64,000 bases of DNA from Burkholderiales bacterium. Its GTDB lineage: Bacteria > Pseudomonadota > Gammaproteobacteria > Burkholderiales > Burkholderiaceae_C. The DNA lies in contig RXJQ01000037.1 of assembly GCA_003963115.1 (NCBI GenBank), positions 1-64,000 of the forward strand, read 5' to 3'. Position 1 is the first letter of the stretch; every line of letters begins with the position of its first letter. Shown piece after piece: positions 1 to 64,000 of the stretch. The translations under genes were made by a program, and so were the position numbers. A model generated the notes under the pieces. It searched no databases and was not told the origin of the DNA. It was given only the letters and a program-made list of their open reading frames with translations.

Positions 1-363
1 TCGCGCATGACCATCGTGACCACCGGTTCGGACGACGTGATCGAGCAGATCACCAAGCACCTCAACCGCCTGATCGAAGTCGTCAAGGTCGTTGACTTGT
101 CTGAAGGCCCTTACACCGAGCGTGAGCTGATGCTCATCAAGGTGCGCGCCGTTGGCAAGGAGCGCGAGGAGATGAAACGCATGGCCGACATCTTCCGTGG
201 CCGCATCATTGACGTGACCGACAAGACCTACACCATCGAATTGACGGGCGACGCAGCCAAGTTGGATGCCTTCATCGAGGCCATCGACCGCGCCGCCATC
301 CTTGAAACCGTGCGCACCGGGACCAGCGGGATCGGGCGCGGCGAGCGCATCTTGCGCGTCTGA
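1..363 (+). CDS. ilvH: Acetolactate synthase small (regulatory) subunit, 5'-truncated by window edge
   Basis: Regulatory subunit of acetohydroxyacid synthase, the first common enzyme of branched-chain amino acid synthesis; the small subunit activates the catalytic subunit and carries valine feedback inhibition. The reading frame is open to the first base, and the first in-frame residues read SRMTIVTTG, a conserved stretch within the N-terminal ACT domain rather than a start. About 40 residues (normally with the start and GALSR-type ACT motif) therefore lie upstream of the window. The visible part covers the end of the ACT domain and the C-terminal domain, ending GERILRV. The gene is 78 bp upstream of ilvC in the same direction, the usual ilvBHC order. 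Identification is by family recognition; only the C-terminal two thirds can be seen. Confidence 0.95.
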   Translation, partial: SRMTIVTTGSDDVIEQITKHLNRLIEVVKVVDLSEGPYTERELMLIKVRAVGKEREEMKRMADIFRGRIIDVTDKTYTIELTGDAAKLDAFIEAIDRAAILETVRTGTSGIGRGERILRV

Positions 364-396
364 GTCTGGCTCACCGCCGTCTCTCTTTCCCGCTAG

Positions 397-1458
<1,062 letters not shown>

Positions 1459-1478
1459 TTCCGGCTCTCGTCCAAGAC

Positions 1479-1515
1479 AAAGCCGCCAGGGTGCAAGCCT
1501 TGGCGGCTTTTTTCT
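1479..1515 (+). terminator. Rho-independent terminator after ilvC
   Basis: AAAGCCGCCA at 1479-1488 pairs with TGGCGGCTTT at 1501-1510, with a run of T residues through 1513. It lies 20 bp after the ilvC stop and before the convergent hydroxylase gene; the A-rich 5' arm could also let it work on the minus strand. Confidence 0.9.
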
Positions 1516-1536
1516 TGGGCGCGCAGTGCTCGGCCT

Positions 1537-2193
1537 TCAGATGCGTTCCCAGTGCAGGGTGCCGCAGAGCTTGTCCATCAAGGGCAGCACGATGTTGAAG
1601 TTGTGCGTGTGCATGAGGTCGCGCCGGTGATGCAGGCGGTGTAGCTGGCGCATCTCCCGCAACCAGGGCAGGCGCGTCAGCCAATGGCCTTCGGGCAGGT
1701 GATGGCAGGTGTGGAAGAACTCGTAGAGCAGGTAGCCCAGCAGGCTGTGCGCGCCGAAGATCCAGCCGAAGTTGCTGCCCATGAGCAGGCTGCTGATCCA
1801 CACGGCCGGCGTCACGAAGGCGGCGAGGTAGACCACGATCAACCAGGGCGGGAACAGGATGACGCGCCAGTCACGCCAGTCGTCGTAGCTCATGGCGTGT
1901 TCGCTGAAGAAGCTGTGGTGATCGCCCGTGTGGCGGGCATAGAAGAGGGCGGCCCAGCTTCGCTTCTGATGGCCCAGCTGGCGGTGCACCAGGTAGACGG
2001 CAGCATTGAAAACCAGCAGGCCCAGCGGCGCGGCCAGCCATTGCCAGGCCTGTGCATGCACGACCTGCTGGAGCATCAGCACGAAGGCCATGAGCCCCAG
2101 GCCGAAAACAAAACCGGCATGCAGCAAGGCGCTGTAGCGGGGGCTGACCTGGGCGCGGTAGCGTTGGCGAAAGGCCTGTGTGCTGTCTTTCAT
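1537..2193 (-). CDS. Fatty acid hydroxylase / sterol desaturase family membrane protein
   Basis: Predicted integral membrane di-iron oxygenase of the fatty acid hydroxylase superfamily (PF04116 type), which hydroxylates or desaturates lipid substrates. The protein shows hydrophobic segments and the histidine clusters typical of the family: HRQLGH, HTGDHH, HTCHH and HRLHH. I chose ATG at 2193 (218 residues) because it overlaps the TGA of the upstream outer-membrane gene as ATGA and has GGAG 6 nt upstream; an in-frame ATG at 2205 is possible. Last gene of the six-gene minus-strand unit that begins at 10462, so it is probably translationally coupled to the exporter outer-membrane component. The substrate is unknown. 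Confidence 0.8.
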   Translation of the reverse strand: MKDSTQAFRQRYRAQVSPRYSALLHAGFVFGLGLMAFVLMLQQVVHAQAWQWLAAPLGLLVFNAAVYLVHRQLGHQKRSWAALFYARHTGDHHSFFSEHAMSYDDWRDWRVILFPPWLIVVYLAAFVTPAVWISSLLMGSNFGWIFGAHSLLGYLLYEFFHTCHHLPEGHWLTRLPWLREMRQLHRLHHRRDLMHTHNFNIVLPLMDKLCGTLHWERI

Positions 2194-3689
2194 GGAGGGC
2201 TCCATCCGCCACCAATGGCTTTGTAGAGTAGCACGGTGGTCAGGGCTCGTGCAGTCTGCGCCTGGATGAGGTCGTCTTGTCGCTGGAGCGCGCTGAGCTG
2301 GGCCTCCAGAACGGGCTGAAGAAGTCCGCTGCCTTCCTGGAACAGCTTGTCGGCGTGATCGGCGCCATCCCTCGCGGTCTGCCAGGACTGTGTGAGCTGC
2401 TGGGCACGCTGGTCCAGGGCGCGGCGGGCGCTGTAGGCGTTTTCCACATCCTCCAGGGCGCTCATCATGGCCTGTTCGTACTGAGCGGCTGCAGCTTCCA
2501 GCCGCGCGTCGCTGGCTTTGATGTTCGCGGCGATCCGCCCACCTTCGAAGATGGGCAGGCGCACCCCCGCACCCCAGGCAGTGAAGCTTGACGATGCAGA
2601 GGGGACGCTGCCAATTTCCAACCGGCCATCGTTGGACAGGAACCCGAGGTAGAACTTGGGCAGCACGTCGGCCTTGGCGCTGCTCAGGCGTGCAGCCATG
2701 GCTCGCACGACGTTGGCACTGCCGCGAACATCGGGGCGGCGCTCCAGAACGTCTGAGGGCAGGACAGAAGGCAACTGCATTGGGATCACGCTGGCATCGG
2801 CCGGGGCGTTGGCATTGGGGCTGGGCAGGGCTTTCAAGGCCTGCGGCTGCTGTCCCGTGAGCACGGCCAGTCGGCGCAGGCGGGCCGAGAGCAGGCTTTG
2901 AAGTGGCGCTCGCGCCGCGTTGAGGCTTTCGATCTGGGCTTGAACACGGTCCACGTCAAAGCGGGTGGCCTGGCCGGCGTCGAATCGGCCTTGTGCATAG
3001 CGCTTGAGCCGCTCAACGGTGGCGATGCTGCGGTCCAAGACCTGGAGGCGGTATTCGATGCTGCGCGCTTCGATGTAGTTGTTGGCGATGTCGCCTGCCA
3101 CCATCATCTGTGCGCCGTGCAGCTTTTCTTCATAGGCCAGGGCGGCTTGGCGCGCGGCGTCGGCGTCGCTGCGGCGGGCACCAAAGATATCGACCTCCCA
3201 CGCGGCGGCGAACCCGCTGCCGTTGAACGAGCTGATCGGGACGTTCACCGCCGGCAGGTTGAGCGGCACAGGCAGGGGCAGGCTGGGCGGGCTGACGTCG
3301 TTGACCTTTTGTCTGCCCGTGTAGCCGTAGGCCTCCAGCGTCGGATACAGGGCCGATTCAGCCATGGTGACCACGGTGCGTGCCTCCTTGACCCTGGCCA
3401 CGGCCACGCGGATATCGGCATTGGCTGCCAGCCCTTGTTCGATGAGCTGCTGCAATGTCGGGTCCGCGACGCCTTTCCACCAACGGGACAAGGCCAGTTG
3501 AGTCTGAGTCGCATCGGGCGACCTGGATGTCGGCACTTCGTCAAAGGCTTGTGGCGTGGCCTTGGGCTCGGGGACATCGACACGGATGGTGGTGCAGGCG
3601 CTCAAGCCCAGGCTGAGCAGCGCGGTGAGCAAAGCAAGGCGCGGGGGCGTAGGTCCAGGCATTTTCAAAAAGCGCAAGGTTGGGGGCAT
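2190..3689 (-). CDS. Efflux outer-membrane lipoprotein, NodT/OprM family
   Basis: Outer-membrane channel of a tripartite efflux or export system (TolC-like trimeric barrel/tunnel). The 499-residue protein has a lipoprotein signal with LSAC lipobox (Cys about 32 from this start), followed by the two internally repeated outer-membrane efflux domains; the central repeat YIEARSIEYRLQVLDRSI and the C-terminal LEDVENAYSARRALDQR are characteristic. A second in-frame ATG at 3662 would give a shorter, equally typical signal peptide. It lies 6 bp after phaC and overlaps the hydroxylase start by ATGA. Its likely partners are the HlyD-like adaptor (9458-10462) and the ABC permeases in the same unit. Confidence 0.92.
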   Translation of the reverse strand: MPPTLRFLKMPGPTPPRLALLTALLSLGLSACTTIRVDVPEPKATPQAFDEVPTSRSPDATQTQLALSRWWKGVADPTLQQLIEQGLAANADIRVAVARVKEARTVVTMAESALYPTLEAYGYTGRQKVNDVSPPSLPLPVPLNLPAVNVPISSFNGSGFAAAWEVDIFGARRSDADAARQAALAYEEKLHGAQMMVAGDIANNYIEARSIEYRLQVLDRSIATVERLKRYAQGRFDAGQATRFDVDRVQAQIESLNAARAPLQSLLSARLRRLAVLTGQQPQALKALPSPNANAPADASVIPMQLPSVLPSDVLERRPDVRGSANVVRAMAARLSSAKADVLPKFYLGFLSNDGRLEIGSVPSASSSFTAWGAGVRLPIFEGGRIAANIKASDARLEAAAAQYEQAMMSALEDVENAYSARRALDQRAQQLTQSWQTARDGADHADKLFQEGSGLLQPVLEAQLSALQRQDDLIQAQTARALTTVLLYKAIGGGWSPP

Positions 3690-3695
3690 GGCGAC

Positions 3696-5444
3696 TCAGA
3701 GCTGGTGCACATACTCGCCCGGCGCATCGGGTAGCTTCTTTTTCTGATCGGGCAGGCCCATTTGAGGTGGCGCCACCAGGCCGCTGGAATGGCTGACCAG
3801 CCAGTTCTCCCAGGCCGGCCACCATGAGCCTTCCCGGTGCGGCGTGTTGGCCTGCCAGCGCTCGGGCGCAACGTAGCGTTCCTCTGGTGGGCGATGGTGG
3901 ATCTGGAAGCTGCGGTGCGGGTGACCAGGCTCGCTGACGATGCCGGCGTTGTGGCCACCGCTGGTCAGCACGAAGGTGACGTCCAGTGGCAGCAGGTGCA
4001 GCTTGTAGACGGACTTCCAGGGCGCGACGTGGTCGGTGACGGTGCCCACGGCAAAGCAGGGCACATGGATGTCGGTGAACCAGATCGGCTGCCCATTGAC
4101 CTCATAGCGGCCACTGGCCAGCTCGTTGTGCAAAAAGAGCTTGTGCAGGTACTCGGAGTGCATGCGGTAAGGCATGCGTGTCGTGTCGGCGTTCCAGGCC
4201 ATCAGGTCATTGGGTTTATCACGCAGGCCCAGCATGTAGTTCTTCAGCAGGCGCGACCAGATCAGGTCATTGGAATGCAGCAGTTGGAAGGTGCCGGCCA
4301 TCTGTGAGCCCTTGAGATAACCCTGCTCGGCCATGATGGCCTCGATGAGGTTGACCTCGGCCTCGTTGATGAAGAGCATCAACTCGCCAGCCTCGCTGAA
4401 GTCGCCTTGCGCGGCGAGCAAGGTCATGGTGGCGAGACGATCGTCCTTGTCGCGGCCCATGGTGGCGGCGGCGATCTGCAGCATGGTGCCGCCCAGGCAA
4501 TAGCCCACGCTGTGGATCTTGCGCTCAGGCACGATCTTCGAGACGGCATCGATGGCGGCCATGACGCCGTCCACACGGTAGTCCTCCATGCCGAGGTCGC
4601 GGTCGGCCGCCGTCGGGTTCTTCCATGAGATCATGAAGACCGTGTGGCCCTGGTCGACCAGGTACTTCACCAGCGAGTTGTGCGGCGACAGATCCAGGAT
4701 GTAGTACTTCATGATCCAGGCCGGCACGATCAGGATGGGCTCGGCATGGACCTTGTCGGTGGCGGGGCTGTACTGGATCAGCTCGATGAGCTTGTTGCGA
4801 AAGACGACCTTGCCCGGCGTGACGGCCACATTGACGCCCGGCTCGAACGCTTCCGTGCCGGCTGGCGCCTGCTTGTGGGCCAGCCGGTGGGCGTCGTCCA
4901 GCCAGTTCATGGCGCCGCGAAACAGGTTCACGCCGCCTTCTTCACGCGTGGCCTGGATGACATCGGGGTTGAGCCAGGGCAGGTTGGAGGGCGAGAACAC
5001 GTCCATCCACTGGCGTGCAGCGAAAGAGGCCACATCGCTGTGCTTGTGGCTCAGTCCAGGTACATCGTGGGTGGCGCGGTCCCAGGCGCGCTCCATGATC
5101 TGAAAGCCCTGTGCATACAGGTGAAACGGCCATTGCTGCCAGGCGGGCGACGAGAAGCGTGGGTCATCGCAGCAGTTGCTGGGGTGCTGGCCGGGCTGCA
5201 TCAGCTTCACGGTGGCCTCCTGCACATCCTCCAGCGTGCCCTTGAGCACATCGAGCTGCTTGCCTGGCGAGGCCATGAGGTGCGAGAGCCAGTCCAGGTA
5301 GACCAGCGTGGTCTGGATGGGCGAGATGCCGCCCAGCATCTGCCCTGTCTTGCCTTGCGCATGGCGGTCGATCTGCTCGACCAAAGCGCGCCACTGCTGC
5401 TCGGCCTTGCCCTGGCCACCTTGAAGCTGGATGTCCTTGCTCAT
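3696..5444 (-). CDS. phaC: Class I poly(3-hydroxyalkanoate) synthase
   Basis: Polymerises hydroxyacyl-CoA to polyhydroxyalkanoate with CoA release. At 582 residues it is near the class I length. The alpha/beta-hydrolase core carries the lipase-like box GYCLGG with nucleophile Cys316, Asp471 in TDHVAPW, and catalytic His498 in SGGHNAGI, so the triad is intact. Conserved PILIVPAWIMKYYILDL and LSPHNSLVKYLVDQGH are also present. The ATG at 5444 has AGAGAGG upstream. Unusually it has no phaA/phaB/phasin neighbours; it sits between an ABC permease (39 bp upstream) and the outer-membrane factor (6 bp downstream). It may be a specialised paralog serving the membrane/export unit rather than the main storage-polymer synthase; that is inference. 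Confidence 0.93.
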   Translation of the reverse strand: MSKDIQLQGGQGKAEQQWRALVEQIDRHAQGKTGQMLGGISPIQTTLVYLDWLSHLMASPGKQLDVLKGTLEDVQEATVKLMQPGQHPSNCCDDPRFSSPAWQQWPFHLYAQGFQIMERAWDRATHDVPGLSHKHSDVASFAARQWMDVFSPSNLPWLNPDVIQATREEGGVNLFRGAMNWLDDAHRLAHKQAPAGTEAFEPGVNVAVTPGKVVFRNKLIELIQYSPATDKVHAEPILIVPAWIMKYYILDLSPHNSLVKYLVDQGHTVFMISWKNPTAADRDLGMEDYRVDGVMAAIDAVSKIVPERKIHSVGYCLGGTMLQIAAATMGRDKDDRLATMTLLAAQGDFSEAGELMLFINEAEVNLIEAIMAEQGYLKGSQMAGTFQLLHSNDLIWSRLLKNYMLGLRDKPNDLMAWNADTTRMPYRMHSEYLHKLFLHNELASGRYEVNGQPIWFTDIHVPCFAVGTVTDHVAPWKSVYKLHLLPLDVTFVLTSGGHNAGIVSEPGHPHRSFQIHHRPPEERYVAPERWQANTPHREGSWWPAWENWLVSHSSGLVAPPQMGLPDQKKKLPDAPGEYVHQL

Positions 5445-5483
5445 GACGTGAACCTCTCTTGTTGAAGATCCTCAGCTTGAAAC

Positions 5484-6611
5484 TCAACCCTGACGGGCGA
5501 GCATGGAACGAAACCGCGCCAGCGCCACGGACAGGAACAGCGCGCCAGCCGCCGCCACCGCCAGCAACTGTGGCCAGACGATGTCGACACCCGCGCCACG
5601 GTACAACACGGCCTGCGTCAGTTTGACGAACTGCGTGGCCGGGGACAGCTGCACGATATGCTGGATCAATAGAGGCATGCTTTCAACCGGTGTGGCCGCA
5701 CCCGACAGCAGGTAGAGCACCACATAGACCGGCGCGGCCAGCAAGCCGAACTGCGGCATGGATGAGGTCAGCGTGGCCAGCATGATGCCCAATGCCGTGA
5801 CCGCGAACAGATACAGCGCCGTGCCCAGCATGAACAGCGTCACCGAACCGGCCAGCGGCACTTGCAGCCACAGGTGCACCACCAGCCACAGCGACAGCCC
5901 CACCGCCAGCAGGATGACACCGCCATTGGCCAGGATCTTGGCCAGCGCGATCTCGCTGGGCCGCACGGGCATCACCAGCAAGTGCTCGATCGTGCCGCGT
6001 TCGCGCTCACGGATCACCGCCGCCCCCACCAGGATGATCGCCAGCACGGTCACGTTCGTCACGATCTGCATGACCGAGGTGAACCAGTGCCCCTGGTTGT
6101 TGGGGTTGAACATCACATGCATCACGGGCTGGGCAGGCAGCATGGACTCGATGCCCTGCTGGTGGAAGAAGTCCAGCAGCTCCTTGAAGAAGATCTGGTT
6201 GAGGTAGACCACGCCCAGGCCGGCCTGCGTCATGGCGGTGGCATCGACCATGACCTGAACCGAAGGTGCGCGGCCACCGATGACGTCGGCCTCGAAGCGG
6301 GGCGGGATGTCGATGATGAAGATCACGTCGCTGCGGTCCAGTGCCTGGCCGGCTTCCTGCGGGGTGATGTCCTTGGGCGGCTTGAAGTAGGGCGTACGGA
6401 TGGCCTCGCGCAGACGTTGGGACAAGGCCGAGTGATCCGAATCGATGATGCCTACCGAGGCATTGGCGACCTCAGCCTTGACCCCTTTGGCCGTGCTGTA
6501 GACCGCCAACGTGAAGGTGAAGACAATGAGCGCCATCAGCGGCACGTCGCCAAACAGGCTGCGCAACTCCTTGGCGGCCAGTCGGGCGATGTTGAGCGAC
6601 CATTGCCACAT
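5484..6611 (-). CDS. ABC-2 type transporter permease, YhhJ-like
   Basis: Inner-membrane permease of an ABC-2 exporter. The protein has one N-terminal membrane helix, a large periplasmic domain of about 150 residues, and a C-terminal bundle of about five helices (for example VTNVTVLAIILVGAAVIRE followed by RERGTIEHLLVMPVRPSEI, a canonical ABC-2 cytoplasmic loop). The start MWQWSLNI at 6611 was chosen because AGGAGGG lies about 8 nt upstream and it begins 4 bp after the RbbA-like stop, giving 375 residues, the length of E. coli YhhJ. Longer in-frame starts would run into the preceding gene. Second permease half of the yhiI-rbbA-yhhJ type system. Confidence 0.9.
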   Translation of the reverse strand: MWQWSLNIARLAAKELRSLFGDVPLMALIVFTFTLAVYSTAKGVKAEVANASVGIIDSDHSALSQRLREAIRTPYFKPPKDITPQEAGQALDRSDVIFIIDIPPRFEADVIGGRAPSVQVMVDATAMTQAGLGVVYLNQIFFKELLDFFHQQGIESMLPAQPVMHVMFNPNNQGHWFTSVMQIVTNVTVLAIILVGAAVIRERERGTIEHLLVMPVRPSEIALAKILANGGVILLAVGLSLWLVVHLWLQVPLAGSVTLFMLGTALYLFAVTALGIMLATLTSSMPQFGLLAAPVYVVLYLLSGAATPVESMPLLIQHIVQLSPATQFVKLTQAVLYRGAGVDIVWPQLLAVAAAGALFLSVALARFRSMLARQG

Positions 6612-6615
6612 GCCG

Positions 6616-9441
6616 TCAGCCCTCCTGCTTGCCGACCAGCGCACGCGCCAGGCCGAGGTAGAGCAGGCCGAAGCCCAGCAGCGCGGCATACATCGGCAGG
6701 AAGCTGCCAAAGCCCAGCCCCTTGGTGAAGGCGCCCAGGCTGATCAGCTGGAACCACGAAGCTGGAAAGCCCTTGCCGACCCACAGCGCCGCGCCTGTCA
6801 GCGTGGACACCGGGTACAGCAGGCCCGAGAAGTTCACGGCAGGGATCAGGCAGATGATGCCGGAAGCAAAAGTGGCGGCCACTTGAGAGCGCAGGAAGGC
6901 CGAGATCAGCAGCCCCAGCGCCGTCGTGGCGAACACGAAGCACCAGGCCCCGAGCGTCAACGCGAGAAAGCTCCCTTTGAGCGGCACCCCGAGCAGCACG
7001 ATGCACAGGAACACCAACGTGAGATAGCTGGCCAGTGCCAAGGCCACATAAGGCAATTGCTTGCCCAGCAGGAACTGCCCCACGCTGGCTGGTGAGCCGT
7101 ACAGATTGATGATCGAACCCAGCTCCTTCTCGCGGACCACACCCAGTGCCGTCAGCATGGCGGGGATGATGATCAGCGCCAGCATCAACAGGCCAGGCGT
7201 GAAGGCATAGATGCTGTGAAAGGACTGGTTGTAGGCAAAGCGGGGCTCCAGCGTGGCGGGCAGGGTCGGTGGCGTCAGGCCGGGTTGCTCGCGGGCAAAG
7301 CGCATGGCGTGCTCCAGCACGATGCCGGTGGCGTAGCCTCGGATGTTCTCTGCGGTGAAAGGGCCCGCGCCATCGATGTAGAAGGCCACCTCGGGGTGGC
7401 GACCGCCGATCAGCTCTCGGCCGTAGTTGGGCGGGATCTCCAGCACCAGCGACACATCGTGCGATTTCAGCGCGCGGTCGATGTCGGCGATGTCACGCAG
7501 CGGCGCATGCTGCTCGAAGTAGCGCGACCCGGCAAAGTGCTCGACCAACTGCCGGCTGTCGTAGCTCTGGTCGTGGTCCAGCACGGCAAAGGCCACGTGC
7601 TCGATGTCGAAGGAAATGCTCCAGGCCGCCGTGACCAGCAGGATGATGGGGCCTAGCAGTGCAAAGGTCAGGCGGATCGGATCGCGCTTGAGTTCCATCG
7701 TCTCGCGACGGGCGAAGGCCCACATGCGCGACAGCCACATCGTCACCCCACCGTGTTGGCGCGTGCCGGCTGTCTTGCCGCCTTCATTCAGTGCTTCCGG
7801 CGCACAAGCACGGGCCGGCGCGGAGGCCGTCTGCACCTTCGCGGCCGCCTGCGCAGTCTGAACGGTGTCGTCGGCCGCTTCCAGGTAGGCGATGAAGGCG
7901 GTTTCCAGCGAATCGGCCTGCTTGCTCTCTCGCAGTTCCTGCGGCGAACCCACAGCCAGCACCGTGCCCCTGTGCATCAGCGAGATGCGGTCGCAGCGCT
8001 CGGCTTCATTCATGAAGTGTGTCGAGACGAAGATAGTGACCTGCTCCTGGCGGGACAGCTGGATCAACTGACGCCAGAACAGGTCGCGTGCAGCCGGGTC
8101 CACGCCCGAGGTCGGCTCATCAAGGATCAGCACCTCGGGCTTGTGCAAACAAGCTGCGGCCAGCTGCAGGCGCTGGCGCATGCCCAGCGACAACTGCATC
8201 GGGCTGGCATCCGCATGCTCGGCCAGGTCGAAGCGTCGCAAGGCATCGTCGATGGCCTGCTCGGCTGCCACGCCTGCCAGCCGATACAGCTTGGCATGCA
8301 GGCGCAGGTTCTGCCGCACGCTCAGCTCTTCATACAAGGAAAAGGCCTGCGACATATAGCCCACCCGCATGCGCGTATGCAGATCGCGTGCGTCGATGGG
8401 CTGGCCCAGCAGCATGGCCTCGCCAGCGCTGATATCGAGCAGGCCGGTCAACATCTTCATCGTGGTGGTCTTGCCGCAGCCGTTCGAGCCCAGGAAGCCG
8501 AAGATCTCGCCACGCTCGATGCGAAAGCTCACGTCCTTGACCGCGATGAAGTCACCAAAACGCCGGGTCAGGCCCTTGGCCTCGATGGCGGGCGGACCAT
8601 CTGCCTCAGGCCTGGGCGGGATGACAAGAGGTTCGCCGCTGCCGCGCTTGTCTGGCGGCAGGAGCGCGATGTAGGCCGCTTCCAGCGTATGCGAGGGCGT
8701 GCGCGCGAGCACCACCCGCGTCTCATCGAAGACCAGGATGCGGCCAGCGTCCATCGCCACGAGGTACTCGAAGCGCTCGGCTTCTTCCATATAGGCCGTG
8801 GCCACGATGACGGTCATGCCAGGGCGCTCCTGCCGGAGCGATTCCACCAGAGACCAGAACTGCCGGCGCGACAAGGGGTCCACGCCGGTCGTGGGCTCGT
8901 CCAGGATCAGCAGGTCGGGGTCGTGCACGAGCGCGCAGCACAGACCGAGCTTTTGCTTCATGCCACCAGACAGCTTGCCTGCTGGCCGGTCGCGAAAGGG
9001 CGCGAGACCGGTGGCGTCCATCAGGCGCTGGATGCGCGCGTTGCGCTCGGCGGCGTCCTGGCCAAAGAGCCGCGCGAAGAAGTCGATGTTCTCCGCCACC
9101 GATAAGGTGGGGTAGAGGTTGCGTCCCAGGCCTTGGGGCATGAAGGCGATGCGCGGTGCCAGCCTGGCGCGGTTGTCGGCCTGCGAGCTGTCCAGCCCCA
9201 GCACCTTGACTGCACCGTGCTGAAGCTTCCGCACCCCCGCGATGACGGACAGCAAAGTGGATTTGCCTACGCCGTCGGGCCCGACCAGGCCGATGGTCTT
9301 GCCCACGGGCAAGCTCAGATCGACGTGGTCCAGTGCGCGCGTGGCGCCATAGACGTGCCCCAGATCGGCAAGCTCGACCGCCCAGCCGGCATGGCTCGAA
9401 ACATTCCCAGAGATGTCGCCAGAGGAAAACGGGGAGGGCAT
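6616..9441 (-). CDS. rbbA: RbbA-like fused ABC protein: two ATPase domains plus ABC-2 permease
   Basis: Tandem ATPases fused to a permease, the architecture of E. coli RbbA (YhiH), reported as a ribosome-associated ATPase and also annotated as an exporter. Numbered from the ATG at 9441 (941 residues): ABC1 has Walker A GPDGVGKST (54-62), signature LSGGM (157-161) and Walker B LLILDE (177-182); ABC2 has Walker A GSNGCGKTT (318-326), signature LSLGM (417-421) and Walker B VLILDE (437-442). An Ala-rich linker at about 520-565 leads to an ABC-2 permease domain with about six helices. The start is supported by GGGAG 9 nt upstream; an earlier ATG at 9474 would overlap the adaptor gene. It lies between the HlyD adaptor (16 bp) and YhhJ-like permease (4 bp), the E. 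coli gene order. Confidence 0.92.
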   Translation of the reverse strand: MPSPFSSGDISGNVSSHAGWAVELADLGHVYGATRALDHVDLSLPVGKTIGLVGPDGVGKSTLLSVIAGVRKLQHGAVKVLGLDSSQADNRARLAPRIAFMPQGLGRNLYPTLSVAENIDFFARLFGQDAAERNARIQRLMDATGLAPFRDRPAGKLSGGMKQKLGLCCALVHDPDLLILDEPTTGVDPLSRRQFWSLVESLRQERPGMTVIVATAYMEEAERFEYLVAMDAGRILVFDETRVVLARTPSHTLEAAYIALLPPDKRGSGEPLVIPPRPEADGPPAIEAKGLTRRFGDFIAVKDVSFRIERGEIFGFLGSNGCGKTTTMKMLTGLLDISAGEAMLLGQPIDARDLHTRMRVGYMSQAFSLYEELSVRQNLRLHAKLYRLAGVAAEQAIDDALRRFDLAEHADASPMQLSLGMRQRLQLAAACLHKPEVLILDEPTSGVDPAARDLFWRQLIQLSRQEQVTIFVSTHFMNEAERCDRISLMHRGTVLAVGSPQELRESKQADSLETAFIAYLEAADDTVQTAQAAAKVQTASAPARACAPEALNEGGKTAGTRQHGGVTMWLSRMWAFARRETMELKRDPIRLTFALLGPIILLVTAAWSISFDIEHVAFAVLDHDQSYDSRQLVEHFAGSRYFEQHAPLRDIADIDRALKSHDVSLVLEIPPNYGRELIGGRHPEVAFYIDGAGPFTAENIRGYATGIVLEHAMRFAREQPGLTPPTLPATLEPRFAYNQSFHSIYAFTPGLLMLALIIIPAMLTALGVVREKELGSIINLYGSPASVGQFLLGKQLPYVALALASYLTLVFLCIVLLGVPLKGSFLALTLGAWCFVFATTALGLLISAFLRSQVAATFASGIICLIPAVNFSGLLYPVSTLTGAALWVGKGFPASWFQLISLGAFTKGLGFGSFLPMYAALLGFGLLYLGLARALVGKQEG

Positions 9442-9457
9442 GCGCGCATCTCCCGGC

Positions 9458-10462
9458 TCAGTGCGTCGCGGCATCGTCTGGCGGCAGCTTGACGCCCAGC
9501 TTGGCGGGCCAGGCTGCCTTCGCATCAGTGCGCACATAGCCATAGCCCGTCAAGCCGGCCTTCACGTAAGCGGCATGGCGCTGTGCCAGCTCGGGCGGCA
9601 CGGTGAGCTTGACGCGGTAAACCAGCTTGTCTCGTTCCGACGCCGTCTCCACGTACTTGGGCGTGAACTGCGCCTCTGCCGCCACGAAAGACACGCGCGC
9701 CGGGATCACGTATTCCGGTGCGGCGTCCAGCACCACGCGGGCTTCATCGCCCACTTGCAGGCGGCCCGCGATCGAGGTCGGCAGGAACACCGTCATGTAG
9801 ACGCTGCTGGTGTCCAGCAAGGTGGCCACGCGCCCGCCTGAAGGGATGACCGAACCGGGCTCCACCACCCGGTATTCGATGCGGCCGGCAACAGGGGCCC
9901 GCAGGCTCATGTCGCCGATGGCGATGTCCAGGCGTTTCATCTGCGCCTCGGCCTCGGTGCGTGCCGCCGTGGCTTCACCCATGGCTGCGGTGGCCACCAT
10001 CACGCCAGCCCGTTCCCCATCGCGCTGGGCTTCGCGGCGTTCCACCTCCGCGCCCGACACCAAGGCGTCTTGCCTGAGCTTGTTGGTGTGGTCCAGCTCC
10101 AGCTGCGCAATGCGGGCCTGCACCTTGCGCACCTCGGTCTCGGCTGCAGCGCGCGAGGTGGCCTGGACGGCGCGCTGCCGGGCTGCTTCCACCGCAGCGC
10201 GTTGGGCGACCAGCTCGGTGCTGTCTTGCCGCGCGATCAGGTCGCCGGCCTTGACGAGGTCGCCCTCGCGAACCGGCAGCTCGACGATGCGCCCAGGGTA
10301 CTTGGCCGCGATCTCGATGCGCTCCACTTCCAGCCTGCCATTGCTACGGACCAGGCCCTCGGGCATCGGGTCGCGGTGCGCGTTGAACCAGTAAGCGATG
10401 CCACCAGCGGCACCGACCAACACCGCGATGGCCAGCCAGGAACGTGTGGAGCGATTGAACAT
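9458..10462 (-). CDS. HlyD-family membrane fusion (adaptor) protein, YhiI-like
   Basis: Periplasmic adaptor linking an inner-membrane ABC transporter to an outer-membrane channel. The 334-residue protein has an N-terminal membrane anchor (LAIAVLVGAAGGIAYWF), a split biotinyl-lipoyl domain (VERIEIAAKYPGRIVELPVREGD at the front, LRAPVAGRIEYRVVEPGSVI at the back; both shown only in outline), a coiled-coil hairpin rich in Ala, Arg and Glu between them, and a beta-barrel C-terminal region. The ATG at 10462 is preferred; an in-frame TTG at 10471 exists and neither has a clear ribosome binding site. First gene of the six-gene minus-strand unit; any promoter would lie in 10463-10587. Confidence 0.9.
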   Translation of the reverse strand: MFNRSTRSWLAIAVLVGAAGGIAYWFNAHRDPMPEGLVRSNGRLEVERIEIAAKYPGRIVELPVREGDLVKAGDLIARQDSTELVAQRAAVEAARQRAVQATSRAAAETEVRKVQARIAQLELDHTNKLRQDALVSGAEVERREAQRDGERAGVMVATAAMGEATAARTEAEAQMKRLDIAIGDMSLRAPVAGRIEYRVVEPGSVIPSGGRVATLLDTSSVYMTVFLPTSIAGRLQVGDEARVVLDAAPEYVIPARVSFVAAEAQFTPKYVETASERDKLVYRVKLTVPPELAQRHAAYVKAGLTGYGYVRTDAKAAWPAKLGVKLPPDDAATH

Positions 10463-10587
10463 GGCAGGCAAGTCAGGTCGGACCTGGTTGAAAGGGAAAC
10501 AGTCCGGTCCGTTGTAGCCGCGACCGGGTGGCTTGAGGGCATCCTAGGCCGCCGCCACCCTGAAAACTTGAGGTGGATCAAAACACG

Positions 10588-11121
10588 TCAATCGACCTTG
10601 ATGCGACGCAGCATGAATGTCGCCTCCTTGCCAAAGCTGGCCAGTTTCTCGGCGCGGATCAAAGGCGAGGGCAGCTCGGCTGGCTCGAAACCTTGCTTGC
10701 GCCAGAACGCAACCGAGTCCTGAACGGCGATGAGCCCCACGGCCAGCCATCCCTGACTGAACGCCAGTTCGTGGGCCTTGGAAAGCAGGACACCCGCCAA
10801 GCCCGCACCGCGGGCATCGGGGTGGATGGCGAGGTCATGCAGGTATAGCCACTGAGGGTGGGGTGGGGGATGCCACTCGGTGGCATGCAGAGCGGGCAAT
10901 TCATCCCCATCTATGGGTAGGCAGACCAGGTAGGCCAACAGGTCTGATGGGCCGTCGATCACCCAGGCGCTCGCAGGGGCGGCGTTGAGCTTGGCGGCGA
11001 AGGCCTGTTTCGGTTCGTGAAATTGAGGGGCGTAGCAGGTGCTTTGCAGGGAGATGACGGCATCCAGATCGCTCGTCTGCATGGTGCGCGCGGTGTGAAA
11101 ACTGGGTATGAAAGACGTCAT
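10588..11121 (-). CDS. GNAT family N-acetyltransferase
   Basis: Predicted acyl-CoA-dependent acetyltransferase of unknown substrate. The 177-residue single-domain protein shows the GNAT fold order: beta strands WVIDGPSDLLAYLVCLPI, then LYLHDLAIHPDARGAGLAGVLL with the acetyl-CoA pyrophosphate-binding motif A (R/Q-x-x-G-x-G/A like, here ARGAGLAG), and the C-terminal VGLIAVQDSVAFWRKQGF. The start ATG at 11121 is the only sensible one. It is in the same direction as the exporter unit, 125 bp upstream of the adaptor start, so cotranscription is possible but not shown. Confidence 0.85.
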   Translation of the reverse strand: MTSFIPSFHTARTMQTSDLDAVISLQSTCYAPQFHEPKQAFAAKLNAAPASAWVIDGPSDLLAYLVCLPIDGDELPALHATEWHPPPHPQWLYLHDLAIHPDARGAGLAGVLLSKAHELAFSQGWLAVGLIAVQDSVAFWRKQGFEPAELPSPLIRAEKLASFGKEATFMLRRIKVD

Positions 11122-11229
11122 GTGTGGGTGACTGGGCTCGCAAACGAATGCGCATTTTGCTCGGGGATCGAAAAACGGTGGCCGTAAACCGGGTTATGGT
11201 GAAATCCCCAATAGGGGTGGTATTTTTTA

Positions 11230-11288
11230 CGTCAATGCTTACCCTGAGATTGACGCCTTTTGGACAACTTACGGGGGGATCGATCCCC
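11230..11288. promoter_or_regulatory. Inverted repeat and palindrome in intergenic region upstream of the first secreted paralog
   Basis: In the 267 bp between the divergent GNAT gene and the first secreted-protein gene, CGTCAAT (11230-11236) is mirrored by ATTGACG (11249-11255) with a 12-nt spacer, and a perfect 14-bp palindrome GGGGATCGATCCCC lies at 11275-11288. These look like protein-binding sites or a leader structure; function is inferred only. Confidence 0.35.
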
Positions 11289-11317
11289 GAAGCAGGGGGG
11301 GTGAAGAAATTGGTGCT

Positions 11318-11388
11318 CGGGCAACATTAATCGCACATCAACACCGGTTTGCGCACAGCAGCAGGCCACCACCACTAGGAGCATCGAA
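11318..11388 (+). promoter_or_regulatory. Conserved leader of first secreted paralog
   Basis: CATCAACAC (11336-11344), TTTGCG just after, and CTAGGAG (11375-11381) precede the start codon. The same blocks occur at nearly the same distances upstream of the second paralog (13200-13251). AGGAG is 7 nt before the ATG, so it includes the ribosome binding site; the upstream block may be a promoter element or mRNA leader. Confidence 0.45.
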
Positions 11389-12063
11389 ATGCAAAAAGCC
11401 CTGTCGTTCCGCTCGATCGCCGTCGCCACCGCCCTGGTTGCTGCTGGCGCCTCGGCCCAAGCGGCCCTGACCATCCCCGCCAACTCTCTGGTTGCCAACT
11501 CGGTCCAGGCATTCTCGCAAGAGTCGCTGGACGCCTTCGACGTCGGCGGTGTGGTCGTGACACCCCTGGGCAACGCCACCGCCGTGGACGGCGTAACGGG
11601 CGCATACAGCTTCCCCATCACCTCGATCACCATCGACAACAACCTGAAGATCGCTGGCGGCTCCGCCAGCGGTTCGGCCCTGGAAATCTCGCGCGTCTAC
11701 CGCAACGTGAAGTACGCCGTGACCGTGGCCAACTTCACCATCAACTACACCACGCAGCAAGTGCTGGCTGACACCACTCCCCTGGGCGGCACCACCACCA
11801 AGCAAGCCCCTCTGTACAACTTCCATACGGCTACACCTCTGGCCATCAAGTACAAATTCCCCCTGTCGATCACCGGCCACGAAGTGCTGGATCAACTGAC
11901 CCTGACGCCCGAAATGACTGCCACCATGACTTCAGCTCTGGCTCTGACGCCCGTGCTGAAGTCCGCCCTGACTTCCATCAGCACCTTCGGTACCCTGACC
12001 CAGGACATCGCCGTCAAGCCGCGCGCCAAGCCTGTGTCCACGACGCCTTACACCCCTCAGTAA
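11389..12063 (+). CDS. Secreted protein of an unrecognised family, paralog 1
   Basis: I do not recognise this family. The 224-residue protein has a Sec signal peptide (MQKALSFRSIAVATALVAAG, likely cleavage after SAQA) and a mature part predicted as beta-rich with almost no Cys or charged clusters. Conserved blocks shared with the gene at 13252-13932 are LTIPANSLVANSVQAFS, the VANFTI-Y block, LYNF-T-TPL-IKYKF, and the terminal FG-LTQDIAVK-R-KPVS. Unlike the more distant paralog at 22479-23252, it lacks a C-terminal membrane anchor, ending KPVSTTPYTPQ, so it is probably periplasmic, outer-membrane-associated or released. AGGAG lies 7 nt before the ATG. It is followed by a strong terminator (12124-12165), so it appears monocistronic. 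Confidence 0.8.
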   Translation: MQKALSFRSIAVATALVAAGASAQAALTIPANSLVANSVQAFSQESLDAFDVGGVVVTPLGNATAVDGVTGAYSFPITSITIDNNLKIAGGSASGSALEISRVYRNVKYAVTVANFTINYTTQQVLADTTPLGGTTTKQAPLYNFHTATPLAIKYKFPLSITGHEVLDQLTLTPEMTATMTSALALTPVLKSALTSISTFGTLTQDIAVKPRAKPVSTTPYTPQ

Positions 12064-12081
12064 GTCGTTTCGACTCTTTAG

Positions 12082-12102
12082 CAGGGGCGCCCGGGGCCCC
12101 TG
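12082..12102 (+). other. GC-rich hairpin after paralog 1
   Basis: CAGGGGC (12082-12088) pairs perfectly with GCCCCTG (12096-12102) around a 7-nt loop, without a T run. It sits 18 bp after the stop codon, before the true terminator, and may protect the mRNA 3' end. Confidence 0.5.
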
Positions 12103-12123
12103 TGTCTCCTCTAGAAGCTCTTG

Positions 12124-12165
12124 AAGTCCTGCAAACGGCTGTTATGTTTGCAGGACTTGTTTTTT
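12124..12165 (+). terminator. Rho-independent terminator after paralog 1
   Basis: AAGTCCTGCAAAC (12124-12136) pairs over 13 bp with GTTTGCAGGACTT (12146-12158), with a 9-nt loop and T-rich tail (12160-12165). It separates the secreted gene from the membrane-anchored protein gene at 12257. Confidence 0.93.
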
Positions 12166-12256
12166 GGCAACGGCTTGATGCTGTGATGCAATCGCAGTGG
12201 CTTGTTCGTGCAGACTGCGGACAATTCGGTCAGATGTTCGTAGAGGTTCCCAAAAC

Positions 12257-13000
12257 ATGATCACGTACCAACGTTCCAAAACCTGGCAGATCGCGGTTGT
12301 CGGGTTGGCTGTTGCTGCTGCGGGTGCTGCGGCCTACTGGTGGTTTGGCCAGAAGGAAGGCGATGACCGCAGTGGTGTTGTCCTGGCAGACAACAAGGGC
12401 GGCCCATCGGGCTGGCTGAAGCCCAATATAGGCAACGACGATCCGGTTGCCGCGCTCAAACCCCCCGTCCTGTCTGATGGGCGCCCGTCCGACATTCAGC
12501 CGGACGACTGGACCATCCTGAATGCGGTCCTGGAGAAGATGGGCATGCAGAAGGCCGAGGGGCAGCGCATCGTCGGCTATCTGCGCTATCAGCACTCTTT
12601 CGAGTCCTGGCAGACGCTGGACGAAACCAAGGAAGCCAAGAAGCGTCAGCGCATGGCTCAGGCTCTGCTGGGCGAGTTGCCCGATCGCCTCGCCACAGGT
12701 GAGTTCACGCCGATCGAGGCCAATCTGATGGGCGCGGTCTTGCTCGCCGACCTCGAACCGGACGAAACCAAGCGCAACCAGCGCCTGGAAGAGATGCAGG
12801 CCAAGTTCAACACGATCATGCCCATGGGCGAGGACGAACAGCAGATGCAGGCCAAGAATCGCCAGACCGAGCTCAAGCGCCGGCAGGCGACAGCCTTTGC
12901 CGAATGGCAGGCCAAGACCAATCCGGCCGAGCGTACCCAGGCCAAGCTCGAGCAGGCCATGGAAGAAATCCGTCGCGCCTACAACAGCGGTGAGTTCTGA
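12257..13000 (+). CDS. Membrane-anchored, helical protein of unknown function
   Basis: Not recognised. The 247-residue protein begins MITYQRSKTW, then one strong membrane helix (about residues 10-28, IAVVGLAVAAAGAAAYWWF), a short polar Gly/Asp-rich linker, and a mostly helical, highly charged remainder (QRLEEMQAKFNTIM, ELKRRQATAFAEW, KLEQAMEEIRRAYNSGEF) likely facing the periplasm. Anchor plus linker plus extended helices resembles membrane-bound steric chaperones such as the lipase foldase Lif in layout, but I see no Lif sequence signature, so this is only an analogy. ATG 12257 follows AGAGG about 8 nt upstream; an upstream TTG would remove the N-terminal anchor position. It stands between the two similar secreted-protein genes, with its own 5' region after a terminator. 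Confidence 0.75.
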   Translation: MITYQRSKTWQIAVVGLAVAAAGAAAYWWFGQKEGDDRSGVVLADNKGGPSGWLKPNIGNDDPVAALKPPVLSDGRPSDIQPDDWTILNAVLEKMGMQKAEGQRIVGYLRYQHSFESWQTLDETKEAKKRQRMAQALLGELPDRLATGEFTPIEANLMGAVLLADLEPDETKRNQRLEEMQAKFNTIMPMGEDEQQMQAKNRQTELKRRQATAFAEWQAKTNPAERTQAKLEQAMEEIRRAYNSGEF

Positions 13001-13182
13001 GCTCTAAGAGGAGCACTCGGTGACAACCCGATCGGGTTAAGTGTTATTGCTAGTAAGATTGGTGTAATCCCTGATAAATCCCCCTGAAACGTGCTAAGTA
13101 ACAACCCTCGTATTGCGGGCATTGTTCACGTTTCCCGGGTTGACTCCCCCCGAGCCGAGGGGGCATTCGATGAGCGGGGCTG

Positions 13183-13251
13183 GGGCACCATTCTTACTAC
13201 ATCAACACGACTTGCGAAATGCAAGCAAATCGACCCCTAGGAGTCCTCGAG
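13183..13251 (+). promoter_or_regulatory. Conserved leader of second secreted paralog
   Basis: GGGGCACCATT, CATCAACAC (13200-13208), CTTGCG and CTAGGAG (13237-13243) match the leader of paralog 1 in order. The distance from CATCAACAC to the start codon is 52 nt here and 53 nt there. AGGAG is about 8 nt before the ATG. The rest of the 251-bp intergenic region (13001-13182) shows no gene. Confidence 0.45.
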
Positions 13252-13932
13252 ATGCGGTTTTCTTCTTTGTCCGTCCGTGCTGTTTCCATCGCCGCCGTGC
13301 TGGTCACTGCCACGGCCACAGCCCACGCCAATCTGACGATCCCCGTCAATGCCCTGGTTGCGGACTCCGTGCAGGCCTTCTCCTCGCTGGCCATGGACGC
13401 TTTTGACCTGCAAGCCGTGTCTGTGACCGCCCTGGGTAACGCCACGGCCGTTGCTGGTACCGACAACACCTTCAAGCTGCCGATCACCACGATCACCATT
13501 GGCTCCGGCCTGTCGATTGCCAAGGGTGATGCTCGCGGTTCCGCGCTGCAGTTTGCGCGTACCGCCAAGGGCGTGACCTACGCCGTCACGCTGGCCAACT
13601 TCACCATCGATTACACCCACAAGCAAGTGCTGGCCGATGTGACGCTCAAAGGTAACGCGACCACGGTCAAGCAACAGGCCATCTACAACTTCAACACCCA
13701 GACCCCGCTGGGCATCAAGTACAAGTTCCCTCTGAGCATCACGGCCCACGAAGTGCTGGACACCTTGATGCTGACCGAGGAAACGAAGACCTCCTTCATG
13801 ACGGGCCTGAAGCTGCCGGCCTACATCCGCGGCGTGCTGGACGAAACCGACTTCGGCAGCCTGACCCAGGACATCGCCGTCAAGTTCCGCTCCAAGCCCG
13901 TGTCGATGACACCTTACGTTCCTGCTCCCTGA
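13252..13932 (+). CDS. Secreted protein of an unrecognised family, paralog 2
   Basis: Close paralog of the protein at 11389-12063. The 226-residue product has a Sec signal peptide (MRFSSLSVRAVSIAAVLVTA, likely cleavage after AHA) and shares the blocks LTIPVNALVADSVQAFS, YAVTLANFTIDYTHKQVLAD, GIKYKFPLSIT, HEVLDTL and FGSLTQDIAVKFRSKPVS. It lacks the PEP-CTERM-like tail of paralog 3. ATG 13252 is chosen over an upstream in-frame ATG at 13219 because AGGAG lies 8 nt before it and the signal peptide then starts correctly. The downstream hairpin at 14014-14056 gives it its own terminator. The duplication includes the leader, suggesting a relatively recent tandem event with shared regulation. Confidence 0.8.
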   Translation: MRFSSLSVRAVSIAAVLVTATATAHANLTIPVNALVADSVQAFSSLAMDAFDLQAVSVTALGNATAVAGTDNTFKLPITTITIGSGLSIAKGDARGSALQFARTAKGVTYAVTLANFTIDYTHKQVLADVTLKGNATTVKQQAIYNFNTQTPLGIKYKFPLSITAHEVLDTLMLTEETKTSFMTGLKLPAYIRGVLDETDFGSLTQDIAVKFRSKPVSMTPYVPAP

Positions 13933-14013
13933 GCGGCGGCGCGTCCAGCCTGAATTTCTTTCCAGATCTCTCCAGCGTGTCCTGAACACGTCGCCCCATG
14001 GTGGTGGGGCTTG

Positions 14014-14066
14014 AGCCTGCAGAGCCCGGGTCATCAACCCAGGTGTTCTGCAGGCTATTTTGTTTT
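14014..14066 (+). terminator. Rho-independent terminator after paralog 2
   Basis: AGCCTGCAGA (14014-14023) pairs with TCTGCAGGCT (14047-14056); the loop contains a small GGGT/ACCC inner stem, and a T-rich tail follows to 14066. Confidence 0.8.
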
Positions 14067-14165
14067 GCGATAGTTTACGCAGATGCATCGTGTTACTTGT
14101 CGACCTGGCAAGCATCTGACGCGTTGTCTCTTCCAAAGAACTATCGAAGCACTGCTGGGAATCTC

Positions 14166-14804
14166 ATGCTTTCTGCGAAATGGATATGGCGCGCGGCGCG
14201 CCGGGCAGGCGTTGTCGCGCTGACGCTGGGTTTGTCGGCTGGTCTGGGTGTGCCCTTGGCGGCTTGTGCGGCAGGCGAGGCCCAGGTCGCGACCCTGGAA
14301 GGCCAGCGTTTCGAAGACACCACCACCCTCGCTGACCGGACTTTGCGCCTCAATGGCCTGGGGCTGCGCGGGGTGGCCTGGATCAAGGCTTTCGTGGCGG
14401 GGCTGTACCTGTCGGCGCCGAGCAAGGATTCGGCCCAGATCCTGGCGATGCCGGGCCCCAAGCGCATCCGGCTCAAGATCATGCTCGATGCACCCAGCCA
14501 CGAGTTGACCAAGTCGCTGACGGGCCGCATCGAGGACCACGAACCCGCGGCGGTTCGCGTCAAGCTGGGAGACCGCTTGACCAAGCTGGGCGCGCTGATC
14601 GACGGCCTGGGTGACCTCAAGGTGGGTGACGTGCTCGATCTGGATTTCATTCCGGACAAGGGCGTCAGCCTGCGTTTCAACGACAAGGTGGTGGGCGTGC
14701 CCGTGGCCGGCGACGATCTGTACCGCTGCGTGCTGAAGATCTTTGTGGGCGACCAGCCGGTGGACCGCCGCATGAAGGAGGGGCTGCTGCGTGGCGGTTA
14801 CTGA
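14166..14804 (+). CDS. Chalcone isomerase-like exported protein
   Basis: Belongs to the bacterial chalcone isomerase-like family (PF16036 type), periplasmic proteins of unknown role in bacteria that lack flavonoid pathways. The 212-residue product from ATG 14166 has a signal peptide (ARRAGVVALTLGLSAGLG, cleavage near LAACAAG) and the family core: LRLNGLGLRGVAWIKAFVAG followed by LYLSAPSKDSAQIL, KRIRLKIMLDA, and C-terminal DLYRCVLKIFVGDQPVD. Longer in-frame starts would give an N-terminus without signal peptide character. The 3' end overlaps the xerD GTG start by 14 nt, so the two are likely cotranscribed, though no functional link is evident. Confidence 0.85.
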   Translation: MLSAKWIWRAARRAGVVALTLGLSAGLGVPLAACAAGEAQVATLEGQRFEDTTTLADRTLRLNGLGLRGVAWIKAFVAGLYLSAPSKDSAQILAMPGPKRIRLKIMLDAPSHELTKSLTGRIEDHEPAAVRVKLGDRLTKLGALIDGLGDLKVGDVLDLDFIPDKGVSLRFNDKVVGVPVAGDDLYRCVLKIFVGDQPVDRRMKEGLLRGGY

Positions 14805-15705
14805 GGGGTTGGCCGAGCAGGATCCCCACCTGGACCGCTTTGTCGACTCGATCTGGCTTGAAGACGGCTTGAGTGCCAACACCCTGGCGGCCTACCGGCG
14901 CGACCTTCAAGGCCTGAGCGCCTGGCTGGTGGCGCAGGCGGTGGGGCGCACGCTGGTCTCGGCCAGTGAGGCGGATCTGCACGGCTATACGGCCGCGCGT
15001 CATGCCCAGACCAGGCCCTCGTCGGCCGGGCGCAGGCTCAGCGTGTTTCGGCGCTTCTACCGCTGGGCAGTGCGCGAAGGGCTGTGCACCGAGGACCCCA
15101 CCGTTCGCATGGACGCCCCCAGGCAACGTATGCGCCTGCCCGGCACCCTGAGCGAGCACCAGGTCGAATCACTTCTGGCTGCACCAGATGTCCATGAGTC
15201 GCTGGGCCTGCGTGATCGGGCCATGCTGGAGCTGCTGTATGCAAGCGGCCTGCGCGTGAGCGAACTGGTTGCGCTCAAGTCCGTGCACGTGGGCCTGAAC
15301 GAGGGCGTGCTGCGTGTGATGGGCAAGGGCAGCAAGGAGCGGCTGGTGCCGTTCGGCGTGGAAGCCGGCGAGTGGCTGCAGCGCTATCTGAGTCAAGGGC
15401 GCCCTTTGATCCTGGGCAACCAGGTGAGCGAGGCCCTCTTCGTGACCGGGCGCGGTGGGCCCATGACTCGCCAGATGTTCTGGAAACTGATCAAGAAGTA
15501 CGCGCTGCAGGCGGGCATCACCCAGCCCTTGTCGCCCCACACCTTGCGCCATGCTTTTGCCACGCACCTGCTCAACCATGGCGCGGACTTGCGTGTCGTG
15601 CAGATGCTGCTGGGGCACGCCGACATTTCGACGACCCAGGTCTACACGCACGTGGCGCGCGAGCGGCTTCGGCAACTGCACGCCAAGCACCACCCACGCG
15701 GGTGA
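14791..15705 (+). CDS. xerD: Site-specific tyrosine recombinase XerD
   Basis: Resolves chromosome dimers at dif together with XerC and FtsK. The 304-residue protein has the N-terminal SAM-like core-binding domain (FVDSIWLEDGLSANTLAAYR) and the catalytic domain with Arg in ASGLRVSELV, Lys in MGKGSKER, His-x-x-Arg in HTLRHAFATHLL, His in LLGHADISTTQ and the Tyr nucleophile in VYTHV. XerD rather than XerC is preferred from the N-terminal ENTLAAYRRDL-like stretch and the C-terminal RERLRQLHAKHHPR. It starts with GTG at 14791 inside the end of the previous gene, with AAGGAGG upstream. Confidence 0.95.
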   Translation: MAVTEGLAEQDPHLDRFVDSIWLEDGLSANTLAAYRRDLQGLSAWLVAQAVGRTLVSASEADLHGYTAARHAQTRPSSAGRRLSVFRRFYRWAVREGLCTEDPTVRMDAPRQRMRLPGTLSEHQVESLLAAPDVHESLGLRDRAMLELLYASGLRVSELVALKSVHVGLNEGVLRVMGKGSKERLVPFGVEAGEWLQRYLSQGRPLILGNQVSEALFVTGRGGPMTRQMFWKLIKKYALQAGITQPLSPHTLRHAFATHLLNHGADLRVVQMLLGHADISTTQVYTHVARERLRQLHAKHHPRG

Positions 15706-15729
15706 GCTTGGCTTGGACGGCAACCGTGC

Positions 15730-16563
15730 TCAGTCCACCCCAAGCAGAAAGGCCAGTTCTTCCTCGGTGAAGCCGGCGGCCTTGCGCGCGGCCTCGTTGA
15801 ACGGAGGGCGCAGCCTCGGTGCTTCATATTGCCGCACCAGTTGCGGATAGAGCGCAACCGCATCGAGCCCGCGCGCCTGGCACAGATGGTGGAACCAGCG
15901 GTTGCCGATGGCCACATGGCCGACCTCGTCGCGCAGGATGATGTCGAGGATCGCCACGGCGCGCGCGTCGCCGGCCTTGCTCAGCTTGTCCTGGATCAGC
16001 GGTGTGGCGTCCAGGCCACGCGCTTCCAGGGTGCGGGGCACCAGCGCCATGCGGGCCAGGATGTCATTGCTGGTCTTCTCGCACATGGTCCACAGACCGT
16101 CGTGGGCGTCGAAGTCGCCATAGTCCCAGCCCAGCGTTTGCAGGTGTTCGCGCAGCAGCTGGAAGTGAAGGGCCTCCTCGGCCGCCACGCTGAACCAGTC
16201 CGTGTAGAACGCCGCCGGCATGCCTGCGAAGCGCCATACGGCGTCCAGCGCCAGGTTGATGGCGTTGAACTCGATGTGGCAGATGGCGTGGAGCAGCGCC
16301 GCACGGCCTTCCAGCGTGAACGGCGAGCGCGAAGGCACTTGCTTGGCTGGCACGAGCTGGGGCTTGTCGGGCCGGACGGGCATGAGTAGATGCTGCTCAG
16401 GCGTCAGCGCGATGTGCGCTGATCGCGCTTTGTCAGGCAGCAGTTCAGTCAAGCCCAATGCGCGCGACCGATCCACTTCGGCCCAGCATGCCAGCGCAGC
16501 AGATGCTTTGCGGGCCGGGTCGGGTATCAGGAGGATCTCAAGGGCATGGTGTCGCAGGCTCAT
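15730..16563 (-). CDS. DUF455 family ferritin-like protein
   Basis: Conserved protein of unknown role, DUF455 family, related to ferritin-like diiron proteins. The 277-residue product from ATG 16563 has candidate metal ligands in four-helix bundle positions: HIEFNAINLALDAVWRF, AAEEALHFQLLREHLQ and LRDEVGHVAIGNRWF (E-x-x-H pattern). The N-terminal part MSLRHHALEILLIPDPARK is typical; longer in-frame starts add a low-complexity segment without support. Convergent with xerD (24 bp between stops) and downstream of uppP in the same direction (34 bp), so possibly cotranscribed with it. Confidence 0.85.
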   Translation of the reverse strand: MSLRHHALEILLIPDPARKASAALACWAEVDRSRALGLTELLPDKARSAHIALTPEQHLLMPVRPDKPQLVPAKQVPSRSPFTLEGRAALLHAICHIEFNAINLALDAVWRFAGMPAAFYTDWFSVAAEEALHFQLLREHLQTLGWDYGDFDAHDGLWTMCEKTSNDILARMALVPRTLEARGLDATPLIQDKLSKAGDARAVAILDIILRDEVGHVAIGNRWFHHLCQARGLDAVALYPQLVRQYEAPRLRPPFNEAARKAAGFTEEELAFLLGVD

Positions 16564-16597
16564 GCGCGTATTGTGCGCGCACGGGTCCTCACGAACC

Positions 16598-17440
16598 TCA
16601 CTCCTGCCAGGTGACCCAGCCCATGTGCGCCGACACCAGGATGAAGATCCCGAAGGCGATGCGGTACCAGGCAAAGGGGAGGAAGTTGTGGCTGGAGATG
16701 TAGCGGATCAACCAGCGCACGCACATCCAGGCCGACACGAAGGCAAACACGAGGCCCACGCTGAACAGAGGCAGATCGTCCGGCGAGAGCAGGGCGCGTT
16801 CCTTGTAGAGGCTGTAGACGCCCGCGCCAACCAAGGTGGGGATGCCCAGGAAGAAGCTGAAGTCGGTGGCGGCCTTGCGCGACAGGCCCATCAGCATGCC
16901 GCCGATGATGGTGGCGCCCGAACGACTGGTGCCGGGCACCAAGGCCAGGCATTGCAGCAAACCCACTTTCAGCGCGTCCAGCACACTCATATCGTCAACA
17001 GTTTCGATTCGATGCTGCGAACGCTGTGCCGCGAAGCGCTCGGCGATCAGGATGATCAGGCCGCCGAGGATGAAAGTCGTGGCCACGACCGTGGCGTTGA
17101 ACAGATGGGCCTTGATGGTCTTGCCTAACAACAGGCCAAACACCACAGCGGGCAGGAAGCCGACGAACACGTTCAGGGCAAAGCGTTGCGCCTTGGGGTC
17201 TGAAGCGATGCCGGTGACGGTGTCCTTCACCCGCTGCATGTAGACCAGGATCACGGCGAAGATGGCGCCGGTCTGGATCGCGATCTCGAAGACCTTGGCC
17301 TTGTCCGCACCTGCGCTGCGCGCAAACTCCAGCAGCGAGTCGGCCAGGATCAGGTGGCCGGTACTGGAGATGGGCAAGAACTCGGTCAGACCTTCCACGA
17401 TGCCCATCAGGGCAGATTTCATGAACAGCACGATATCCAC
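16598..17440 (-). CDS. uppP: Undecaprenyl-diphosphatase (bacitracin resistance protein)
   Basis: Integral membrane phosphatase that recycles undecaprenyl pyrophosphate, the lipid carrier for peptidoglycan and other wall polymers; overproduction gives bacitracin resistance. The 280-residue protein has the two family signatures: [17 protein letters not shown] (residues about 15-31) and [15 protein letters not shown] (about 162-176) containing the catalytic Glu, His and Arg/Ser residues, with about eight membrane helices. The start is GTG at 17440; ATG at 17422 ([11 protein letters not shown]) is an alternative and the sequence does not decide. Divergent from selO. Confidence 0.95.
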
Positions 17441-17475
17441 GTTCGAGGTCTCGCAAAAGTCGGGGGGAGCCGCAT

Positions 17476-17491
17476 CTTAGGACAGCCTAAG
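17476..17491. promoter_or_regulatory. Short inverted repeat between uppP and selO
   Basis: CTTAGG (17476-17481) and CCTAAG (17486-17491) form a perfect 6-bp inverted repeat with a 4-nt centre in the 110-bp divergent region. It could be an operator or incidental; a TAAACT -10-like hexamer for selO lies at about 17535. Confidence 0.25.
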
Positions 17492-17550
17492 CGGTCTCAT
17501 TAGCCGACCCTGCCCCAGGGACAGGGGGGCTTGTCTAAACTGCGCGACAT

Positions 17551-19131
17551 ATGTCTGCTGCACTGAATTCCCCTTTACAGAACTTTTCCTGGTCGCCCGA
17601 GCCCGCCAAATGGCTGAATCGGTTCGCGCAATTGAGCGAGTACACACAGGCCAGCTGGCAAACGCCATTGGGTGTGGCTTGGCAAGGGGATGCCCTGCCC
17701 AGCCCCAAGTGGGTGGCGCTCAACCATGGCCTGGCCGGTGAGCTGGGCTGGCCTGTGCACTGGCATCTGAATGAGTCGGGCGATGGGCCACAGACCTCTG
17801 CCCTGGCTGTGCTGACGGGCAATGGCGTATGGCCGGGCATGTCGCCCTTCACCTCGGTCTACAGTGGGCACCAGTTTGGTGTGTGGGCCGGGCAACTGGG
17901 TGATGGGCGAGCCTTGCTGCTGGGCGAAATCGACGCGCCCATCGGCCCGCAGGAGATCCAGCTCAAAGGCGCTGGCGCGACGCCATATTCGCGGCGGGGC
18001 GATGGGCGTGCGGTGCTGCGCTCGTCCATCCGCGAGTACCTGTGCAGCGAGGCCATGCATGGCTTGGGCATCCCGACCACGCGTGCGCTGAGCCTGGTGG
18101 CCTCACCTCAGCCGGTGCGCCGCGAGACCATCGAGACAGCGGCTGTGGTTGCGCGCGTCGCGCCCAGCTTCATCCGCTTCGGGCATTTCGAGCATTTCGC
18201 TTACAGCGGCGAGCCGGGCCACGCCGACGTCTTGCAGGCCTTGGTCGACTTCGTCGTGACGCACCACTACCCTGAACTGGCTGATGCCCCCAACCGCGCG
18301 CTGGCTTTGCTGGATGCAGTGGTGGCGCGCACTGCCGAGCTGATGGCGCACTGGCAGTCCGTGGGCTTCTGCCACGGTGTGATGAACACCGACAACATGT
18401 CCATCCTGGGGCTTACGATCGACTATGGGCCTTTCGGCTTCCTGGATGGCTTCGACCCCAACCACATCTGCAACCACTCAGACGACCGCGGCCGCTACGC
18501 CTGGAACAACCAGCCCCAGATCGGCTACTGGAATCTGCGCGCACTGGCGCAAGCCTTGCTGCCTTTGATTCCGCAGGCCAAGGACGATGAAGCCAAGGTC
18601 GTGATCGACGTGCTGCAGACCTACGAGCAGCGCTTTCCGCAGGCCATGCGCGCACGTTGGCGGGCCAAGCTGGGCTTGCAGACCGCCCACGATGCCGATG
18701 GGCAACTGGCCCTTGATCTGCTGCAAGCCATGGCCACAGGCAAAGCCGACTTCACCATCACCTTCCGGCGCCTGTGTGACTACCGCACCGAACTGCCGCC
18801 CGAGCACGAGGCCAATGCCCCTGTGCGTGACCTGTTCCTGGACCGTGCGGCTTTCGATGCCTGGGCCGAGCGCTACCGCGATCGACTGGGTGCCGAGGGC
18901 AGCGTGGACGCCGAGCGTGCGCAGCGCATGCGGCGTGTCAACCCGGTCTATGTGCTGCGCAATCACATGGCCGAGCTGGCGATCCAGCGGGCGCAAAAAG
19001 GCGACTACAGTGAGGTGCAGCGCCTGCATCAGCTCCTGCAGCGGCCGTTCGACGAGCAGCCTGGCGCAGAAGCCGACGCAGGGTTCCCGCCCGACTGGGC
19101 CCAGGCCATCGAGGTGTCTTGTTCATCATGA
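17551..19131 (+). CDS. selO: Protein adenylyltransferase SelO (YdiU family)
   Basis: SelO family pseudokinase-fold enzyme that transfers AMP from ATP to protein Ser/Thr/Tyr residues; bacterial homologs AMPylate redox proteins. The 526-residue protein has [20 protein letters not shown], the nucleotide-binding stretch [27 protein letters not shown] (from residue 278) and [11 protein letters not shown] (from 291), with Asp residues corresponding to metal ligands. It ends IEVSCSS: Cys524 is in the position occupied by selenocysteine in animal SelO. It overlaps msrB by ATGA, and msrB, yciB, bolA and a PPIase follow with short gaps. Confidence 0.95.
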
Positions 19132-19532
19132 GCGATTACAAAGTCAAGAAAACCGACGCCGAATGGCGTGCGCAACTGGATCCCATGGACTACCAGGTCA
19201 CCCGCGAGGCGGCCACCGAGCGCGCCTTCACGGGCCGCTATTGGGACCATTTCGAGGACGGCGCCTACAAGTGCATCTGCTGTGGCGCCAAGCTGTTCGA
19301 GTCTGAGACCAAGTTCGATGCGGGATGCGGCTGGCCCAGCTACTCGCAGCCCGCGCAGGACGGCATCATCGAGCGCGTCATGGACCGCAGCCACGGCATG
19401 ATCCGTGTGGAGGTGCGCTGCCAGAACTGCGGTGCCCATCTGGGCCATGTCTTCGATGACGGCCCCCAACCCACGGGGGAGCGGTTCTGCATCAATTCGG
19501 CCGCGCTAGACTTCGTGCCGCGCGACGAGTGA
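19128..19532 (+). CDS. msrB: Peptide methionine-(R)-S-oxide reductase
   Basis: Reduces methionine-R-sulfoxide in proteins, using thioredoxin. The 134-residue protein has the zinc CxxC pairs (Cys49/Cys52 in CICC, Cys98/Cys101 in CQNC), the conserved [12 protein letters not shown] and the catalytic Cys121 in [12 protein letters not shown] 19128 overlaps the selO TGA (ATGA), so translation is probably coupled; an upstream TTG at 19119 is rejected because it lacks that arrangement. In mammals the orthologous catalytic residue is selenocysteine, here Cys. Confidence 0.96.
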
Positions 19533-19571
19533 TCGCGGTAACCATCGGCCGGTCAATCGGCCGGCCCATTC

Positions 19572-20207
19572 ATGAAAATATTCTTCGACCTGCTGCCCAT
19601 CATCCTGTTCTTTGCCAGCTTCAAATGGGCAGAAGGGCACGAGGCGCAAGCCGCGCAGTGGATGAATCAATACCTGGGGTTTGCGGTCTCGGGTGGAAGC
19701 GTGGACGTCAAGGAGTCGCCCATTCTGTTGGCAACCGTCGTGGTCATTGCGATGACGCTGCTGCAGGTCGTGGTGCTCAAGGTCCTGCGCAAGCCCGTTG
19801 ACAAGATGCTGTGGGCCGGGTTGGCAGTGGTCGTGGTGCTGGGCGGCCTGACGCTGTGGTTCCACGACGAGACCTTCATCAAGTGGAAGCCCACCGTCAT
19901 CTACTGGCTGATGGCGGGCGGCTTCTTTGTCACCGAGATCGTGCAAGGGCGCAAGATGCTGGCGCAGATGATGGGTGGGCAGGTGGATGCACCCGACGCG
20001 GTCTGGCGCCAGCTGGGCTGGGCCTGGGTTCTGTTCTTCGCCGGCATGGGCGTGCTCAACCTCTGGGTGGCCTTCCACTTTCCCCGGAGTACCTGGGTCA
20101 ATTTCAAGATGTGGGGCAGCCTGGGCTTGACCCTGGTGTTTACCCTTGCGCAAGGCCTGTATCTGGGGCGCCACATGCAGCCCGAGAAGGCTGGCGAATC
20201 CGATTGA
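19572..20207 (+). CDS. yciB: Inner-membrane septation/envelope protein YciB (IspZ)
   Basis: Polytopic inner-membrane protein implicated in cell envelope maintenance and intracellular septation. The 211-residue product begins MKIFFDLLPIILFFASFKW, a family hallmark, and has about five membrane helices, including LATVVVIAMTLLQVVVLKVL and the block RKPVDKMLWAGLAV. The motif WKPTVIYWLMAGGFF is conserved. It is 39 bp after msrB and 26 bp before bolA, in the order commonly found in Burkholderiales. The short spacer 19533-19571 contains a GGCCGG-rich repeat. Confidence 0.93.
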   Translation: MKIFFDLLPIILFFASFKWAEGHEAQAAQWMNQYLGFAVSGGSVDVKESPILLATVVVIAMTLLQVVVLKVLRKPVDKMLWAGLAVVVVLGGLTLWFHDETFIKWKPTVIYWLMAGGFFVTEIVQGRKMLAQMMGGQVDAPDAVWRQLGWAWVLFFAGMGVLNLWVAFHFPRSTWVNFKMWGSLGLTLVFTLAQGLYLGRHMQPEKAGESD

Positions 20208-20233
20208 ACTTATCGCCACGAAAGGGCTCCATG

Positions 20234-20509
20234 ATGAGCATCGCTCCCGTGACCGCCAGTCAGCTGGAAGCCGCACTGCGCAAGGCTTTACAGCCGGAGT
20301 CCTGTGCCGTGACGGACGACAGCAGCCAGCACGCGGGGCATGCAGGGTCCAGTGGCGCGCTCTCGGGCACGCACTTTTCGGTGCATGTGCGGGCAGGCTG
20401 CTTCAACGGCTTGTCACACGTTCAGCGGCATCGGCTTGTGTATGATGCCCTGCGCGATTTGATTCCCCAGGGCGTTCATGCTTTGGCGATCAAAGCCGAA
20501 CCCGTCTGA
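20234..20509 (+). CDS. bolA: BolA family protein
   Basis: Small BolA/IbaG-type protein; family members bind monothiol glutaredoxins and [2Fe-2S] clusters and affect morphology and stress response. The 91-residue product has the typical SSQHAGHAG segment, with conserved His for cluster binding, THFSVHVRAGCFNGLSHVQRH (shown only as outline) and LVYDALRDLI. Two adjacent ATG codons exist; 20234 is preferred because AGGG lies 7 nt upstream, 20231 would have only 4 nt. Located between yciB and the PPIase gene. Confidence 0.9.
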   Translation: MSIAPVTASQLEAALRKALQPESCAVTDDSSQHAGHAGSSGALSGTHFSVHVRAGCFNGLSHVQRHRLVYDALRDLIPQGVHALAIKAEPV

Positions 20510-20540
20510 TGAATCATTCCTAAAGCTTTATTCGCTCACC

Positions 20541-21368
20541 ATGAAGACTTCTCGTATCGCCAAGGCAGCCATGCTGGCCGCAACGCTCTCGCTGGCCGCT
20601 CCGCTGGTGTTCGCGCAAAACATCGCCACCGTCAATGGCAAGCCCGTGCCCAAGGCCCGTGTCGATGCCATGCTGGACCAGATCCTCAAGCAGCCTCAAC
20701 AGCCCGGCCAACCGCCCATGACCAAGTCGCCCGAACTGGAGCAGAAGGTCAAGGATGAAATCGTGCTGCGCGAGATCTTCCTGCAAGAAGCCGAGCGCCG
20801 TGGCCTGCAAGCCACCGCCGACTACAAGACCCAGATGGAATTCGCCCGTCAGTCCATCCTGATCCGCGCGCTGTTCCAGGACTTCGAAAAGAAGAGCCCC
20901 ACGACCGACGCCGAAGCCCGCGCCGAGTACGACAAGATCAAGGCGGCCAACGGCGACAAGGAATACCGTGCACGCCACATCCTGGTCGAGAAGGAAGAAG
21001 ACGCCAAGGCCTTGATCGCCCAGATCAAGGGCGGCGCCAAGTTCGAAGACGTGGCCAAGAAAAACTCCAAGGACCCCGGCTCTGCCGAGAACGGTGGCGA
21101 TCTGGACTGGGCCAACCCCGGCAACTACGTGCCCGAGTTCTCTGCTGCGCTGACCAAGCTGGAAAAGGGCCAGATGACCGACACGCCCGTGAAGTCGCAG
21201 TTTGGCTACCACATCATCAAGCTGGAAGACGTGCGTGAAACGAAGTTCCCCAGCTTTGACGAAGTCAAACCCCAGATCCTCCAGCGCCAGAACCAGGCCA
21301 AGCTGGCCAAGTTCCGCGACGACCTGAAGGCCAAGGCCAAGACTGACTACAAGTTCGGCGCCAACTGA
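20541..21368 (+). CDS. Periplasmic parvulin-type peptidyl-prolyl isomerase
   Basis: PpiC/SurA-like foldase acting on exported proteins. The 275-residue product has a Sec signal peptide (AAMLAATLSLAAPLVFA, cleavage before QNIATVNG), a helical SurA-N-like region (IVLREIFLQEAERRGL), the parvulin rotamase domain from EYRARHILVEKEEDAKA to QFGYHIIKLEDVRE and a Lys-rich helical tail. ATG 20541 gives the signal peptide. It is the last gene of the selO-msrB-yciB-bolA run and is followed by a terminator. Confidence 0.93.
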   Translation: MKTSRIAKAAMLAATLSLAAPLVFAQNIATVNGKPVPKARVDAMLDQILKQPQQPGQPPMTKSPELEQKVKDEIVLREIFLQEAERRGLQATADYKTQMEFARQSILIRALFQDFEKKSPTTDAEARAEYDKIKAANGDKEYRARHILVEKEEDAKALIAQIKGGAKFEDVAKKNSKDPGSAENGGDLDWANPGNYVPEFSAALTKLEKGQMTDTPVKSQFGYHIIKLEDVRETKFPSFDEVKPQILQRQNQAKLAKFRDDLKAKAKTDYKFGAN

Positions 21369-21391
21369 TTCAGCGCGCGATCAAAAGCAAG

Positions 21392-21420
21392 ACAGCCTGC
21401 ACTGCGCAGGCTGTTTTTTT
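21392..21420 (+). terminator. Rho-independent terminator after PPIase gene
   Basis: ACAGCCTGC (21392-21400) pairs with GCAGGCTGT (21406-21414), loop ACTGC, followed by a run of seven T residues. Confidence 0.93.
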
Positions 21421-21455
21421 ATGCGCGCCTTTTTCATGCGCGTTCATGCGTGCGA

Positions 21456-22202
21456 TCAGGGCTTCTTGCGAAACACCAGGTCCCACACGCCATGGCCCAG
21501 TCGCAGGCCGCGGTTCTCGAACTTGGTCAACGGGCGGTAGGCAGGCTTGTCGGCGTAGCCTCGGGCCGTGTTGGCCAGGCTGGGTTCGGCCGAGAGCACT
21601 TCCAGCATCTGCTGGGCGTAGGGCTCCCAGTCGGTGGCCAGGTGCAGATAGCCGCCGGGTGCAAGGTGATGAACCAGCTTGGCCACGAAGGCCGGCTGGA
21701 TCAGGCGGCGCTTGTGGTGGCGCTTCTTGTGCCAGGGGTCGGGGAAGAACACGTGCACGCCGGCCAGGCTGTCGGCCGCGATCATGTTTTCCAGCACCTC
21801 CACGGCGTCATGGCGGATCAGGCGCAGGTTGTTCAACTGCATCTCGCCGATGTGCTTGAGCAGGGCGCCCACGCCGGGCTCGTGCACTTCGCAACCAATG
21901 AAGTCGGTGTCGGGCAGGGCCTGCGCGATCTTGGCGGTGGCGTCGCCCATGCCGAAGCCGATCTCCAGCACCACGGGTGCCTGGCGGCCAAAGGTGGCCT
22001 CAAAGTCCAGGGTGCCTGGCGTGTAGGGCAGCAGAAAGCGCGGGCCCAATTCAGCCAGTGCGCGGGCCTGGCCTTCCGTGGTGCGGCCTGCACGCATCAC
22101 GTAGCTGCGGATGGTGCGCGCGTGGGCCGGTATGGAGGAGTGGGTGTCACCCGAGATGTCGATGGGGGTGTCGTCGTTGGGGGCGGGGGCGCTGCTGGAC
22201 AT
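21456..22202 (-). CDS. trmB: tRNA (guanine-N7-)-methyltransferase
   Basis: Methylates G46 of the tRNA variable loop using S-adenosylmethionine. The 248-residue protein has the SAM-binding motif [15 protein letters not shown], the signature [16 protein letters not shown], and the C-terminal [20 protein letters not shown] 22202 (MSSSAPAP) is chosen; a TTG three codons upstream is possible. The first 30 residues are a poorly conserved, probably disordered extension. It is convergent with the PPIase gene and divergent from the PEP-CTERM-like gene. Confidence 0.95.
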
Positions 22203-22478
22203 GCAAGACAAGTAAGTGGCTGAACACGATCGAGGTCGAGAGTGTGCCTCAGTCTGGGGTGTCTGGCGCGCAGGCGGGTGGTCGTGAGGTATTCACGATT
22301 TCATTTTTTGCATATTTGCCGCACACCCGTAAATCGGCCTTTTCGGCCCTGTGCTTATTTCACGAGCGTTGCTTTTAATTGCAATTGACTGGGGTCTTCG
22401 CTAGGTTTTGCGTCCCCCCATATCAAGGGATTGGCTGCATGATTGATCCAACAGAACGGATTTCGAGGAGTTATTCTC
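22203..22478. promoter_or_regulatory. Divergent intergenic region trmB / paralog 3
   Basis: No gene is seen in these 276 bp. Relatively AT-rich stretches (22300-22390) include the palindrome AATTGCAATT (22377-22386), directly followed by TTGACT, a possible -35 hexamer. GGCC-TTTTC-GGCC at about 22336-22348 can form a small hairpin. The promoter of paralog 3 probably lies here. Confidence 0.3.
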
Positions 22479-23252
22479 GTGAGCACCATCCAATACACCT
22501 TTAAAGCCGCTGGCCTCGCCGCCATCGCCTCCCTGACGCTGTCGACTTCCGCCAGTGCCTTGACGCTGGACACCACGGCCCTGGCGGCCAACTCGGTCTT
22601 CACGCTGTCACAGGATGCGCTGGACGCCATGAACGCGGCCAGTACCAATATGTCGGCCTTGGGCATCGCCTCCGCCGCAGCTGGTGTCAAGTCCTCAAGC
22701 GGAGACCTGCTGCCATCTTTCAACCTGCCGGTGACCAAGGTGGACGTTTCGCTGGGCCTGCCGCCCTTCTCGCCACTGGTATCGCCCAACTGGGGTGATG
22801 CCACCGGGTCGGCCTTGGCCATCACGCGCGGCTCACGCTCAGTGGTATTGGCCAATTTCGTGATCGATTACTCGAAAGACCTGGTTTTGGCAGATATTAC
22901 TGCCAATGGCGTCACGACAAAAGGCACCTCGCTGTATTCATTCACCGCCACGAATTTGAATATTGGCTTGAATGGCCTGACCTTGAATATGCACCAGCAA
23001 TTGAGCAATCTGGTGTTCACGGATACAGCGCTGGCCTCTTTCACCTCTGGCTTGAATCTGAGCAAGGCCCTGGCCACGCCGCTCAAGACACTGGACTTTG
23101 GCACGATCACGATCGACATCAACGGCGCGCTGCGTTCGCCGGTGAACGCCACGCCGTTTACCGCCGCCGTGCCTGAAGCGCCTCCTGCTCTGATGCTGGG
23201 GCTGGGCCTGTGCGGTATCGCCCTGGTGGCGCGTCGCAAGATGCAGTCCTGA
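22479..23252 (+). CDS. Secreted protein of the same unrecognised family, paralog 3, with PEP-CTERM-like anchor
   Basis: Third and most divergent member of the family at 11389-12063 and 13252-13932. The 257-residue product has a signal peptide ending SASA, then family blocks ALTLDTTALAANSVFTLSQD, ALAITRGSRSVVLANFVIDY, DLVLADIT and TLDFGTITIDINGALRSPVN. The C-terminus VPEAPPALMLGLGLCGIALV followed by ARRKMQS is a PEP-CTERM-like sorting signal (P-E motif, hydrophobic helix, basic tail), expected to be processed by an EpsH/XrtA-type exosortase; none is in the window. The start is GTG at 22479 with GGAG 9 nt upstream; the nearby ATG at 22439 is out of frame. Confidence 0.8.
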   Translation: MSTIQYTFKAAGLAAIASLTLSTSASALTLDTTALAANSVFTLSQDALDAMNAASTNMSALGIASAAAGVKSSSGDLLPSFNLPVTKVDVSLGLPPFSPLVSPNWGDATGSALAITRGSRSVVLANFVIDYSKDLVLADITANGVTTKGTSLYSFTATNLNIGLNGLTLNMHQQLSNLVFTDTALASFTSGLNLSKALATPLKTLDFGTITIDINGALRSPVNATPFTAAVPEAPPALMLGLGLCGIALVARRKMQS

Positions 23253-23254
23253 CA

Positions 23255-23502
23255 AATGATGGGTTGGCCGTCGGCGACGCGCACGCGAAGCTCGGCCAAC
23301 ATGTCGTATTCAGACAGGTCGGCGGCCCAGGTGGGCCGCAGTTCATGGTGCGGCCGGTCCTTGAAGCTTTGCCAGTTGCCGCCCCCATTGAGCCGCAACT
23401 TCATCCCGATCGCGCCGACCACGTCGTCGTTCTGTTTTGGGCGTGCAGGGCGTTCTGCCCTTCGTAAGAGCGGAAGCCTGAGATCATTTTGATCTTATAG
23501 GT
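23255..23502 (-). pseudogene. Remnant of an M15-family peptidase (D-alanyl-D-alanine carboxypeptidase / endolysin-like)
   Basis: On the minus strand, one frame from 23502 reads TYKIKMISGFRSYEGQNALH and then AQN, the N-terminal part of an M15 peptidase domain. Near 23425-23440 homology jumps to another frame reading NDDVVGAIGMKLRLNGGGNW then QSFKDRPHHELRPTWAADLS, the C-terminal part with the zinc-ligand His of P-H-x-E-L. The central segment with the S-x-H-x-x-G-x-A-x-D zinc site is missing, so an internal deletion with frameshift has occurred. Its end abuts paralog 3 tail-to-tail and no proper stop after the conserved end is seen. With 23503-23615 this fills the 363-bp gap between paralog 3 and the tRNA gene; nothing else is recognised there. 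Confidence 0.75.
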
Positions 23503-23615
23503 TTGGCATCTGCTGGGCTCAATCCCCAGCCCAATAGCGAGGCCTGTACGAGCGTGTCGCAAAAGTGTCGCCATGGACAGGCGCTGATTCTGTGCAAGCT
23601 ACAATGGTTGGCAAC

Positions 23616-23689
23616 GCGGGTGTCGTTCAATGGTAGGACTCTTGCTTCCCAAGCAAATAACGTGGGTTCGATTCCCATCACCCGCTCCA
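23616..23689 (+). tRNA. tRNA-Gly (anticodon CCC)
   Basis: A 74-nt cloverleaf with encoded CCA: acceptor GCGGGTG pairs with CACCCGC (23679-23685), discriminator T, CCA at 23687-23689. The D arm GTTC/GGAC and T arm TGGG-TTCGATT-CCCA are regular. The anticodon loop TTCCCAA (23646-23652) gives CCC. The first anticodon-stem pair appears to be C-A. A TACAAT -10-like hexamer lies at 23600-23605. It is followed by short hairpin sequence AAAGGCCGGTCACAGACCGG plus CCCTTTTTC, a likely terminator (about 23697-23724). Confidence 0.95.
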
Positions 23690-23696
23690 GATGCGC

Positions 23697-23725
23697 AAAG
23701 GCCGGTCACAGACCGGCCCTTTTTC
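23697..23725 (+). terminator. Terminator after tRNA-Gly
   Basis: AAAGGCCGGTC (from 23697) pairs with GACCGGCCCTTT and a short T run follows, just downstream of the tRNA; the convergent gabD stop at 23741 lies close behind. Confidence 0.75.
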
Positions 23726-23740
23726 ATGGGCGATGCGGTC

Positions 23741-25228
23741 TTACTTGTCCAGCCCGCCCAGGCAGATGTACTTGGCCTCGAGGTACTCGTCGATCCCTTG
23801 ACGGGCGCCTTCACGGCCCAGACCTGACTGCTTGACGCCGCCGAACGGCACCTCGCAGGTCGAGATCAGGCCGGTGTTGACGCCCACCATGCCGTACTCC
23901 AGGCCTTCACTGACCCGGTAGATGCGGCCCATGTCGCGGCTGAAGAAATAGCTGGCCAGACCGAATTCGGTGTCGTTGGCCAGCTCGATGGCCTCGGCTT
24001 CGGTGTCGAACTTGAACACCGGGGCGACCGGGCCAAAGATCTCCTCGCGGGCCAGGCGCATGCTGGCTGATACGTTGGACAGCACCGTCGGCTGGTAGAA
24101 CTGGCCGCCAGGGATGTCGGCGCGCGCACCGCCGGTCACCACCTTGGCACCCTTGATCAAGGCGTCGGCGACCAAGGTCTCCACCTTGTCGAGTGCTTGG
24201 GCGTCGATGAGCGGGCCTTGCGTCACGCCGGCGTCGAAGCCGTTGCCAACCTTCATCTGCTTGACGCGCTCGGCCAGCTTGGCCACGAAGGCGTCGTAGA
24301 CACCCGCTTGCGCATACAGGCGGTTGGCGCACACACAGGTCTGGCCGGCGTTGCGGTACTTGCTGATCATGGCGCCCTCGACGGCGGCGTCCAGATCGGC
24401 ATCATCGAAAACGATGAAGGGCGCGTTGCCGCCCAGCTCCAGCCCCAGCTTCTTGATCGTGGGGGCGCATTGCTGCATCAGGATGCGACCCACCTCGGTC
24501 GAGCCGGTGAAGGACAGATGCCGCACGACATCGCTGGCGCACAGGGCCTTGCCCACTGCGATGGACTGGTCTGCGTCGGCCGTGATGATGTTGAGCACAC
24601 CGGCGGGCATGCCGGCGCGCAGGGCCAGTTCGGCCACGGCCAGCGCCGACAGCGGCGTGGCCTCGGCCGGCTTGATGACCACCGGGCAGCCGGCTGCCAG
24701 GGCAGGGGCCACCTTGCGGGTGATCATCGCAATCGGGAAGTTCCAGGGCGTGATCGCGGCACACACGCCCACCGGCTGGCGCACGACCATGAAACGTTTG
24801 CTCGGGTCGGTGCTGGGTACGGTTTCCCCATAGACGCGGCGGGCCTCTTCGGCAAACCATTCGATGAAGCTGGCGCCATAACCCACCTCGCCCTTGGCCT
24901 CGGCCAGCGGCTTGCCTTGCTCGGCGGTCATGATGCGGGCCAGGTCATCGGCGTGCTGGTTCAACAACTGGAACCACTTCATCATGATGGCGGCGCGTGC
25001 CTTGGCGGTCAGGCCGCGCCAGGCGGGCCAGGCGCGATTGGCGGCGGCAATCGCCGCTTCGGTGTGCTCGGCCCCCAGGTTGGGCACCTCGGCCAGGGTG
25101 GCGCCAGTGGCCGGGTCGGTCACGGCGAAACGCTGCGTGCTGCCCACCCACTGGCCGTCGATCAGGGCCTGGGTTTTAAGCAGGGTGGGGTCTTGCAGTG
25201 AGGCCAGCGGGGCGGCAGTGGTGTTCAT
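23741..25228 (-). CDS. gabD: NADP+-dependent succinate-semialdehyde dehydrogenase
   Basis: Oxidises succinate semialdehyde to succinate, in GABA and related catabolism. The 495-residue aldehyde dehydrogenase has the cofactor-binding [14 protein letters not shown], the glycine motif FTGSTEVGR, the general base Glu in [18 protein letters not shown] and catalytic Cys in [11 protein letters not shown]; the second Cys two residues later is typical of GabD, where a redox switch is known. The C-terminal [17 protein letters not shown] is conserved. Assignment to GabD over other aldehyde dehydrogenases rests on overall similarity to the class; no gabT is adjacent. Divergent from alaS. Confidence 0.9.
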
Positions 25229-25270
25229 GTGTCTCTATCCTCTGTGGGCGCCCATCATGGCGGGGCAGGT

Positions 25271-25378
25271 TTGATCCGCAATGATAGGGCTGCGCAAACC
25301 TATAATCGAAAGCTTCGTCCCATATCCGGATGGACGGGGTCCTATTCGCGACCTGACCGCGATGACCGCGACCTGACC
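25271..25378 (+). promoter_or_regulatory. alaS promoter/leader with short direct repeats
   Basis: A perfect TATAAT (25301-25306) lies in the 225-bp gabD-alaS divergent region; TTGATC at 25271 is too far for a standard -35, so the -35 is unclear. In the leader, GCGACCTGACC occurs at 25348-25358 and 25368-25378 with a shortened copy GCGATGACC between. No T-box or other known leader is recognised. Confidence 0.4.
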
Positions 25379-25453
25379 CATCCGCCAGGGGCCAACCGAA
25401 CCAGAACCGTGCCAGATCTGCGCCAGCGATGTGGTGACAAGCAGAAAGCCCTC

Positions 25454-28081
<2,628 letters not shown>

Positions 28082-28087
28082 TCGGCG

Positions 28088-29191
28088 CTAGCTGTTGAGT
28101 GCGAAGGACGCGAACGCCACGCGGTTGCGTCCTTGGTGCTTGCCTTCATAGAGGGCCGCATCCGCGCGGATGATGGCCTGCTCGGCACCCTCGCCGGGGC
28201 GCAGGGTGGCCACGCCCAAGGTCATCGTGACCTTCAAGGGTTCGCCTATGCCCGCCACGTCGATCACCTGATTTTCAACTTTGCGACGGATGCGCTCCGC
28301 CACCAGTTTGGCGCCTTCAGGGTCAGTATCCGGCAGCACGGCCAGGAACTCCTCGCCGCCCCAGCGCGCCACGAAATCCACGTCCCGCATGCAACTGGCC
28401 AGCGTCTTGCTGACCACCTTGAGCACCTCATCGCCGGCATCGTGACCTTTGCTGTCATTGATGACCTTGAAGTGGTCCAGGTCGCACAGGATGAAGGACA
28501 GGTGATGCTGCCCGCGCCGCAGGCGGCTTTCCTCGCGGCGGATCATCTCCGTGATGGCCCGGCGATTGCGCAACTGGGTCAGCGGGTCGCTCAACGCCAT
28601 GTCGCGCAGGGCCTTCGTCGCCTTGTCGATCAGGTAGTAGTAGTAGCCGGCCAGGAAGATCAGGATGATCATCACGCCGACCACGTTGAAGTAGTGCAGA
28701 CCATCGATGAACACGGCCGGCAAAGCGCTCGGGGGCTCGCGGTGGCGCAGCACGATGTCCAGCGCCAGGTAGCTCATCATCACGCCAACGACCGTGATCG
28801 CCTTGAGGATCACAGGCCTGATGGTGCTGATCACAGCCACCGGGATGACCAGCAGGATGTAGTAGTGAAAGCCGGTGTCCCAGCCGATCACGGACACGGC
28901 CAGGATGGCATGGCCCAGCACTTCCAGCACCGTGACAGCCCAGGCGCGCGCGACATGCCCGCGACGCGCCAGCTCGAAAACCCAGACATAGCTGAGCACG
29001 CTGGCGATGTTCACGTAGGCCAAGGGCGCCACGTGGGCCCAGAAGAAGAGCGCGCAGAAGGCCACATGCGTGACCCCCGCGATGATGCCAATGCCCTGCA
29101 GCAAGGCGCGGAACGCTTCGGGATGCACGACATCCATGCCGTGCCAGGCTTGCTGCGGTGCAGCATCAATAACAGGTGAAGACAGGGCCAC
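28088..29191 (-). CDS. Membrane-bound diguanylate cyclase (GGDEF)
   Basis: Synthesises cyclic di-GMP from GTP. The 367-residue protein has about six membrane helices in the first 190 residues, without a recognised sensory domain, then a GGDEF domain from SDPLTQLRNRR. The active site reads GGEEF (278-282), a functional variant, and the inhibitory I-site RxxD is RDVD at 269-272, exactly five residues upstream, so product inhibition is expected. The start is GTG at 29191 with AAGGA 8 nt upstream. It is convergent with alaS (6 bp between stops). Relevant to motility since a flagellar block is in the same window. Confidence 0.93.
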   Translation of the reverse strand: MALSSPVIDAAPQQAWHGMDVVHPEAFRALLQGIGIIAGVTHVAFCALFFWAHVAPLAYVNIASVLSYVWVFELARRGHVARAWAVTVLEVLGHAILAVSVIGWDTGFHYYILLVIPVAVISTIRPVILKAITVVGVMMSYLALDIVLRHREPPSALPAVFIDGLHYFNVVGVMIILIFLAGYYYYLIDKATKALRDMALSDPLTQLRNRRAITEMIRREESRLRRGQHHLSFILCDLDHFKVINDSKGHDAGDEVLKVVSKTLASCMRDVDFVARWGGEEFLAVLPDTDPEGAKLVAERIRRKVENQVIDVAGIGEPLKVTMTLGVATLRPGEGAEQAIIRADAALYEGKHQGRNRVAFASFALNS

Positions 29192-29412
29192 GCGGTGGTT
29201 CCTTGCTCATGGGGCTCCATGGATATCGGAATACCGGAAGGGGCCCTTGAGTCGCGTTGCTCGTGAACTAACGCACGGTGCAGATCAGCGATGCATCAAA
29301 GCTGTGTGAGTTTGTCGCGCCTGAACCCTTGCTGTCACCGGTGATCCTGTGCGTGCTAGTGTGGAAAGGGCTAAATTAGTTATACCGAGGAACCGATTCA
29401 GAGGTGATGAAC

Positions 29413-30312
29413 ATGAGCACCCAACAACCCAAACACGACGCTGTGCACCCCATCATTCCGCGCGAGAAACTGAACTTTGGTCTGGACGGCGACGTGCCCC
29501 AGTACTGGTTCGGCGACGACGCGTTCAAAAGCCGCTTCTGGGACGCGCTCTCCCTGATCTTCCCGCCTGGCGAGAAGTTCTTCATGGTCTGCGTGCGAGA
29601 CTTCAAGGACCAGATCAGCGATCCCAAGCTGCTGGAAGACATCCAGGGCTTCAACCGTCAGGAAGCGCAGCACACGCTGGTTCACCGCCAGGACAACGAC
29701 CGCCTGCGCCGCCAGGGCGTTGATGTCGACAAACTCAACAAGTACGTCGACCAGATGCTGAACGTGGACTACCGCAAGCGCTTCAGCCGCAAGTACACGC
29801 TGGCCATCACCTCGGCGCTGGAGCACTTCACCTCCATCATCGCGCACAGCCTGTTCGACAAGCGCGACGTGATGAAGGAAGCCGATCACCGCGTGCGTGC
29901 CATGTACGCCTGGCACGCCATCGAAGAAGTCGAGCACAAGGGCGTGGCCTACGACGTGATGGAAGACTACGCCAAGGTCGGCTATTTCATGCGCGTTGCG
30001 GCCTTGATCCACGCCACCGTCATGTTTCCCTGGACCATCTTCGTGATCCAGCGCCAGCTCTTCATCCACGATGGTTTCAATGTCTGGCAGCGCGCCAAGC
30101 TCATGGCCAAGGGCATGTGGTGGCTGTTCAAGCCGGGCGGTCTGCTGCAACCCATGGCCAAGCACTACTGGACCTACTACAAGCCTGGCTACCACCCCTG
30201 GCAGGAAGCCGATCAGCGTGGTTACGAAGAATGGCTGGCCGCCTTCAACGGTTCCAAGGACCCGATCAAGGCCAGCGAGCAGATGCGCCGAGATCTGGCA
30301 CTGTCTGCCTGA
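29413..30312 (+). CDS. PF10118-type predicted metal-dependent hydrolase, copy 1
   Basis: Belongs to the predicted metal-dependent hydrolase family PF10118, of unknown biological role. The 299-residue protein has conserved HPIIPREKLNFGLDGDVPQYW (outline), PPGEKFFMVCVRDF, FNRQEAQHTLVH, ALEHFTSIIAHSLF and AWHAIEEVEHKGVAYDVM; the His/Glu residues in these helices are probable metal ligands in a ferritin-like arrangement. ATG 29413 is chosen because AGAGG lies 8 nt upstream; GTG 29404 and ATG 29407 are in frame. It is followed by a terminator and then a second copy. The 221-bp gap upstream to the divergent cyclase presumably holds the promoter. Confidence 0.85.
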   Translation: MSTQQPKHDAVHPIIPREKLNFGLDGDVPQYWFGDDAFKSRFWDALSLIFPPGEKFFMVCVRDFKDQISDPKLLEDIQGFNRQEAQHTLVHRQDNDRLRRQGVDVDKLNKYVDQMLNVDYRKRFSRKYTLAITSALEHFTSIIAHSLFDKRDVMKEADHRVRAMYAWHAIEEVEHKGVAYDVMEDYAKVGYFMRVAALIHATVMFPWTIFVIQRQLFIHDGFNVWQRAKLMAKGMWWLFKPGGLLQPMAKHYWTYYKPGYHPWQEADQRGYEEWLAAFNGSKDPIKASEQMRRDLALSA

Positions 30313-30338
30313 GCAGCACACGCCATTTGACGCTGATC

Positions 30339-30365
30339 AAGGCCTCTTCGGAGGCCTTTTTCTTT
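30339..30365 (+). terminator. Terminator between the PF10118 paralogs
   Basis: AAGGCCTC (30339-30346) pairs with GAGGCCTT (30351-30358) around a C(TTCG)G tetraloop, followed by a T-rich run. It should limit read-through from copy 1 into copy 2. Confidence 0.92.
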
Positions 30366-30463
30366 GTCGCGAAGAAATCCCTGGTGTCACTTTCCATCCT
30401 GTGACGCGGATGTCCTCCTTTCTACAGTAAGACCAACCGAGATAAGAGGAGACAAGTCAGAAC

Positions 30464-31351
30464 ATGGCCAAGCCGCATCCCCAAGCCATCCATCCCATCA
30501 TCCCGCGCGAAAAGCTGGATTTCGGCTTTGACAGCACGATCCCGAAGTACTGGTTCGGCGGCGACGCGTTCAAGTCCCGCTTCTTCGACGCCCTGTCGGT
30601 GATCTTCCCGCCCGGCGAAAAATTCTTCATGACCTCGGTGCGTGACTTCCGTGATCGCGTCACCGATCCCAAGCTGCTGCAGGACATCAAGGACTTCAAC
30701 CGCCAGGAAGGCCAGCACACCCTGGTCCACAACCAGTACAACGAGCACCTGAAGGCGCAGGGCATTGATGTGGACTACATGCTCGACTGGCTCACCAAGT
30801 TGCTGTTCGAGACCTACCGTTCGCGCTTCAGCCGCGAATACACCCTGGGCATCACCTCGGCCCTGGAGCACTTCACCGCCCTGGGCGCCCATGCCCTGTT
30901 CGACAAGCGCGACGTGCTCAAGGACGCCCACCCCAAGGTGCGCGCCATGTACGCCTGGCACGCGATCGAGGAGGTCGAGCACAAGGGCGTGGCCTACGAC
31001 GTGATGATCGACTACGCCAAGGTCGGTTACGCGCTGCGCATCTGGACGCTGCTGCACACGACGATCAAGTTCCCCATGGTGATCTTCAAGTTCCTGAACT
31101 TCATGCTCAAGCAGGACGGCTTCAGCTGGTGGCAGCGCGTGAAGCTCAATGCCAAGGGCATCTGGTGGTTGCTCAAGCCGGGTGGTTTCGTCGGCCCGCT
31201 CTACAGCCACTACTTCCAGTACTACAAGCCCGGCTACCACCCCTGGGATGAAACCGAGCAGCCCGGCTACGAGGAGTGGCTGCAGGCGTTCAATTTGCAT
31301 CAGAACCCCATCGAGGCCAGCGAATTGATGCGTGTCGCCATGGCGCGGTGA
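30464..31351 (+). CDS. PF10118-type predicted metal-dependent hydrolase, copy 2
   Basis: Tandem paralog of the gene at 29413-30312, 295 residues, with the same conserved blocks: HPIIPREKLDFGFDSTIPKY, PPGEKFFMTSVRDFRD, FNRQEGQHTLVHNQYNE, ALEHFTALGAHALFDKRDV and AWHAIEEVEHKGVAYDVMID. Candidate metal ligands are unchanged. Differences concentrate in the linker near residues 95-115 and in the C-terminal third. AGAGGAG lies a little far (about 12 nt) upstream of the ATG. A separate leader after the terminator suggests independent expression; the AraC-type gene follows 57 bp downstream. Confidence 0.85.
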   Translation: MAKPHPQAIHPIIPREKLDFGFDSTIPKYWFGGDAFKSRFFDALSVIFPPGEKFFMTSVRDFRDRVTDPKLLQDIKDFNRQEGQHTLVHNQYNEHLKAQGIDVDYMLDWLTKLLFETYRSRFSREYTLGITSALEHFTALGAHALFDKRDVLKDAHPKVRAMYAWHAIEEVEHKGVAYDVMIDYAKVGYALRIWTLLHTTIKFPMVIFKFLNFMLKQDGFSWWQRVKLNAKGIWWLLKPGGFVGPLYSHYFQYYKPGYHPWDETEQPGYEEWLQAFNLHQNPIEASELMRVAMAR

Positions 31352-31408
31352 TTTTTCTTGGGTTGAACCCTCCGTAGTTGGTTAGACTTCGGCACACTCC
31401 ATGGGGGT

Positions 31409-32491
31409 GTGCCGATTTCGTTTATGCGTATTCCACTGCCACCACAAGCTCTCTTAGAGGCCATGGGCATCAAGCCCATCCCTCTGTTCATGCTGTCCGC
31501 CTGGATCAAAGCGGCGGCCAAATGCGGTTTCAACGTCCAGCCTCTGTTCAAGGAGGCGGGTATCAAGATCGACCTGATCCGGCTCGAAGACGCCCGCGTC
31601 TCGCCCTTGCAGCTCATCTCGCTGCTGGAGCAATGTGTGGCCCTCTCCCCCCCGGACAAACACTTCCCGCTGGTGCTGGGCGACACCTTCGCATTCGAGT
31701 CCCTGCCCGAATTTGAAACGCTGCTGACGACCAGCCCGACCTTGCGCGAGGCCTTGCGCGTGGCCGATCTGGCCCGTCGCATGGTCCTGCCCTGGCTGAC
31801 GCTGGACGTGAGAGAGGAGGGCGATCTGGCCCGGGTGAACGTGGGCTTCAATGTGCCCGTGCCCAACCTGGACGCCTATGGCCTGCCGTTGAGCCTGGTG
31901 TCCCAGGCCATCCTGGCGTGCATCCGCAAGTTCGGCCGAACGCTGCAGGGCACGGAAGAGGGCTTCGTGGGCGTCACCTTGCAAGCGCCGGCCCCGCACA
32001 ACGCCGAGTTGTTCTCGCGCTTCTTTGGGGTCCCCGTCACCTTCAGCGCGCCCAACGACGCCTTGGTGTTCGAGCGCCGCATCCTGGACCTGCCCCTGGA
32101 AGGCGCTTTTCCCGCCTTGCACGAACAGGCGCATTTCCTGGCTGAGCAGCGCCTGGGCAAGGAGGCGCGCCGGCAAGGTGTCGCCGCCGAGATCGAAGAA
32201 TTCATCACCCGTGATCCGAGCCTGCTGGCCCTGGGCGTGGAAGACATGGCTGACCGCCTCAACCTGCACCCCCGCACGCTCCAGCGGCGTCTGAAGGACG
32301 AGGGCGACAGCTACCTGCACGTCCAGGCGCGCATGCGACACCGCCTGGCCTGCCAGTGGCTGCGCCAGGGCGATATCTCCATCGACGACATCAGCGCCCG
32401 GCTCGGTTTTTCTGACCGACGTGCTTTCACCGCCGCTTTCAAACGGTGGGAAGGCAGCACGCCAAGCGCCTGGCGCGAACAGCAGACCTGA
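31409..32491 (+). CDS. AraC-family transcriptional regulator, Arabinose_bd-type N-terminal domain, copy 1
   Basis: Transcription regulator with the N-terminal Arabinose_bd (PF12625-like) ligand domain and C-terminal AraC helix-turn-helix pair. In 360 residues, the N-terminal part has LSAWIKAAAKCGFNVQPLFKEAG and FESLPEFETLLTTSPTLREAL; the DNA-binding part starts at about 265 with DMADRLNLHPRTLQRRLKDEG and continues RLACQWLRQGDISIDDISARLGFSDRRAFTAAFKRWEGSTPSAWR (given as outline of the two HTHs). The start may be GTG 31409 or ATG 31424. Related regulators include OruR and lipid/alkane regulators. Likely controls the adjacent hydrolases. Confidence 0.88.
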   Translation: MPISFMRIPLPPQALLEAMGIKPIPLFMLSAWIKAAAKCGFNVQPLFKEAGIKIDLIRLEDARVSPLQLISLLEQCVALSPPDKHFPLVLGDTFAFESLPEFETLLTTSPTLREALRVADLARRMVLPWLTLDVREEGDLARVNVGFNVPVPNLDAYGLPLSLVSQAILACIRKFGRTLQGTEEGFVGVTLQAPAPHNAELFSRFFGVPVTFSAPNDALVFERRILDLPLEGAFPALHEQAHFLAEQRLGKEARRQGVAAEIEEFITRDPSLLALGVEDMADRLNLHPRTLQRRLKDEGDSYLHVQARMRHRLACQWLRQGDISIDDISARLGFSDRRAFTAAFKRWEGSTPSAWREQQT

Positions 32492-32814
32492 GGGTCCTTT
32501 TTGTCAGCTTGTTTGACTTTCTTGAAAGTCAGATTGACAGGTCGTCAGATGAGAAAGTCATCTCGGCGACGATTGCTGTTTGCGGATTGGGGGTAAATGC
32601 CTTCCACGAATGGGTTAATCCATTCAATTTAGATGCGATTTTGTCGTGTTTTAGTCCTTTTGTCGGACGTGAAATATTGCGCGCTCACGGGCCCAGCGCC
32701 TAGCCTGAACTTAACCAGACGCAAGTTTGGCGACTGACAACAAGCGAGTCTTATATTTGAGAATTCGGGTTGTCAGAATGGTTGATGGTGTTGGATATAC
32801 GGGCTTGTTTCACT
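32492..32814. promoter_or_regulatory. AT-rich regulatory region between the two AraC-type genes, with inverted repeats
   Basis: This 323-bp gap has clearly lower GC than its neighbours and no supported gene. TGACTTTC (32514-32521) and GAAAGTCA (32524-32531) form a perfect inverted repeat with a 2-nt centre; GAAAGTCA recurs at 32553-32560 within a second inverted repeat AGATGA (32547-32552) / TCATCT (32558-32563). TGTCAG or TTGACAG-like words also recur (about 32502, 32534, 32770). These look like repeated operator sites for an AraC-type regulator. TATATT near 32752 is a possible -10. Confidence 0.5.
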
Positions 32815-33849
32815 ATGCTGCAATCGCTGACTTCCTCATCCGTGCCGGTGCCCGCCCTGGGCAGCTGGCGTCAGGCCGCCAACACGTGCGGCTTCAGTAT
32901 CGAACCGGTGTTCCGAGAGGCCGGCATTTCGACACCCGACGTGACGGTGCCCTTGAAGGTGCCGCCGCTCAATCTATTCAGGGCGTTTTCCAAGTGCGTG
33001 GAAGTGGCCAAGGGCCATCACTTTCCCTTCGCGCTGGGCGAGGCCTTCGTGTTCGAGCATTTCGCGGAGTTCGACACCTTCGTGGCTTCGTGCTCGACGT
33101 TGCGCGAGATGCTGGAGCTGGCCAGTTGGGCACGCGAGCTGCTGGCGCCCTGGATGGCGATCCACCTCGATGAGTTTGGCGCCGAGGCGCATCTGCGTGT
33201 GGAGATGACGGTGCGCGACGTCGACACCCGCGAGCTGTGCCATGTCCGTGAAGTGACATTGGCCGCCATCAACCAGTTGATCCGCCGTGCCACGAAGGGC
33301 TCCAAGTGGTTGTTGTCGGTGCGGGTGGCCAGCACGGCGCCCAGCCACCAGCAGCAGTTCACGCAGCACTTTGGCGTGCCCGTGTTCTTCGGTGAGGCAG
33401 CCGACGCCCTGGTCATGGACCGTCGCTGGCTGGACATGCCGCTCAACACCTTCGTGCCCGAGATGCATTCGCAGGCCCGCCAGATGATCGAGCGCCGCCT
33501 GACCCGTGAAGTGGGTGAGCGCCGCCTGGTCGACGAAGTCCGCTGGGCCCTGGAGCGCCGTCCCGAGCTGCTGCGCGATGGACTGGAGGCCACGGCCGCC
33601 GCCTTGTCGCTGCACCCCCGGACCTTGCAGCGCCGTCTGCAGGCTGAAGGCGTCAAGTACGTGGACGTCCAGTCGCAGGCCAAGTGCCAGCGTGCGCAGA
33701 CCATGCTCAAGCGCCGCGCCATCAGCATGGAGTCCATCAGCATCGAGCTGGGTTTCTCTGACCGGCGCGCCTTCACCTTCGCCTTCAAGCGCTGGACGGG
33801 CTTGTCGCCGAGCGCCTACCGTGATCAGCTGGGGCAGGGCATCCGCTGA
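32815..33849 (+). CDS. AraC-family transcriptional regulator, Arabinose_bd-type N-terminal domain, copy 2
   Basis: Paralog of the regulator at 31409-32491. The 344-residue protein has the same layout: SWRQAANTCGFSIEPVFREAG, FEHFAEFDTFVASCSTLREM, a central GVPVFFGEAADALVMDRRWL, and a C-terminal AraC domain (ALSLHPRTLQRRLQAEG, SIELGFSDRRAFTFAFKRW). Both HTH segments are intact. ATG 32815 (MLQSLTSS) is my best start, but in-frame ATG 32785 and TTG 32770 exist and none has a clear ribosome binding site. It follows the repeat-rich region, suggesting autoregulation; coaBC begins 43 bp downstream but is probably unrelated in function. Confidence 0.87.
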   Translation: MLQSLTSSSVPVPALGSWRQAANTCGFSIEPVFREAGISTPDVTVPLKVPPLNLFRAFSKCVEVAKGHHFPFALGEAFVFEHFAEFDTFVASCSTLREMLELASWARELLAPWMAIHLDEFGAEAHLRVEMTVRDVDTRELCHVREVTLAAINQLIRRATKGSKWLLSVRVASTAPSHQQQFTQHFGVPVFFGEAADALVMDRRWLDMPLNTFVPEMHSQARQMIERRLTREVGERRLVDEVRWALERRPELLRDGLEATAAALSLHPRTLQRRLQAEGVKYVDVQSQAKCQRAQTMLKRRAISMESISIELGFSDRRAFTFAFKRWTGLSPSAYRDQLGQGIR

Positions 33850-33892
33850 GTGCCTGCCTGGAGGTGGGCGGACCCTGTTAGAGTCACAGCCC

Positions 33893-35125
33893 ATGTCAGA
33901 ACGTTCAGATCTTCACGGCCGGCACATCGTGCTGGGCCTGACCGGCGGCATCGCCTGCTACAAATCGGCCGAGCTGGTCCGCCTGCTGACCAAGGCTGGC
34001 GCCACCGTGCAGGTGATCATGACCGAAGCGGCCGAGGCCTTCATCACGGCGGTCACCATGCAGGCACTGTCCGGGCGCCCCGTGCTGAGCAGCCAGTGGG
34101 ATGCCCGCGAGCCCAACAACATGGCGCACATCAACCTCAGTCGCGAGGCCGATGCGGTGCTGATCGCGCCCGCCAGTGCCGACTTCATGGCCAAGCTGGC
34201 CCAGGGCCGGGCAGACGAGCTCCTGAGCCTGCTGTGCCTGGCGCGCCCCCGCGAAAGCTGCCCGCTGCTGGTGGCGCCGGCCATGAACCGCGAGATGTGG
34301 TCGCACCCCGCCACGCAACGCAATCTGGCCACCCTGGCGGCAGACGGTACGCTCATCCTGGGGCCGGGCAGTGGCGACCAGGCCTGCGGTGAAATCGGTG
34401 ACGGGCGCATGCTGGAGCCCGCCGAACTGCTGGACGAACTCATCGCGTTCTTCCAACCCAAGGTGCTGGTGGGCCGCCGCCTGCTGATCACCGCCGGGCC
34501 GACCTTCGAACCCATTGACCCGGTGCGCGGTATCACCAACCATTCCAGCGGCAAGATGGGTTTTGCCTTGGCCCGTGCAGCGGCCGAAGCAGGCGCCGAG
34601 GTCACGCTGGTGGCCGGGCCCGTGCACCTGCCCACGCCGCGAGGCGTCAAGCGCGTGGATGTGATGACGGCCCAGCAGATGCACGATGCCGTGCTGCCCA
34701 GGGCCACAGAGCATGACGTGTTTATCGCGACCGCGGCCGTGGCCGACTGGCGCCCCGCCACGCTCAGCGAGCACAAGATCAAGAAGGAAGGCAAGAAGGT
34801 CGCACCGACCTTTGCGCTGACAGAGAACCCCGACATCCTGGCTGCCGTGGCCGCCTTGCCCAAGCCGCCATATTGCGTGGGTTTCGCGGCCGAAAGCGAG
34901 AACCTGCTCGATCACGCGCGGGCCAAGCTCGCCCGCAAGCGCATCCCCTTGATCATCGGCAACCTGGGGCCGGCCACCTTCGGCCGCGATGACAACACCT
35001 TGTTGGTCGTGGACGCGCTGAGCGACCATGCCTTGCCGGCCGATGGCCGCCCCACCGACAAACTCACCCTGGCCCGTGCCCTGATGCAGGAGCTGGCCAA
35101 CCGCCTTCAAGCCGTACAAGCATGA
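33893..35125 (+). CDS. coaBC: Bifunctional phosphopantothenoylcysteine decarboxylase / phosphopantothenate-cysteine ligase
   Basis: Catalyses two steps of coenzyme A synthesis: CTP-dependent ligation of cysteine to phosphopantothenate and FMN-dependent decarboxylation. The 410-residue protein has the N-terminal CoaC flavoprotein domain ([31 protein letters not shown], Cys in [10 protein letters not shown]) and the C-terminal CoaB domain ([30 protein letters not shown], the KIKK lysine region). ATG 33893. It overlaps dut by ATGA, a common coaBC-dut pairing in proteobacteria. Confidence 0.96.
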
Positions 35126-35571
35126 CCACCGTAGACATCCGCGTTCTCGATCCCCGCATGAGCGACAGCCTGCCCGCCTATGCCACGCCAGGAAGCGCCG
35201 GGCTGGACCTGCGTGCCTGCCTTGACGAGGCCATCGTGCTGGAACCTGGCCAGGCGCACCTGATCCCGACCGGTCTGGCCATGCACCTGGGCGACCCGGG
35301 TCTGGCGGCCATGATCCTGCCCCGCTCGGGTCTGGGGCACAAACACGGCATCGTACTGGGCAACCTGGTCGGCCTGATCGACTCCGACTACCAAGGCCCC
35401 TTGATGGTGAGCTGCTGGAACCGTGGTCAGACCACCTTCACCATCCAGCCCATGGAGCGCATTGCCCAACTGGTGATCGTGCCGGTGGTGCAGGCCAGTT
35501 TCCGTCAGGTTGACAGCTTCGAGACCTCGCACCGCGGCGAAGGCGGATTCGGTTCGACCGGGCGCGGCTGA
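35122..35571 (+). CDS. dut: dUTP diphosphatase
   Basis: Hydrolyses dUTP to dUMP, preventing uracil incorporation into DNA. The 149-residue trimeric-type dUTPase shows all five motifs: [38 protein letters not shown] and the C-terminal [10 protein letters not shown]. The start overlaps the coaBC stop (ATGA), indicating translational coupling. Convergent with slyD, 36 bp apart. Confidence 0.97.
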
Positions 35572-35607
35572 GCGTTCTGGCGCTGAGCGCCGGGCTGACG
35601 CGCCCGC

Positions 35608-36129
35608 TCAGTGCAGCGTGGCGTCCGGCGGCACCGTCGGCGCGAAGCTGAACGGCGAGGCCGAGACCGAGCCTTGCTCGACCTCTTCTTCCGTGGCGGT
35701 GCGCACGTCGCAGACCTTCAGGGACAAGCGCAGCGCCAGGCCGGCCAGCGGGTGGTTGCCGTCGAGCACCACGTGGGTGTCGTACACCTCGGTGACGGTG
35801 TAGATCGCGTCCTTGGGCAGATCAGGTGTGGTCGAGCCTTCGGGCGGGCCTTCGAACTGCATGCCTTCGGACACGTCTTCGGGGAAAATGTCGCGGGTCT
35901 CGAAGAAGACCAGCTCGGCGTGGTAATCGCCGAAAGCCTGTTCGGGCTCCAGATGCAGGTTGGCTTCGAAGCCGGGTGTCTGGCCCAGTAGCGTCTGCTC
36001 GACCTTGGGCAGCAAATCGTCGCCACCCACGAGAAATTCCATGGGATCGGCGAGTTCGTCGATGAGCTGGCCCTGGGCATCTTCCAGGCGCCAAACCAAG
36101 CTCACCACGCAGGGAGAAGAAATGATCAT
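35608..36129 (-). CDS. slyD: FKBP-type peptidyl-prolyl isomerase, SlyD-like
   Basis: Cytoplasmic prolyl isomerase/chaperone. The 173-residue protein has the split FKBP domain (VVSLVWRLEDAQGQLIDE, PMEFLVGGDDLLPKVEQTLL) with an insert-in-flap domain containing PEQAFGDYHAELVFFETRDI, and returns to FKBP with VVLDGNHPLAGLALRLSLKV. Unlike E. coli SlyD it lacks a His/Cys-rich C-terminal tail, ending TVPPDATLH, so nickel binding by a tail is not expected. Divergent from roxA (about 100 bp). Confidence 0.88.
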   Translation of the reverse strand: MIISSPCVVSLVWRLEDAQGQLIDELADPMEFLVGGDDLLPKVEQTLLGQTPGFEANLHLEPEQAFGDYHAELVFFETRDIFPEDVSEGMQFEGPPEGSTTPDLPKDAIYTVTEVYDTHVVLDGNHPLAGLALRLSLKVCDVRTATEEEVEQGSVSASPFSFAPTVPPDATLH

Positions 36130-36231
36130 CCCCGAATCATCTCACGAGCCATGGGGATTGCCATGCCTTGGGCCCATCACCAGCTTGAGCGCGATCAGCA
36201 CCTGCCCTGCGACTGGCCGCACAATGAAGGC

Positions 36232-37464
36232 ATGAACGCATCCAGATCCAAGACCACCCAGGCTGTTGAGTACGGCTTGCATACGCCGCAGATCGACCAG
36301 ATCACGCCGCTGCTCGGCGGCATCTCGCCTGTCACCTTCATGCGCCGCTACTGGCAGAAAAAGCCTTTGCTGATCCGCCAGGCCATGCCCGGCGTGCAGC
36401 CTCCGATCGAGCGCAGCAAGCTGTTCGCGCTGGCCGAAAGCGACGAGGTGGAGTCGCGCCTGATCGTGCAGTCCTCGGGTTTGGCTGAAGGCGTGAAGAC
36501 CAAGGGAGGCAAGGCCAAATCCAAGGTGGCTGAGCCTGGCTGGCGTTTGTCTCACGGGCCGCTGAATCGCCGCAGCCTGCCCGCGCTGTCGCAGCCTGGT
36601 TGGACCCTGCTGGTGCAGGGGCTCGATCTTCACGTGCCGGCGGCCTACGAGATGCTCAAGCAGTTTCGCTTCGTGCCCGACGCGCGCCTGGACGATCTGA
36701 TGATCTCGTATGCGACCGATGGCGGAGGTGTGGGGCCGCATTACGACTCCTATGACGTGTTCCTGCTTCAGGTGCATGGGCGGCGGCGTTGGCGAATCGG
36801 TCCTTTGAACGATGCCAGCCTGCAGCCCGACGTGCCACTGAAGATCCTGAGCAACTTCGAGCCCGAGCAGGAGTGGGTGCTGGAGCCAGGCGACATGCTC
36901 TACCTGCCGCCGAAGTGGGCGCACGATGGCATCGCACAGGGCGAATGCATGACCTGCTCCATCGGTTTTCGGGTGCCCGAGGAGACCGAACTGGCGCGCG
37001 AGGTGCTGGTGCGCTTGGTCGAGGCGTTGGAGCCCACAGGGCAGCCTCAGCTCTACAAGGACCCGGGGCAGCCGGCCACGGCCACGCCCGGCCTGGTGCC
37101 CGAGGCTTTGCAGGACTTTGCCGCCAAGGCCGTGTTCAAGGCGCTCAAAGATCCCGCTGCCTTGCGCTCGGCGCTGGGCGAGGTGCTGACCGAGCCCAAG
37201 CCGCGCGTGTGGTTCCAGGCCGGCGAACCTTTGCCGCCGGGCGTGGGGGCCAGGCTTGATCCGCGCACCCGCATGGTTTACGACGACAAGCGCGTGTTCG
37301 CCAATGGCGAGTCATGGCTGACGGGCGGCAAGGACGCACGGCAGTTGCGGCTGTTGGCTGACCAGCGCCGTTTGCCGGTTGAAGAGCTTGCCAAGGCCAG
37401 CCCGGCTTTGCGAGACTTGCTGGAACAGTGGGCCGAGGATGGCTGGTTGCATCCCGATTCCTGA
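36232..37464 (+). CDS. roxA: Ribosomal protein L16 arginine hydroxylase-type JmjC oxygenase
   Basis: 2-oxoglutarate/Fe(II) oxygenase of the YcfD/RoxA family, which hydroxylates an Arg of ribosomal protein L16 in E. coli. From ATG 36232 the product is 410 residues. The cupin has LLGGISPVTFMRRYWQKKPL, the iron ligands His170 and Asp172 in GPHYDSYDVF and His231 in KWAHDGIA, and the conserved LQVHGRRRWRIGP. A winged-helix-like C-terminal domain follows. An internal Lys/Gly-rich stretch (TKGGKAKSKVAE, about 87-98) is an insertion. The upstream in-frame extension to 36151 is not supported. A conserved unknown gene starts 33 bp downstream. Confidence 0.88.
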   Translation: MNASRSKTTQAVEYGLHTPQIDQITPLLGGISPVTFMRRYWQKKPLLIRQAMPGVQPPIERSKLFALAESDEVESRLIVQSSGLAEGVKTKGGKAKSKVAEPGWRLSHGPLNRRSLPALSQPGWTLLVQGLDLHVPAAYEMLKQFRFVPDARLDDLMISYATDGGGVGPHYDSYDVFLLQVHGRRRWRIGPLNDASLQPDVPLKILSNFEPEQEWVLEPGDMLYLPPKWAHDGIAQGECMTCSIGFRVPEETELAREVLVRLVEALEPTGQPQLYKDPGQPATATPGLVPEALQDFAAKAVFKALKDPAALRSALGEVLTEPKPRVWFQAGEPLPPGVGARLDPRTRMVYDDKRVFANGESWLTGGKDARQLRLLADQRRLPVEELAKASPALRDLLEQWAEDGWLHPDS

Positions 37465-37497
37465 GCGGGGTTGCACCAAGCCGAAAAGGAGTTCGCC

Positions 37498-38013
37498 ATG
37501 GATCATGTGCCTGTGACAGCGTTGGACGGTGAGCAGTCCGGTCAGATCAGCAGTTGGCGTGATTTCCAGGACCGTTTACGGGCCGCCATGGCGATGGCCG
37601 CGACGCAAGCCACCGATCTCACGATGGTGGACATTGACTTTGTTCACTGGCCATTGGGCGAACGCAGCGTGATGGAGGCGCTGCACCAGTGGAGCCTGCT
37701 GACCAAGGGGACGCACTGCCAGCTGCTGGCCGCGCATTACGATGCCTTCCCGCGTCACCATCCGCGCTGGGTGGCCTGGCGGGGCACCTGGGCGCACCGC
37801 ATCAAATGCTGGCAGGCTTCGGAGGAGTTGGCGACGTCTCTGCTGCCCATGTTCGTGCTGCATGGCTCTATCGGCCTGAAGCTGAACGAACCCCTGCACG
37901 GCACGGGCGTCTGGACTCGCGACAGAGGTGTTTTGCGGACGTGGCTGAGCGAAGTTGATGCTATTTTGCAACGCTCGCACGAGGCCTTGCCGCCCACGAC
38001 GCTGGGACTATAG
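37498..38013 (+). CDS. Conserved hypothetical protein downstream of roxA
   Basis: I do not recognise this family. The 171-residue product has no signal peptide or membrane helix; it is rich in Trp and His (DFVHWPLGERSVMEALHQWS, RHHPRWVAWRGTWAHRIKCW) and looks like a compact cytoplasmic alpha/beta protein. AAAAGGAG lies 6 nt before ATG 37498, an excellent ribosome binding site, and the gene is 33 bp after roxA in the same direction, so cotranscription is likely. A link to ribosome modification or a metal-dependent role can only be guessed from the neighbourhood. Confidence 0.75.
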   Translation: MDHVPVTALDGEQSGQISSWRDFQDRLRAAMAMAATQATDLTMVDIDFVHWPLGERSVMEALHQWSLLTKGTHCQLLAAHYDAFPRHHPRWVAWRGTWAHRIKCWQASEELATSLLPMFVLHGSIGLKLNEPLHGTGVWTRDRGVLRTWLSEVDAILQRSHEALPPTTLGL

Positions 38014-38032
38014 GGAATAGCCTTAGGCAACG

Positions 38033-38130
38033 TATAATCGCCGGCTGAATGTGGAGCAACGCTAGTTGCGATGCATCCTTTGCCCTTGTCTCGTTTCACC
38101 TATGGGACTATGGGCTCTGCACATAGTTCC
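38033..38130 (+). promoter_or_regulatory. Promoter and 5' leader of the small lipoprotein gene
   Basis: TATAAT at 38033-38038 is a consensus -10 without a good -35. About 66 nt downstream, GGGACTATG (38104-38112) and CATAGTTCC (38122-38130) can form a leader hairpin with a 9-nt loop, 42 nt before the start codon. Confidence 0.55.
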
Positions 38131-38171
38131 AAGACCACGGTTTTATTGACACTCCTTTTGAGGACACAAGC

Positions 38172-38390
38172 ATGAAAAAGTCGCTCCTGCTGGCTTCGCT
38201 GATCGCTGCTATGGCTCTGACCGCTTGCGGCAAGAAAGAAGAAGCTCCTGCCGCTCCCGAAGCCGCTTCTGCTGCTTCCGAGCCCGCATCGGCTGCTTCT
38301 GAGGCTGCCGCTCCTGCCGCTCCCGCTTCGGAAGCCGCTTCGGCTGCTCCGGAAGCTGCTTCGGCTGCTGCCAGCGCTGCTTCGAACTAA
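38172..38390 (+). CDS. Small Ala/Pro/Glu-rich lipoprotein
   Basis: A 72-residue predicted lipoprotein: signal peptide MKKSLLLASLIAAMALTAC with lipobox LTAC (Cys19), then KKEE and a low-complexity tail of repeating Ala-Ala-Ser-Glu-Pro units (EAASAASEPASAASEAAAP and similar). Short lipoproteins with such tails are common in Burkholderiales, sometimes very abundant; function is unknown. The gene has GAGG 8 nt upstream, a consensus -10, a leader hairpin and a strong terminator, so it is probably a monocistronic, well-expressed mRNA. Reading frame reality is supported by the clean signal peptide despite the low complexity. Confidence 0.85.
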   Translation: MKKSLLLASLIAAMALTACGKKEEAPAAPEAASAASEPASAASEAAAPAAPASEAASAAPEAASAAASAASN

Positions 38391-38408
38391 TTCAAGTTCG
38401 ATGCTACA

Positions 38409-38437
38409 AAAGGCCGCTCCTTGGAGCGGCTTTTTTT
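38409..38437 (+). terminator. Rho-independent terminator after small lipoprotein gene
   Basis: GCCGCTC and GAGCGGC (within 38413-38430) form a stem with a CTTG loop, followed by seven T residues and preceded by an A run. Confidence 0.93.
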
Positions 38438-38483
38438 CGTCCATATTTGGCACTTATTGGGTTTGACCAATATGGTGCGGCGC

Positions 38484-38513
38484 AAAAAAATCCCGGCTAA
38501 AGGCCGGGATTTT
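38484..38513 (-). terminator. Rho-independent terminator of bamC
   Basis: AAAATCCCGG (38487-38496) and CCGGGATTTT (38504-38513) form a 10-bp stem; read on the minus strand the run of T residues (38484-38490 complement) follows the stem, so it terminates bamC 24 bp after its stop. Confidence 0.9.
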
Positions 38514-38536
38514 ACTTGGCTGAATATGGAATCGAA

Positions 38537-39673
38537 TCAGCTCAATTCGTCGAGCAATTGTTTGGCGATCCGTTTCGCTGTGCTGGACGTGGTGGGCTGG
38601 CCATTGTCCTTCAGCACACTGACCAGGCTGCTGTTACCCTGGCCTTGCACCAGCACCTTGTAGCGGCTCAGGCCATCCTGGTTCTCGGCCTTGGCGCCGA
38701 ACAGGCGGGCTAAGAAGCCTGGCTTGCTGGCATCGGGGTCGTTGTCCGAGAGGCGGACTTCGAAGGCCGCTTGCTTGCGGTCGCGGTTCTCCACGGTGAA
38801 GCCGCTGCGGTCCAGCGCCAGGCCGACGCGGCGCCAGGCAGTGTCGGCGTCGGCATCGACGGTCAGCGACAAGCCGTCTGCGTTCATGCGGGCCTGGCTG
38901 GGCGCAGGGGCGGTGGCCACAGGCTTGTCGGCCTTCACGGCGGCTGCCGCATCCTTGGGGGCGCCCAGCTTGAGCATCAGGCGAGACAGCATCTCGGCTT
39001 CCAGGCCGGGGTCGCTTGGGCGGTTGCGCCAGGTGGTGTGGTCCTTCTTGGCGTCTTCGTATTCCTCGACCAGGCCCTTGTGGCTGATGTAGATCTCGCA
39101 GCCAGTGGCCGTGCGCTCGATGCGGGTGCGGTACTGGTCGCGCTCGCCCGTGTCATAGAGCATGTCGAAGACGCGGCCCAGCGCCTTGCGCACGGTGCCG
39201 TCTTGCGGCACCTTGGCGCGGTTCTCGGACCAGTTGGTTTCCATCAGGCCCACATCGGGCTGATCGGTCGTGAGCTCGAAGCCCACGTCGCTCCAGAAAG
39301 CGCGCACCTGCCCCCAGATCTGCTCGGGCGGCAGGTTCACGGCCAGCCAGCGCATCTGACCCTGGCGCTGCAGTGTCACGCCCGCGCCCTTGCTGGGTGC
39401 CACATTACTGGTGGCGTCGTCGGTCTTGTCGGCGCGCATCAGGGAGCTGGCGCTCACCGTCGAGGGCTGGGCCTGGCCGTAGCGTGTCTGTCCGGGCAAC
39501 TGGCTCAGGTCCGGCGGGACGTCGAGCTTGACGCTTTGGGTGCCGCTGGTCCGATAGTCGACCTTGTCACCCGCCAAGGTGTCGCTGATGGAGGAGCAGC
39601 CGGAGGTGGCAAGCGCGGAGGCCAGCGCCGCACTCACAGCGAGGAGGGTCTGTTGACGTGATGTGATCGACAT
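38537..39673 (-). CDS. bamC: Outer membrane assembly lipoprotein BamC
   Basis: Lipoprotein of the BAM beta-barrel assembly complex. The 378-residue precursor has a signal peptide with lipobox ATSGC (Cys26), an unstructured N-terminal segment (VKLDVPPDLSQLPGQTRYG) that in E. coli binds BamD, and two helix-grip domains (LAVNLPPEQIWGQVRAFWSD and LTVDADADTAWRRVGLALDR starts). An Ala/Pro linker separates them. It lies downstream of dapA, the gene order also found in E. coli (dapA-nlpB). Spacing from dapA is 76 bp. Confidence 0.92.
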   Translation of the reverse strand: MSITSRQQTLLAVSAALASALATSGCSSISDTLAGDKVDYRTSGTQSVKLDVPPDLSQLPGQTRYGQAQPSTVSASSLMRADKTDDATSNVAPSKGAGVTLQRQGQMRWLAVNLPPEQIWGQVRAFWSDVGFELTTDQPDVGLMETNWSENRAKVPQDGTVRKALGRVFDMLYDTGERDQYRTRIERTATGCEIYISHKGLVEEYEDAKKDHTTWRNRPSDPGLEAEMLSRLMLKLGAPKDAAAAVKADKPVATAPAPSQARMNADGLSLTVDADADTAWRRVGLALDRSGFTVENRDRKQAAFEVRLSDNDPDASKPGFLARLFGAKAENQDGLSRYKVLVQGQGNSSLVSVLKDNGQPTTSSTAKRIAKQLLDELS

Positions 39674-39749
39674 GGGTAATGAGGTTCAGTCCCGGCGCGG
39701 GCCGGGTACGGGGTCGAAAGCCTGCTAGCTAGGGAGCGAGCAAAGGAGG

Positions 39750-40631
39750 TCAGAGCACGCCTGCATCACGCAGCGCGGCTTCGACCACCGCCTGGGCGGA
39801 TTCGCTCAGTGGCGTCAGCGGCAGGCGCAGCGTACCACCAACCTTGCCCATCCGAGCCAGGGCCCACTTCACAGGGATCGGGTTGGGCTCAACGAACAGG
39901 TGCTTGTGCAGGGGAAGCAGCTTCATGTGCAACTCGACGGCGGCCTTGGTGTCCTGGTCCATGGCGGCCTTGCACAGATCGGCCATGGCACGCGGGGCCA
40001 CATTGGCGGTCACGCTGATGTTGCCGTGGCCGCCCAGCAGCATCAGCGCCACGGCGGTGGGGTCGTCGCCGGAATAGATCGAGAAGCCCTTGGGGGCCTG
40101 CTTGATCAGCCAGGCTGCGCGTTCCAGGTTGCCGGTGGCTTCCTTGATACCGATGACGCCGGGCAGCTTGGCCAGCCGCAGCGCGGTCTCGGGCAGCATG
40201 TCCGCCACGGTGCGACCAGGCACGTTGTAGAGCACCACAGGAATGTCCACGGCCTCGACAATGGCCTTGAAGTGCTGGTAGATGCCTTCTTGCGTGGGCT
40301 TGTTGTAGTACGGCACGACCTGCAGCGTGCAGTCGGCGCCAACCTTCTTGCAGTACTCGCTGAGCTCGATCGCCTCTTGCGTGGAATTGGCGCCAGCGCC
40401 GGCCATGATGGGCACGCGACCCGCAGCCTGCTCCACGGCCACGCGGATGATTTCGCGGTGCTCTTCGACGTTCACCGTCGGCGATTCGCCTGTGGTGCCG
40501 ACCACGCCGATGCAGTTGGTGCCTTCGGCGATGTGCCAGTCAACCAGTTTGCGCAGCGTGTCGTAGTCGACGCTGCCATCCTCGTGCATGGGCGTGACCA
40601 ACGCGACGATGCTGCCAAAAATGGGTTTCAT
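39750..40631 (-). CDS. dapA: 4-hydroxy-tetrahydrodipicolinate synthase
   Basis: Condenses pyruvate and aspartate semialdehyde, the first committed step to diaminopimelate and lysine. The 293-residue TIM-barrel enzyme has GTTGESPTV (46-54), YYNKPTQEG, Tyr135 in [10 protein letters not shown] with Arg140, and the Schiff-base Lys163 in GIKEATG, matching E. coli positions with an offset of two. The ATG at 40631 begins [15 protein letters not shown]. Followed by bamC; the 111 bp upstream to the SDR gene holds the presumed promoter. Confidence 0.97.
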
Positions 40632-40742
40632 GCTGATTCCTTTGATCCTGCAATTCTACTGGCCATGCCTGGGCTCTCACGCCAACTGCATTCAGTAAAA
40701 GCACCAGAGGAGACATCAACGGACGAGCGGCCGTTGCGGTTG

Positions 40743-41555
40743 TCAATGCGCGCTGCTTTGCTTGTTGAGTGCAGCGCGGGCCAGCTTGTCGACCAGTGCG
40801 GGCGCCAGCAGTTTCAGCCAGCGGCCCAGCTTGCCCTTGAAGGACATGACGATGTCGCGCTCGCGGCGTTGCATGCCGACGCGGATCAGTCGGGCGCATT
40901 CTTCAACGGGCATCGCACCGCGTTCATCGAGCCCGCTCTTGCCGGCTGCCTGCCCTTGCGCGTTGAAGCCGCGGTAGCGGATCTCGGTGGCGACCACGCC
41001 GGGGTAGGCAATGGTGACCGACACGCCGTGCTCAGCCAGTTCCATGCGCAGGGCCTCGAAGAAGCCGGTCATCGCGAACTTGGTGGCGCTGTAGGCCGTG
41101 CGGCCGGGTACGCCAACCAGGCCCGCCAGGCTGGACACAGCCACGATGCGGCCGCGCGAGGCCTTCAGGTAGGGCAGGGCCGCATGGGTGCACCAGGCGC
41201 TGCCCCACAGGTTGATGCGCATGAGCTGCTCGTACCAGGCCATGTCGCGGACATCGCTCAGCATTGCGTGTGCGGACATGCCCGCGTTGTTCACGAGGGT
41301 GTCGATGCGGCCGTACTGCGCGATGGTTTCGTCGATCAGGGCGCGGCAATCCGCCTCCTGGCCGACATCGGTGGGGCGCACCAGCACCTTGCTGCCCAGG
41401 TTGCGGCATTGTTGGGCGACGTGCGCCAGCTTGTCCTTGCTGCGGGCGGCCAGGACCAGGCTGAGCTTGCCGCCGCTTTCCTGCGCCAGTTGGCGGGCCA
41501 GTTCCGCGCCGATGCCATCGGAGGCGCCGGTGATGATCACCACATTGGTCCTCAT
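40743..41555 (-). CDS. Short-chain dehydrogenase/reductase family oxidoreductase
   Basis: NAD(P)-dependent oxidoreductase of unknown substrate. The 270-residue classical SDR has the cofactor motif ITGASDGIGAELARQL, NNAG in TLVNNAGMSAH, catalytic Ser in VAVSSLAGLVG and the YxxxK pair in TAYSATKFAM. The C-terminal region (residues about 210-270) is longer and basic, as in membrane-associated DHRS7-like or fatty acyl reductases. It begins one base after the stop of the 45-residue membrane protein gene, so it is in the MFS-small protein operon. An Arg following the N-terminal beta strand (AARSKDKL) suggests NADPH preference. Confidence 0.9.
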   Translation of the reverse strand: MRTNVVIITGASDGIGAELARQLAQESGGKLSLVLAARSKDKLAHVAQQCRNLGSKVLVRPTDVGQEADCRALIDETIAQYGRIDTLVNNAGMSAHAMLSDVRDMAWYEQLMRINLWGSAWCTHAALPYLKASRGRIVAVSSLAGLVGVPGRTAYSATKFAMTGFFEALRMELAEHGVSVTIAYPGVVATEIRYRGFNAQGQAAGKSGLDERGAMPVEECARLIRVGMQRRERDIVMSFKGKLGRWLKLLAPALVDKLARAALNKQSSAH

Positions 41556-41556
41556 G

Positions 41557-41694
41557 TCAGATGCAACTCCAGAGTCGGGTGGCCAGATCGAAGGCCATAT
41601 CGGGGCGCCAATATAAGCAGAAGACGGCGGCCAGCACCAACACGGCGGCGATGCCCAGGCCGATTTGTCGCCAGCGAGCAGACAGCTTCTTCAT
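41557..41694 (-). CDS. 45-residue single-span membrane protein
   Basis: Small protein MKKLSARWRQIGLGIAAVLV continuing LAAVFCLYWRPDMAFDLATR LWSCI, with one membrane helix (about residues 11-27) preceded by a basic N-terminus, so probably N-in. Its ATG at 41694 overlaps the TGA of the upstream MFS gene (ATGA), and its own TGA is one base before the SDR ATG, so expression is coupled on both sides. This placement supports it as a real gene despite its size. No family is recognised; it may be a partner of the transporter or reductase. Confidence 0.65.
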   Translation of the reverse strand: MKKLSARWRQIGLGIAAVLVLAAVFCLYWRPDMAFDLATRLWSCI

Positions 41695-42944
41695 GCCGCA
41701 ACCAGCCTTTTGCTCACGGGTGTGCGCTGCTCCTGGATCGGCAGGTTGACCGATGCAGCGAGCAGGCCCAGGGCGATAGCCAGCCACCACACTACCTCGT
41801 AGCTGCCGGTGAGGTCATAGAGGCGGCCGGCCAGCCACACGCCCATGAAGGAGCCGATCTGGTGGGAGAAGAACACGACCCCACCCAGCATCGACAGGTG
41901 TTTGACGCCATGCATCTGCGCGACGATGGCGTTGGTCGGGGGCACGGTGGACAGCCACAAGGTGCCCATGGCGGCGGCGAACAGGCCCACGCTCCAGGCT
42001 GACAGCGGCGCCATCACAAAGAGCAGCATGGTGACTGCACGCAGGAAATAGATGGCTGACAGGATCCAGCTCTTGCGCAGGCGGGCACCCAGCGCACCGG
42101 CGGCATAGCTGCCGATCACGTTGAACAGGCCGATGAGGGCCAGGGCGGTGGTGGCCAATTGCGGCGGCAGTTGGTGGTCTTTGAGGTAGCTGGGCAGGTG
42201 TACGCCGATGAAGGCGAGCTGGAAGCCGCAGACGAAATAGCCCGCCGTCAGCAACAGGTAGTCGCGGTGGCCGAGGGCTTCGGCCAGTGCCTGCGAGGCG
42301 GTCTGCCCGCCATGCGCGTGTGCCAGGGGCTGGGCAGAGCCGGACGATGCAGCCGAGAACTGCGCTTCCCGCAATCCGAAAGCCAATGGCCCGATCACCA
42401 GCGCGGTGGTGGCCAGCACCAGCAGCGCCGAAGACCAGCTCATGTTGTGGAGCAGGCCGCTGGCGACGGGCACCATCAGGAACTGTCCGAAAGAGCCGGC
42501 TGCGGCCGTGATGCCCATGGCGCCGGAGCGCTGCGCCGCGCTGACGTTGCGGCCGACCACGCCGAAGATGACCGTGTAGGTCGTGCAGCCCTGGGCCAGG
42601 CCGATGAGCACGCCGGTGGTGAGCACGAAGCCCAGGTGCTGACCGGTTGTGGCCATGCCGAGCAGGCCGAGCGCGTAGAGCACGGCGCCGGCCCACAGGA
42701 CCTTGAAGGCGCCGCTGCGGTCGGCCCACCAGCCGATGAAGGGACCGGATGCACCCCACACCAGATTCTGGATCGCCAGGGCCAGCGAGTAGTCCTCGCG
42801 CGTCCAGCCATGCGCCATGGTGATGGGTTGCAACCAGAGGCCGAAGCTGTGGCGGATGCCCATGGACATCGTCACGATGAAGGCGCCGCAAAAGAGCAGC
42901 TGGCCCAGTGGAATGGGCCGATGGGAAGACGCCAGCGGATTCAT
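41691..42944 (-). CDS. Major facilitator superfamily transporter
   Basis: Twelve-helix secondary transporter of the MFS, probably of the monocarboxylate/oxalate-formate-like branch (N-terminal GIRHSFGLWLQPITMAHGWT resembles that group). The 417-residue protein has the loop motif GWWADRSGAFKVL (motif A) between helices 2 and 3 and YAAGALGARLRKSW in the second half. ATG 42944 (MNPLASSHR) is selected; a longer frame with other starts would extend into the palindromic element. It overlaps the 45-residue protein gene by ATGA. Substrate unknown. Confidence 0.88.
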   Translation of the reverse strand: MNPLASSHRPIPLGQLLFCGAFIVTMSMGIRHSFGLWLQPITMAHGWTREDYSLALAIQNLVWGASGPFIGWWADRSGAFKVLWAGAVLYALGLLGMATTGQHLGFVLTTGVLIGLAQGCTTYTVIFGVVGRNVSAAQRSGAMGITAAAGSFGQFLMVPVASGLLHNMSWSSALLVLATTALVIGPLAFGLREAQFSAASSGSAQPLAHAHGGQTASQALAEALGHRDYLLLTAGYFVCGFQLAFIGVHLPSYLKDHQLPPQLATTALALIGLFNVIGSYAAGALGARLRKSWILSAIYFLRAVTMLLFVMAPLSAWSVGLFAAAMGTLWLSTVPPTNAIVAQMHGVKHLSMLGGVVFFSHQIGSFMGVWLAGRLYDLTGSYEVVWWLAIALGLLAASVNLPIQEQRTPVSKRLVAA

Positions 42945-42988
42945 GTCAGTTCTTGAAGGTGAAAGGCGCGCCATACTCAGCACGCCTC

Positions 42989-43081
42989 CACCCCAACCCC
43001 AGCGACCACCGCGGATCCGGCTTTGCCGGTCCGCCAGTGGTTGCCCCCTTGAGGGGGCGGCCAACGGCCGCGGGGGGTGGG
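42989..43081. repeat. GC-rich palindromic intergenic element
   Basis: Three consecutive hairpin-forming segments fill the gap between the MFS gene and fliE: an imperfect GCGGATCCGGC-TTT-GCCGGTCCGC (about 43011-43034), GCCCCC-TTGA-GGGGGC (43043-43058) and GGCC-AAC-GGCC (43059-43069) followed by a G run. The composition and layout look like a dispersed repeat of the kind seen between genes in Burkholderiales; copy number cannot be judged from this window. It could act as the fliE terminator region. Confidence 0.5.
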
Positions 43082-43432
43082 CTAGACCTGCATGTTCATG
43101 ATGTCCGTGTAGGCCTGGACCAGCTTATTGCGCACCTGGACCGCCGATTGGAAGCCGAGTTGGGCTTTCTGCATGGCGACCATGGTTTCTTCCAGGCTGA
43201 CAGTAGGGTTATCAAACTGCACCTCGCGCTGCATGGTGGCAGCGGTTGCCTGGGACTTGCTGATCGAGTTCAGCGCGCTGCTGAAACTGGTCTGGAAACT
43301 GGGTTTCTCGACGGCCGCGCTTTGCCCGGTGGCGTCCAGGCGCGTCTTGGCTTCCACCCGCCGGGCGACGTCGGACATGCCGGCACGGGCGGCGGCTTGC
43401 GCGAAATCGAAAGGCTTGAGTTTCAGGTCCAT
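43082..43432 (-). CDS. fliE: Flagellar hook-basal body protein FliE
   Basis: Joins the MS ring to the rod and is among the first substrates of flagellar export. The 116-residue protein ends with the typical FliE C-terminus: FDNPTVSLEETMVAMQKAQL then GFQSAVQVRNKLVQAYTDIM; the N-terminal half with SFSSALNSISKSQ is also conserved. Divergent from fliF over 208 bp, as in other Burkholderiales and enterics. The palindromic element follows its stop. Confidence 0.95.
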   Translation of the reverse strand: MDLKLKPFDFAQAAARAGMSDVARRVEAKTRLDATGQSAAVEKPSFQTSFSSALNSISKSQATAATMQREVQFDNPTVSLEETMVAMQKAQLGFQSAVQVRNKLVQAYTDIMNMQV

Positions 43433-43640
43433 GATGCCGATAAGTCCCGTCAGGGTGTGATCCAGTTCACCATGGTCACCACTCTACGCATCCTTGGGCG
43501 CGCCAATGCTTGGAAGAGCTTGGCATTTGGCTGGCTGTTTCCGGCACTTTTACCCGCCCTGACTCCGAATAATGAGGCTGTTTGGACGGGTTTGCGGCAT
43601 CGTGTGATTGCGATGCGCGGCCCTACCGCTTCGACCGCCC
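43433..43640. promoter_or_regulatory. Divergent fliE / fliF intergenic region
   Basis: This 208-bp gap must hold the promoters for both flagellar transcripts. A weak sigma-54-like match TTGGCATTTGGCTGGCT lies at 43520-43536 (GG and GC doublets 10 nt apart). A GCCGATAA string at 43436-43443 looks like a sigma-28 -10 but has no matching -35 at the right distance. Neither is convincing. Confidence 0.3.
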
Positions 43641-45344
43641 ATGGAAGTCACAGTCGCTCAACCTCAATCTGTCGCAGTCGCCTCACCTGGCATGGTGATC
43701 GACAACGCCCAGCAGCCCCCGGGATTCGTCCAGCGGGTGATGGCCCTGCCCATGCAGCGCAAGCTGATGCTGGCTGGCGGTATCGCCGCGATCGTTGCCA
43801 TTTTCATGGCCATGATGGTGTGGGGACGCGAGGGTGACTACCGCGTGCTGTACGCCAATCTGTCTGACAAGGACGGCGGCGCGATCCTGACGCAGCTTCA
43901 GCAGATGCAGGTGCCCTACAAGATGGCCGACGGCGGTGGCGCGATCCTGGTGCCGGCCGACAAGGTGCATGACGTGCGCCTGAAGCTCGCCTCGGCGGGC
44001 CTGCCCAAGGGCTCGGTGGTGGGTTTCGAGCTGATGGAGAGCCAGAAATTCGGCGTCACCCAGTTCCAGGAGCGTTTGAACTTCCAGCGCGGCCTGGAGG
44101 GCGAGTTGACCCGCTCCATCCAGTCGCTGTCCAGCGTGCAGAGCGCCCGCATTCACTTGGCGCTGCCCAATCAGAACGGTTTCTTCCGTGAGCAGCAGAA
44201 GGCCTCGGCTTCCGTGGTGCTGACGCTCTATCCGGGCCGTACCCTGGACCGTGGCCAGATTGCCGGCATCGTGCACCTGGTGTCGTCCAGCGTGCCGGAG
44301 ATGTCGCCCAAGGCCGTGAGCATCGTGGACCAGACTGGCGCACTGCTGTCGGGTCCGCAAGAAGGGGCCGATCAGTCCGGCCTGGATGCGCAGCAACTGC
44401 AATACGTCCGCCAGATCGAAGGCAACCTGACCCAGCGCATCCGCGACATCCTGGAGCCCGTGGTGGGCAAGGACAATCTGCGCGCCCAGGTCAATGCCGA
44501 GCTGGACTTCTCGCAGGTGGAGTCCACCGCCGAGGAATACAAGCCCAACCAGGGCCAGCAGGCCAATGCGTCGATCCGCAGCCAGCAAACCACCGAGCAG
44601 CTTGGCCAGGGCACGGCCACACCATCAGGTGTGCCGGGCGCCGCCAGCAACCAGCCTCCCGTGCCTGCCACCGCCCCGATCAATGGCGCTTCTCAGCCGC
44701 TGCAAGCCGCCCAGGGTGGTACCACGGGTGGCAACAGCCGCCGCGAGGCCGTGACCAATTACGAGGTCGACAAGACCGTGCGCGTGACTCGTAACGCCAC
44801 GGGCACGATCAAGCGCCTGAACGCTGCCGTGGTGATCAACAACCGCACGGTGACCGATGCCAAGGGCAAGACCACGACGCAGCCGCTCAAGCAGGAAGAG
44901 CTGGATCAGCTGACCGCCCTGGTGCGCGAAACCATCGGTTTCGATGACAAGCGCGGTGATTCGGTCAAGCTGATCAACACGCCCTTCCAGGTCACCAAGG
45001 AAGAGCCGGACAACACGCCGTTGTGGAAACAACCCGAGACGGTGGACATGATCCGCACGCTGGCAGTGCCTGGCGCCCTGACGCTGGCCGCGCTGATCGT
45101 GGTGTTTGGCGCCATCCGCCCGGCCATCAAGGCGGCTCAGCCTGTGCCCGCGCCTGAAGAAGACGCCACGCACAAGCTCAGCGCCATCGTCGACGACCCG
45201 CAGGAGCTGCCTGGCGCCGACCACGGTTTGCCGCAGCTGGAGGGCCCCTCCAGCGTGGATCAGCGCCTTGACGCGGCCCGTCAGTTGGCCCGTGAGAACC
45301 CCAGTGCCATGGCCAACCTCATGCGCGGCTGGATGAACAACTGA
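43641..45344 (+). CDS. fliF: Flagellar MS-ring protein FliF
   Basis: Forms the MS ring in the inner membrane and nucleates flagellar assembly. The 567-residue protein from ATG 43641 has an N-terminal membrane helix (LMLAGGIAAIVAIFMAMMVW), ring-building motifs (YRVLYANLSDKDGGAIL, RLNFQRGLEGELTRSI, LDFSQVESTAEEYKP), a low-complexity Gln/Thr/Pro/Gly loop at about 320-375, a second helix (GALTLAALIVVFGAIRP) and the C-terminal FliG-binding tail DAARQLARENPSAMANLMRG WMNN. An upstream in-frame start is not supported. First gene of the plus-strand flagellar block. Confidence 0.97.
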   Translation: MEVTVAQPQSVAVASPGMVIDNAQQPPGFVQRVMALPMQRKLMLAGGIAAIVAIFMAMMVWGREGDYRVLYANLSDKDGGAILTQLQQMQVPYKMADGGGAILVPADKVHDVRLKLASAGLPKGSVVGFELMESQKFGVTQFQERLNFQRGLEGELTRSIQSLSSVQSARIHLALPNQNGFFREQQKASASVVLTLYPGRTLDRGQIAGIVHLVSSSVPEMSPKAVSIVDQTGALLSGPQEGADQSGLDAQQLQYVRQIEGNLTQRIRDILEPVVGKDNLRAQVNAELDFSQVESTAEEYKPNQGQQANASIRSQQTTEQLGQGTATPSGVPGAASNQPPVPATAPINGASQPLQAAQGGTTGGNSRREAVTNYEVDKTVRVTRNATGTIKRLNAAVVINNRTVTDAKGKTTTQPLKQEELDQLTALVRETIGFDDKRGDSVKLINTPFQVTKEEPDNTPLWKQPETVDMIRTLAVPGALTLAALIVVFGAIRPAIKAAQPVPAPEEDATHKLSAIVDDPQELPGADHGLPQLEGPSSVDQRLDAARQLARENPSAMANLMRGWMNN

Positions 45345-45360
45345 TCGAGGACGCGATTCC

Positions 45361-46356
45361 ATGGACGAAAAAGGACTTGAAGACGCCGCCATCCTGCTGA
45401 TGTCGCTGGGTGAGGAAGAGGCGTCCGAGGTGTTCAAGCACCTGGAGCCCAAGGAAGTCCAGCATCTGGGAGAAACGATTGCCAGGCTCAAGACCGTCAA
45501 CAGGGAGCGCGTGGGTACGGTGCTGGATCGCTTCTCTAAAGAGGCCGTGGAGCTGGGCACGCTTGTGCCCGATACCGACGAGTACATCAAGGCCGTGCTG
45601 CGCAAGGCGCTGGGCGACGAGAAGGCCAACCTCCTGATCGACCGCATCATCCAGGGCAGCGACGTATCGGGCATCGAGAGCCTGAAGTGGATGGACCCGG
45701 GCTCGGTGGCCGAACTGCTGCGCAATGAGCACCCACAGATCGTGGCGGCCATCCTGGTCCACCTGGATCCGGATCAGTCGTCTTCCGTGCTCAAGTGTTT
45801 TACCGACCGCCACCGCAACGAGGTGATGGTGCGCATCGCCACGCTGGACGGGATCCAGCCAACCGCCATGAAGGACCTCAACGAGGTGCTCTCGCGTGTG
45901 CTGGCCGGTGGCACGCAACTGCGCAAGGCCTCGCTGGGCGGCGTCAAGCCTGCCGCGGAAATCATCAACCTGATGGGCTCCAGCCACGAGACCTCGATCC
46001 TGGATTACATCCGCGAGGCCGATGGCGATCTGGCGCAGAAGATCATGGACAACATGTTCACCTTCGACGACCTGATCAAGCTGGACGACAAGGGCTTCCA
46101 GTCCCTGCTCAAGGAAGTGCAGACGGAATCGCTCATCATTGCGCTCAAGGGCGGCTCGCCCGAGATCCGCGAGAAGGTGTTCAAGAACATGTCCAGCCGT
46201 GCGGCCGAAACGCTGCGCGAAGACCTGGAATCGCGTGGCCCGGTCAAGCTCTCCGAAGTGGAGGCCGAGCAGAAAGAGCTGCTCAAGATCGTGCGCCGTC
46301 TGGCCGACGAAGGTCAGATCGTCCTAGGCGGCGGAGGCGACGATGAGTACGTCTAA
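45361..46356 (+). CDS. fliG: Flagellar motor switch protein FliG
   Basis: C-ring protein that interacts with MotA and FliF and generates torque. The 331-residue protein has the N-terminal GLEDAAILLMSLGEEEASEVF, the middle-domain EHPQIVAAILVHLDPD with the EHPQ motif, and the C-terminal torque helix MFTFDDLIKLDDKGFQSLLK containing the charged residues. 16 bp after fliF; its last 14 bases overlap fliH. Confidence 0.97.
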   Translation: MDEKGLEDAAILLMSLGEEEASEVFKHLEPKEVQHLGETIARLKTVNRERVGTVLDRFSKEAVELGTLVPDTDEYIKAVLRKALGDEKANLLIDRIIQGSDVSGIESLKWMDPGSVAELLRNEHPQIVAAILVHLDPDQSSSVLKCFTDRHRNEVMVRIATLDGIQPTAMKDLNEVLSRVLAGGTQLRKASLGGVKPAAEIINLMGSSHETSILDYIREADGDLAQKIMDNMFTFDDLIKLDDKGFQSLLKEVQTESLIIALKGGSPEIREKVFKNMSSRAAETLREDLESRGPVKLSEVEAEQKELLKIVRRLADEGQIVLGGGGDDEYV

Positions 46357-47473
46357 GCCCGGCAGCCCGTCGGCGTCCAACGGCAACGGTGCGTCCGGGC
46401 CGGCGTCCAATGGTTCGCCCAACGGTGCGTCAAATGGCTCGTCCAGCACACCGAACTCCTACACCCGCTTCATTCCCCGCGAGGAGCTGGGCTCCTTCTC
46501 GGCATGGGCCCCGGAGACTTTCGAGCCGCCGCCCAAGCAGCCCACCGCACAAGAGGGCGGCGTGCGTAAGCCCACGTTGGCCGAACGTGCCGCCGCCGAA
46601 ATGCGCGCGGCCACCAAACCCGCTGCGGCGCCTGGCGGTGCCAAGCACGCCCCGCAAGCCATGGGCGCCGCCGCACAGGCAAGCAAGCCTGCGGCAGCCG
46701 CTGGTGCCAGGCCCACCCCGGCCAAGCCCGTGAAGCGCCCCATCGTGGGCGGTGTCCCGGGTGAAGAAGAGCCAGGGGTCAAGGCTGATGAAGCGCCGGC
46801 GCCGCCCGCACCCAATGTGGACGAGCTGGTCAATGCCGCGCGCCAGACCGGCTACCAGGATGGCTACCGCAATGGCCTGGCCGCGCTGGAAAGCTACAAA
46901 CAGACCCAAGCCGTCCAGATGGCGGCCTACATGAGCGACCAGGTTGGTGCGCTGGCCTCGGATTTCCACCACCGGCTGGAATCCCTGGAGCAGCAACTGG
47001 CCGGTCGCATCGCCGGTGTGGCGCTGGAGCTGGCCCGCCAGGTGGTGCGCGCCGAACTCAAGCAGAACCCCGAGGTGGTGGTGGAGGTGGCCGAGCAGTC
47101 CTTGACGACGCTGCTGGCCTCGGCCCGGCAGATCGTGCTGCGCCTCAACCCCGACGACCACGCCATGGCCGTGTCGCAGCTGAGCGAGTTGCTGGCCGTG
47201 CGCGGTGCCCGCGTGGTGCCGGACGTGAGCATCACGCGTGGCGGTTGTGTGGTTGAGTCCGACATCGCCATCGTGGATGCTTCCGTGGAAGCGCGCTGGG
47301 AGCGTGCCGCAGCCTCGATGGGCCACCACGCGCCCTGGAACGATGGCCAGGAGGCCCACGGCTCGACCGAGGTGCGCCTGCCCGAAGGTGAAGACGAACT
47401 GGATGACTGGCCTGAGGCCGAGCCGGTTGCGCCGGCAGGTGCCTCATCGCGAGAAGAGGGTGAAGCAGTATGA
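46343..47473 (+). CDS. fliH: Flagellar assembly protein FliH with long low-complexity N-terminus
   Basis: Regulator of the export ATPase FliI and of its docking to the C ring. At 376 residues it is long for FliH. Residues 1-38 are almost only Ser, Asn, Gly, Pro and Ala (a SNGxGAS-type tract), then comes the conserved [19 protein letters not shown], an Ala/Pro-rich linker to about 160, the coiled-coil region [15 protein letters not shown], and the C-terminal FliI-binding domain with [20 protein letters not shown] and [17 protein letters not shown]. It starts within fliG with GGAGG 6 nt upstream and overlaps fliI by ATGA. Confidence 0.93.
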
Positions 47474-48900
47474 ACATGCCCATTCGCGCCCGCCACGACG
47501 TGGCGATGGACCGCTGGAACCGCTTCCTGGACGACCTGGATGCCTGCGCCGGCACCAAGCTGCCGCTGGAAAACCAGGGCAAGCTGGTGCGCGTGGCAGG
47601 CCTCGTGCTGGAAGCCGCCGGCTTGCGCCTGCCCGTGGGGGCGGTCTGTGAGATCCATTCCGAGACGCGGCTAGAATCCACGCCCGTGCTCGCCGAGGTG
47701 GTCGGCTTCGCCGGTGACCGTGCCTACCTGATGCCCACGGCCGAAGTGCATGGCCTGTCCAGCGGCGCCCGGGTGGTGCCACGCACCATCCCCATCAACC
47801 CGCCCGTGCTGGGTCGGCCCAACCACCCCTGGCGCCGCAGCGAAGACCGCACGCGCCATCTGCCCGTGGGCAGCGGCCTGCTGGGTCGGGTGGTGAACGC
47901 GCAGGGCGAGCCGCTGGACCGCAAGGGCCCGCTGCACCATGTGCGAAACGAACCTCTGGCGCGCCGCCCGATCAACGCGATGGAGCGCGACCCCGTGCGC
48001 CAGCCGCTGGACACCGGCGTGCGTGCCATCAACGCCATGCTCACGGTGGGTCGTGGTCAGCGCATTGGCTTGTTCGCCGGCTCTGGCGTTGGTAAATCGG
48101 TGCTGCTGGGCATGATGGCCCGTTACACCCAGGCCGACGTCATCGTCGTGGGCCTGATCGGTGAACGGGGCCGCGAAGTCAAGGAATTCATCGAAGACAT
48201 CCTCGGCGAGGAAGGCCTGGCCCGCTCCGTCGTGGTGGCCGCGCCGGCCGACGCGCCGCCCCTGACCCGCATGCAAGGCGCCAGTTACGCCACAGCCGTG
48301 GCCGAGCACTTCCGCGACCAGGGGCTGCATGTGCTGCTGCTGATGGACTCGCTCACCCGCTATGCCATGGCCCAGCGTGAAATTGCCCTGGCCATTGGCG
48401 AGCCGCCCGCCACCAAGGGCTACCCGCCATCGTGCTTCGCCAAGCTGCCCCAACTGGTGGAGCGCAGCGGCAATGGCCTGAACGGGCATGGCTCGATCAC
48501 CGCCTTCTACACCGTGCTGTCCGAGGGCGATGACCAGCAGGACCCGATTGCCGACGCGGCCCGCGCCATCCTGGACGGCCACATCGTGCTGTCGCGAGAG
48601 CTGGCCGAATCGGGCCACTTCCCGGCCATCGACATCGAGCGCTCGGCCTCCCGCGTGATGCACAACGTGGCCGAGAGCCGTCACCTCGACGACGCGCGGC
48701 GCTTCCGCCAGCTGTGGTCGCGCTACAGCAAGGCGCGCGACCTGATTCAGCTGGGTGCCTACACGCCGGGCGGTGACCACGACCTGGATCTGGCCGTCAA
48801 GCTGCACCCGCACATGGCCAACATGCTGCAGCAGGGGATGAACACACCCGCGCACTTGCACGACAGCGTGGACGAGCTGCACCAGATCGTGAGCGCTTGA
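47470..48900 (+). CDS. fliI: Flagellum-specific export ATPase FliI
   Basis: Hexameric ATPase of the flagellar type III export apparatus. The 476-residue protein has Walker [18 protein letters not shown], Walker B-region [17 protein letters not shown], the catalytic Glu in [13 protein letters not shown], and the family motif [21 protein letters not shown] 47470 overlaps the fliH TGA (ATGA). The N-terminal 20 residues resemble the FliH-binding segment. Followed by fliJ after 58 bp. Confidence 0.97.
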
Positions 48901-48958
48901 ACAGATCGCCCGTAGAGAACACACTTAGCCGAGTCCGACGGGACAGGGGACACGCTTC

Positions 48959-49414
48959 ATGAGTGCCAATTCATCGCTGATGCTTGTACTGGAATCTGCG
49001 GAGAAGGCCAGAGACGAGGCCGTGGCCGAGCTCGAAGGCGGCAAACGCGCCTACGAAGCCGCCCGCCAGCAGGCGCAATCGCTGGTCGATTGGCGCCGTG
49101 AGTACCAGCAGCGCTGGCAATCTCAATTTCGCCAGGTGGGTGGAATGGAGATCATGCGGTGTTATCAGGACTTCATGCAGCGATTGGCCGAGGCCGTTTC
49201 AGATCAGGATAAGAGGGTGGAGCAGGCGCGCCTGTACATGGAGCGTTGCCGTGCCGAACTCATCGAGCGTGAGCGAAAGGTGGCTGCGGTCACGCAACTG
49301 ATGGACAGAAGGCTTGCCGAGCTGCAACTCAAGCAGAACCGGCAGGAGCAGAAAGCCACCGACGAGATAGCCTCGCGTGCGGGACGGGCGAACATGGGAC
49401 TTGGCGCCCAGTGA
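48959..49414 (+). CDS. fliJ: Flagellar export protein FliJ
   Basis: Soluble coiled-coil protein that docks to the FliI hexamer and to FlhA and escorts export chaperones. The 151-residue product is a predicted antiparallel coiled coil: LVLESAEKARDEAVAELEGG, YQQRWQSQFRQ, and a long heptad-rich C-terminal helix (RLYMERCRAELIERERKVAA, LAELQLKQNRQEQKA) as in FliJ. Position between fliI and fliK agrees. The similarity within this family is low, so synteny carries much weight. Confidence 0.93.
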   Translation: MSANSSLMLVLESAEKARDEAVAELEGGKRAYEAARQQAQSLVDWRREYQQRWQSQFRQVGGMEIMRCYQDFMQRLAEAVSDQDKRVEQARLYMERCRAELIERERKVAAVTQLMDRRLAELQLKQNRQEQKATDEIASRAGRANMGLGAQ

Positions 49415-49450
49415 GCTCAACCGGGCGCGGGCACAGACAAGGATCACGAC

Positions 49451-50872
49451 ATGGCGACACCGATCAAATCGACGAATGCTTCCGGCGGCACGCCTGCGGT
49501 CAGCGGCGTGTCTCCTGCCGTCAGCGACCTGCTGGCGCGCTACGGCTCTCAGCAGGGCGGCGATGGTCAGAACCAGTCTTTTGCCTTTTCCCAGTGGATG
49601 GACAAGCACACCGCCGTGCCCAGCGCCACGACCACCGACAAGCCAGCCAGCGAGCCCGCCCCCAAGGCACCCAGCAGCCAGGCGCTCAACGACAGCGCCA
49701 AGATGGCGGAGCAGGCCCTGGCGCGTACCCGTCAGCAGGCCATGCTGGCCAACAAGCAGCTTGAGGCCAACAAGGCCAGCCAGTCTGTGCAGCGCCAGGA
49801 CGACGCGGACGACAAGGCCGCCAGCGCTGCTGCCTCGCAGAAGGGCAGCACGACCAAGACAAACCGCGGCGGCCAGGCCAGCGACAAGACCGAGTCCAAG
49901 GACAAGAACGACGATGACAAGGACGAGGTGAAGTTCAGCACCACCACCGGGGATGGCTCGGCCGTGGTGCGCGAACTGACGCCGCCGTCGACCATCCAGC
50001 CCGGGGACTCCGCCGGCATGATGGCCTGGCTGGCCAGCCTGACCCATGGCGATCTGGCCCATGGCAAGGGCGGGGCCGTGGCGGACAAGGACGGCGGGCT
50101 GTCTGCCTCCACCAATGGCACGGCGGCCTTGCAAGGCGGCACGGATGGCCGCCTGCAGGATGCGGGGCTGACGGATGTCAAGGCTGGCTCACAGGGCGCG
50201 CTGTTGCTGGACAACGCCATGTGGCAAGGTGCCGCCGGTGCCAATGCGAATTTGCAGGTCGATGCTTTGCTTGGCCAGTCCGCCAAGGGGGGAGATGCCC
50301 GCACCGAACTCGATCCGCTGGCGGGGCTGATGGCGGGCGGCGTCAAAGGCGCCAGCTTTGGCCAAAGCCTGAGCGAGGCCAGCGCCACGGCGCGCCATGA
50401 GTCGGCCACCCTGAGCACGCCCGTGGATTCGCCCGATTTCGCCCAGGCCTTGGCCGACAAGGTCAGCATGTGGGTGGGCTCGGCCCGCGGCGATGGCCCC
50501 ATGACCGCGGAGTTGCACCTCAATCCGGCTGAAATGGGCCCGATCAACGTGAAAATTTCACTCGATGGCCAGAACGCGCAGGTGGATTTCGCCGCCGCTG
50601 CGTTAGAAACAAGAAAGGCCATCGAAGCCAGCCTGCCCATGCTGTCGAGCGCATTGAGTGGTGTCGGGTTGAACATGACGGGCGGCGACGTTTCTTCGCA
50701 GACGGCGCAGCAGCAGTTCAACCAGGGCTCCGCCCAGTCGCAAGGCGGTTCAGGCCGCGCAATCGGTGCGTCCGGCGGTTCTGATGCAGACGCGGGCAGC
50801 GAGCCCGTGGGCATGCGGGCCGTTGCCGCACCCCGTCCTGGCCGCCTCGGCGGTCTGGACCTCTACGCCTGA
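49451..50872 (+). CDS. fliK: Flagellar hook-length control protein FliK
   Basis: Secreted molecular ruler that sets hook length and switches export specificity. The 473-residue protein has a long low-complexity Ala/Ser/Gln/Asp/Lys-rich N-terminal and middle region, and the conserved C-terminal FLG_hook domain: ELHLNPAEMGPINVKISLDG followed by QVDFAAAALETRKAIEAS and LSGVGLNMTGGDVSS. The tail is Gln/Ser/Gly-rich. ATG 49451. Overall similarity is confined to the C-terminal domain, as expected of FliK. Confidence 0.93.
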   Translation: MATPIKSTNASGGTPAVSGVSPAVSDLLARYGSQQGGDGQNQSFAFSQWMDKHTAVPSATTTDKPASEPAPKAPSSQALNDSAKMAEQALARTRQQAMLANKQLEANKASQSVQRQDDADDKAASAAASQKGSTTKTNRGGQASDKTESKDKNDDDKDEVKFSTTTGDGSAVVRELTPPSTIQPGDSAGMMAWLASLTHGDLAHGKGGAVADKDGGLSASTNGTAALQGGTDGRLQDAGLTDVKAGSQGALLLDNAMWQGAAGANANLQVDALLGQSAKGGDARTELDPLAGLMAGGVKGASFGQSLSEASATARHESATLSTPVDSPDFAQALADKVSMWVGSARGDGPMTAELHLNPAEMGPINVKISLDGQNAQVDFAAAALETRKAIEASLPMLSSALSGVGLNMTGGDVSSQTAQQQFNQGSAQSQGGSGRAIGASGGSDADAGSEPVGMRAVAAPRPGRLGGLDLYA

Positions 50873-50982
50873 GGGCTCATCAGCCGCCGCGGGGGAATCA
50901 AGCTTGTTTCCCATCGTTTATTGATCCATTGCGGCGGCGCTGACTTCGAATAATCCTCCTATGACCTCCAGGAGATACGCGA

Positions 50983-51621
50983 ATGTCAGCTGCCCCCGCC
51001 GCCACGGCTGAAGGCGAAGCCCCCAAGAAGGGCTCCAAGAAGCTCATCATCATCATTGCCGCCGTGGCCCTGCTGTTGGTCGTGGGCGGTGGTGGTGCTT
51101 TCTTCATGATGAAGAAGAAGGCCGCCGATGCCGAAGCCGCTGCCGCCGCCGAGGACGAAGACGGCGGCAAGCCCGCCAAGGAAGCCAAGAAGCCCGAACA
51201 TGGCAAGGGCGAACATGGCTCGCCACCTGCTTTCGTGCCCCTGGACCCTTTTGTCGTCAATCTGGCTGACCGTGATTCCGAGCGCTTTGCCCAGGTTGGC
51301 ATCACCCTGCAGGTGGACGACCCGCACATGGCCGAAGAGATGAAGGCCTACATGCCCGCCATCCGCAACGCCGTGCTGCTGATCCTGTCTCACAAGTCGT
51401 CTGACGAGCTGCTCAGCGCGGAGGGCAAGCAGAAGCTGGCCCTGGAAATCCGCCGCGAGGCGGCGCGTGCCATGGGCTACGAAGTTGAGGACCCCGAAGA
51501 GGACAACCCCGACGCCGAAGACACCGATGCGCCCAAGAAAAAGAAAAAGAAGAAGAAAAAGCACGTCGAGCCCTACAACCCGATCGTGCAAGTGCACTAC
51601 TCGAATTTCATCATCCAGTGA
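50983..51621 (+). CDS. fliL: Flagellar basal body-associated protein FliL, with poly-Lys insertion
   Basis: Single-span inner-membrane protein associated with the motor stator. The 212-residue product has a cytoplasmic basic N-terminus, one helix (LIIIIAAVALLLVVGGGGAFF, outline), and the periplasmic domain (PLDPFVVNLADRDSERFAQVG, ELLSAEGKQKLALEIRREAA). Unusually, before the terminal VHYSNFIIQ there is an acidic stretch (EDPEEDNPDAEDTDAP) followed by nine consecutive Lys residues encoded by an A-rich tract at about 51535-51561. FliL is usually about 160-180 residues. CAGGAG lies 8 nt before the ATG. Confidence 0.93.
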   Translation: MSAAPAATAEGEAPKKGSKKLIIIIAAVALLLVVGGGGAFFMMKKKAADAEAAAAAEDEDGGKPAKEAKKPEHGKGEHGSPPAFVPLDPFVVNLADRDSERFAQVGITLQVDDPHMAEEMKAYMPAIRNAVLLILSHKSSDELLSAEGKQKLALEIRREAARAMGYEVEDPEEDNPDAEDTDAPKKKKKKKKKHVEPYNPIVQVHYSNFIIQ

Positions 51622-51670
51622 TCCCCTCTTGCTGAACACCACGTCAACGGTCCCGGAAGTCCTTTAGGCC

Positions 51671-52672
51671 ATGAACCAGCAGATCCTTTCTCAAGACGAA
51701 GTTGATGCCCTCTTGCAAGGCATCACGGGCGAAAGCCAGAAGCTGGAGCAGGAAGACGCGCCCAAGGAAGGCATTCGCGACTACAACCTGGCTCAGCAAG
51801 AGCGCATCGTGCGTGGGCGCATGCCCACGATGGAAATCATCAACGAGCGTTTCGCCCGCAATATCCGCATCGGCCTGTTCAACCTGATCCGCCGCTCGCC
51901 GGAAGTGTCCGTGGGTGGCATCAAGGTGCAGAAGTACAGCGCCTTCCTGCGCGAGATCGTGGTGCCCACCAACTTCAACATCATGGCCGTGCGCCCCCTG
52001 CGCGGGTCCGGCCTGATCGTGTGTGACCCGACCCTGGTGTTCGGCGTGATCGACGCCCTGTTCGGCGGCGTCGGCAAGTTCCACACCCGCATCGAAGGCC
52101 GTGATTTCTCGGCCACCGAGCAACGCGTGATCCACCGCCTGGTCGAGGTCATCACTGCCGAGTACAAGAAGTCCTGGCATGGCATCTATCCCGTCGAGAT
52201 GGACTACCAGCGTTCGGAGATGCAGCCCCAGTTCGCCACCGTGGCCACGCCCAGCGAGATCGTGGTGTGCTGCTCGTTCACGCTGGAAATCGGTGACACC
52301 AGCGGCACGATCCACATCTGCATTCCCTATGCGACGCTGGAGCCGATCCGCGACATCCTCTACTCGTCCATCCAGGGCGATTCGGCCGAGCCTGACCGCC
52401 GCTGGGTGAAGCTGCTGACGCAGCAGATCCAGTCCGCCGAGGTCGATCTGGTGGCCGAGCTGGCGAATGCGCCCGCCACCGTCGAGCAGTTGCTGGCCTT
52501 CAAGCCGGGCGACTTCATCGAGCTGGACCTCGAAAAGATCATCAAGGCCAAGGTAGACGGCGTGCCCGTGTTCGACTGCTTTTACGGCACCTCGAACAAC
52601 AAATATTCCATCCGCATCGACAAGCTCTTGACCGCCGGCAACACCAGTTGGCTTGGAGACCACAATGTCTGA
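51671..52672 (+). CDS. fliM: Flagellar motor switch protein FliM
   Basis: C-ring protein that binds CheY-P and sets rotation direction. The 333-residue product begins MNQQILSQDEVDALLQGITG, the CheY-binding segment, has the middle CheC-like domain (PRINERFARN-like NERFARNIRIGLFNLIRRSP, GEDRVEVITAEYKKSWHG in part), and the C-terminal SPOA domain. 49 bp after fliL, overlapping fliN by 8 nt. Confidence 0.97.
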   Translation: MNQQILSQDEVDALLQGITGESQKLEQEDAPKEGIRDYNLAQQERIVRGRMPTMEIINERFARNIRIGLFNLIRRSPEVSVGGIKVQKYSAFLREIVVPTNFNIMAVRPLRGSGLIVCDPTLVFGVIDALFGGVGKFHTRIEGRDFSATEQRVIHRLVEVITAEYKKSWHGIYPVEMDYQRSEMQPQFATVATPSEIVVCCSFTLEIGDTSGTIHICIPYATLEPIRDILYSSIQGDSAEPDRRWVKLLTQQIQSAEVDLVAELANAPATVEQLLAFKPGDFIELDLEKIIKAKVDGVPVFDCFYGTSNNKYSIRIDKLLTAGNTSWLGDHNV

Positions 52673-53144
52673 AGAATTCCCGCCCGAGTCCGGTGCCAAC
52701 GCCGAGCAGGACGCCATGGCCGCCGAGTGGGAGGCCGCGCTGGCGCAACAGGCCTCCACGCCCCAACCCGATCTGGACGAGTTCGCCGGTGCCGCCAGCG
52801 AAGTGACCAATGCGCAGCCGCAGATGACACCGGCCGCCTTCGCCAACTTCGCGCCGGGTCAAGCCTCCTCAGCTGGCAACGACATCAGCATGATCCTGGA
52901 CATCCCGGTGCAGTTGACCGTGGAGCTGGGCCGCACACGCATCCCCATCAAGAACATCCTGCAACTGGCACAAGGTTCGGTGGTGGAACTCGACGCCATG
53001 GCCGGTGAGCCCATGGACGTGTTGGTCAATGGCTTTCTGATCGCGCAGGGCGAAGTGGTGGTGGTCAACGACAAGTTCGGTATCCGTCTGACCGACATCG
53101 TGACGCCGTCCGAGCGCATGCGCCGTCTGAGCAAGGGCAATTGA
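52665..53144 (+). CDS. fliN: Flagellar motor switch protein FliN
   Basis: C-ring subunit forming the ring base and the export docking site. The 159-residue product has a weakly conserved acidic/Ala-rich N-terminal extension of about 70 residues and the C-terminal SPOA domain MILDIPVQLTVELGRTRIPI then NGFLIAQGEVVVVNDKFGIR. ATG 52665 is preferred over the upstream TTG 52653 because GGAG lies 7 nt before it. Start overlaps the fliM stop. Confidence 0.96.
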   Translation: MSEEFPPESGANAEQDAMAAEWEAALAQQASTPQPDLDEFAGAASEVTNAQPQMTPAAFANFAPGQASSAGNDISMILDIPVQLTVELGRTRIPIKNILQLAQGSVVELDAMAGEPMDVLVNGFLIAQGEVVVVNDKFGIRLTDIVTPSERMRRLSKGN

Positions 53145-53162
53145 GCCAAGGTAACACTCCAC

Positions 53163-53516
53163 ATGCCATCTTCCGGTTTGACCGTGATCTGGTTTCTGGC
53201 CATCGTGGCCCTGATTCCCCTGACCCTGTGGCTGCTCAAGCGCTCTGGCCTGGCCACTGGCGCCGTGGGTGGTGCACCGGCTGCCCTCATCAAGCCCATC
53301 TCGCAGATGAACATTGGCCCGGGCCAGCGCCTGGTGACCGTGGAAGTAGGCACAGGCGAGGCCCGTCAATGGCTGGTTCTGGGCGTGACCGCGCAGAACA
53401 TCCACACCCTGCACACCATGGCACCGCAAACGGTGCCTTCAAGTGACAACACCGTGCCTTCGTTCACCACCCTGCTGCGCCGTTCACTGGGTCAAGCCGA
53501 CAAGGGGCAGGGCTGA
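53163..53516 (+). CDS. fliO: Flagellar biosynthesis protein FliO
   Basis: Membrane protein needed for assembly of the FliP ring in the export gate. The 117-residue product has a single N-terminal membrane helix ([20 protein letters not shown]) and a cytoplasmic domain with [20 protein letters not shown] and [17 protein letters not shown], characteristic of FliO. It ends at TGATG, overlapping the fliP start by one base. Confidence 0.92.
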
Positions 53517-54277
53517 TGCGCGCCTCTCGCAAAGTAGTGGCCGGCGTGCTCTTGATGGCGTCCACGGCCGCGATGGCTCAGAGTGCTGGCGGCGCAGGGG
53601 GCAGCAGCACCTTGCCGCTGCTGGTGGGGCAGGGCGCAGGTGGCAACAGCTATTCCGTGCCAGTCCAGACCCTGCTGTTCTTCACGGCACTGAGCTTCCT
53701 GCCGGCTGTGCTCTTGATGATGACGGGTTTTACCCGCATCGCCATCGTGCTCAGCCTGATGCGTCAGGCCATCGGCACCCAGGCTGCACCGCCCAACCAG
53801 GTCATCATCGGCCTGTCGCTGTTCCTGACGATGTTCGTCATGGGCCCGACGCTGGACAAGGTCTACAAGGACGCCTACGAGCCTTTCGCCGCCAACCAGA
53901 TCAGCTTCAACGAAGCGCTGGAGCGTGGTCAGGGCCCGATGCGCGCCTTCATGCTCAAGCAGACGCGCCAGTCCGACCTTGGGCTGTTCGTCAAGCTCGC
54001 CAAGATCGAAGGCGACGTCAAACCCGAGACCGTGCCGTTTCGCGTGCTGGTGCCGGCCTTTGTCACCAGTGAACTCAAGTCCGCCTTCCAGATCGGTTTC
54101 CTGATCTTCATTCCTTTCCTGGTCATCGACATGATCGTGGCCAGCGTGCTGATGAGCCTGGGGATGATGATGCTGTCGCCGGTGATGGTGGCCTTGCCCT
54201 TCAAGCTCATGCTCTTCGTGATGGCCGATGGCTGGAACCTGCTGCTGGGCTCGCTGGCCGCCAGCTTCGTTCAATGA
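53516..54277 (+). CDS. fliP: Flagellar export gate protein FliP
   Basis: Core component of the type III export gate, forming a pentamer. The 253-residue product has a cleavable signal peptide ([12 protein letters not shown]), four further helices, and the family blocks [60 protein letters not shown] and [20 protein letters not shown]. Start overlaps fliO (TGATG). Confidence 0.97.
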
Positions 54278-54307
54278 AATTGACGTTTCTGTAAAACGAG
54301 AACCACC

Positions 54308-54577
54308 ATGGATCCGCAACAAGTCCTGACCTTCAGCCGTGACGGCCTTCTGACCCTGCTCATGGTGTGTGGCCCCATCGTGCTGGTGGTGCTGGTGGTG
54401 GGCCTGCTGGTGAGCATCTTCCAGGCGGCCACACAGATCCACGAACAGACCCTGTCTTTCGTGCCCAAGCTGCTGGCGGCTTTTGCCACGCTGGCCGTGG
54501 CCGGACCGTGGATGATGAGCAAGCTGGTGGACTACATCCAGCAGGTGCTGCAGTCCATTCCTTCCGTGGTGGGCTGA
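54308..54577 (+). CDS. fliQ: Flagellar export gate protein FliQ
   Basis: Small two-helix membrane protein of the export gate. The 89-residue product shows GPIVLVVLVVGLLVSIFQAA then TQIHEQTLSFVPKLLAAF, the strongly conserved FliQ core. 30 bp after fliP and 28 bp before fliR. Confidence 0.96.
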   Translation: MDPQQVLTFSRDGLLTLLMVCGPIVLVVLVVGLLVSIFQAATQIHEQTLSFVPKLLAAFATLAVAGPWMMSKLVDYIQQVLQSIPSVVG

Positions 54578-54605
54578 GGCCCGCAGCCTTTCAGGCTTTC
54601 CACCC

Positions 54606-55367
54606 ATGGTCAGCTTCTCCGAAGCCCAGCTCCTGGCGTGGATCGCGCCCTGGCTGTGGCCCTTCTTTCGCGTGCTGGGGCTGTTCACATCGGCGCCCGT
54701 GCTGTCGATGCGGGTCATTCCCCGGCGTGTGCGCCTGAGCCTGGCCATCCTGATCGTGGTGTGCGCGCAGGCCAGCCTGCCCGAGTCGCCCTCGATCCAG
54801 CTGGATTCGGCTGCCGCGCTGATGGTGATCGCGCACGAGGTGCTGATTGGCCTGACCATGGGCTTTGCCGCCCGCGTGGTGTTTGCCGCCATCGAGTTCG
54901 CGGGCGAACTGGTGGGCCTGCAGATGGGCCTGAACTTCGCCAGCTTTTTTGACCCGCTCAGCGGCACGCAGGTGACCGCGGTCAGCCGCTTCTATGGCAC
55001 GGCCGCATCCTGGCTGTTCATCGTGATGAATGGCCACCTGATGCTGACAGGCGCGGTGCTCAGCAGCTTCCACGCCTTTCCGGTGTCCGCCGCACCGCTG
55101 GACTTTTTGAACACCGTGCAGCCTCAGGTGTGGGGCACCGAGGTCTTCAAGCTGGGTCTGTGGGTGTCCTTGCCCGTGGTGTCCATGCTCATCCTGGTCA
55201 ACATGGTGATGGGCCTGGTGGCACGCGTGGCACCGCAGATGAACATCTTCTCGATCGGCTTTCCGATCACGCTGGGCGTGGGCTTCACCGGCCTGTGGCT
55301 CACGCTGCCGATGATGCAGACGCCGTTGACCATGGCGCTCGAGCGGATGATGGCTTACTTCCAGTGA
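54606..55367 (+). CDS. fliR: Flagellar export gate protein FliR
   Basis: Export gate subunit completing the FliP5Q4R1 complex. The 253-residue polytopic protein starts MVSFSEAQLLAWIAPWLWPF and contains EVLIGLTMGFAARVVFAAIE, GLQMGLNFASFFDPLSGTQV and the terminal MNIFSIGFPITLGVGF. Last flagellar gene in the block; flhB, which often follows elsewhere, is not here. The next gene starts 25 bp later in the same direction. Confidence 0.95.
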   Translation: MVSFSEAQLLAWIAPWLWPFFRVLGLFTSAPVLSMRVIPRRVRLSLAILIVVCAQASLPESPSIQLDSAAALMVIAHEVLIGLTMGFAARVVFAAIEFAGELVGLQMGLNFASFFDPLSGTQVTAVSRFYGTAASWLFIVMNGHLMLTGAVLSSFHAFPVSAAPLDFLNTVQPQVWGTEVFKLGLWVSLPVVSMLILVNMVMGLVARVAPQMNIFSIGFPITLGVGFTGLWLTLPMMQTPLTMALERMMAYFQ

Positions 55368-55392
55368 AGATTTGGCGCTAATCTTGGCGCCC

Positions 55393-56832
55393 ATGACCAA
55401 GCCTAACTCCCCGTCATCTGGCAGTACCGAGTCCGTTTCGCCCGTGGGCGAAGGGCATTCATCGACCGATGCGCCGTCCGTACCTTCTGTAGGCGGCCCG
55501 TCTCGACGCCAGTGGCTCGAAGGCCTGGTGGGCGCCGGCATGGCCGGCGCGGTGGGCCTGCCATCCTGGGCGGCCAAGGCGGACAAGAGCGAGAAAGCCG
55601 AGAAAGCGGGCAAGCCTGAGGCACCACCCTGGAAGCCGGACCACACGGTCATCGTCATCCTGGAGAACCTCTCGGCCTACGAAGCCACCTCGGGCCAGCA
55701 AAAGGAGCGCAAGGCGCCCGTGTACGCCGACACGTCTGACCGGCGTTTCTTCAACGAGCTGGCAGACAAAGGCGCGCGCTTCAGCAACTCGAACTTTGCC
55801 CGCACGCCCTACAACTCGGCCTTGCCGACGCGCTCCAGCCAGCCCAACTACCTGTTCCTGTTCTCCGGCCACCACCAGGGTGTGCTGCCTTCGTGGTTCG
55901 AAGACGAGCGCTCGCCCTACAAAGGTGTGGCCCTGCGCGACCGTGACGGCAAACCGCTGCCCACGCAGTCGGAGACCAATGTGGGCGTGGCCAACAGCAA
56001 TGTGCCGCTGGCCTGGCTGCCGTTCACCTCGCCCAATCTGGGCGCGGCCATTTTGCAGGGTGGCGGCAGCTTCCTGAGCTTTTGCGAGTCACTGCCTTAT
56101 CCGAGCTGGAACTGCGGCACCGATTCGAGCGTGGCGCCTTGCAGCGCCAATTTCGCGCTGAGCGATGACTACCGCCGCAAGCACAACCCTACCGTCAACT
56201 GGACGGACCAGCTCAACCCCACGAGCCCGCGTGGCCTCAAGGGTGATCTGGCCCGGCATGTGATGCCGGTGAGCGTGAACCTGGCCTTCGAGCCCACCCG
56301 TGACCCTTTGCTCAAGCAGGCCTTTCGAGGTTTCGACAAGGGTGCGGACGGCACGCCGCTGCCGTTCGACAAGCTGCCCGATGTGGCCATCGTCGTGCCC
56401 AACGAGCAGCACGATGCCCACAGCAACACGGCCAAGGCCGCTGACGACTGGCTGCGTCAGCACATCGGCCCCTATGCCGAGTGGGCCCGCCAGAACAACA
56501 GCCTGCTCATCGTCACCTTCGACGAAGACGGCAGCACCGACACCAGCCACGGCGATGCCTACATGACAGGCACGCACCGCATCCCGACCTTCTTCTATGG
56601 CGCGGGCGTCAAGCCTGGCACCTACGACCAGCGCATCGACCACCTCAATGTGCTGGCCACGGTGTTGTGGCAGCACGGCGCGCTCGATCGCTTCAAGGCC
56701 GATTTCCGCCAGTTCCACAAGGTGGTCGATGGTTCAGGCTCCGAAGCCGAGAGGGAATGGCTCAACCTCGTGCCGATATCGACGGTGTTCGCGCGGGTGG
56801 TGCCTGCGGCGGCTGACAAGGCCAGCGCTTGA
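55393..56832 (+). CDS. Tat-exported phosphoesterase (acid phosphatase / phospholipase C superfamily)
   Basis: Predicted periplasmic or secreted phosphoesterase of the PF04185 type, which includes phospholipases C and AcpA-like acid phosphatases. The 479-residue precursor from ATG 55393 has a Ser/Pro-rich N-terminus, a twin-arginine signal (PSRRQWLEGLVGAGMAGAVG), a Lys-rich stretch, and the catalytic fold: HTVIVILENLSAYE, LPTRSSQPNYLFLFSGHHQG, VAIVVPNEQHDAHSNT, LLIVTFDEDGSTDTSHGDAY and GTHRIPTFFYGAGVKPG. The conserved Asp, Glu and His residues are present. 25 bp after fliR, so possibly read through from the flagellar transcript, though functional connection is unclear; convergent with the kinase gene (13 bp). 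Confidence 0.88.
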   Translation: MTKPNSPSSGSTESVSPVGEGHSSTDAPSVPSVGGPSRRQWLEGLVGAGMAGAVGLPSWAAKADKSEKAEKAGKPEAPPWKPDHTVIVILENLSAYEATSGQQKERKAPVYADTSDRRFFNELADKGARFSNSNFARTPYNSALPTRSSQPNYLFLFSGHHQGVLPSWFEDERSPYKGVALRDRDGKPLPTQSETNVGVANSNVPLAWLPFTSPNLGAAILQGGGSFLSFCESLPYPSWNCGTDSSVAPCSANFALSDDYRRKHNPTVNWTDQLNPTSPRGLKGDLARHVMPVSVNLAFEPTRDPLLKQAFRGFDKGADGTPLPFDKLPDVAIVVPNEQHDAHSNTAKAADDWLRQHIGPYAEWARQNNSLLIVTFDEDGSTDTSHGDAYMTGTHRIPTFFYGAGVKPGTYDQRIDHLNVLATVLWQHGALDRFKADFRQFHKVVDGSGSEAEREWLNLVPISTVFARVVPAAADKASA

Positions 56833-56845
56833 GCGAGAGACAAGG

Positions 56846-58699
56846 TCAAGCCATCGCGGAGGCCGTTTTGCGGAGGTGGCGCATCAGCACGGCGCGCAAG
56901 GCCTGTGAGGTGAAGGGCTTGGCCAGGTGGTCGTTCATGCCCGCCTTGAGGCGCTTGGCCGCATAGACCTCGGGGCCATGCGCCGTCAGCGCCACGATGG
57001 CGATGGCTTCGCGGCCGGTGAGGCGTTCCTGCTCGCGGATGCGGCGTGTGGCCTCCATGCCGTCCATCTCGGGCAGGTCGCAGTCCATCAGCACCAGGTC
57101 GGGTTGGTTGTCGGCCAGCCAGGCCAGGGCCTTCAGGCCATCATGGCACGTGGTGACCTGCACGCCAAGGCGCTTCAGCTCCGCTTCCGCAATGATCACG
57201 TTCACATCGTTGTCCTCTACCAGGAGCACATGAGGCACGCGGCCATCGGGGTGAAGGATCACACCGTTGTCTGATGCCTGATGAGGCGCGTGCACAATGG
57301 ACGCTGCCGTCTGAGCCGGCAGCGGCAGCGAGAACGAAAACACCGAACCTTCGTTCACCTTGCTCTGGCAGACCAGATCGCCCCCCATGGCCACACACAA
57401 CTGCCTGGAAATCGTCAGGCCCAGGCCCGTGCCGCCGAACTGCCGCTGGTAGGTGCCTTCGGCCTGTTCGAAGGGGTGGAAGATCTTGTTGATTTCCGCA
57501 GGGGGAATGCCGATGCCCGTATCCTGCACGCTGAAGTCGACCATGGGTGTCTGACCATCACAGCTCACGCGCAGGGTGATGCGGCCCTGATCGGTGAACT
57601 TCACGGCATTGCCGATCAGGTTGTAGAGGACCTGCCTGATGCGCTGCGGGTCGCCTTGCACGGTCGTGAGCTGGCGCGCCAGGTGCATCTCCAGTTGCAG
57701 GGACAGGCCCTTGTCCTGGCAATGAAGGGACCAGGTGTCGGCCACTTCCTGGATCAGCGCCCGCAAATCGAAGGGCTGCTCGTGGATGGGCAGGGCGTGG
57801 GCCTCCATCTTGGAGAAGTCCAGCACATGGTTGATGACGCCGGCCAGATGGTCGCTAACCTTGCGGATGAGGTCGAGCTGGCGCAAGGCCTCTGGGTCGT
57901 GGACGAGCGGGCGGGCCACACGCAGCAGCCCCAGGATGCCATGCACCGGTGTGCGCATCTCATGGCTCATGGTGGCCACGAAGCGGCTTTTCATCTGGCT
58001 CAACGACTGGGCTTCCCTTAGGGCCTGTGCCTGCGCCTGCACGGTTTCATCGGCCTGTTCGCGCAACTGTTGCAGCTCGTTGATGCGCCGGTTGGTGCGC
58101 TTGGCTTCGCCCATGAACATGATGACCGCGAAGAGGTAGGCCACGCAGCAGAAGACGCCCAGGTCATCGCCGCGGTGCAGCGCATAGAAGGCGTTGGGCA
58201 CGAGGATGATGAGCAGGAAGACGCGGCCGGCGAGCAAATCGTTGTACATCATGGCGCCGCCCAGGGCCACGACGCTGAGCTGCACCCCGATGGTCACCAC
58301 GGCGATCTCCAGATTGCTTGGCGGCGTCAGGCCCCAGCCCAGGGCGCTCCAGGCAAGCCCGTCGAGGAGCACGCCCCAGCGGTAGGCGGACACGAAGGGC
58401 GCCACCGGGCCGCCATGCCGGGCATAGTGCCGCATGTGCGCCACACGGCCGACGACCACCAACAGTTTGAAGGCAAGCCAGGTGCACAGCAGCCCATGGG
58501 GCACACGGGGCCACAGGATCACGGTGGTGGCCACGGACACGGCGACCGTCCCCAGCGAGGCGCTGGGCATGGCCTCATGTGCCGTGGTGCGGTGAAGGTG
58601 CTCCGCCTGCATCGCGGTCGGGTGCAGCGCCTCGCTCGAGGTGGGGCGGCTGCTGGCCTGGATGCGGTCGTTTGACGTTGACTTGGCGGGCTCGTCCAT
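56846..58699 (-). CDS. Hybrid sensor histidine kinase with C-terminal receiver
   Basis: Two-component signalling protein with unknown input. From ATG 58699 (617 residues) it has about six membrane helices in residues 45-200, a linker coiled coil, the HisKA phosphoacceptor His246 in SHEMRTPVHGILGLL, the HATPase N box NLIGNAVKFTD, G boxes DTGIGIPP and GTGLGLTISRQL, and a receiver domain with EDN (495-497), acceptor Asp539 in LVLMDCDLPEMDG and a conserved Thr and Lys (ALTAHG, LAKPF). No separate output gene is adjacent. Start codons at 58789 and elsewhere are possible; parE starts divergently at 58893. Confidence 0.9.
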   Translation of the reverse strand: MDEPAKSTSNDRIQASSRPTSSEALHPTAMQAEHLHRTTAHEAMPSASLGTVAVSVATTVILWPRVPHGLLCTWLAFKLLVVVGRVAHMRHYARHGGPVAPFVSAYRWGVLLDGLAWSALGWGLTPPSNLEIAVVTIGVQLSVVALGGAMMYNDLLAGRVFLLIILVPNAFYALHRGDDLGVFCCVAYLFAVIMFMGEAKRTNRRINELQQLREQADETVQAQAQALREAQSLSQMKSRFVATMSHEMRTPVHGILGLLRVARPLVHDPEALRQLDLIRKVSDHLAGVINHVLDFSKMEAHALPIHEQPFDLRALIQEVADTWSLHCQDKGLSLQLEMHLARQLTTVQGDPQRIRQVLYNLIGNAVKFTDQGRITLRVSCDGQTPMVDFSVQDTGIGIPPAEINKIFHPFEQAEGTYQRQFGGTGLGLTISRQLCVAMGGDLVCQSKVNEGSVFSFSLPLPAQTAASIVHAPHQASDNGVILHPDGRVPHVLLVEDNDVNVIIAEAELKRLGVQVTTCHDGLKALAWLADNQPDLVLMDCDLPEMDGMEATRRIREQERLTGREAIAIVALTAHGPEVYAAKRLKAGMNDHLAKPFTSQALRAVLMRHLRKTASAMA

Positions 58700-58892
58700 G
58701 GGGAAAACGGGTGACTGCCTCCAGTGTGAGGCGAGGGGAGGTGATGTGGCCGCGCCAAAACGCCCGTGCAGGGTAGATGCCCGTGACATAGTGCCCCGAT
58801 GCCGCGATAAATAGCGCCTGATGCGCGAATGCTCCTGAGGGTGTTCCCGCTGTCTGGACCGGGGCCGCGGGCCAACTATAGAATCGGCGCCC

Positions 58893-60899
58893 ATGTCATC
58901 CAAGCCCTCACCCAAAGCCGCTCCCGCGTCGACCCAACCCAGCGCCAACTACGGCGAAGGCTCCATCCGCGTCCTCAAGGGCCTGGAGCCCGTCAAGCAG
59001 CGCCCGGGCATGTACACCCGCACCGACAACCCCCTGCACATCATCCAGGAGGTGATCGACAACGCGGCCGACGAGGCCTTGGCCGGCTTTGGCAAGCGCA
59101 TTGCCGTGACGCTGCATGCCGATGGCTCGGTCAGCGTGGAAGACGACGGCCGGGGTATTCCCTTCGGCCTGCACCCCGAAGAGCAGGTGCCCGTGGTCGA
59201 GATCGTGTTCACGCGCCTGCATGCAGGCGGCAAGTTCGACAAGGGCTCGGGCGGCGCCTATAGCTTCTCCGGTGGCCTGCACGGCGTGGGCGTGAGCGTG
59301 ACCAATGCGCTGTCGACCCGACTGCAGGTGATGGTGTGCCGCGACAAGCAGGTGGCCCAGCTGGCCTTCAGCGGCGGCGATGTGATCGAGCCCGTCACGG
59401 TGAGGCCGGCCGCCAGTGGCGATCGCAAGAACGGCACCACCGTGCGCGCCTGGCCAGATGCCAAGTACTTCGAAAGCGCCGAGCTGCCGCGCGCCGAGCT
59501 GGTCCACATGCTGCGCAGCAAGGCTGTGCTGATGCCGGGTGTGACCATCACGCTCACGCATGAGAAGAGCGGTGAAACCCAGACCTGGCTCTACAAGGGC
59601 GGCCTGCGCGACTACCTCACGCAGACGCTCACGACCGACCCCATCATCCCCTTGTTCGAAGGCGAGCAGTACGCCAGCGGCAACGAGAGCGAGAACTTCG
59701 CCGAAGGCGAGGGCGCGGCCTGGTGCGTGGCCTTCACCGAAGAGGGCTCGCCCATGCGCGAGAGCTACGTCAACCTGATTCCCACGGTGGCGGGCGGCAC
59801 GCACGAGGCTGGCTTGAAGGATGGCCTGTTCAACGCCATCAAGGGCTTCATCGAGATGCACTCGTTGCTGCCCAAGGGCGTCAAGCTGATGCCTGACGAC
59901 GTCTTCAGCCGTGCGAGTTTCGTGCTGTCGGCCAAGGTGCTGGACCCGCAGTTCCAGGGCCAGACCAAGGAGCGCCTCAACAGCCGCGATGCCCTGCGCC
60001 TGGTGAGCACCTATGTGAAGCCGGCCATGGAGTTGTGGCTCAACCAGCATGTCGATTACGGCAAGAAGCTCGCCGAGCTGGTCATCAAGCAGGCGCAGGC
60101 GCGTCAGCGCGCGGGCCAGAAGATCGAGAAGAAGAAGGGCTCAGGCGTGGCCGTGCTGCCCGGCAAGCTCACCGATTGCGAGAGCCGCGATCTCGCGCTC
60201 AACGAGGTCTTCCTGGTGGAGGGCGATTCGGCCGGCGGCAGCGCCAAGATGGGCCGCGACAAGGAAACCCAGGCCGTGCTGCCCTTGCGCGGCAAGGTGC
60301 TCAACGCCTGGGAGGTCGAGCGCGACCTGCTGTTCAAGAACAACGAGATCCACGACATCTCGGTGGCCATCGGCGTGGACCCGCACGGCGTGAACGACAC
60401 GCCTGATCTCTCAGGGCTGCGCTACGGCAAGATCTGCATCCTCTCCGATGCGGACGTGGACGGCTCGCACATCCAGGTGCTGCTGCTCACGCTGTTCTTC
60501 CGCCACTTCCCCAAGCTGATCGAAACGGGCCACATCTACATCGCCCGCCCGCCGCTGTTCCGTGTGGATGCGCCCGCGCGCGGCAAGAAGCCTGCCGCCA
60601 AGCTGTATGCGCTCGATGAGGGCGAGCTGACCGCCACGCTGGACAAGCTGCGCAAGGAAGGCTGCCGCGAAGGTGCCTGGTCCATCAGCCGCTTCAAGGG
60701 TCTGGGCGAGATGAACGCCGAGCAGCTGTGGGAGACCACGCTGAACCCCGATACCCGCCGTTTGCTGCCTGTGGCCTATGGCGAGCCTGGTTTCGCGTCC
60801 ACCGAGGGCTCGTTCAACAAGCTGATGGGCAAGGGCGAGGCCGCCGCGCGCCGCGAGCTGATGGAGCTGCACGGCGACGCAGTCGAGATCGACATCTGA
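58893..60899 (+). CDS. parE: DNA topoisomerase IV subunit B
   Basis: ATPase subunit of topoisomerase IV, which decatenates chromosomes. The 668-residue protein has the GHKL ATPase region (RPGMYTRTDNPLHIIQEVID, DDGRGIPFGLHPEEQVPVVE, GGLHGVGVSVTNAL), the transducer domain and the TOPRIM domain (VEGDSAGGSAKMGRDKETQA, LSDADVDGSHIQVLLLTLFF). The TRTDNPLHI sequence after RPGMY distinguishes ParE from GyrB, which has GDT-type sequence there. ATG 58893, with TATAGA-like -10 close upstream. parC is not in the window. Confidence 0.95.
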   Translation: MSSKPSPKAAPASTQPSANYGEGSIRVLKGLEPVKQRPGMYTRTDNPLHIIQEVIDNAADEALAGFGKRIAVTLHADGSVSVEDDGRGIPFGLHPEEQVPVVEIVFTRLHAGGKFDKGSGGAYSFSGGLHGVGVSVTNALSTRLQVMVCRDKQVAQLAFSGGDVIEPVTVRPAASGDRKNGTTVRAWPDAKYFESAELPRAELVHMLRSKAVLMPGVTITLTHEKSGETQTWLYKGGLRDYLTQTLTTDPIIPLFEGEQYASGNESENFAEGEGAAWCVAFTEEGSPMRESYVNLIPTVAGGTHEAGLKDGLFNAIKGFIEMHSLLPKGVKLMPDDVFSRASFVLSAKVLDPQFQGQTKERLNSRDALRLVSTYVKPAMELWLNQHVDYGKKLAELVIKQAQARQRAGQKIEKKKGSGVAVLPGKLTDCESRDLALNEVFLVEGDSAGGSAKMGRDKETQAVLPLRGKVLNAWEVERDLLFKNNEIHDISVAIGVDPHGVNDTPDLSGLRYGKICILSDADVDGSHIQVLLLTLFFRHFPKLIETGHIYIARPPLFRVDAPARGKKPAAKLYALDEGELTATLDKLRKEGCREGAWSISRFKGLGEMNAEQLWETTLNPDTRRLLPVAYGEPGFASTEGSFNKLMGKGEAAARRELMELHGDAVEIDI

Positions 60900-60932
60900 C
60901 GCAAGCTCATCGCGAGCGTCACCAGGAGGTCG

Positions 60933-62480
60933 CTAAAGGCTGTCCAGATCCCTGCGGATCTGGGCAGCTTTTTCTTTGATCGCCTGTTGCTCGGTTGGGG
61001 CCATGCGGTCGAGTTGGCGGTACACCATCTGCAAGCGATGGTTGCCACGCAGGCTGGGCTCGTGCCGCAGGTGGAAGTCCCAGTACAGCGCATTGAAAGG
61101 GCAGGCCCGCTCGCCCAGCCGCTCCTTGGGCTGGTAGCAGCAGTGTCGGCAGTGGTCACCCATGCGTTGAAGGTAGGCGGCGCTCGATACATAGGGCTTG
61201 GTGGCCAGCAAGCCGCCATCTGCGTACTGGCTCATGCCCAAGGTATTGGGGGCCTCCACCCACTCGAAGGCATCGATGTAGACACCCAGGTACCACTGGT
61301 GCAAGGCCTGCGGCGACAGCCCCGCCAGCAAGGCCAGGTTGCCAATCACCATCAGGCGCTGGATGTGGTGTGCGTGCGCCTGTGACAGCGATTGTCCGAT
61401 GGCACTGGCCACGCAGGCCATGCGAGTATGGCCACTCCAGAACCACGGGGGCAAAGGGGCTTGATGGCCCAGGGCGTTGCCCTCGACGTAGCCGGGCATG
61501 CGCGCCCAGTACACGCCACGCACGTACTCGCGCCAGCCCAGGATCTGTCGGATGAAGCCCTCCGCGGAGGACAGCGACACCTGACCTGCCTGCCATGCAC
61601 CTTCCACGCGTTGGATCACCTCCAGGGGAGAGAGCATCTTGGTGTTGAGCGCAAAAGACAGCAATGAGTGAAAGAGCCTGCTGGCGCGGCTGCTGAGGGC
61701 GTCCTGGTAATCGCCGAAATGAGGCAGTGACCGAGCCACAAAGGCGTCCAGGTGGGACAGGGCCTCCTCGCGGTCCAGCGGCCAGGGCAGGGCGTCGGCG
61801 CAGGGCTGGCCAAACGAGCGCACCCCCGCGTCTTCGATCTCCGACCACAGGGCGCTGTGATCATGTGGCCTGCGCCAGTCAGGCGGCTCGGGCGGCTGGC
61901 CCACCCAGGGCTTGCGGTTGTCCGCATCGAAATTCCAGCGGCCGCCCTCGGGCTGCTGGCGCGCATCGAGCAGCACGCCATGGCGGCGACGCATGTGCCG
62001 ATAGAAGTGCTCCATCAGCCACTGGGCGCGGCCCTGAAACAGCGCTTGCACCTCGCTTCGGGTGGTGAGGAAATGCGCACTGCTGACCATGCTGCAGTGC
62101 AAGCCCATGGCTTTGGCAGGCCCTTCACACCAGCGCTGCAGCTGCGCGTCCAGTCGCCATTCATCAGGCTCCTGGTAGGCGAAGGTGCTGGCGCCATAGT
62201 GCCTGGCCAGCGCTTCCAGATTGGCGCAGAGGTCCTGGCGGTTGCTGGGTTCCCCGATCTTCACGTAGCGCACGCGGTGGCCGGCTTCCTTGAGCCGCTG
62301 CGCGAAGGCCCGCATGGCCGCGAAGATGGCCAGGATCTTCTGCGCGTGATGCAGCACGTAGTCGGTCTCCTGCCGCATCTCCATCATGACGTAGACGATG
62401 TCATCACGTCGCTCTGAAAACCAGCTGTGACCAGGGTTGAGCTGGTCACCCAGGATCAACCTGAGTTTGGTTTCGGCCAT
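60933..62480 (-). CDS. Iron-sulfur bacterial cryptochrome/photolyase (FeS-BCP, PhrB/CryB type)
   Basis: Photolyase-family flavoprotein with a [4Fe-4S] cluster. From ATG 62480 (515 residues), the N-terminal LRLILGDQLNPGHSWFSE is typical of the group. The cluster Cys residues are Cys356, Cys444, Cys447 and Cys460; the spacing 88, 3 and 13 equals that of Agrobacterium PhrB (Cys350, 438, 441, 454). The FAD-binding helical core has REYVRGVYWARMPGY, QRLMVIGNLALLAGLSP and EWVEAPNTLGMSQYADGG. PhrB repairs (6-4) photoproducts; this function is inferred by family. A GTG two codons upstream (62486) is possible. The gene follows 9 bp after the second photolyase gene and is convergent with parE. Confidence 0.92.
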   Translation of the reverse strand: MAETKLRLILGDQLNPGHSWFSERRDDIVYVMMEMRQETDYVLHHAQKILAIFAAMRAFAQRLKEAGHRVRYVKIGEPSNRQDLCANLEALARHYGASTFAYQEPDEWRLDAQLQRWCEGPAKAMGLHCSMVSSAHFLTTRSEVQALFQGRAQWLMEHFYRHMRRRHGVLLDARQQPEGGRWNFDADNRKPWVGQPPEPPDWRRPHDHSALWSEIEDAGVRSFGQPCADALPWPLDREEALSHLDAFVARSLPHFGDYQDALSSRASRLFHSLLSFALNTKMLSPLEVIQRVEGAWQAGQVSLSSAEGFIRQILGWREYVRGVYWARMPGYVEGNALGHQAPLPPWFWSGHTRMACVASAIGQSLSQAHAHHIQRLMVIGNLALLAGLSPQALHQWYLGVYIDAFEWVEAPNTLGMSQYADGGLLATKPYVSSAAYLQRMGDHCRHCCYQPKERLGERACPFNALYWDFHLRHEPSLRGNHRLQMVYRQLDRMAPTEQQAIKEKAAQIRRDLDSL

Positions 62481-62489
62481 GCTCACGTT

Positions 62490-64000
62490 TCAAAAACCGA
62501 GTGTGAGCTGATGGTCGGTCGCACCTGATCGAGGCTGAGGCATCGGGTCGCGTCGTCGCATGCGCGAGCCATGCTGGCGCACGATGCCGGCATTGGCGGC
62601 ATGGACCTGGGGTTGCAGGCGCCGGTCATAGAAGCGGGTCTTGGCCAGACGGGTGGCGGTGGCCAGGTCCACGATCGGCAAGGGGATGTCCCGGCCGACA
62701 CGCAGGCCGCAGCGGGCCTGTACCTGCGGCGGCATCAGCCAGGGCTCGAATAGCCAGGCGCTCGGCACGCGGCGCATCACCGGCAGCCACCGACGCACGA
62801 AGTGGCCCTGAGGGTCGTGGTCCTGCGCCTGCTTGATGGGGTTGTAGATGCGCGTGGCATTGATGCCGGTCGTGCCCGATTGCATCTGCATCTGGCTCCA
62901 GTGGATGCCAGGCTCGTAATCCAGGAACTGGCGGGCCAGCCATTCGCCCACCGGTCGCCAATGCAGCCACAAGGGGTAAGCGGCCACCGAGACCAGCATG
63001 GCCCGCATGCGGAAGTTCAGCCAGCCCGTGTCGCGCAGCATGGCCACGCAGGCGTCGACCAGGGGCCAGCCGGTTCGCCCTTCAACCAGGGCCTTGAAGT
63101 GGCTGTCTTGCCAGTCCGCCTCCCGCAGGCCGTCATAGCCGCGGTGCATGTTGAGCCATTCCAGTTCGGGTTCGCTCTCCAGCTTCTGGATGAAATGGCA
63201 GTGCCAGTACAGTCTGCTTTGAAAGGCTTGCAGGCCACGGTGCCTCGGGTCGTCTGGCGCCGTGCGCGCCATGCACAGGCGCGTGGCTTGCACCACCTCC
63301 CGCATGCTCAGGCAGCCCATCGCCAGATAGGGCGACAGGCGCGAGCAGGCCGAAGGCGCGCTCAATGGTGAGGAGATGCCGCCTCGGTAGCGCTCACAAC
63401 GTTCCGAGAGGAAGCTGTCCAGTGCAGTCAGGGCGCGTTGTCGGCCACCTCGCTGGCGATGGGGTGGGGCGTTATCGTCCAGGCCCAGTTCATGCGCGTG
63501 GGGCCACGCCGGGCTGTCCTGGCTCAAAGGCGCGCCTGCTGGGCAGTCGGGCATGGTATCCAGCGGCGCGGCCATGTGAGCCTCCCAGAGGCCTTGCCAG
63601 CGGTCGCGGTTCTTCAGGCCGCGTCGCACGCCGAACTGGGGATACTCATGAAAGGGCAGGCCTTTATCGCGGCACCACTGCCGCACGGCGAGGTCACGCC
63701 GGAAGGTGAAGGCGTTGCCGGTCTCCTCGTGAGCGTGAAGGGCCTGGAAAGGCAACTGGTCGTGCAAGGCTTCGAGCACCGAGGGCATGTCGCCGGTGAG
63801 CACCAACAGGCGCAGGCCCAGTCTGGCAAGGTCATGGTCGAGGCTGTGCAGGCATTCCTGCAGGAAGTCGTAGTGCTGGCGTGCCACATCGGGCTCGCGC
63901 CACAGCGCAGGCTCGATCACGTACAAACACACCACCGGGCCTCGCAGCAGGGCCTGCTGCAGTGGACGGTGGTCTGTCGCACGCAGGTCGCGTTTGAACC
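62490..64000 (-). CDS. Cryptochrome/DNA photolyase family protein, 5'-truncated by window edge
   Basis: Member of the photolyase/cryptochrome superfamily of a different subfamily from its downstream neighbour: the FeS Cys pattern is absent and the core resembles classical photolyases. The frame is open to the last base and reads FKRDLRATDHRPLQQALLRG, the start of the Rossmann antenna domain, so only a few N-terminal residues lie beyond. FAD-domain blocks are YRGGISSPLSAPSACSRLSP, LYWHCHFIQKLESEPELEWL, WLNFRMRAMLVSVAAYPLWL and LDYEPGIHWSQMQMQSGTTG. The Trp-rich tryptophan chain is plausible but not assigned. It precedes the FeS-BCP gene by 9 bp and is likely cotranscribed. Repair versus signalling function cannot be decided from sequence alone. 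Confidence 0.88.
   Translation of the reverse strand, partial: FKRDLRATDHRPLQQALLRGPVVCLYVIEPALWREPDVARQHYDFLQECLHSLDHDLARLGLRLLVLTGDMPSVLEALHDQLPFQALHAHEETGNAFTFRRDLAVRQWCRDKGLPFHEYPQFGVRRGLKNRDRWQGLWEAHMAAPLDTMPDCPAGAPLSQDSPAWPHAHELGLDDNAPPHRQRGGRQRALTALDSFLSERCERYRGGISSPLSAPSACSRLSPYLAMGCLSMREVVQATRLCMARTAPDDPRHRGLQAFQSRLYWHCHFIQKLESEPELEWLNMHRGYDGLREADWQDSHFKALVEGRTGWPLVDACVAMLRDTGWLNFRMRAMLVSVAAYPLWLHWRPVGEWLARQFLDYEPGIHWSQMQMQSGTTGINATRIYNPIKQAQDHDPQGHFVRRWLPVMRRVPSAWLFEPWLMPPQVQARCGLRVGRDIPLPIVDLATATRLAKTRFYDRRLQPQVHAANAGIVRQHGSRMRRRDPMPQPRSGATDHQLTLGF

Follow-up and report, generated by a model that had tools for sequence, protein, structure and literature searches.

Predicted exoproteins of Aquabacterium, with and without a PEP-CTERM-like tail, and their recurrent OmpW-family gene neighbour

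The window analysed here, 64,000 nucleotides of a Burkholderiales contig, encodes three related proteins (P0001, P0002 and P0003) that we interpret, with moderate confidence, as surface or matrix exoproteins of two kinds, one sorted by exosortase and one free, that probably work with an OmpW-like barrel. Members of the family would be exported proteins, each a single beta-sandwich domain predicted to adopt the HtaA conserved-region (CR) fold, the ancestral form carrying a PEP-CTERM-type tail at its end. Cleavage of this tail is most likely the work of an exosortase, here XrtB, which would hand the protein over to the surface or the exopolysaccharide, a route modelled on the one suggested for other PEP-CTERM proteins, for example the floc protein PepA. 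In a large clade that includes P0001 and P0002 the tail appears to have been lost exactly at the position of the PEP motif, so that the untailed forms are probably released in soluble form, or else retained in the periplasm. Since tailed genes repeatedly lie directly before an OmpW-family gene, the family probably acts together with this barrel at the outer surface, where it might bind a small ligand or part of the matrix.

All three open reading frames are found where the earlier note had placed them (Table 1), and the shared blocks and homology it described are borne out by single-pair BLASTP comparisons. P0001 and P0002 are 57% identical (E 4e-82), and P0003 shares 36% identity with each of them (E 2e-26 with P0001, 2e-32 with P0002), so all three paralogs do align. 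Invariant in the alignment of the three are A-N-F-x-I-x-Y, V-L-A-D and F-G-x-x-T-x-D-I. Signal peptides had been claimed for all of them, and reading by eye agrees, with signal-peptide-like starts ending ...SAQA, ...TAHA and ...SASA. Further in-frame start codons lie upstream of P0002 (ATG at 13219) and of P0003 (TTG at 22443). The body domain of the three proteins reaches the cut-off of no Pfam or NCBIfam model, and a PHROGs search gives a best E of only 0.25. The absence of a recognised domain thus stands for profile-HMM searches, which match no characterised family, but the fold is probably not unknown, as the model of P0002 matches the HtaA conserved-region domain.

Table 1. Features of the window discussed in the text
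Feature	Coordinates	Strand	Remarks
P0001, untailed family member	11389..12063	+	224 aa, ATG start; signal peptide ~residues 1-25
P0002, untailed family member	13252..13932	+	226 aa, ATG start; signal peptide ~residues 1-26
P0003, tailed family member	22479..23252	+	257 aa, GTG start
PEP-CTERM-like tail of P0003 (VPEAPPALMLGLGLCGIALVARRKMQS)	23169..23249	+	PF07589, below cut-off
Gene between the untailed pair, N-terminal hydrophobic stretch, weakly PlcR-like	12257..13000	+	TIGR03398 35.8 bits; hydrophobic stretch by eye
Intrinsic-terminator-like hairpin after P0001	12124..12158	+	14 pairs, then GTTTTTT
C4+/G4+ inverted repeat upstream of P0001	11285..11301	+	
C4+/G4+ inverted repeat upstream of P0002	13146..13163	+	

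The earlier note had spoken of a three-member family; the paralogy and the differing sorting signals hold, but the genome encodes 12 members, nine tailed and three untailed, a count that leaves out weak matches of the first profile at E 0.04 and 0.38. Across the collected regions we gathered 161 members, 71 of them tailed and 90 untailed. The family profile matches 40 of 42 genomes of the genus, whose named relatives are Aquabacterium, and none of 107 others; within the taxonomic family 4 of 299 genomes match, all four from the genus. Profile A3 matches 120 of 300 genomes, this one included; outside the genus its matches, among those listed, mostly cover the tail end, and a tailless profile (A5) was therefore used, which in 399 genomes of the order matches this genome and otherwise gives two marginal, partial hits. 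In the 299-, 300- and 399-genome searches the best 7-9 candidates per genome were scored, so weak relatives outside the genus may have been missed. The named loci are titled Aquabacterium in 17 of 20 cases, Burkholderiales in two (L047 and L055) and Sideroxyarcus in one (L049, a 4.7-kb contig of a metagenome-assembled genome). Judged from these searches, the family is so far almost exclusive to Aquabacterium.

PEP-CTERM proteins occur by the dozen in genomes like this one, and for many of them neither a fold nor a function is known to have been assigned to the body. A PEP-CTERM-like tail is present in P0003 and absent from P0001 and P0002, as had been noted before. By eye, it displays a PEP-like motif (reading VPEA, not PEP), a hydrophobic stretch and a basic end. 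Against PF07589 it scores 13.2 bits in the protein scan and 17.6 bits in the genome search, below the cut-off of 20.7, which counts against our preferred explanation; eight of the nine tailed members of the genome lie above this cut-off. A search for the exosortase and PEP-CTERM gene set returns 49 PEP-CTERM matches above the cut-off and eight Exosortase_EpsH matches, four full-length and four partial. The full-length ones are XrtB (280-343 bits, cut-off 275), and the stretches that encode them also carry EpsF, EpsG-like and EpsI genes. The signal-peptide-like starts, the tails on 71 of 161 members, the four XrtB enzymes and the 49 PEP-CTERM matches make the surface or extracellular place claimed in the earlier note likely; its matrix role is one that we infer.

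The tree of the 161 members requires three changes of tail state, or two without one long-branch row. It is a quick tree with no bootstrap and with long branches flagged, and its input included four untailed rows without their last part and three tailed rows with the tail retained. The untailed members form clades of 84 (SH-aLRT 100) and 5 (SH-aLRT 96); most thus belong to one clade after tail loss, in which P0001 and P0002 both sit. Tailed rows occur on either side of the midpoint root. On this tree, the tail looks ancestral and looks to have been lost two or three times.

The layout of two untailed members separated by another gene, with a tailed member ~10 kb further on, is repeated in two related genomes (G003 and G038). 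The protein encoded between P0001 and P0002 has no Pfam match and scores 35.8 bits, under the cut-off of 99.1, against the phospholipase C accessory protein PlcR (TIGR03398); genes of this type adjoin untailed members in several genomes. The terminator-like hairpin after P0001 has the longest stem of six such sites found in the region, where 3.1 are expected, and suggests that P0001 may be transcribed separately. Inverted C4+/G4+ repeats are enriched upstream of untailed members. Rfam finds a single tRNA and nothing else in 9000-24000. Sigma-54 promoters are known for pepA; upstream of the family, scored against the consensus, none of 71 tailed and 88 untailed regions reaches 10 of 12. RNA folding upstream gives weak z-scores (averaging -1.3 close to the starts of untailed genes and -0.7 for tailed ones). 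As a mark of high expression, codon bias gives no clear result, with ENC values of 29.8, 35.8 and 45.2 for P0001, P0002 and P0003 against 28-42 for 13 other window genes.

The tandem pair is old, as both P0001 and P0002 have orthologues in three other genomes. Pairs of orthologues display dN/dS of 0.08-0.30, showing purifying selection by this pairwise measure, and the paralogues P0001 and P0002 display 0.46. Pairwise dN/dS lends no support to positive selection, nor to the earlier suggestion of a family under diversification when this is read as selection.

The AlphaFold2 model of P0002, the member chosen for modelling, has a pLDDT of 87.4 and a pTM of 0.80, and its Foldseek matches in the PDB are HtaA CR domains at all of ranks 1-7 (E 6.9e-6 to 1.8e-2, probability 1.00). 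The three matches at E <= 0.001 are all HtaA heme-carrier domains of Corynebacterium, and the first non-HtaA match follows at E 0.09 and probability 0.07. The structural matches share 10-14% identity with P0002, with TM-scores of 0.43-0.47 by query and 0.58-0.62 by target (single-domain entries) and rmsd of 5.8-8.3; these modest TM-scores also count against our preferred explanation. A second model, of the diverged tailed member L043:893-1714 (pLDDT 84.0), has HtaA domains as its two top-ranked matches (E 0.0097 and 0.037; probability 0.97 and 0.92); it has no PDB match at E <= 1e-3, and TM-scores by query are 0.31-0.33 for the three best-placed HtaA entries, which likewise counts against our preferred explanation. 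The P0002 model indicates that the family probably shares the HtaA CR fold, and the second model lends this weak support.

This fold match would also be expected if the proteins were true hemophores, that is, heme-binding Gram-negative members of the HtaA family, a reading that we consider very improbable. The HtaA profile PF04213 has no match in the genome at E <= 1, does not appear when P0001, P0002, P0003 and 10 relatives are scanned with Pfam, and among 349 genomes of the phylum gives three matches at E <= 0.01, none above the cut-off. Profiles A2 and A3, run against PDB sequences, do not reach HtaA. Neither did the weak hit L174, used there as bait, and the heme site was therefore compared by residue spacing rather than by superposition, with the axial tyrosine position set from the HtaA Ser-to-Tyr spacing (PMC12494546). 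Alpha1 (residues 42-57 of P0002) holds no tyrosine in P0001, P0002 or P0003. Across the family a tyrosine stands four residues past the alpha1 serine, the HtaA motif spacing (PMC12494546), in 7 of 161 members, which speaks for hemophores, and anywhere in alpha1 in 26; Ser or Thr is conserved at the start of alpha1 in 139. HtaA also has a helper His (or Tyr) in the beta6-beta7 loop; at hairpin columns 103, 106 and 107, a tentative placing of that loop by spacing only, neither residue is one of the commonest. With the sequence profile unmatched and the heme-holding tyrosine missing, there is no support for heme being bound in the HtaA manner.

The gene neighbourhood points to a probable partner. 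Tailed genes immediately precede an OmpW-family gene, in the same orientation, at 22 loci, among them contig 84 of this genome; the neighbour on contig 84 scores 55.8 bits against Pfam OmpW (cut-off 24). The partner, a gene separate from the family, matches the OmpW barrels (PF03922) and encodes ~360-460 aa as called, where the NCBIfam OmpW model has 212 positions. Eighteen of these loci are beside tyrS and four elsewhere; the 18 are not independent events, as they probably represent a single locus inherited by descent. None of the genes for P0001, P0002 and P0003 is beside an OmpW gene. Neighbours were clustered by single linkage from 542 called ORFs, window excluded, and the 80 regions were picked around profile hits, so neighbour counts are no census.

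If the domain bound only exopolysaccharide or itself, the proteins would be a purely structural matrix filler, and OmpW proximity would reflect chance or inherited order. We hold this to be unlikely, as four genomes show the tailed-gene and OmpW order at a place other than tyrS. XrtB alongside exopolysaccharide genes in the genome is consistent with it, as is the increase of bound and decrease of soluble exopolysaccharide upon PepA overexpression in an Aquincola rpoN1 mutant (PMC9850573). In Aquincola, several other tested PEP-CTERM genes failed to restore flocs and PepA failed to restore biofilm (PMC9850573), which means that no individual member can be presumed to have a floc or matrix role.

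Alternatively, the proteins might be ligand scavengers that keep a putative HtaA-like pocket and pass another, perhaps hydrophobic, ligand to the OmpW-like channel encoded next door, tailed members acting as surface-held receptors and untailed ones as free carriers. We regard this as possible, if doubtful. The OmpW-family neighbour fits this reading. In another genus (G572), a protein related to the OmpW protein across two thirds of the latter's length is encoded one small gene away from what we take, by eye, to be an AlkB-like alkane monooxygenase gene. Leu, Ile or Met occupies the expected axial tyrosine position in 105 of 161 members, and HtaA is itself a carrier fold (PMC12494546). Against scavenging, no conserved polar ligand set is found, Gly202 being the sole invariant column of the 48-row alignment A2, and no TonB receptor occurs among the scanned recurrent neighbours (representatives of 10 of 35 clusters). 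More speculative still, and rather improbable in our estimate, is a dedicated Gram-negative carrier system, in which HtaA-fold exoproteins, slime-held through exosortase or free, would pass a non-heme ligand to a dedicated OmpW-like channel. This would parallel Corynebacterium, whose heme-binding CR proteins are in part secreted and in part displayed on the surface; no such Gram-negative system was found in the literature searched.

One PEP-CTERM protein body thereby gains a predicted fold, a partner gene for an outer-membrane protein that recurs beside it, and a clear record of how the tail was lost inside a single genus. A cell that encodes the same fold both with and without the tail would allow a direct test of the role of the exosortase tail. 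Should the HtaA likeness reflect common descent, then a fold known as a heme carrier in Actinobacteria also has a Gram-negative, non-heme branch.

Several known systems offer a comparison. The family resembles PEP-CTERM proteins (PF07589, TIGR02595; for example PepA, NF033554) in its N-terminal signal, PEP-like motif, hydrophobic stretch and basic end, and in the presence of exosortases in the genome. Unlike the NCBIfam PEP-CTERM families, P0003 reaches none of their cut-offs: its best match is the FxDxF family NF038126 (25.6 bits, cut-off 50), and PepA gives 17.9 of 80. The Anabaena zinc exoprotein ZepA is extracellular and likewise combines a signal peptide, a beta-sandwich and a PEP-CTERM tail (PMC10957091); as described there, it is set apart by an additional domain, by its zinc sites and by its occurrence in several phyla. 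With HtaA (PF04213) the family shares the predicted CR beta-sandwich with alpha1 and alpha2, an exported domain and the Ser/Thr at the start of alpha1. It differs in that the window proteins show neither the PF04213 match nor the axial tyrosine, at 10-14% identity, and, in contrast to HtaA of Corynebacterium, it belongs to a Gram-negative host and bears an exosortase-type tail in 71 of 161 members.

The open reading frames of the three secreted proteins sit exactly where the earlier note had placed them, and pairwise BLASTP bears out their homology: P0001 and P0002 share 57% identity (E 4e-82), while P0003 shares 36% with each of them (E 2e-26 and 2e-32, respectively). All three have a signal-peptide-like N-terminus by eye, and Pfam and NCBIfam scans gave no body domain at cut-off in any of them. 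The PEP-CTERM-like tail is likewise confined to P0003, as proposed, where it runs beyond the common end 'PVxxTP[YF]' into VPEAPPALMLGLGLCGIALVARRKMQS and scores 13.2 bits in Pfam, against a cut-off of 20.7. The membership of three did not stand. A profile built from the window proteins detected a fourth clear copy in the same genome, and a wider profile that excludes the tail brought the number to 12, which divide into 9 tailed and 3 untailed members when crossed with the PEP-CTERM matches. The untailed member on contig 86 adjoins the tailed member of that contig.

Positions of family members and associated features (window coordinates unless a contig of the same genome is named)
Feature	Position	Remark
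P0001, untailed	11389-12063	
P0002, untailed	13252-13932	
P0003, tailed	22479-23252	
Third untailed member	contig 86:34229	
Tailed members of the genome	contigs 32, 36 (twice), 44, 63, 75, 84 (twice), 86	
PlcR-like gene	12257-13000	five further, weaker matches in the genome
C4+/G4+ inverted repeat	11285-11301 and 13146-13163	
tRNA gene	23616-23686	downstream of P0003
XrtB exosortase loci	contigs 21 and 107	fetched regions L220, L221, L222

The three-row profile matches 40 of 149 relatives: 40 of 42 within the genus, against none of the 107 outside it. The two match-less genomes of the genus are 75% and 86% complete. In a scan of named genomes, 17 of 20 loci carry Aquabacterium titles. With the best 7-9 candidates per genome scored, a larger profile matched 4 of the 299 genomes sampled from the family, each a member of this genus, and a tailless profile run on 399 order genomes returned only the genome under study and two marginal partial matches (E 0.001 and 0.008). 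A near genus-specific protein family is the best supported reading. Among the titles returned for PEP-CTERM with Aquabacterium, PEP-CTERM with exosortase and heme, or HtaA with proteobacteria, none concerned such proteins.

Structure prediction offers a closer view of the family. An AlphaFold2 model of P0002 (48-row alignment; pLDDT 87.4, pTM 0.80) retrieved from the PDB, at ranks 1-7, exclusively HtaA CR domains (PF04213), the heme-carrier domain of Corynebacterium, with E values of 6.9e-6 to 0.018 and probability 1.00; rank 8 followed at E 0.09 and probability 0.07. TM scores against HtaA were 0.43-0.47 by query (rmsd 5.8-8.3) and, for single-domain entries, 0.58-0.62 by target. A diverged tailed member, 21-27% identical to the window proteins, was modelled too (pLDDT 84.0) and again had HtaA at ranks 1 and 2, weakly (E 0.0097 and 0.037). 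We take the HtaA fold as likely, and common descent with HtaA as plausible. HtaA is scarce in the host phylum: none of 349 genomes has a match that reaches the cut-off.

In 80 fetched regions plus the window, an iterated profile, its matches stopping short of the tail, found 161 members, 71 tailed and 90 untailed. Many tailed relatives carry textbook tails, e.g. VPEPSTYALMGLGLVGISLVARRRAK in region L107. On a quick IQ-TREE tree, whose input had tails cut beforehand according to first labels, 7 of them wrong, tail state requires three changes, or two without the long-branch row L107_10302, with untailed rows grouping in clades of 84 (SH-aLRT 100) and 5 (SH-aLRT 96). Tail loss is the simpler reading on the midpoint-rooted tree, since both sides of the root hold tailed rows. 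In 28 of the 90 untailed proteins a VPAP end occupies the position of VPE[PA] in tailed ones, and may be the stump of a lost PEP-type motif.

Orthologue pairs gave dN/dS of 0.21-0.30 for P0001 and about 0.23 for P0002 (three related genomes each), and 0.10-0.12 for P0003 (two related genomes). All 14 pairs tried, a set that also covers the contig-86 member and comparisons of one related genome with another, fall within 0.08-0.30, indicating purifying selection on the family, looser in the untailed genes. The tandem pair P0001/P0002 is older than the split of these species.

Within the window, P0001, the weakly PlcR-like gene and P0002 are flanked by acetyltransferase and chalcone-isomerase-like genes; P0003, 10 kb on, lies between a trmB-like methyltransferase gene and, by eye, an aldehyde-dehydrogenase-like gene. 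This order is kept in two related genomes, G003 and G038. The commonest family locus in the rest of the genus runs tyrS, 1-4 tailed members, a gene of the OmpW outer-membrane barrel family, then untailed members. A tailed member stands directly upstream of a same-strand OmpW gene in 22 loci (18 at tyrS, 4 elsewhere); judged from match coordinates, the gap or overlap between the two is 8-256 bases. Untailed members come next at 17 of the 18 tyrS loci, on the opposite strand at 7 of these. Contig 84 of the genome under study has tyrS, two tailed members, OmpW and then an OmpA-like barrel gene, its untailed members lying away from this locus, two in the window and one on contig 86. Of all members gathered, 40 of the 71 tailed and 35 of the 90 untailed come from regions that contain an OmpW gene. 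In a 245-genome sample, the 4 genomes of the genus encode the OmpW-like protein at full length, and 2 genomes from a single other genus match two thirds of it; in the matches listed for the remaining 42 matching genomes, coverage is about half or less. The nearest extra-genus relative of the long protein in this sample (L244:1498-2556, genome G572) lies one small gene away from an AlkB-like gene (by eye), a neighbour that hints at hydrophobic substrates.

Elsewhere, untailed members adjoin a hemerythrin-like (HHE) gene, the PlcR-like gene or the gene of an uncharacterised exported protein. The HHE gene follows in the same direction in L096, L115, L119, L128, L140, L146, L160 and L170. PlcR-like relatives adjoin untailed members also in L110, L123, L131, L136, L155, L164 and L165, regions that showed none of the window's housekeeping genes (the L131 and L155 contigs span just 4 and 8 kb); in L110, L123, L131, L164 and L165 they lie between the untailed member and an HHE gene. 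A protein of ~300 aa, exported by eye, adjoins deep-branching untailed members in L100, L114, L129, L134, L135 and L172, and matched nothing in Pfam (one representative scanned) or NCBIfam (two). In 47 of 88 untailed members, against 5 of 71 tailed ones (shuffles mean 2.6), a C4+/G4+ inverted repeat precedes the start by 35-170 bases, a count that partly reflects shared descent; the repeat may be an operator, a leader hairpin or another element.

The genome has 8 exosortase-family matches, 4 full-length and 4 partial. All four full-length proteins are XrtB and fall below the cut-off of the XrtA model; EpsF, EpsG-like and EpsI genes lie in the same stretches. PEP-CTERM matches number 53, of which 49 exceed the cut-off. 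In an rpoN1 mutant of the related Aquincola tertiaricarbonis, overexpression of the PEP-CTERM protein PepA raised cell-bound and lowered soluble exopolysaccharide and restored flocs; several other PEP-CTERM genes failed to restore flocs, and biofilm was not restored (PMC9850573). Given the PepA results, the matrix would be the place of the tailed members.

Taken together, the best supported reading is that of exported HtaA-fold proteins in two forms, exosortase-sorted and free, which probably act at the outer surface together with the OmpW-like barrel. For their putative role, we rank surface or matrix binding first; capture or carrying of a ligand comes second. In CR domains, hemin iron is bound by an alpha1 Tyr four residues past a conserved Ser; a His or Tyr of the beta6-beta7 loop assists, and a further Tyr is placed near alpha2 (PMC12494546). 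Going by residue spacing, HtaA-type heme binding is not expected of the window proteins, since alpha1 of P0001, P0002 and P0003 contains no Tyr at all (26 of 161 members have one anywhere in alpha1). The family shares with HtaA a Ser/Thr at the start of alpha1, present in 139 of 161 members; four residues on, where HtaA has its Tyr, 105 of the 161 have Leu, Ile or Met and 7 have Tyr.
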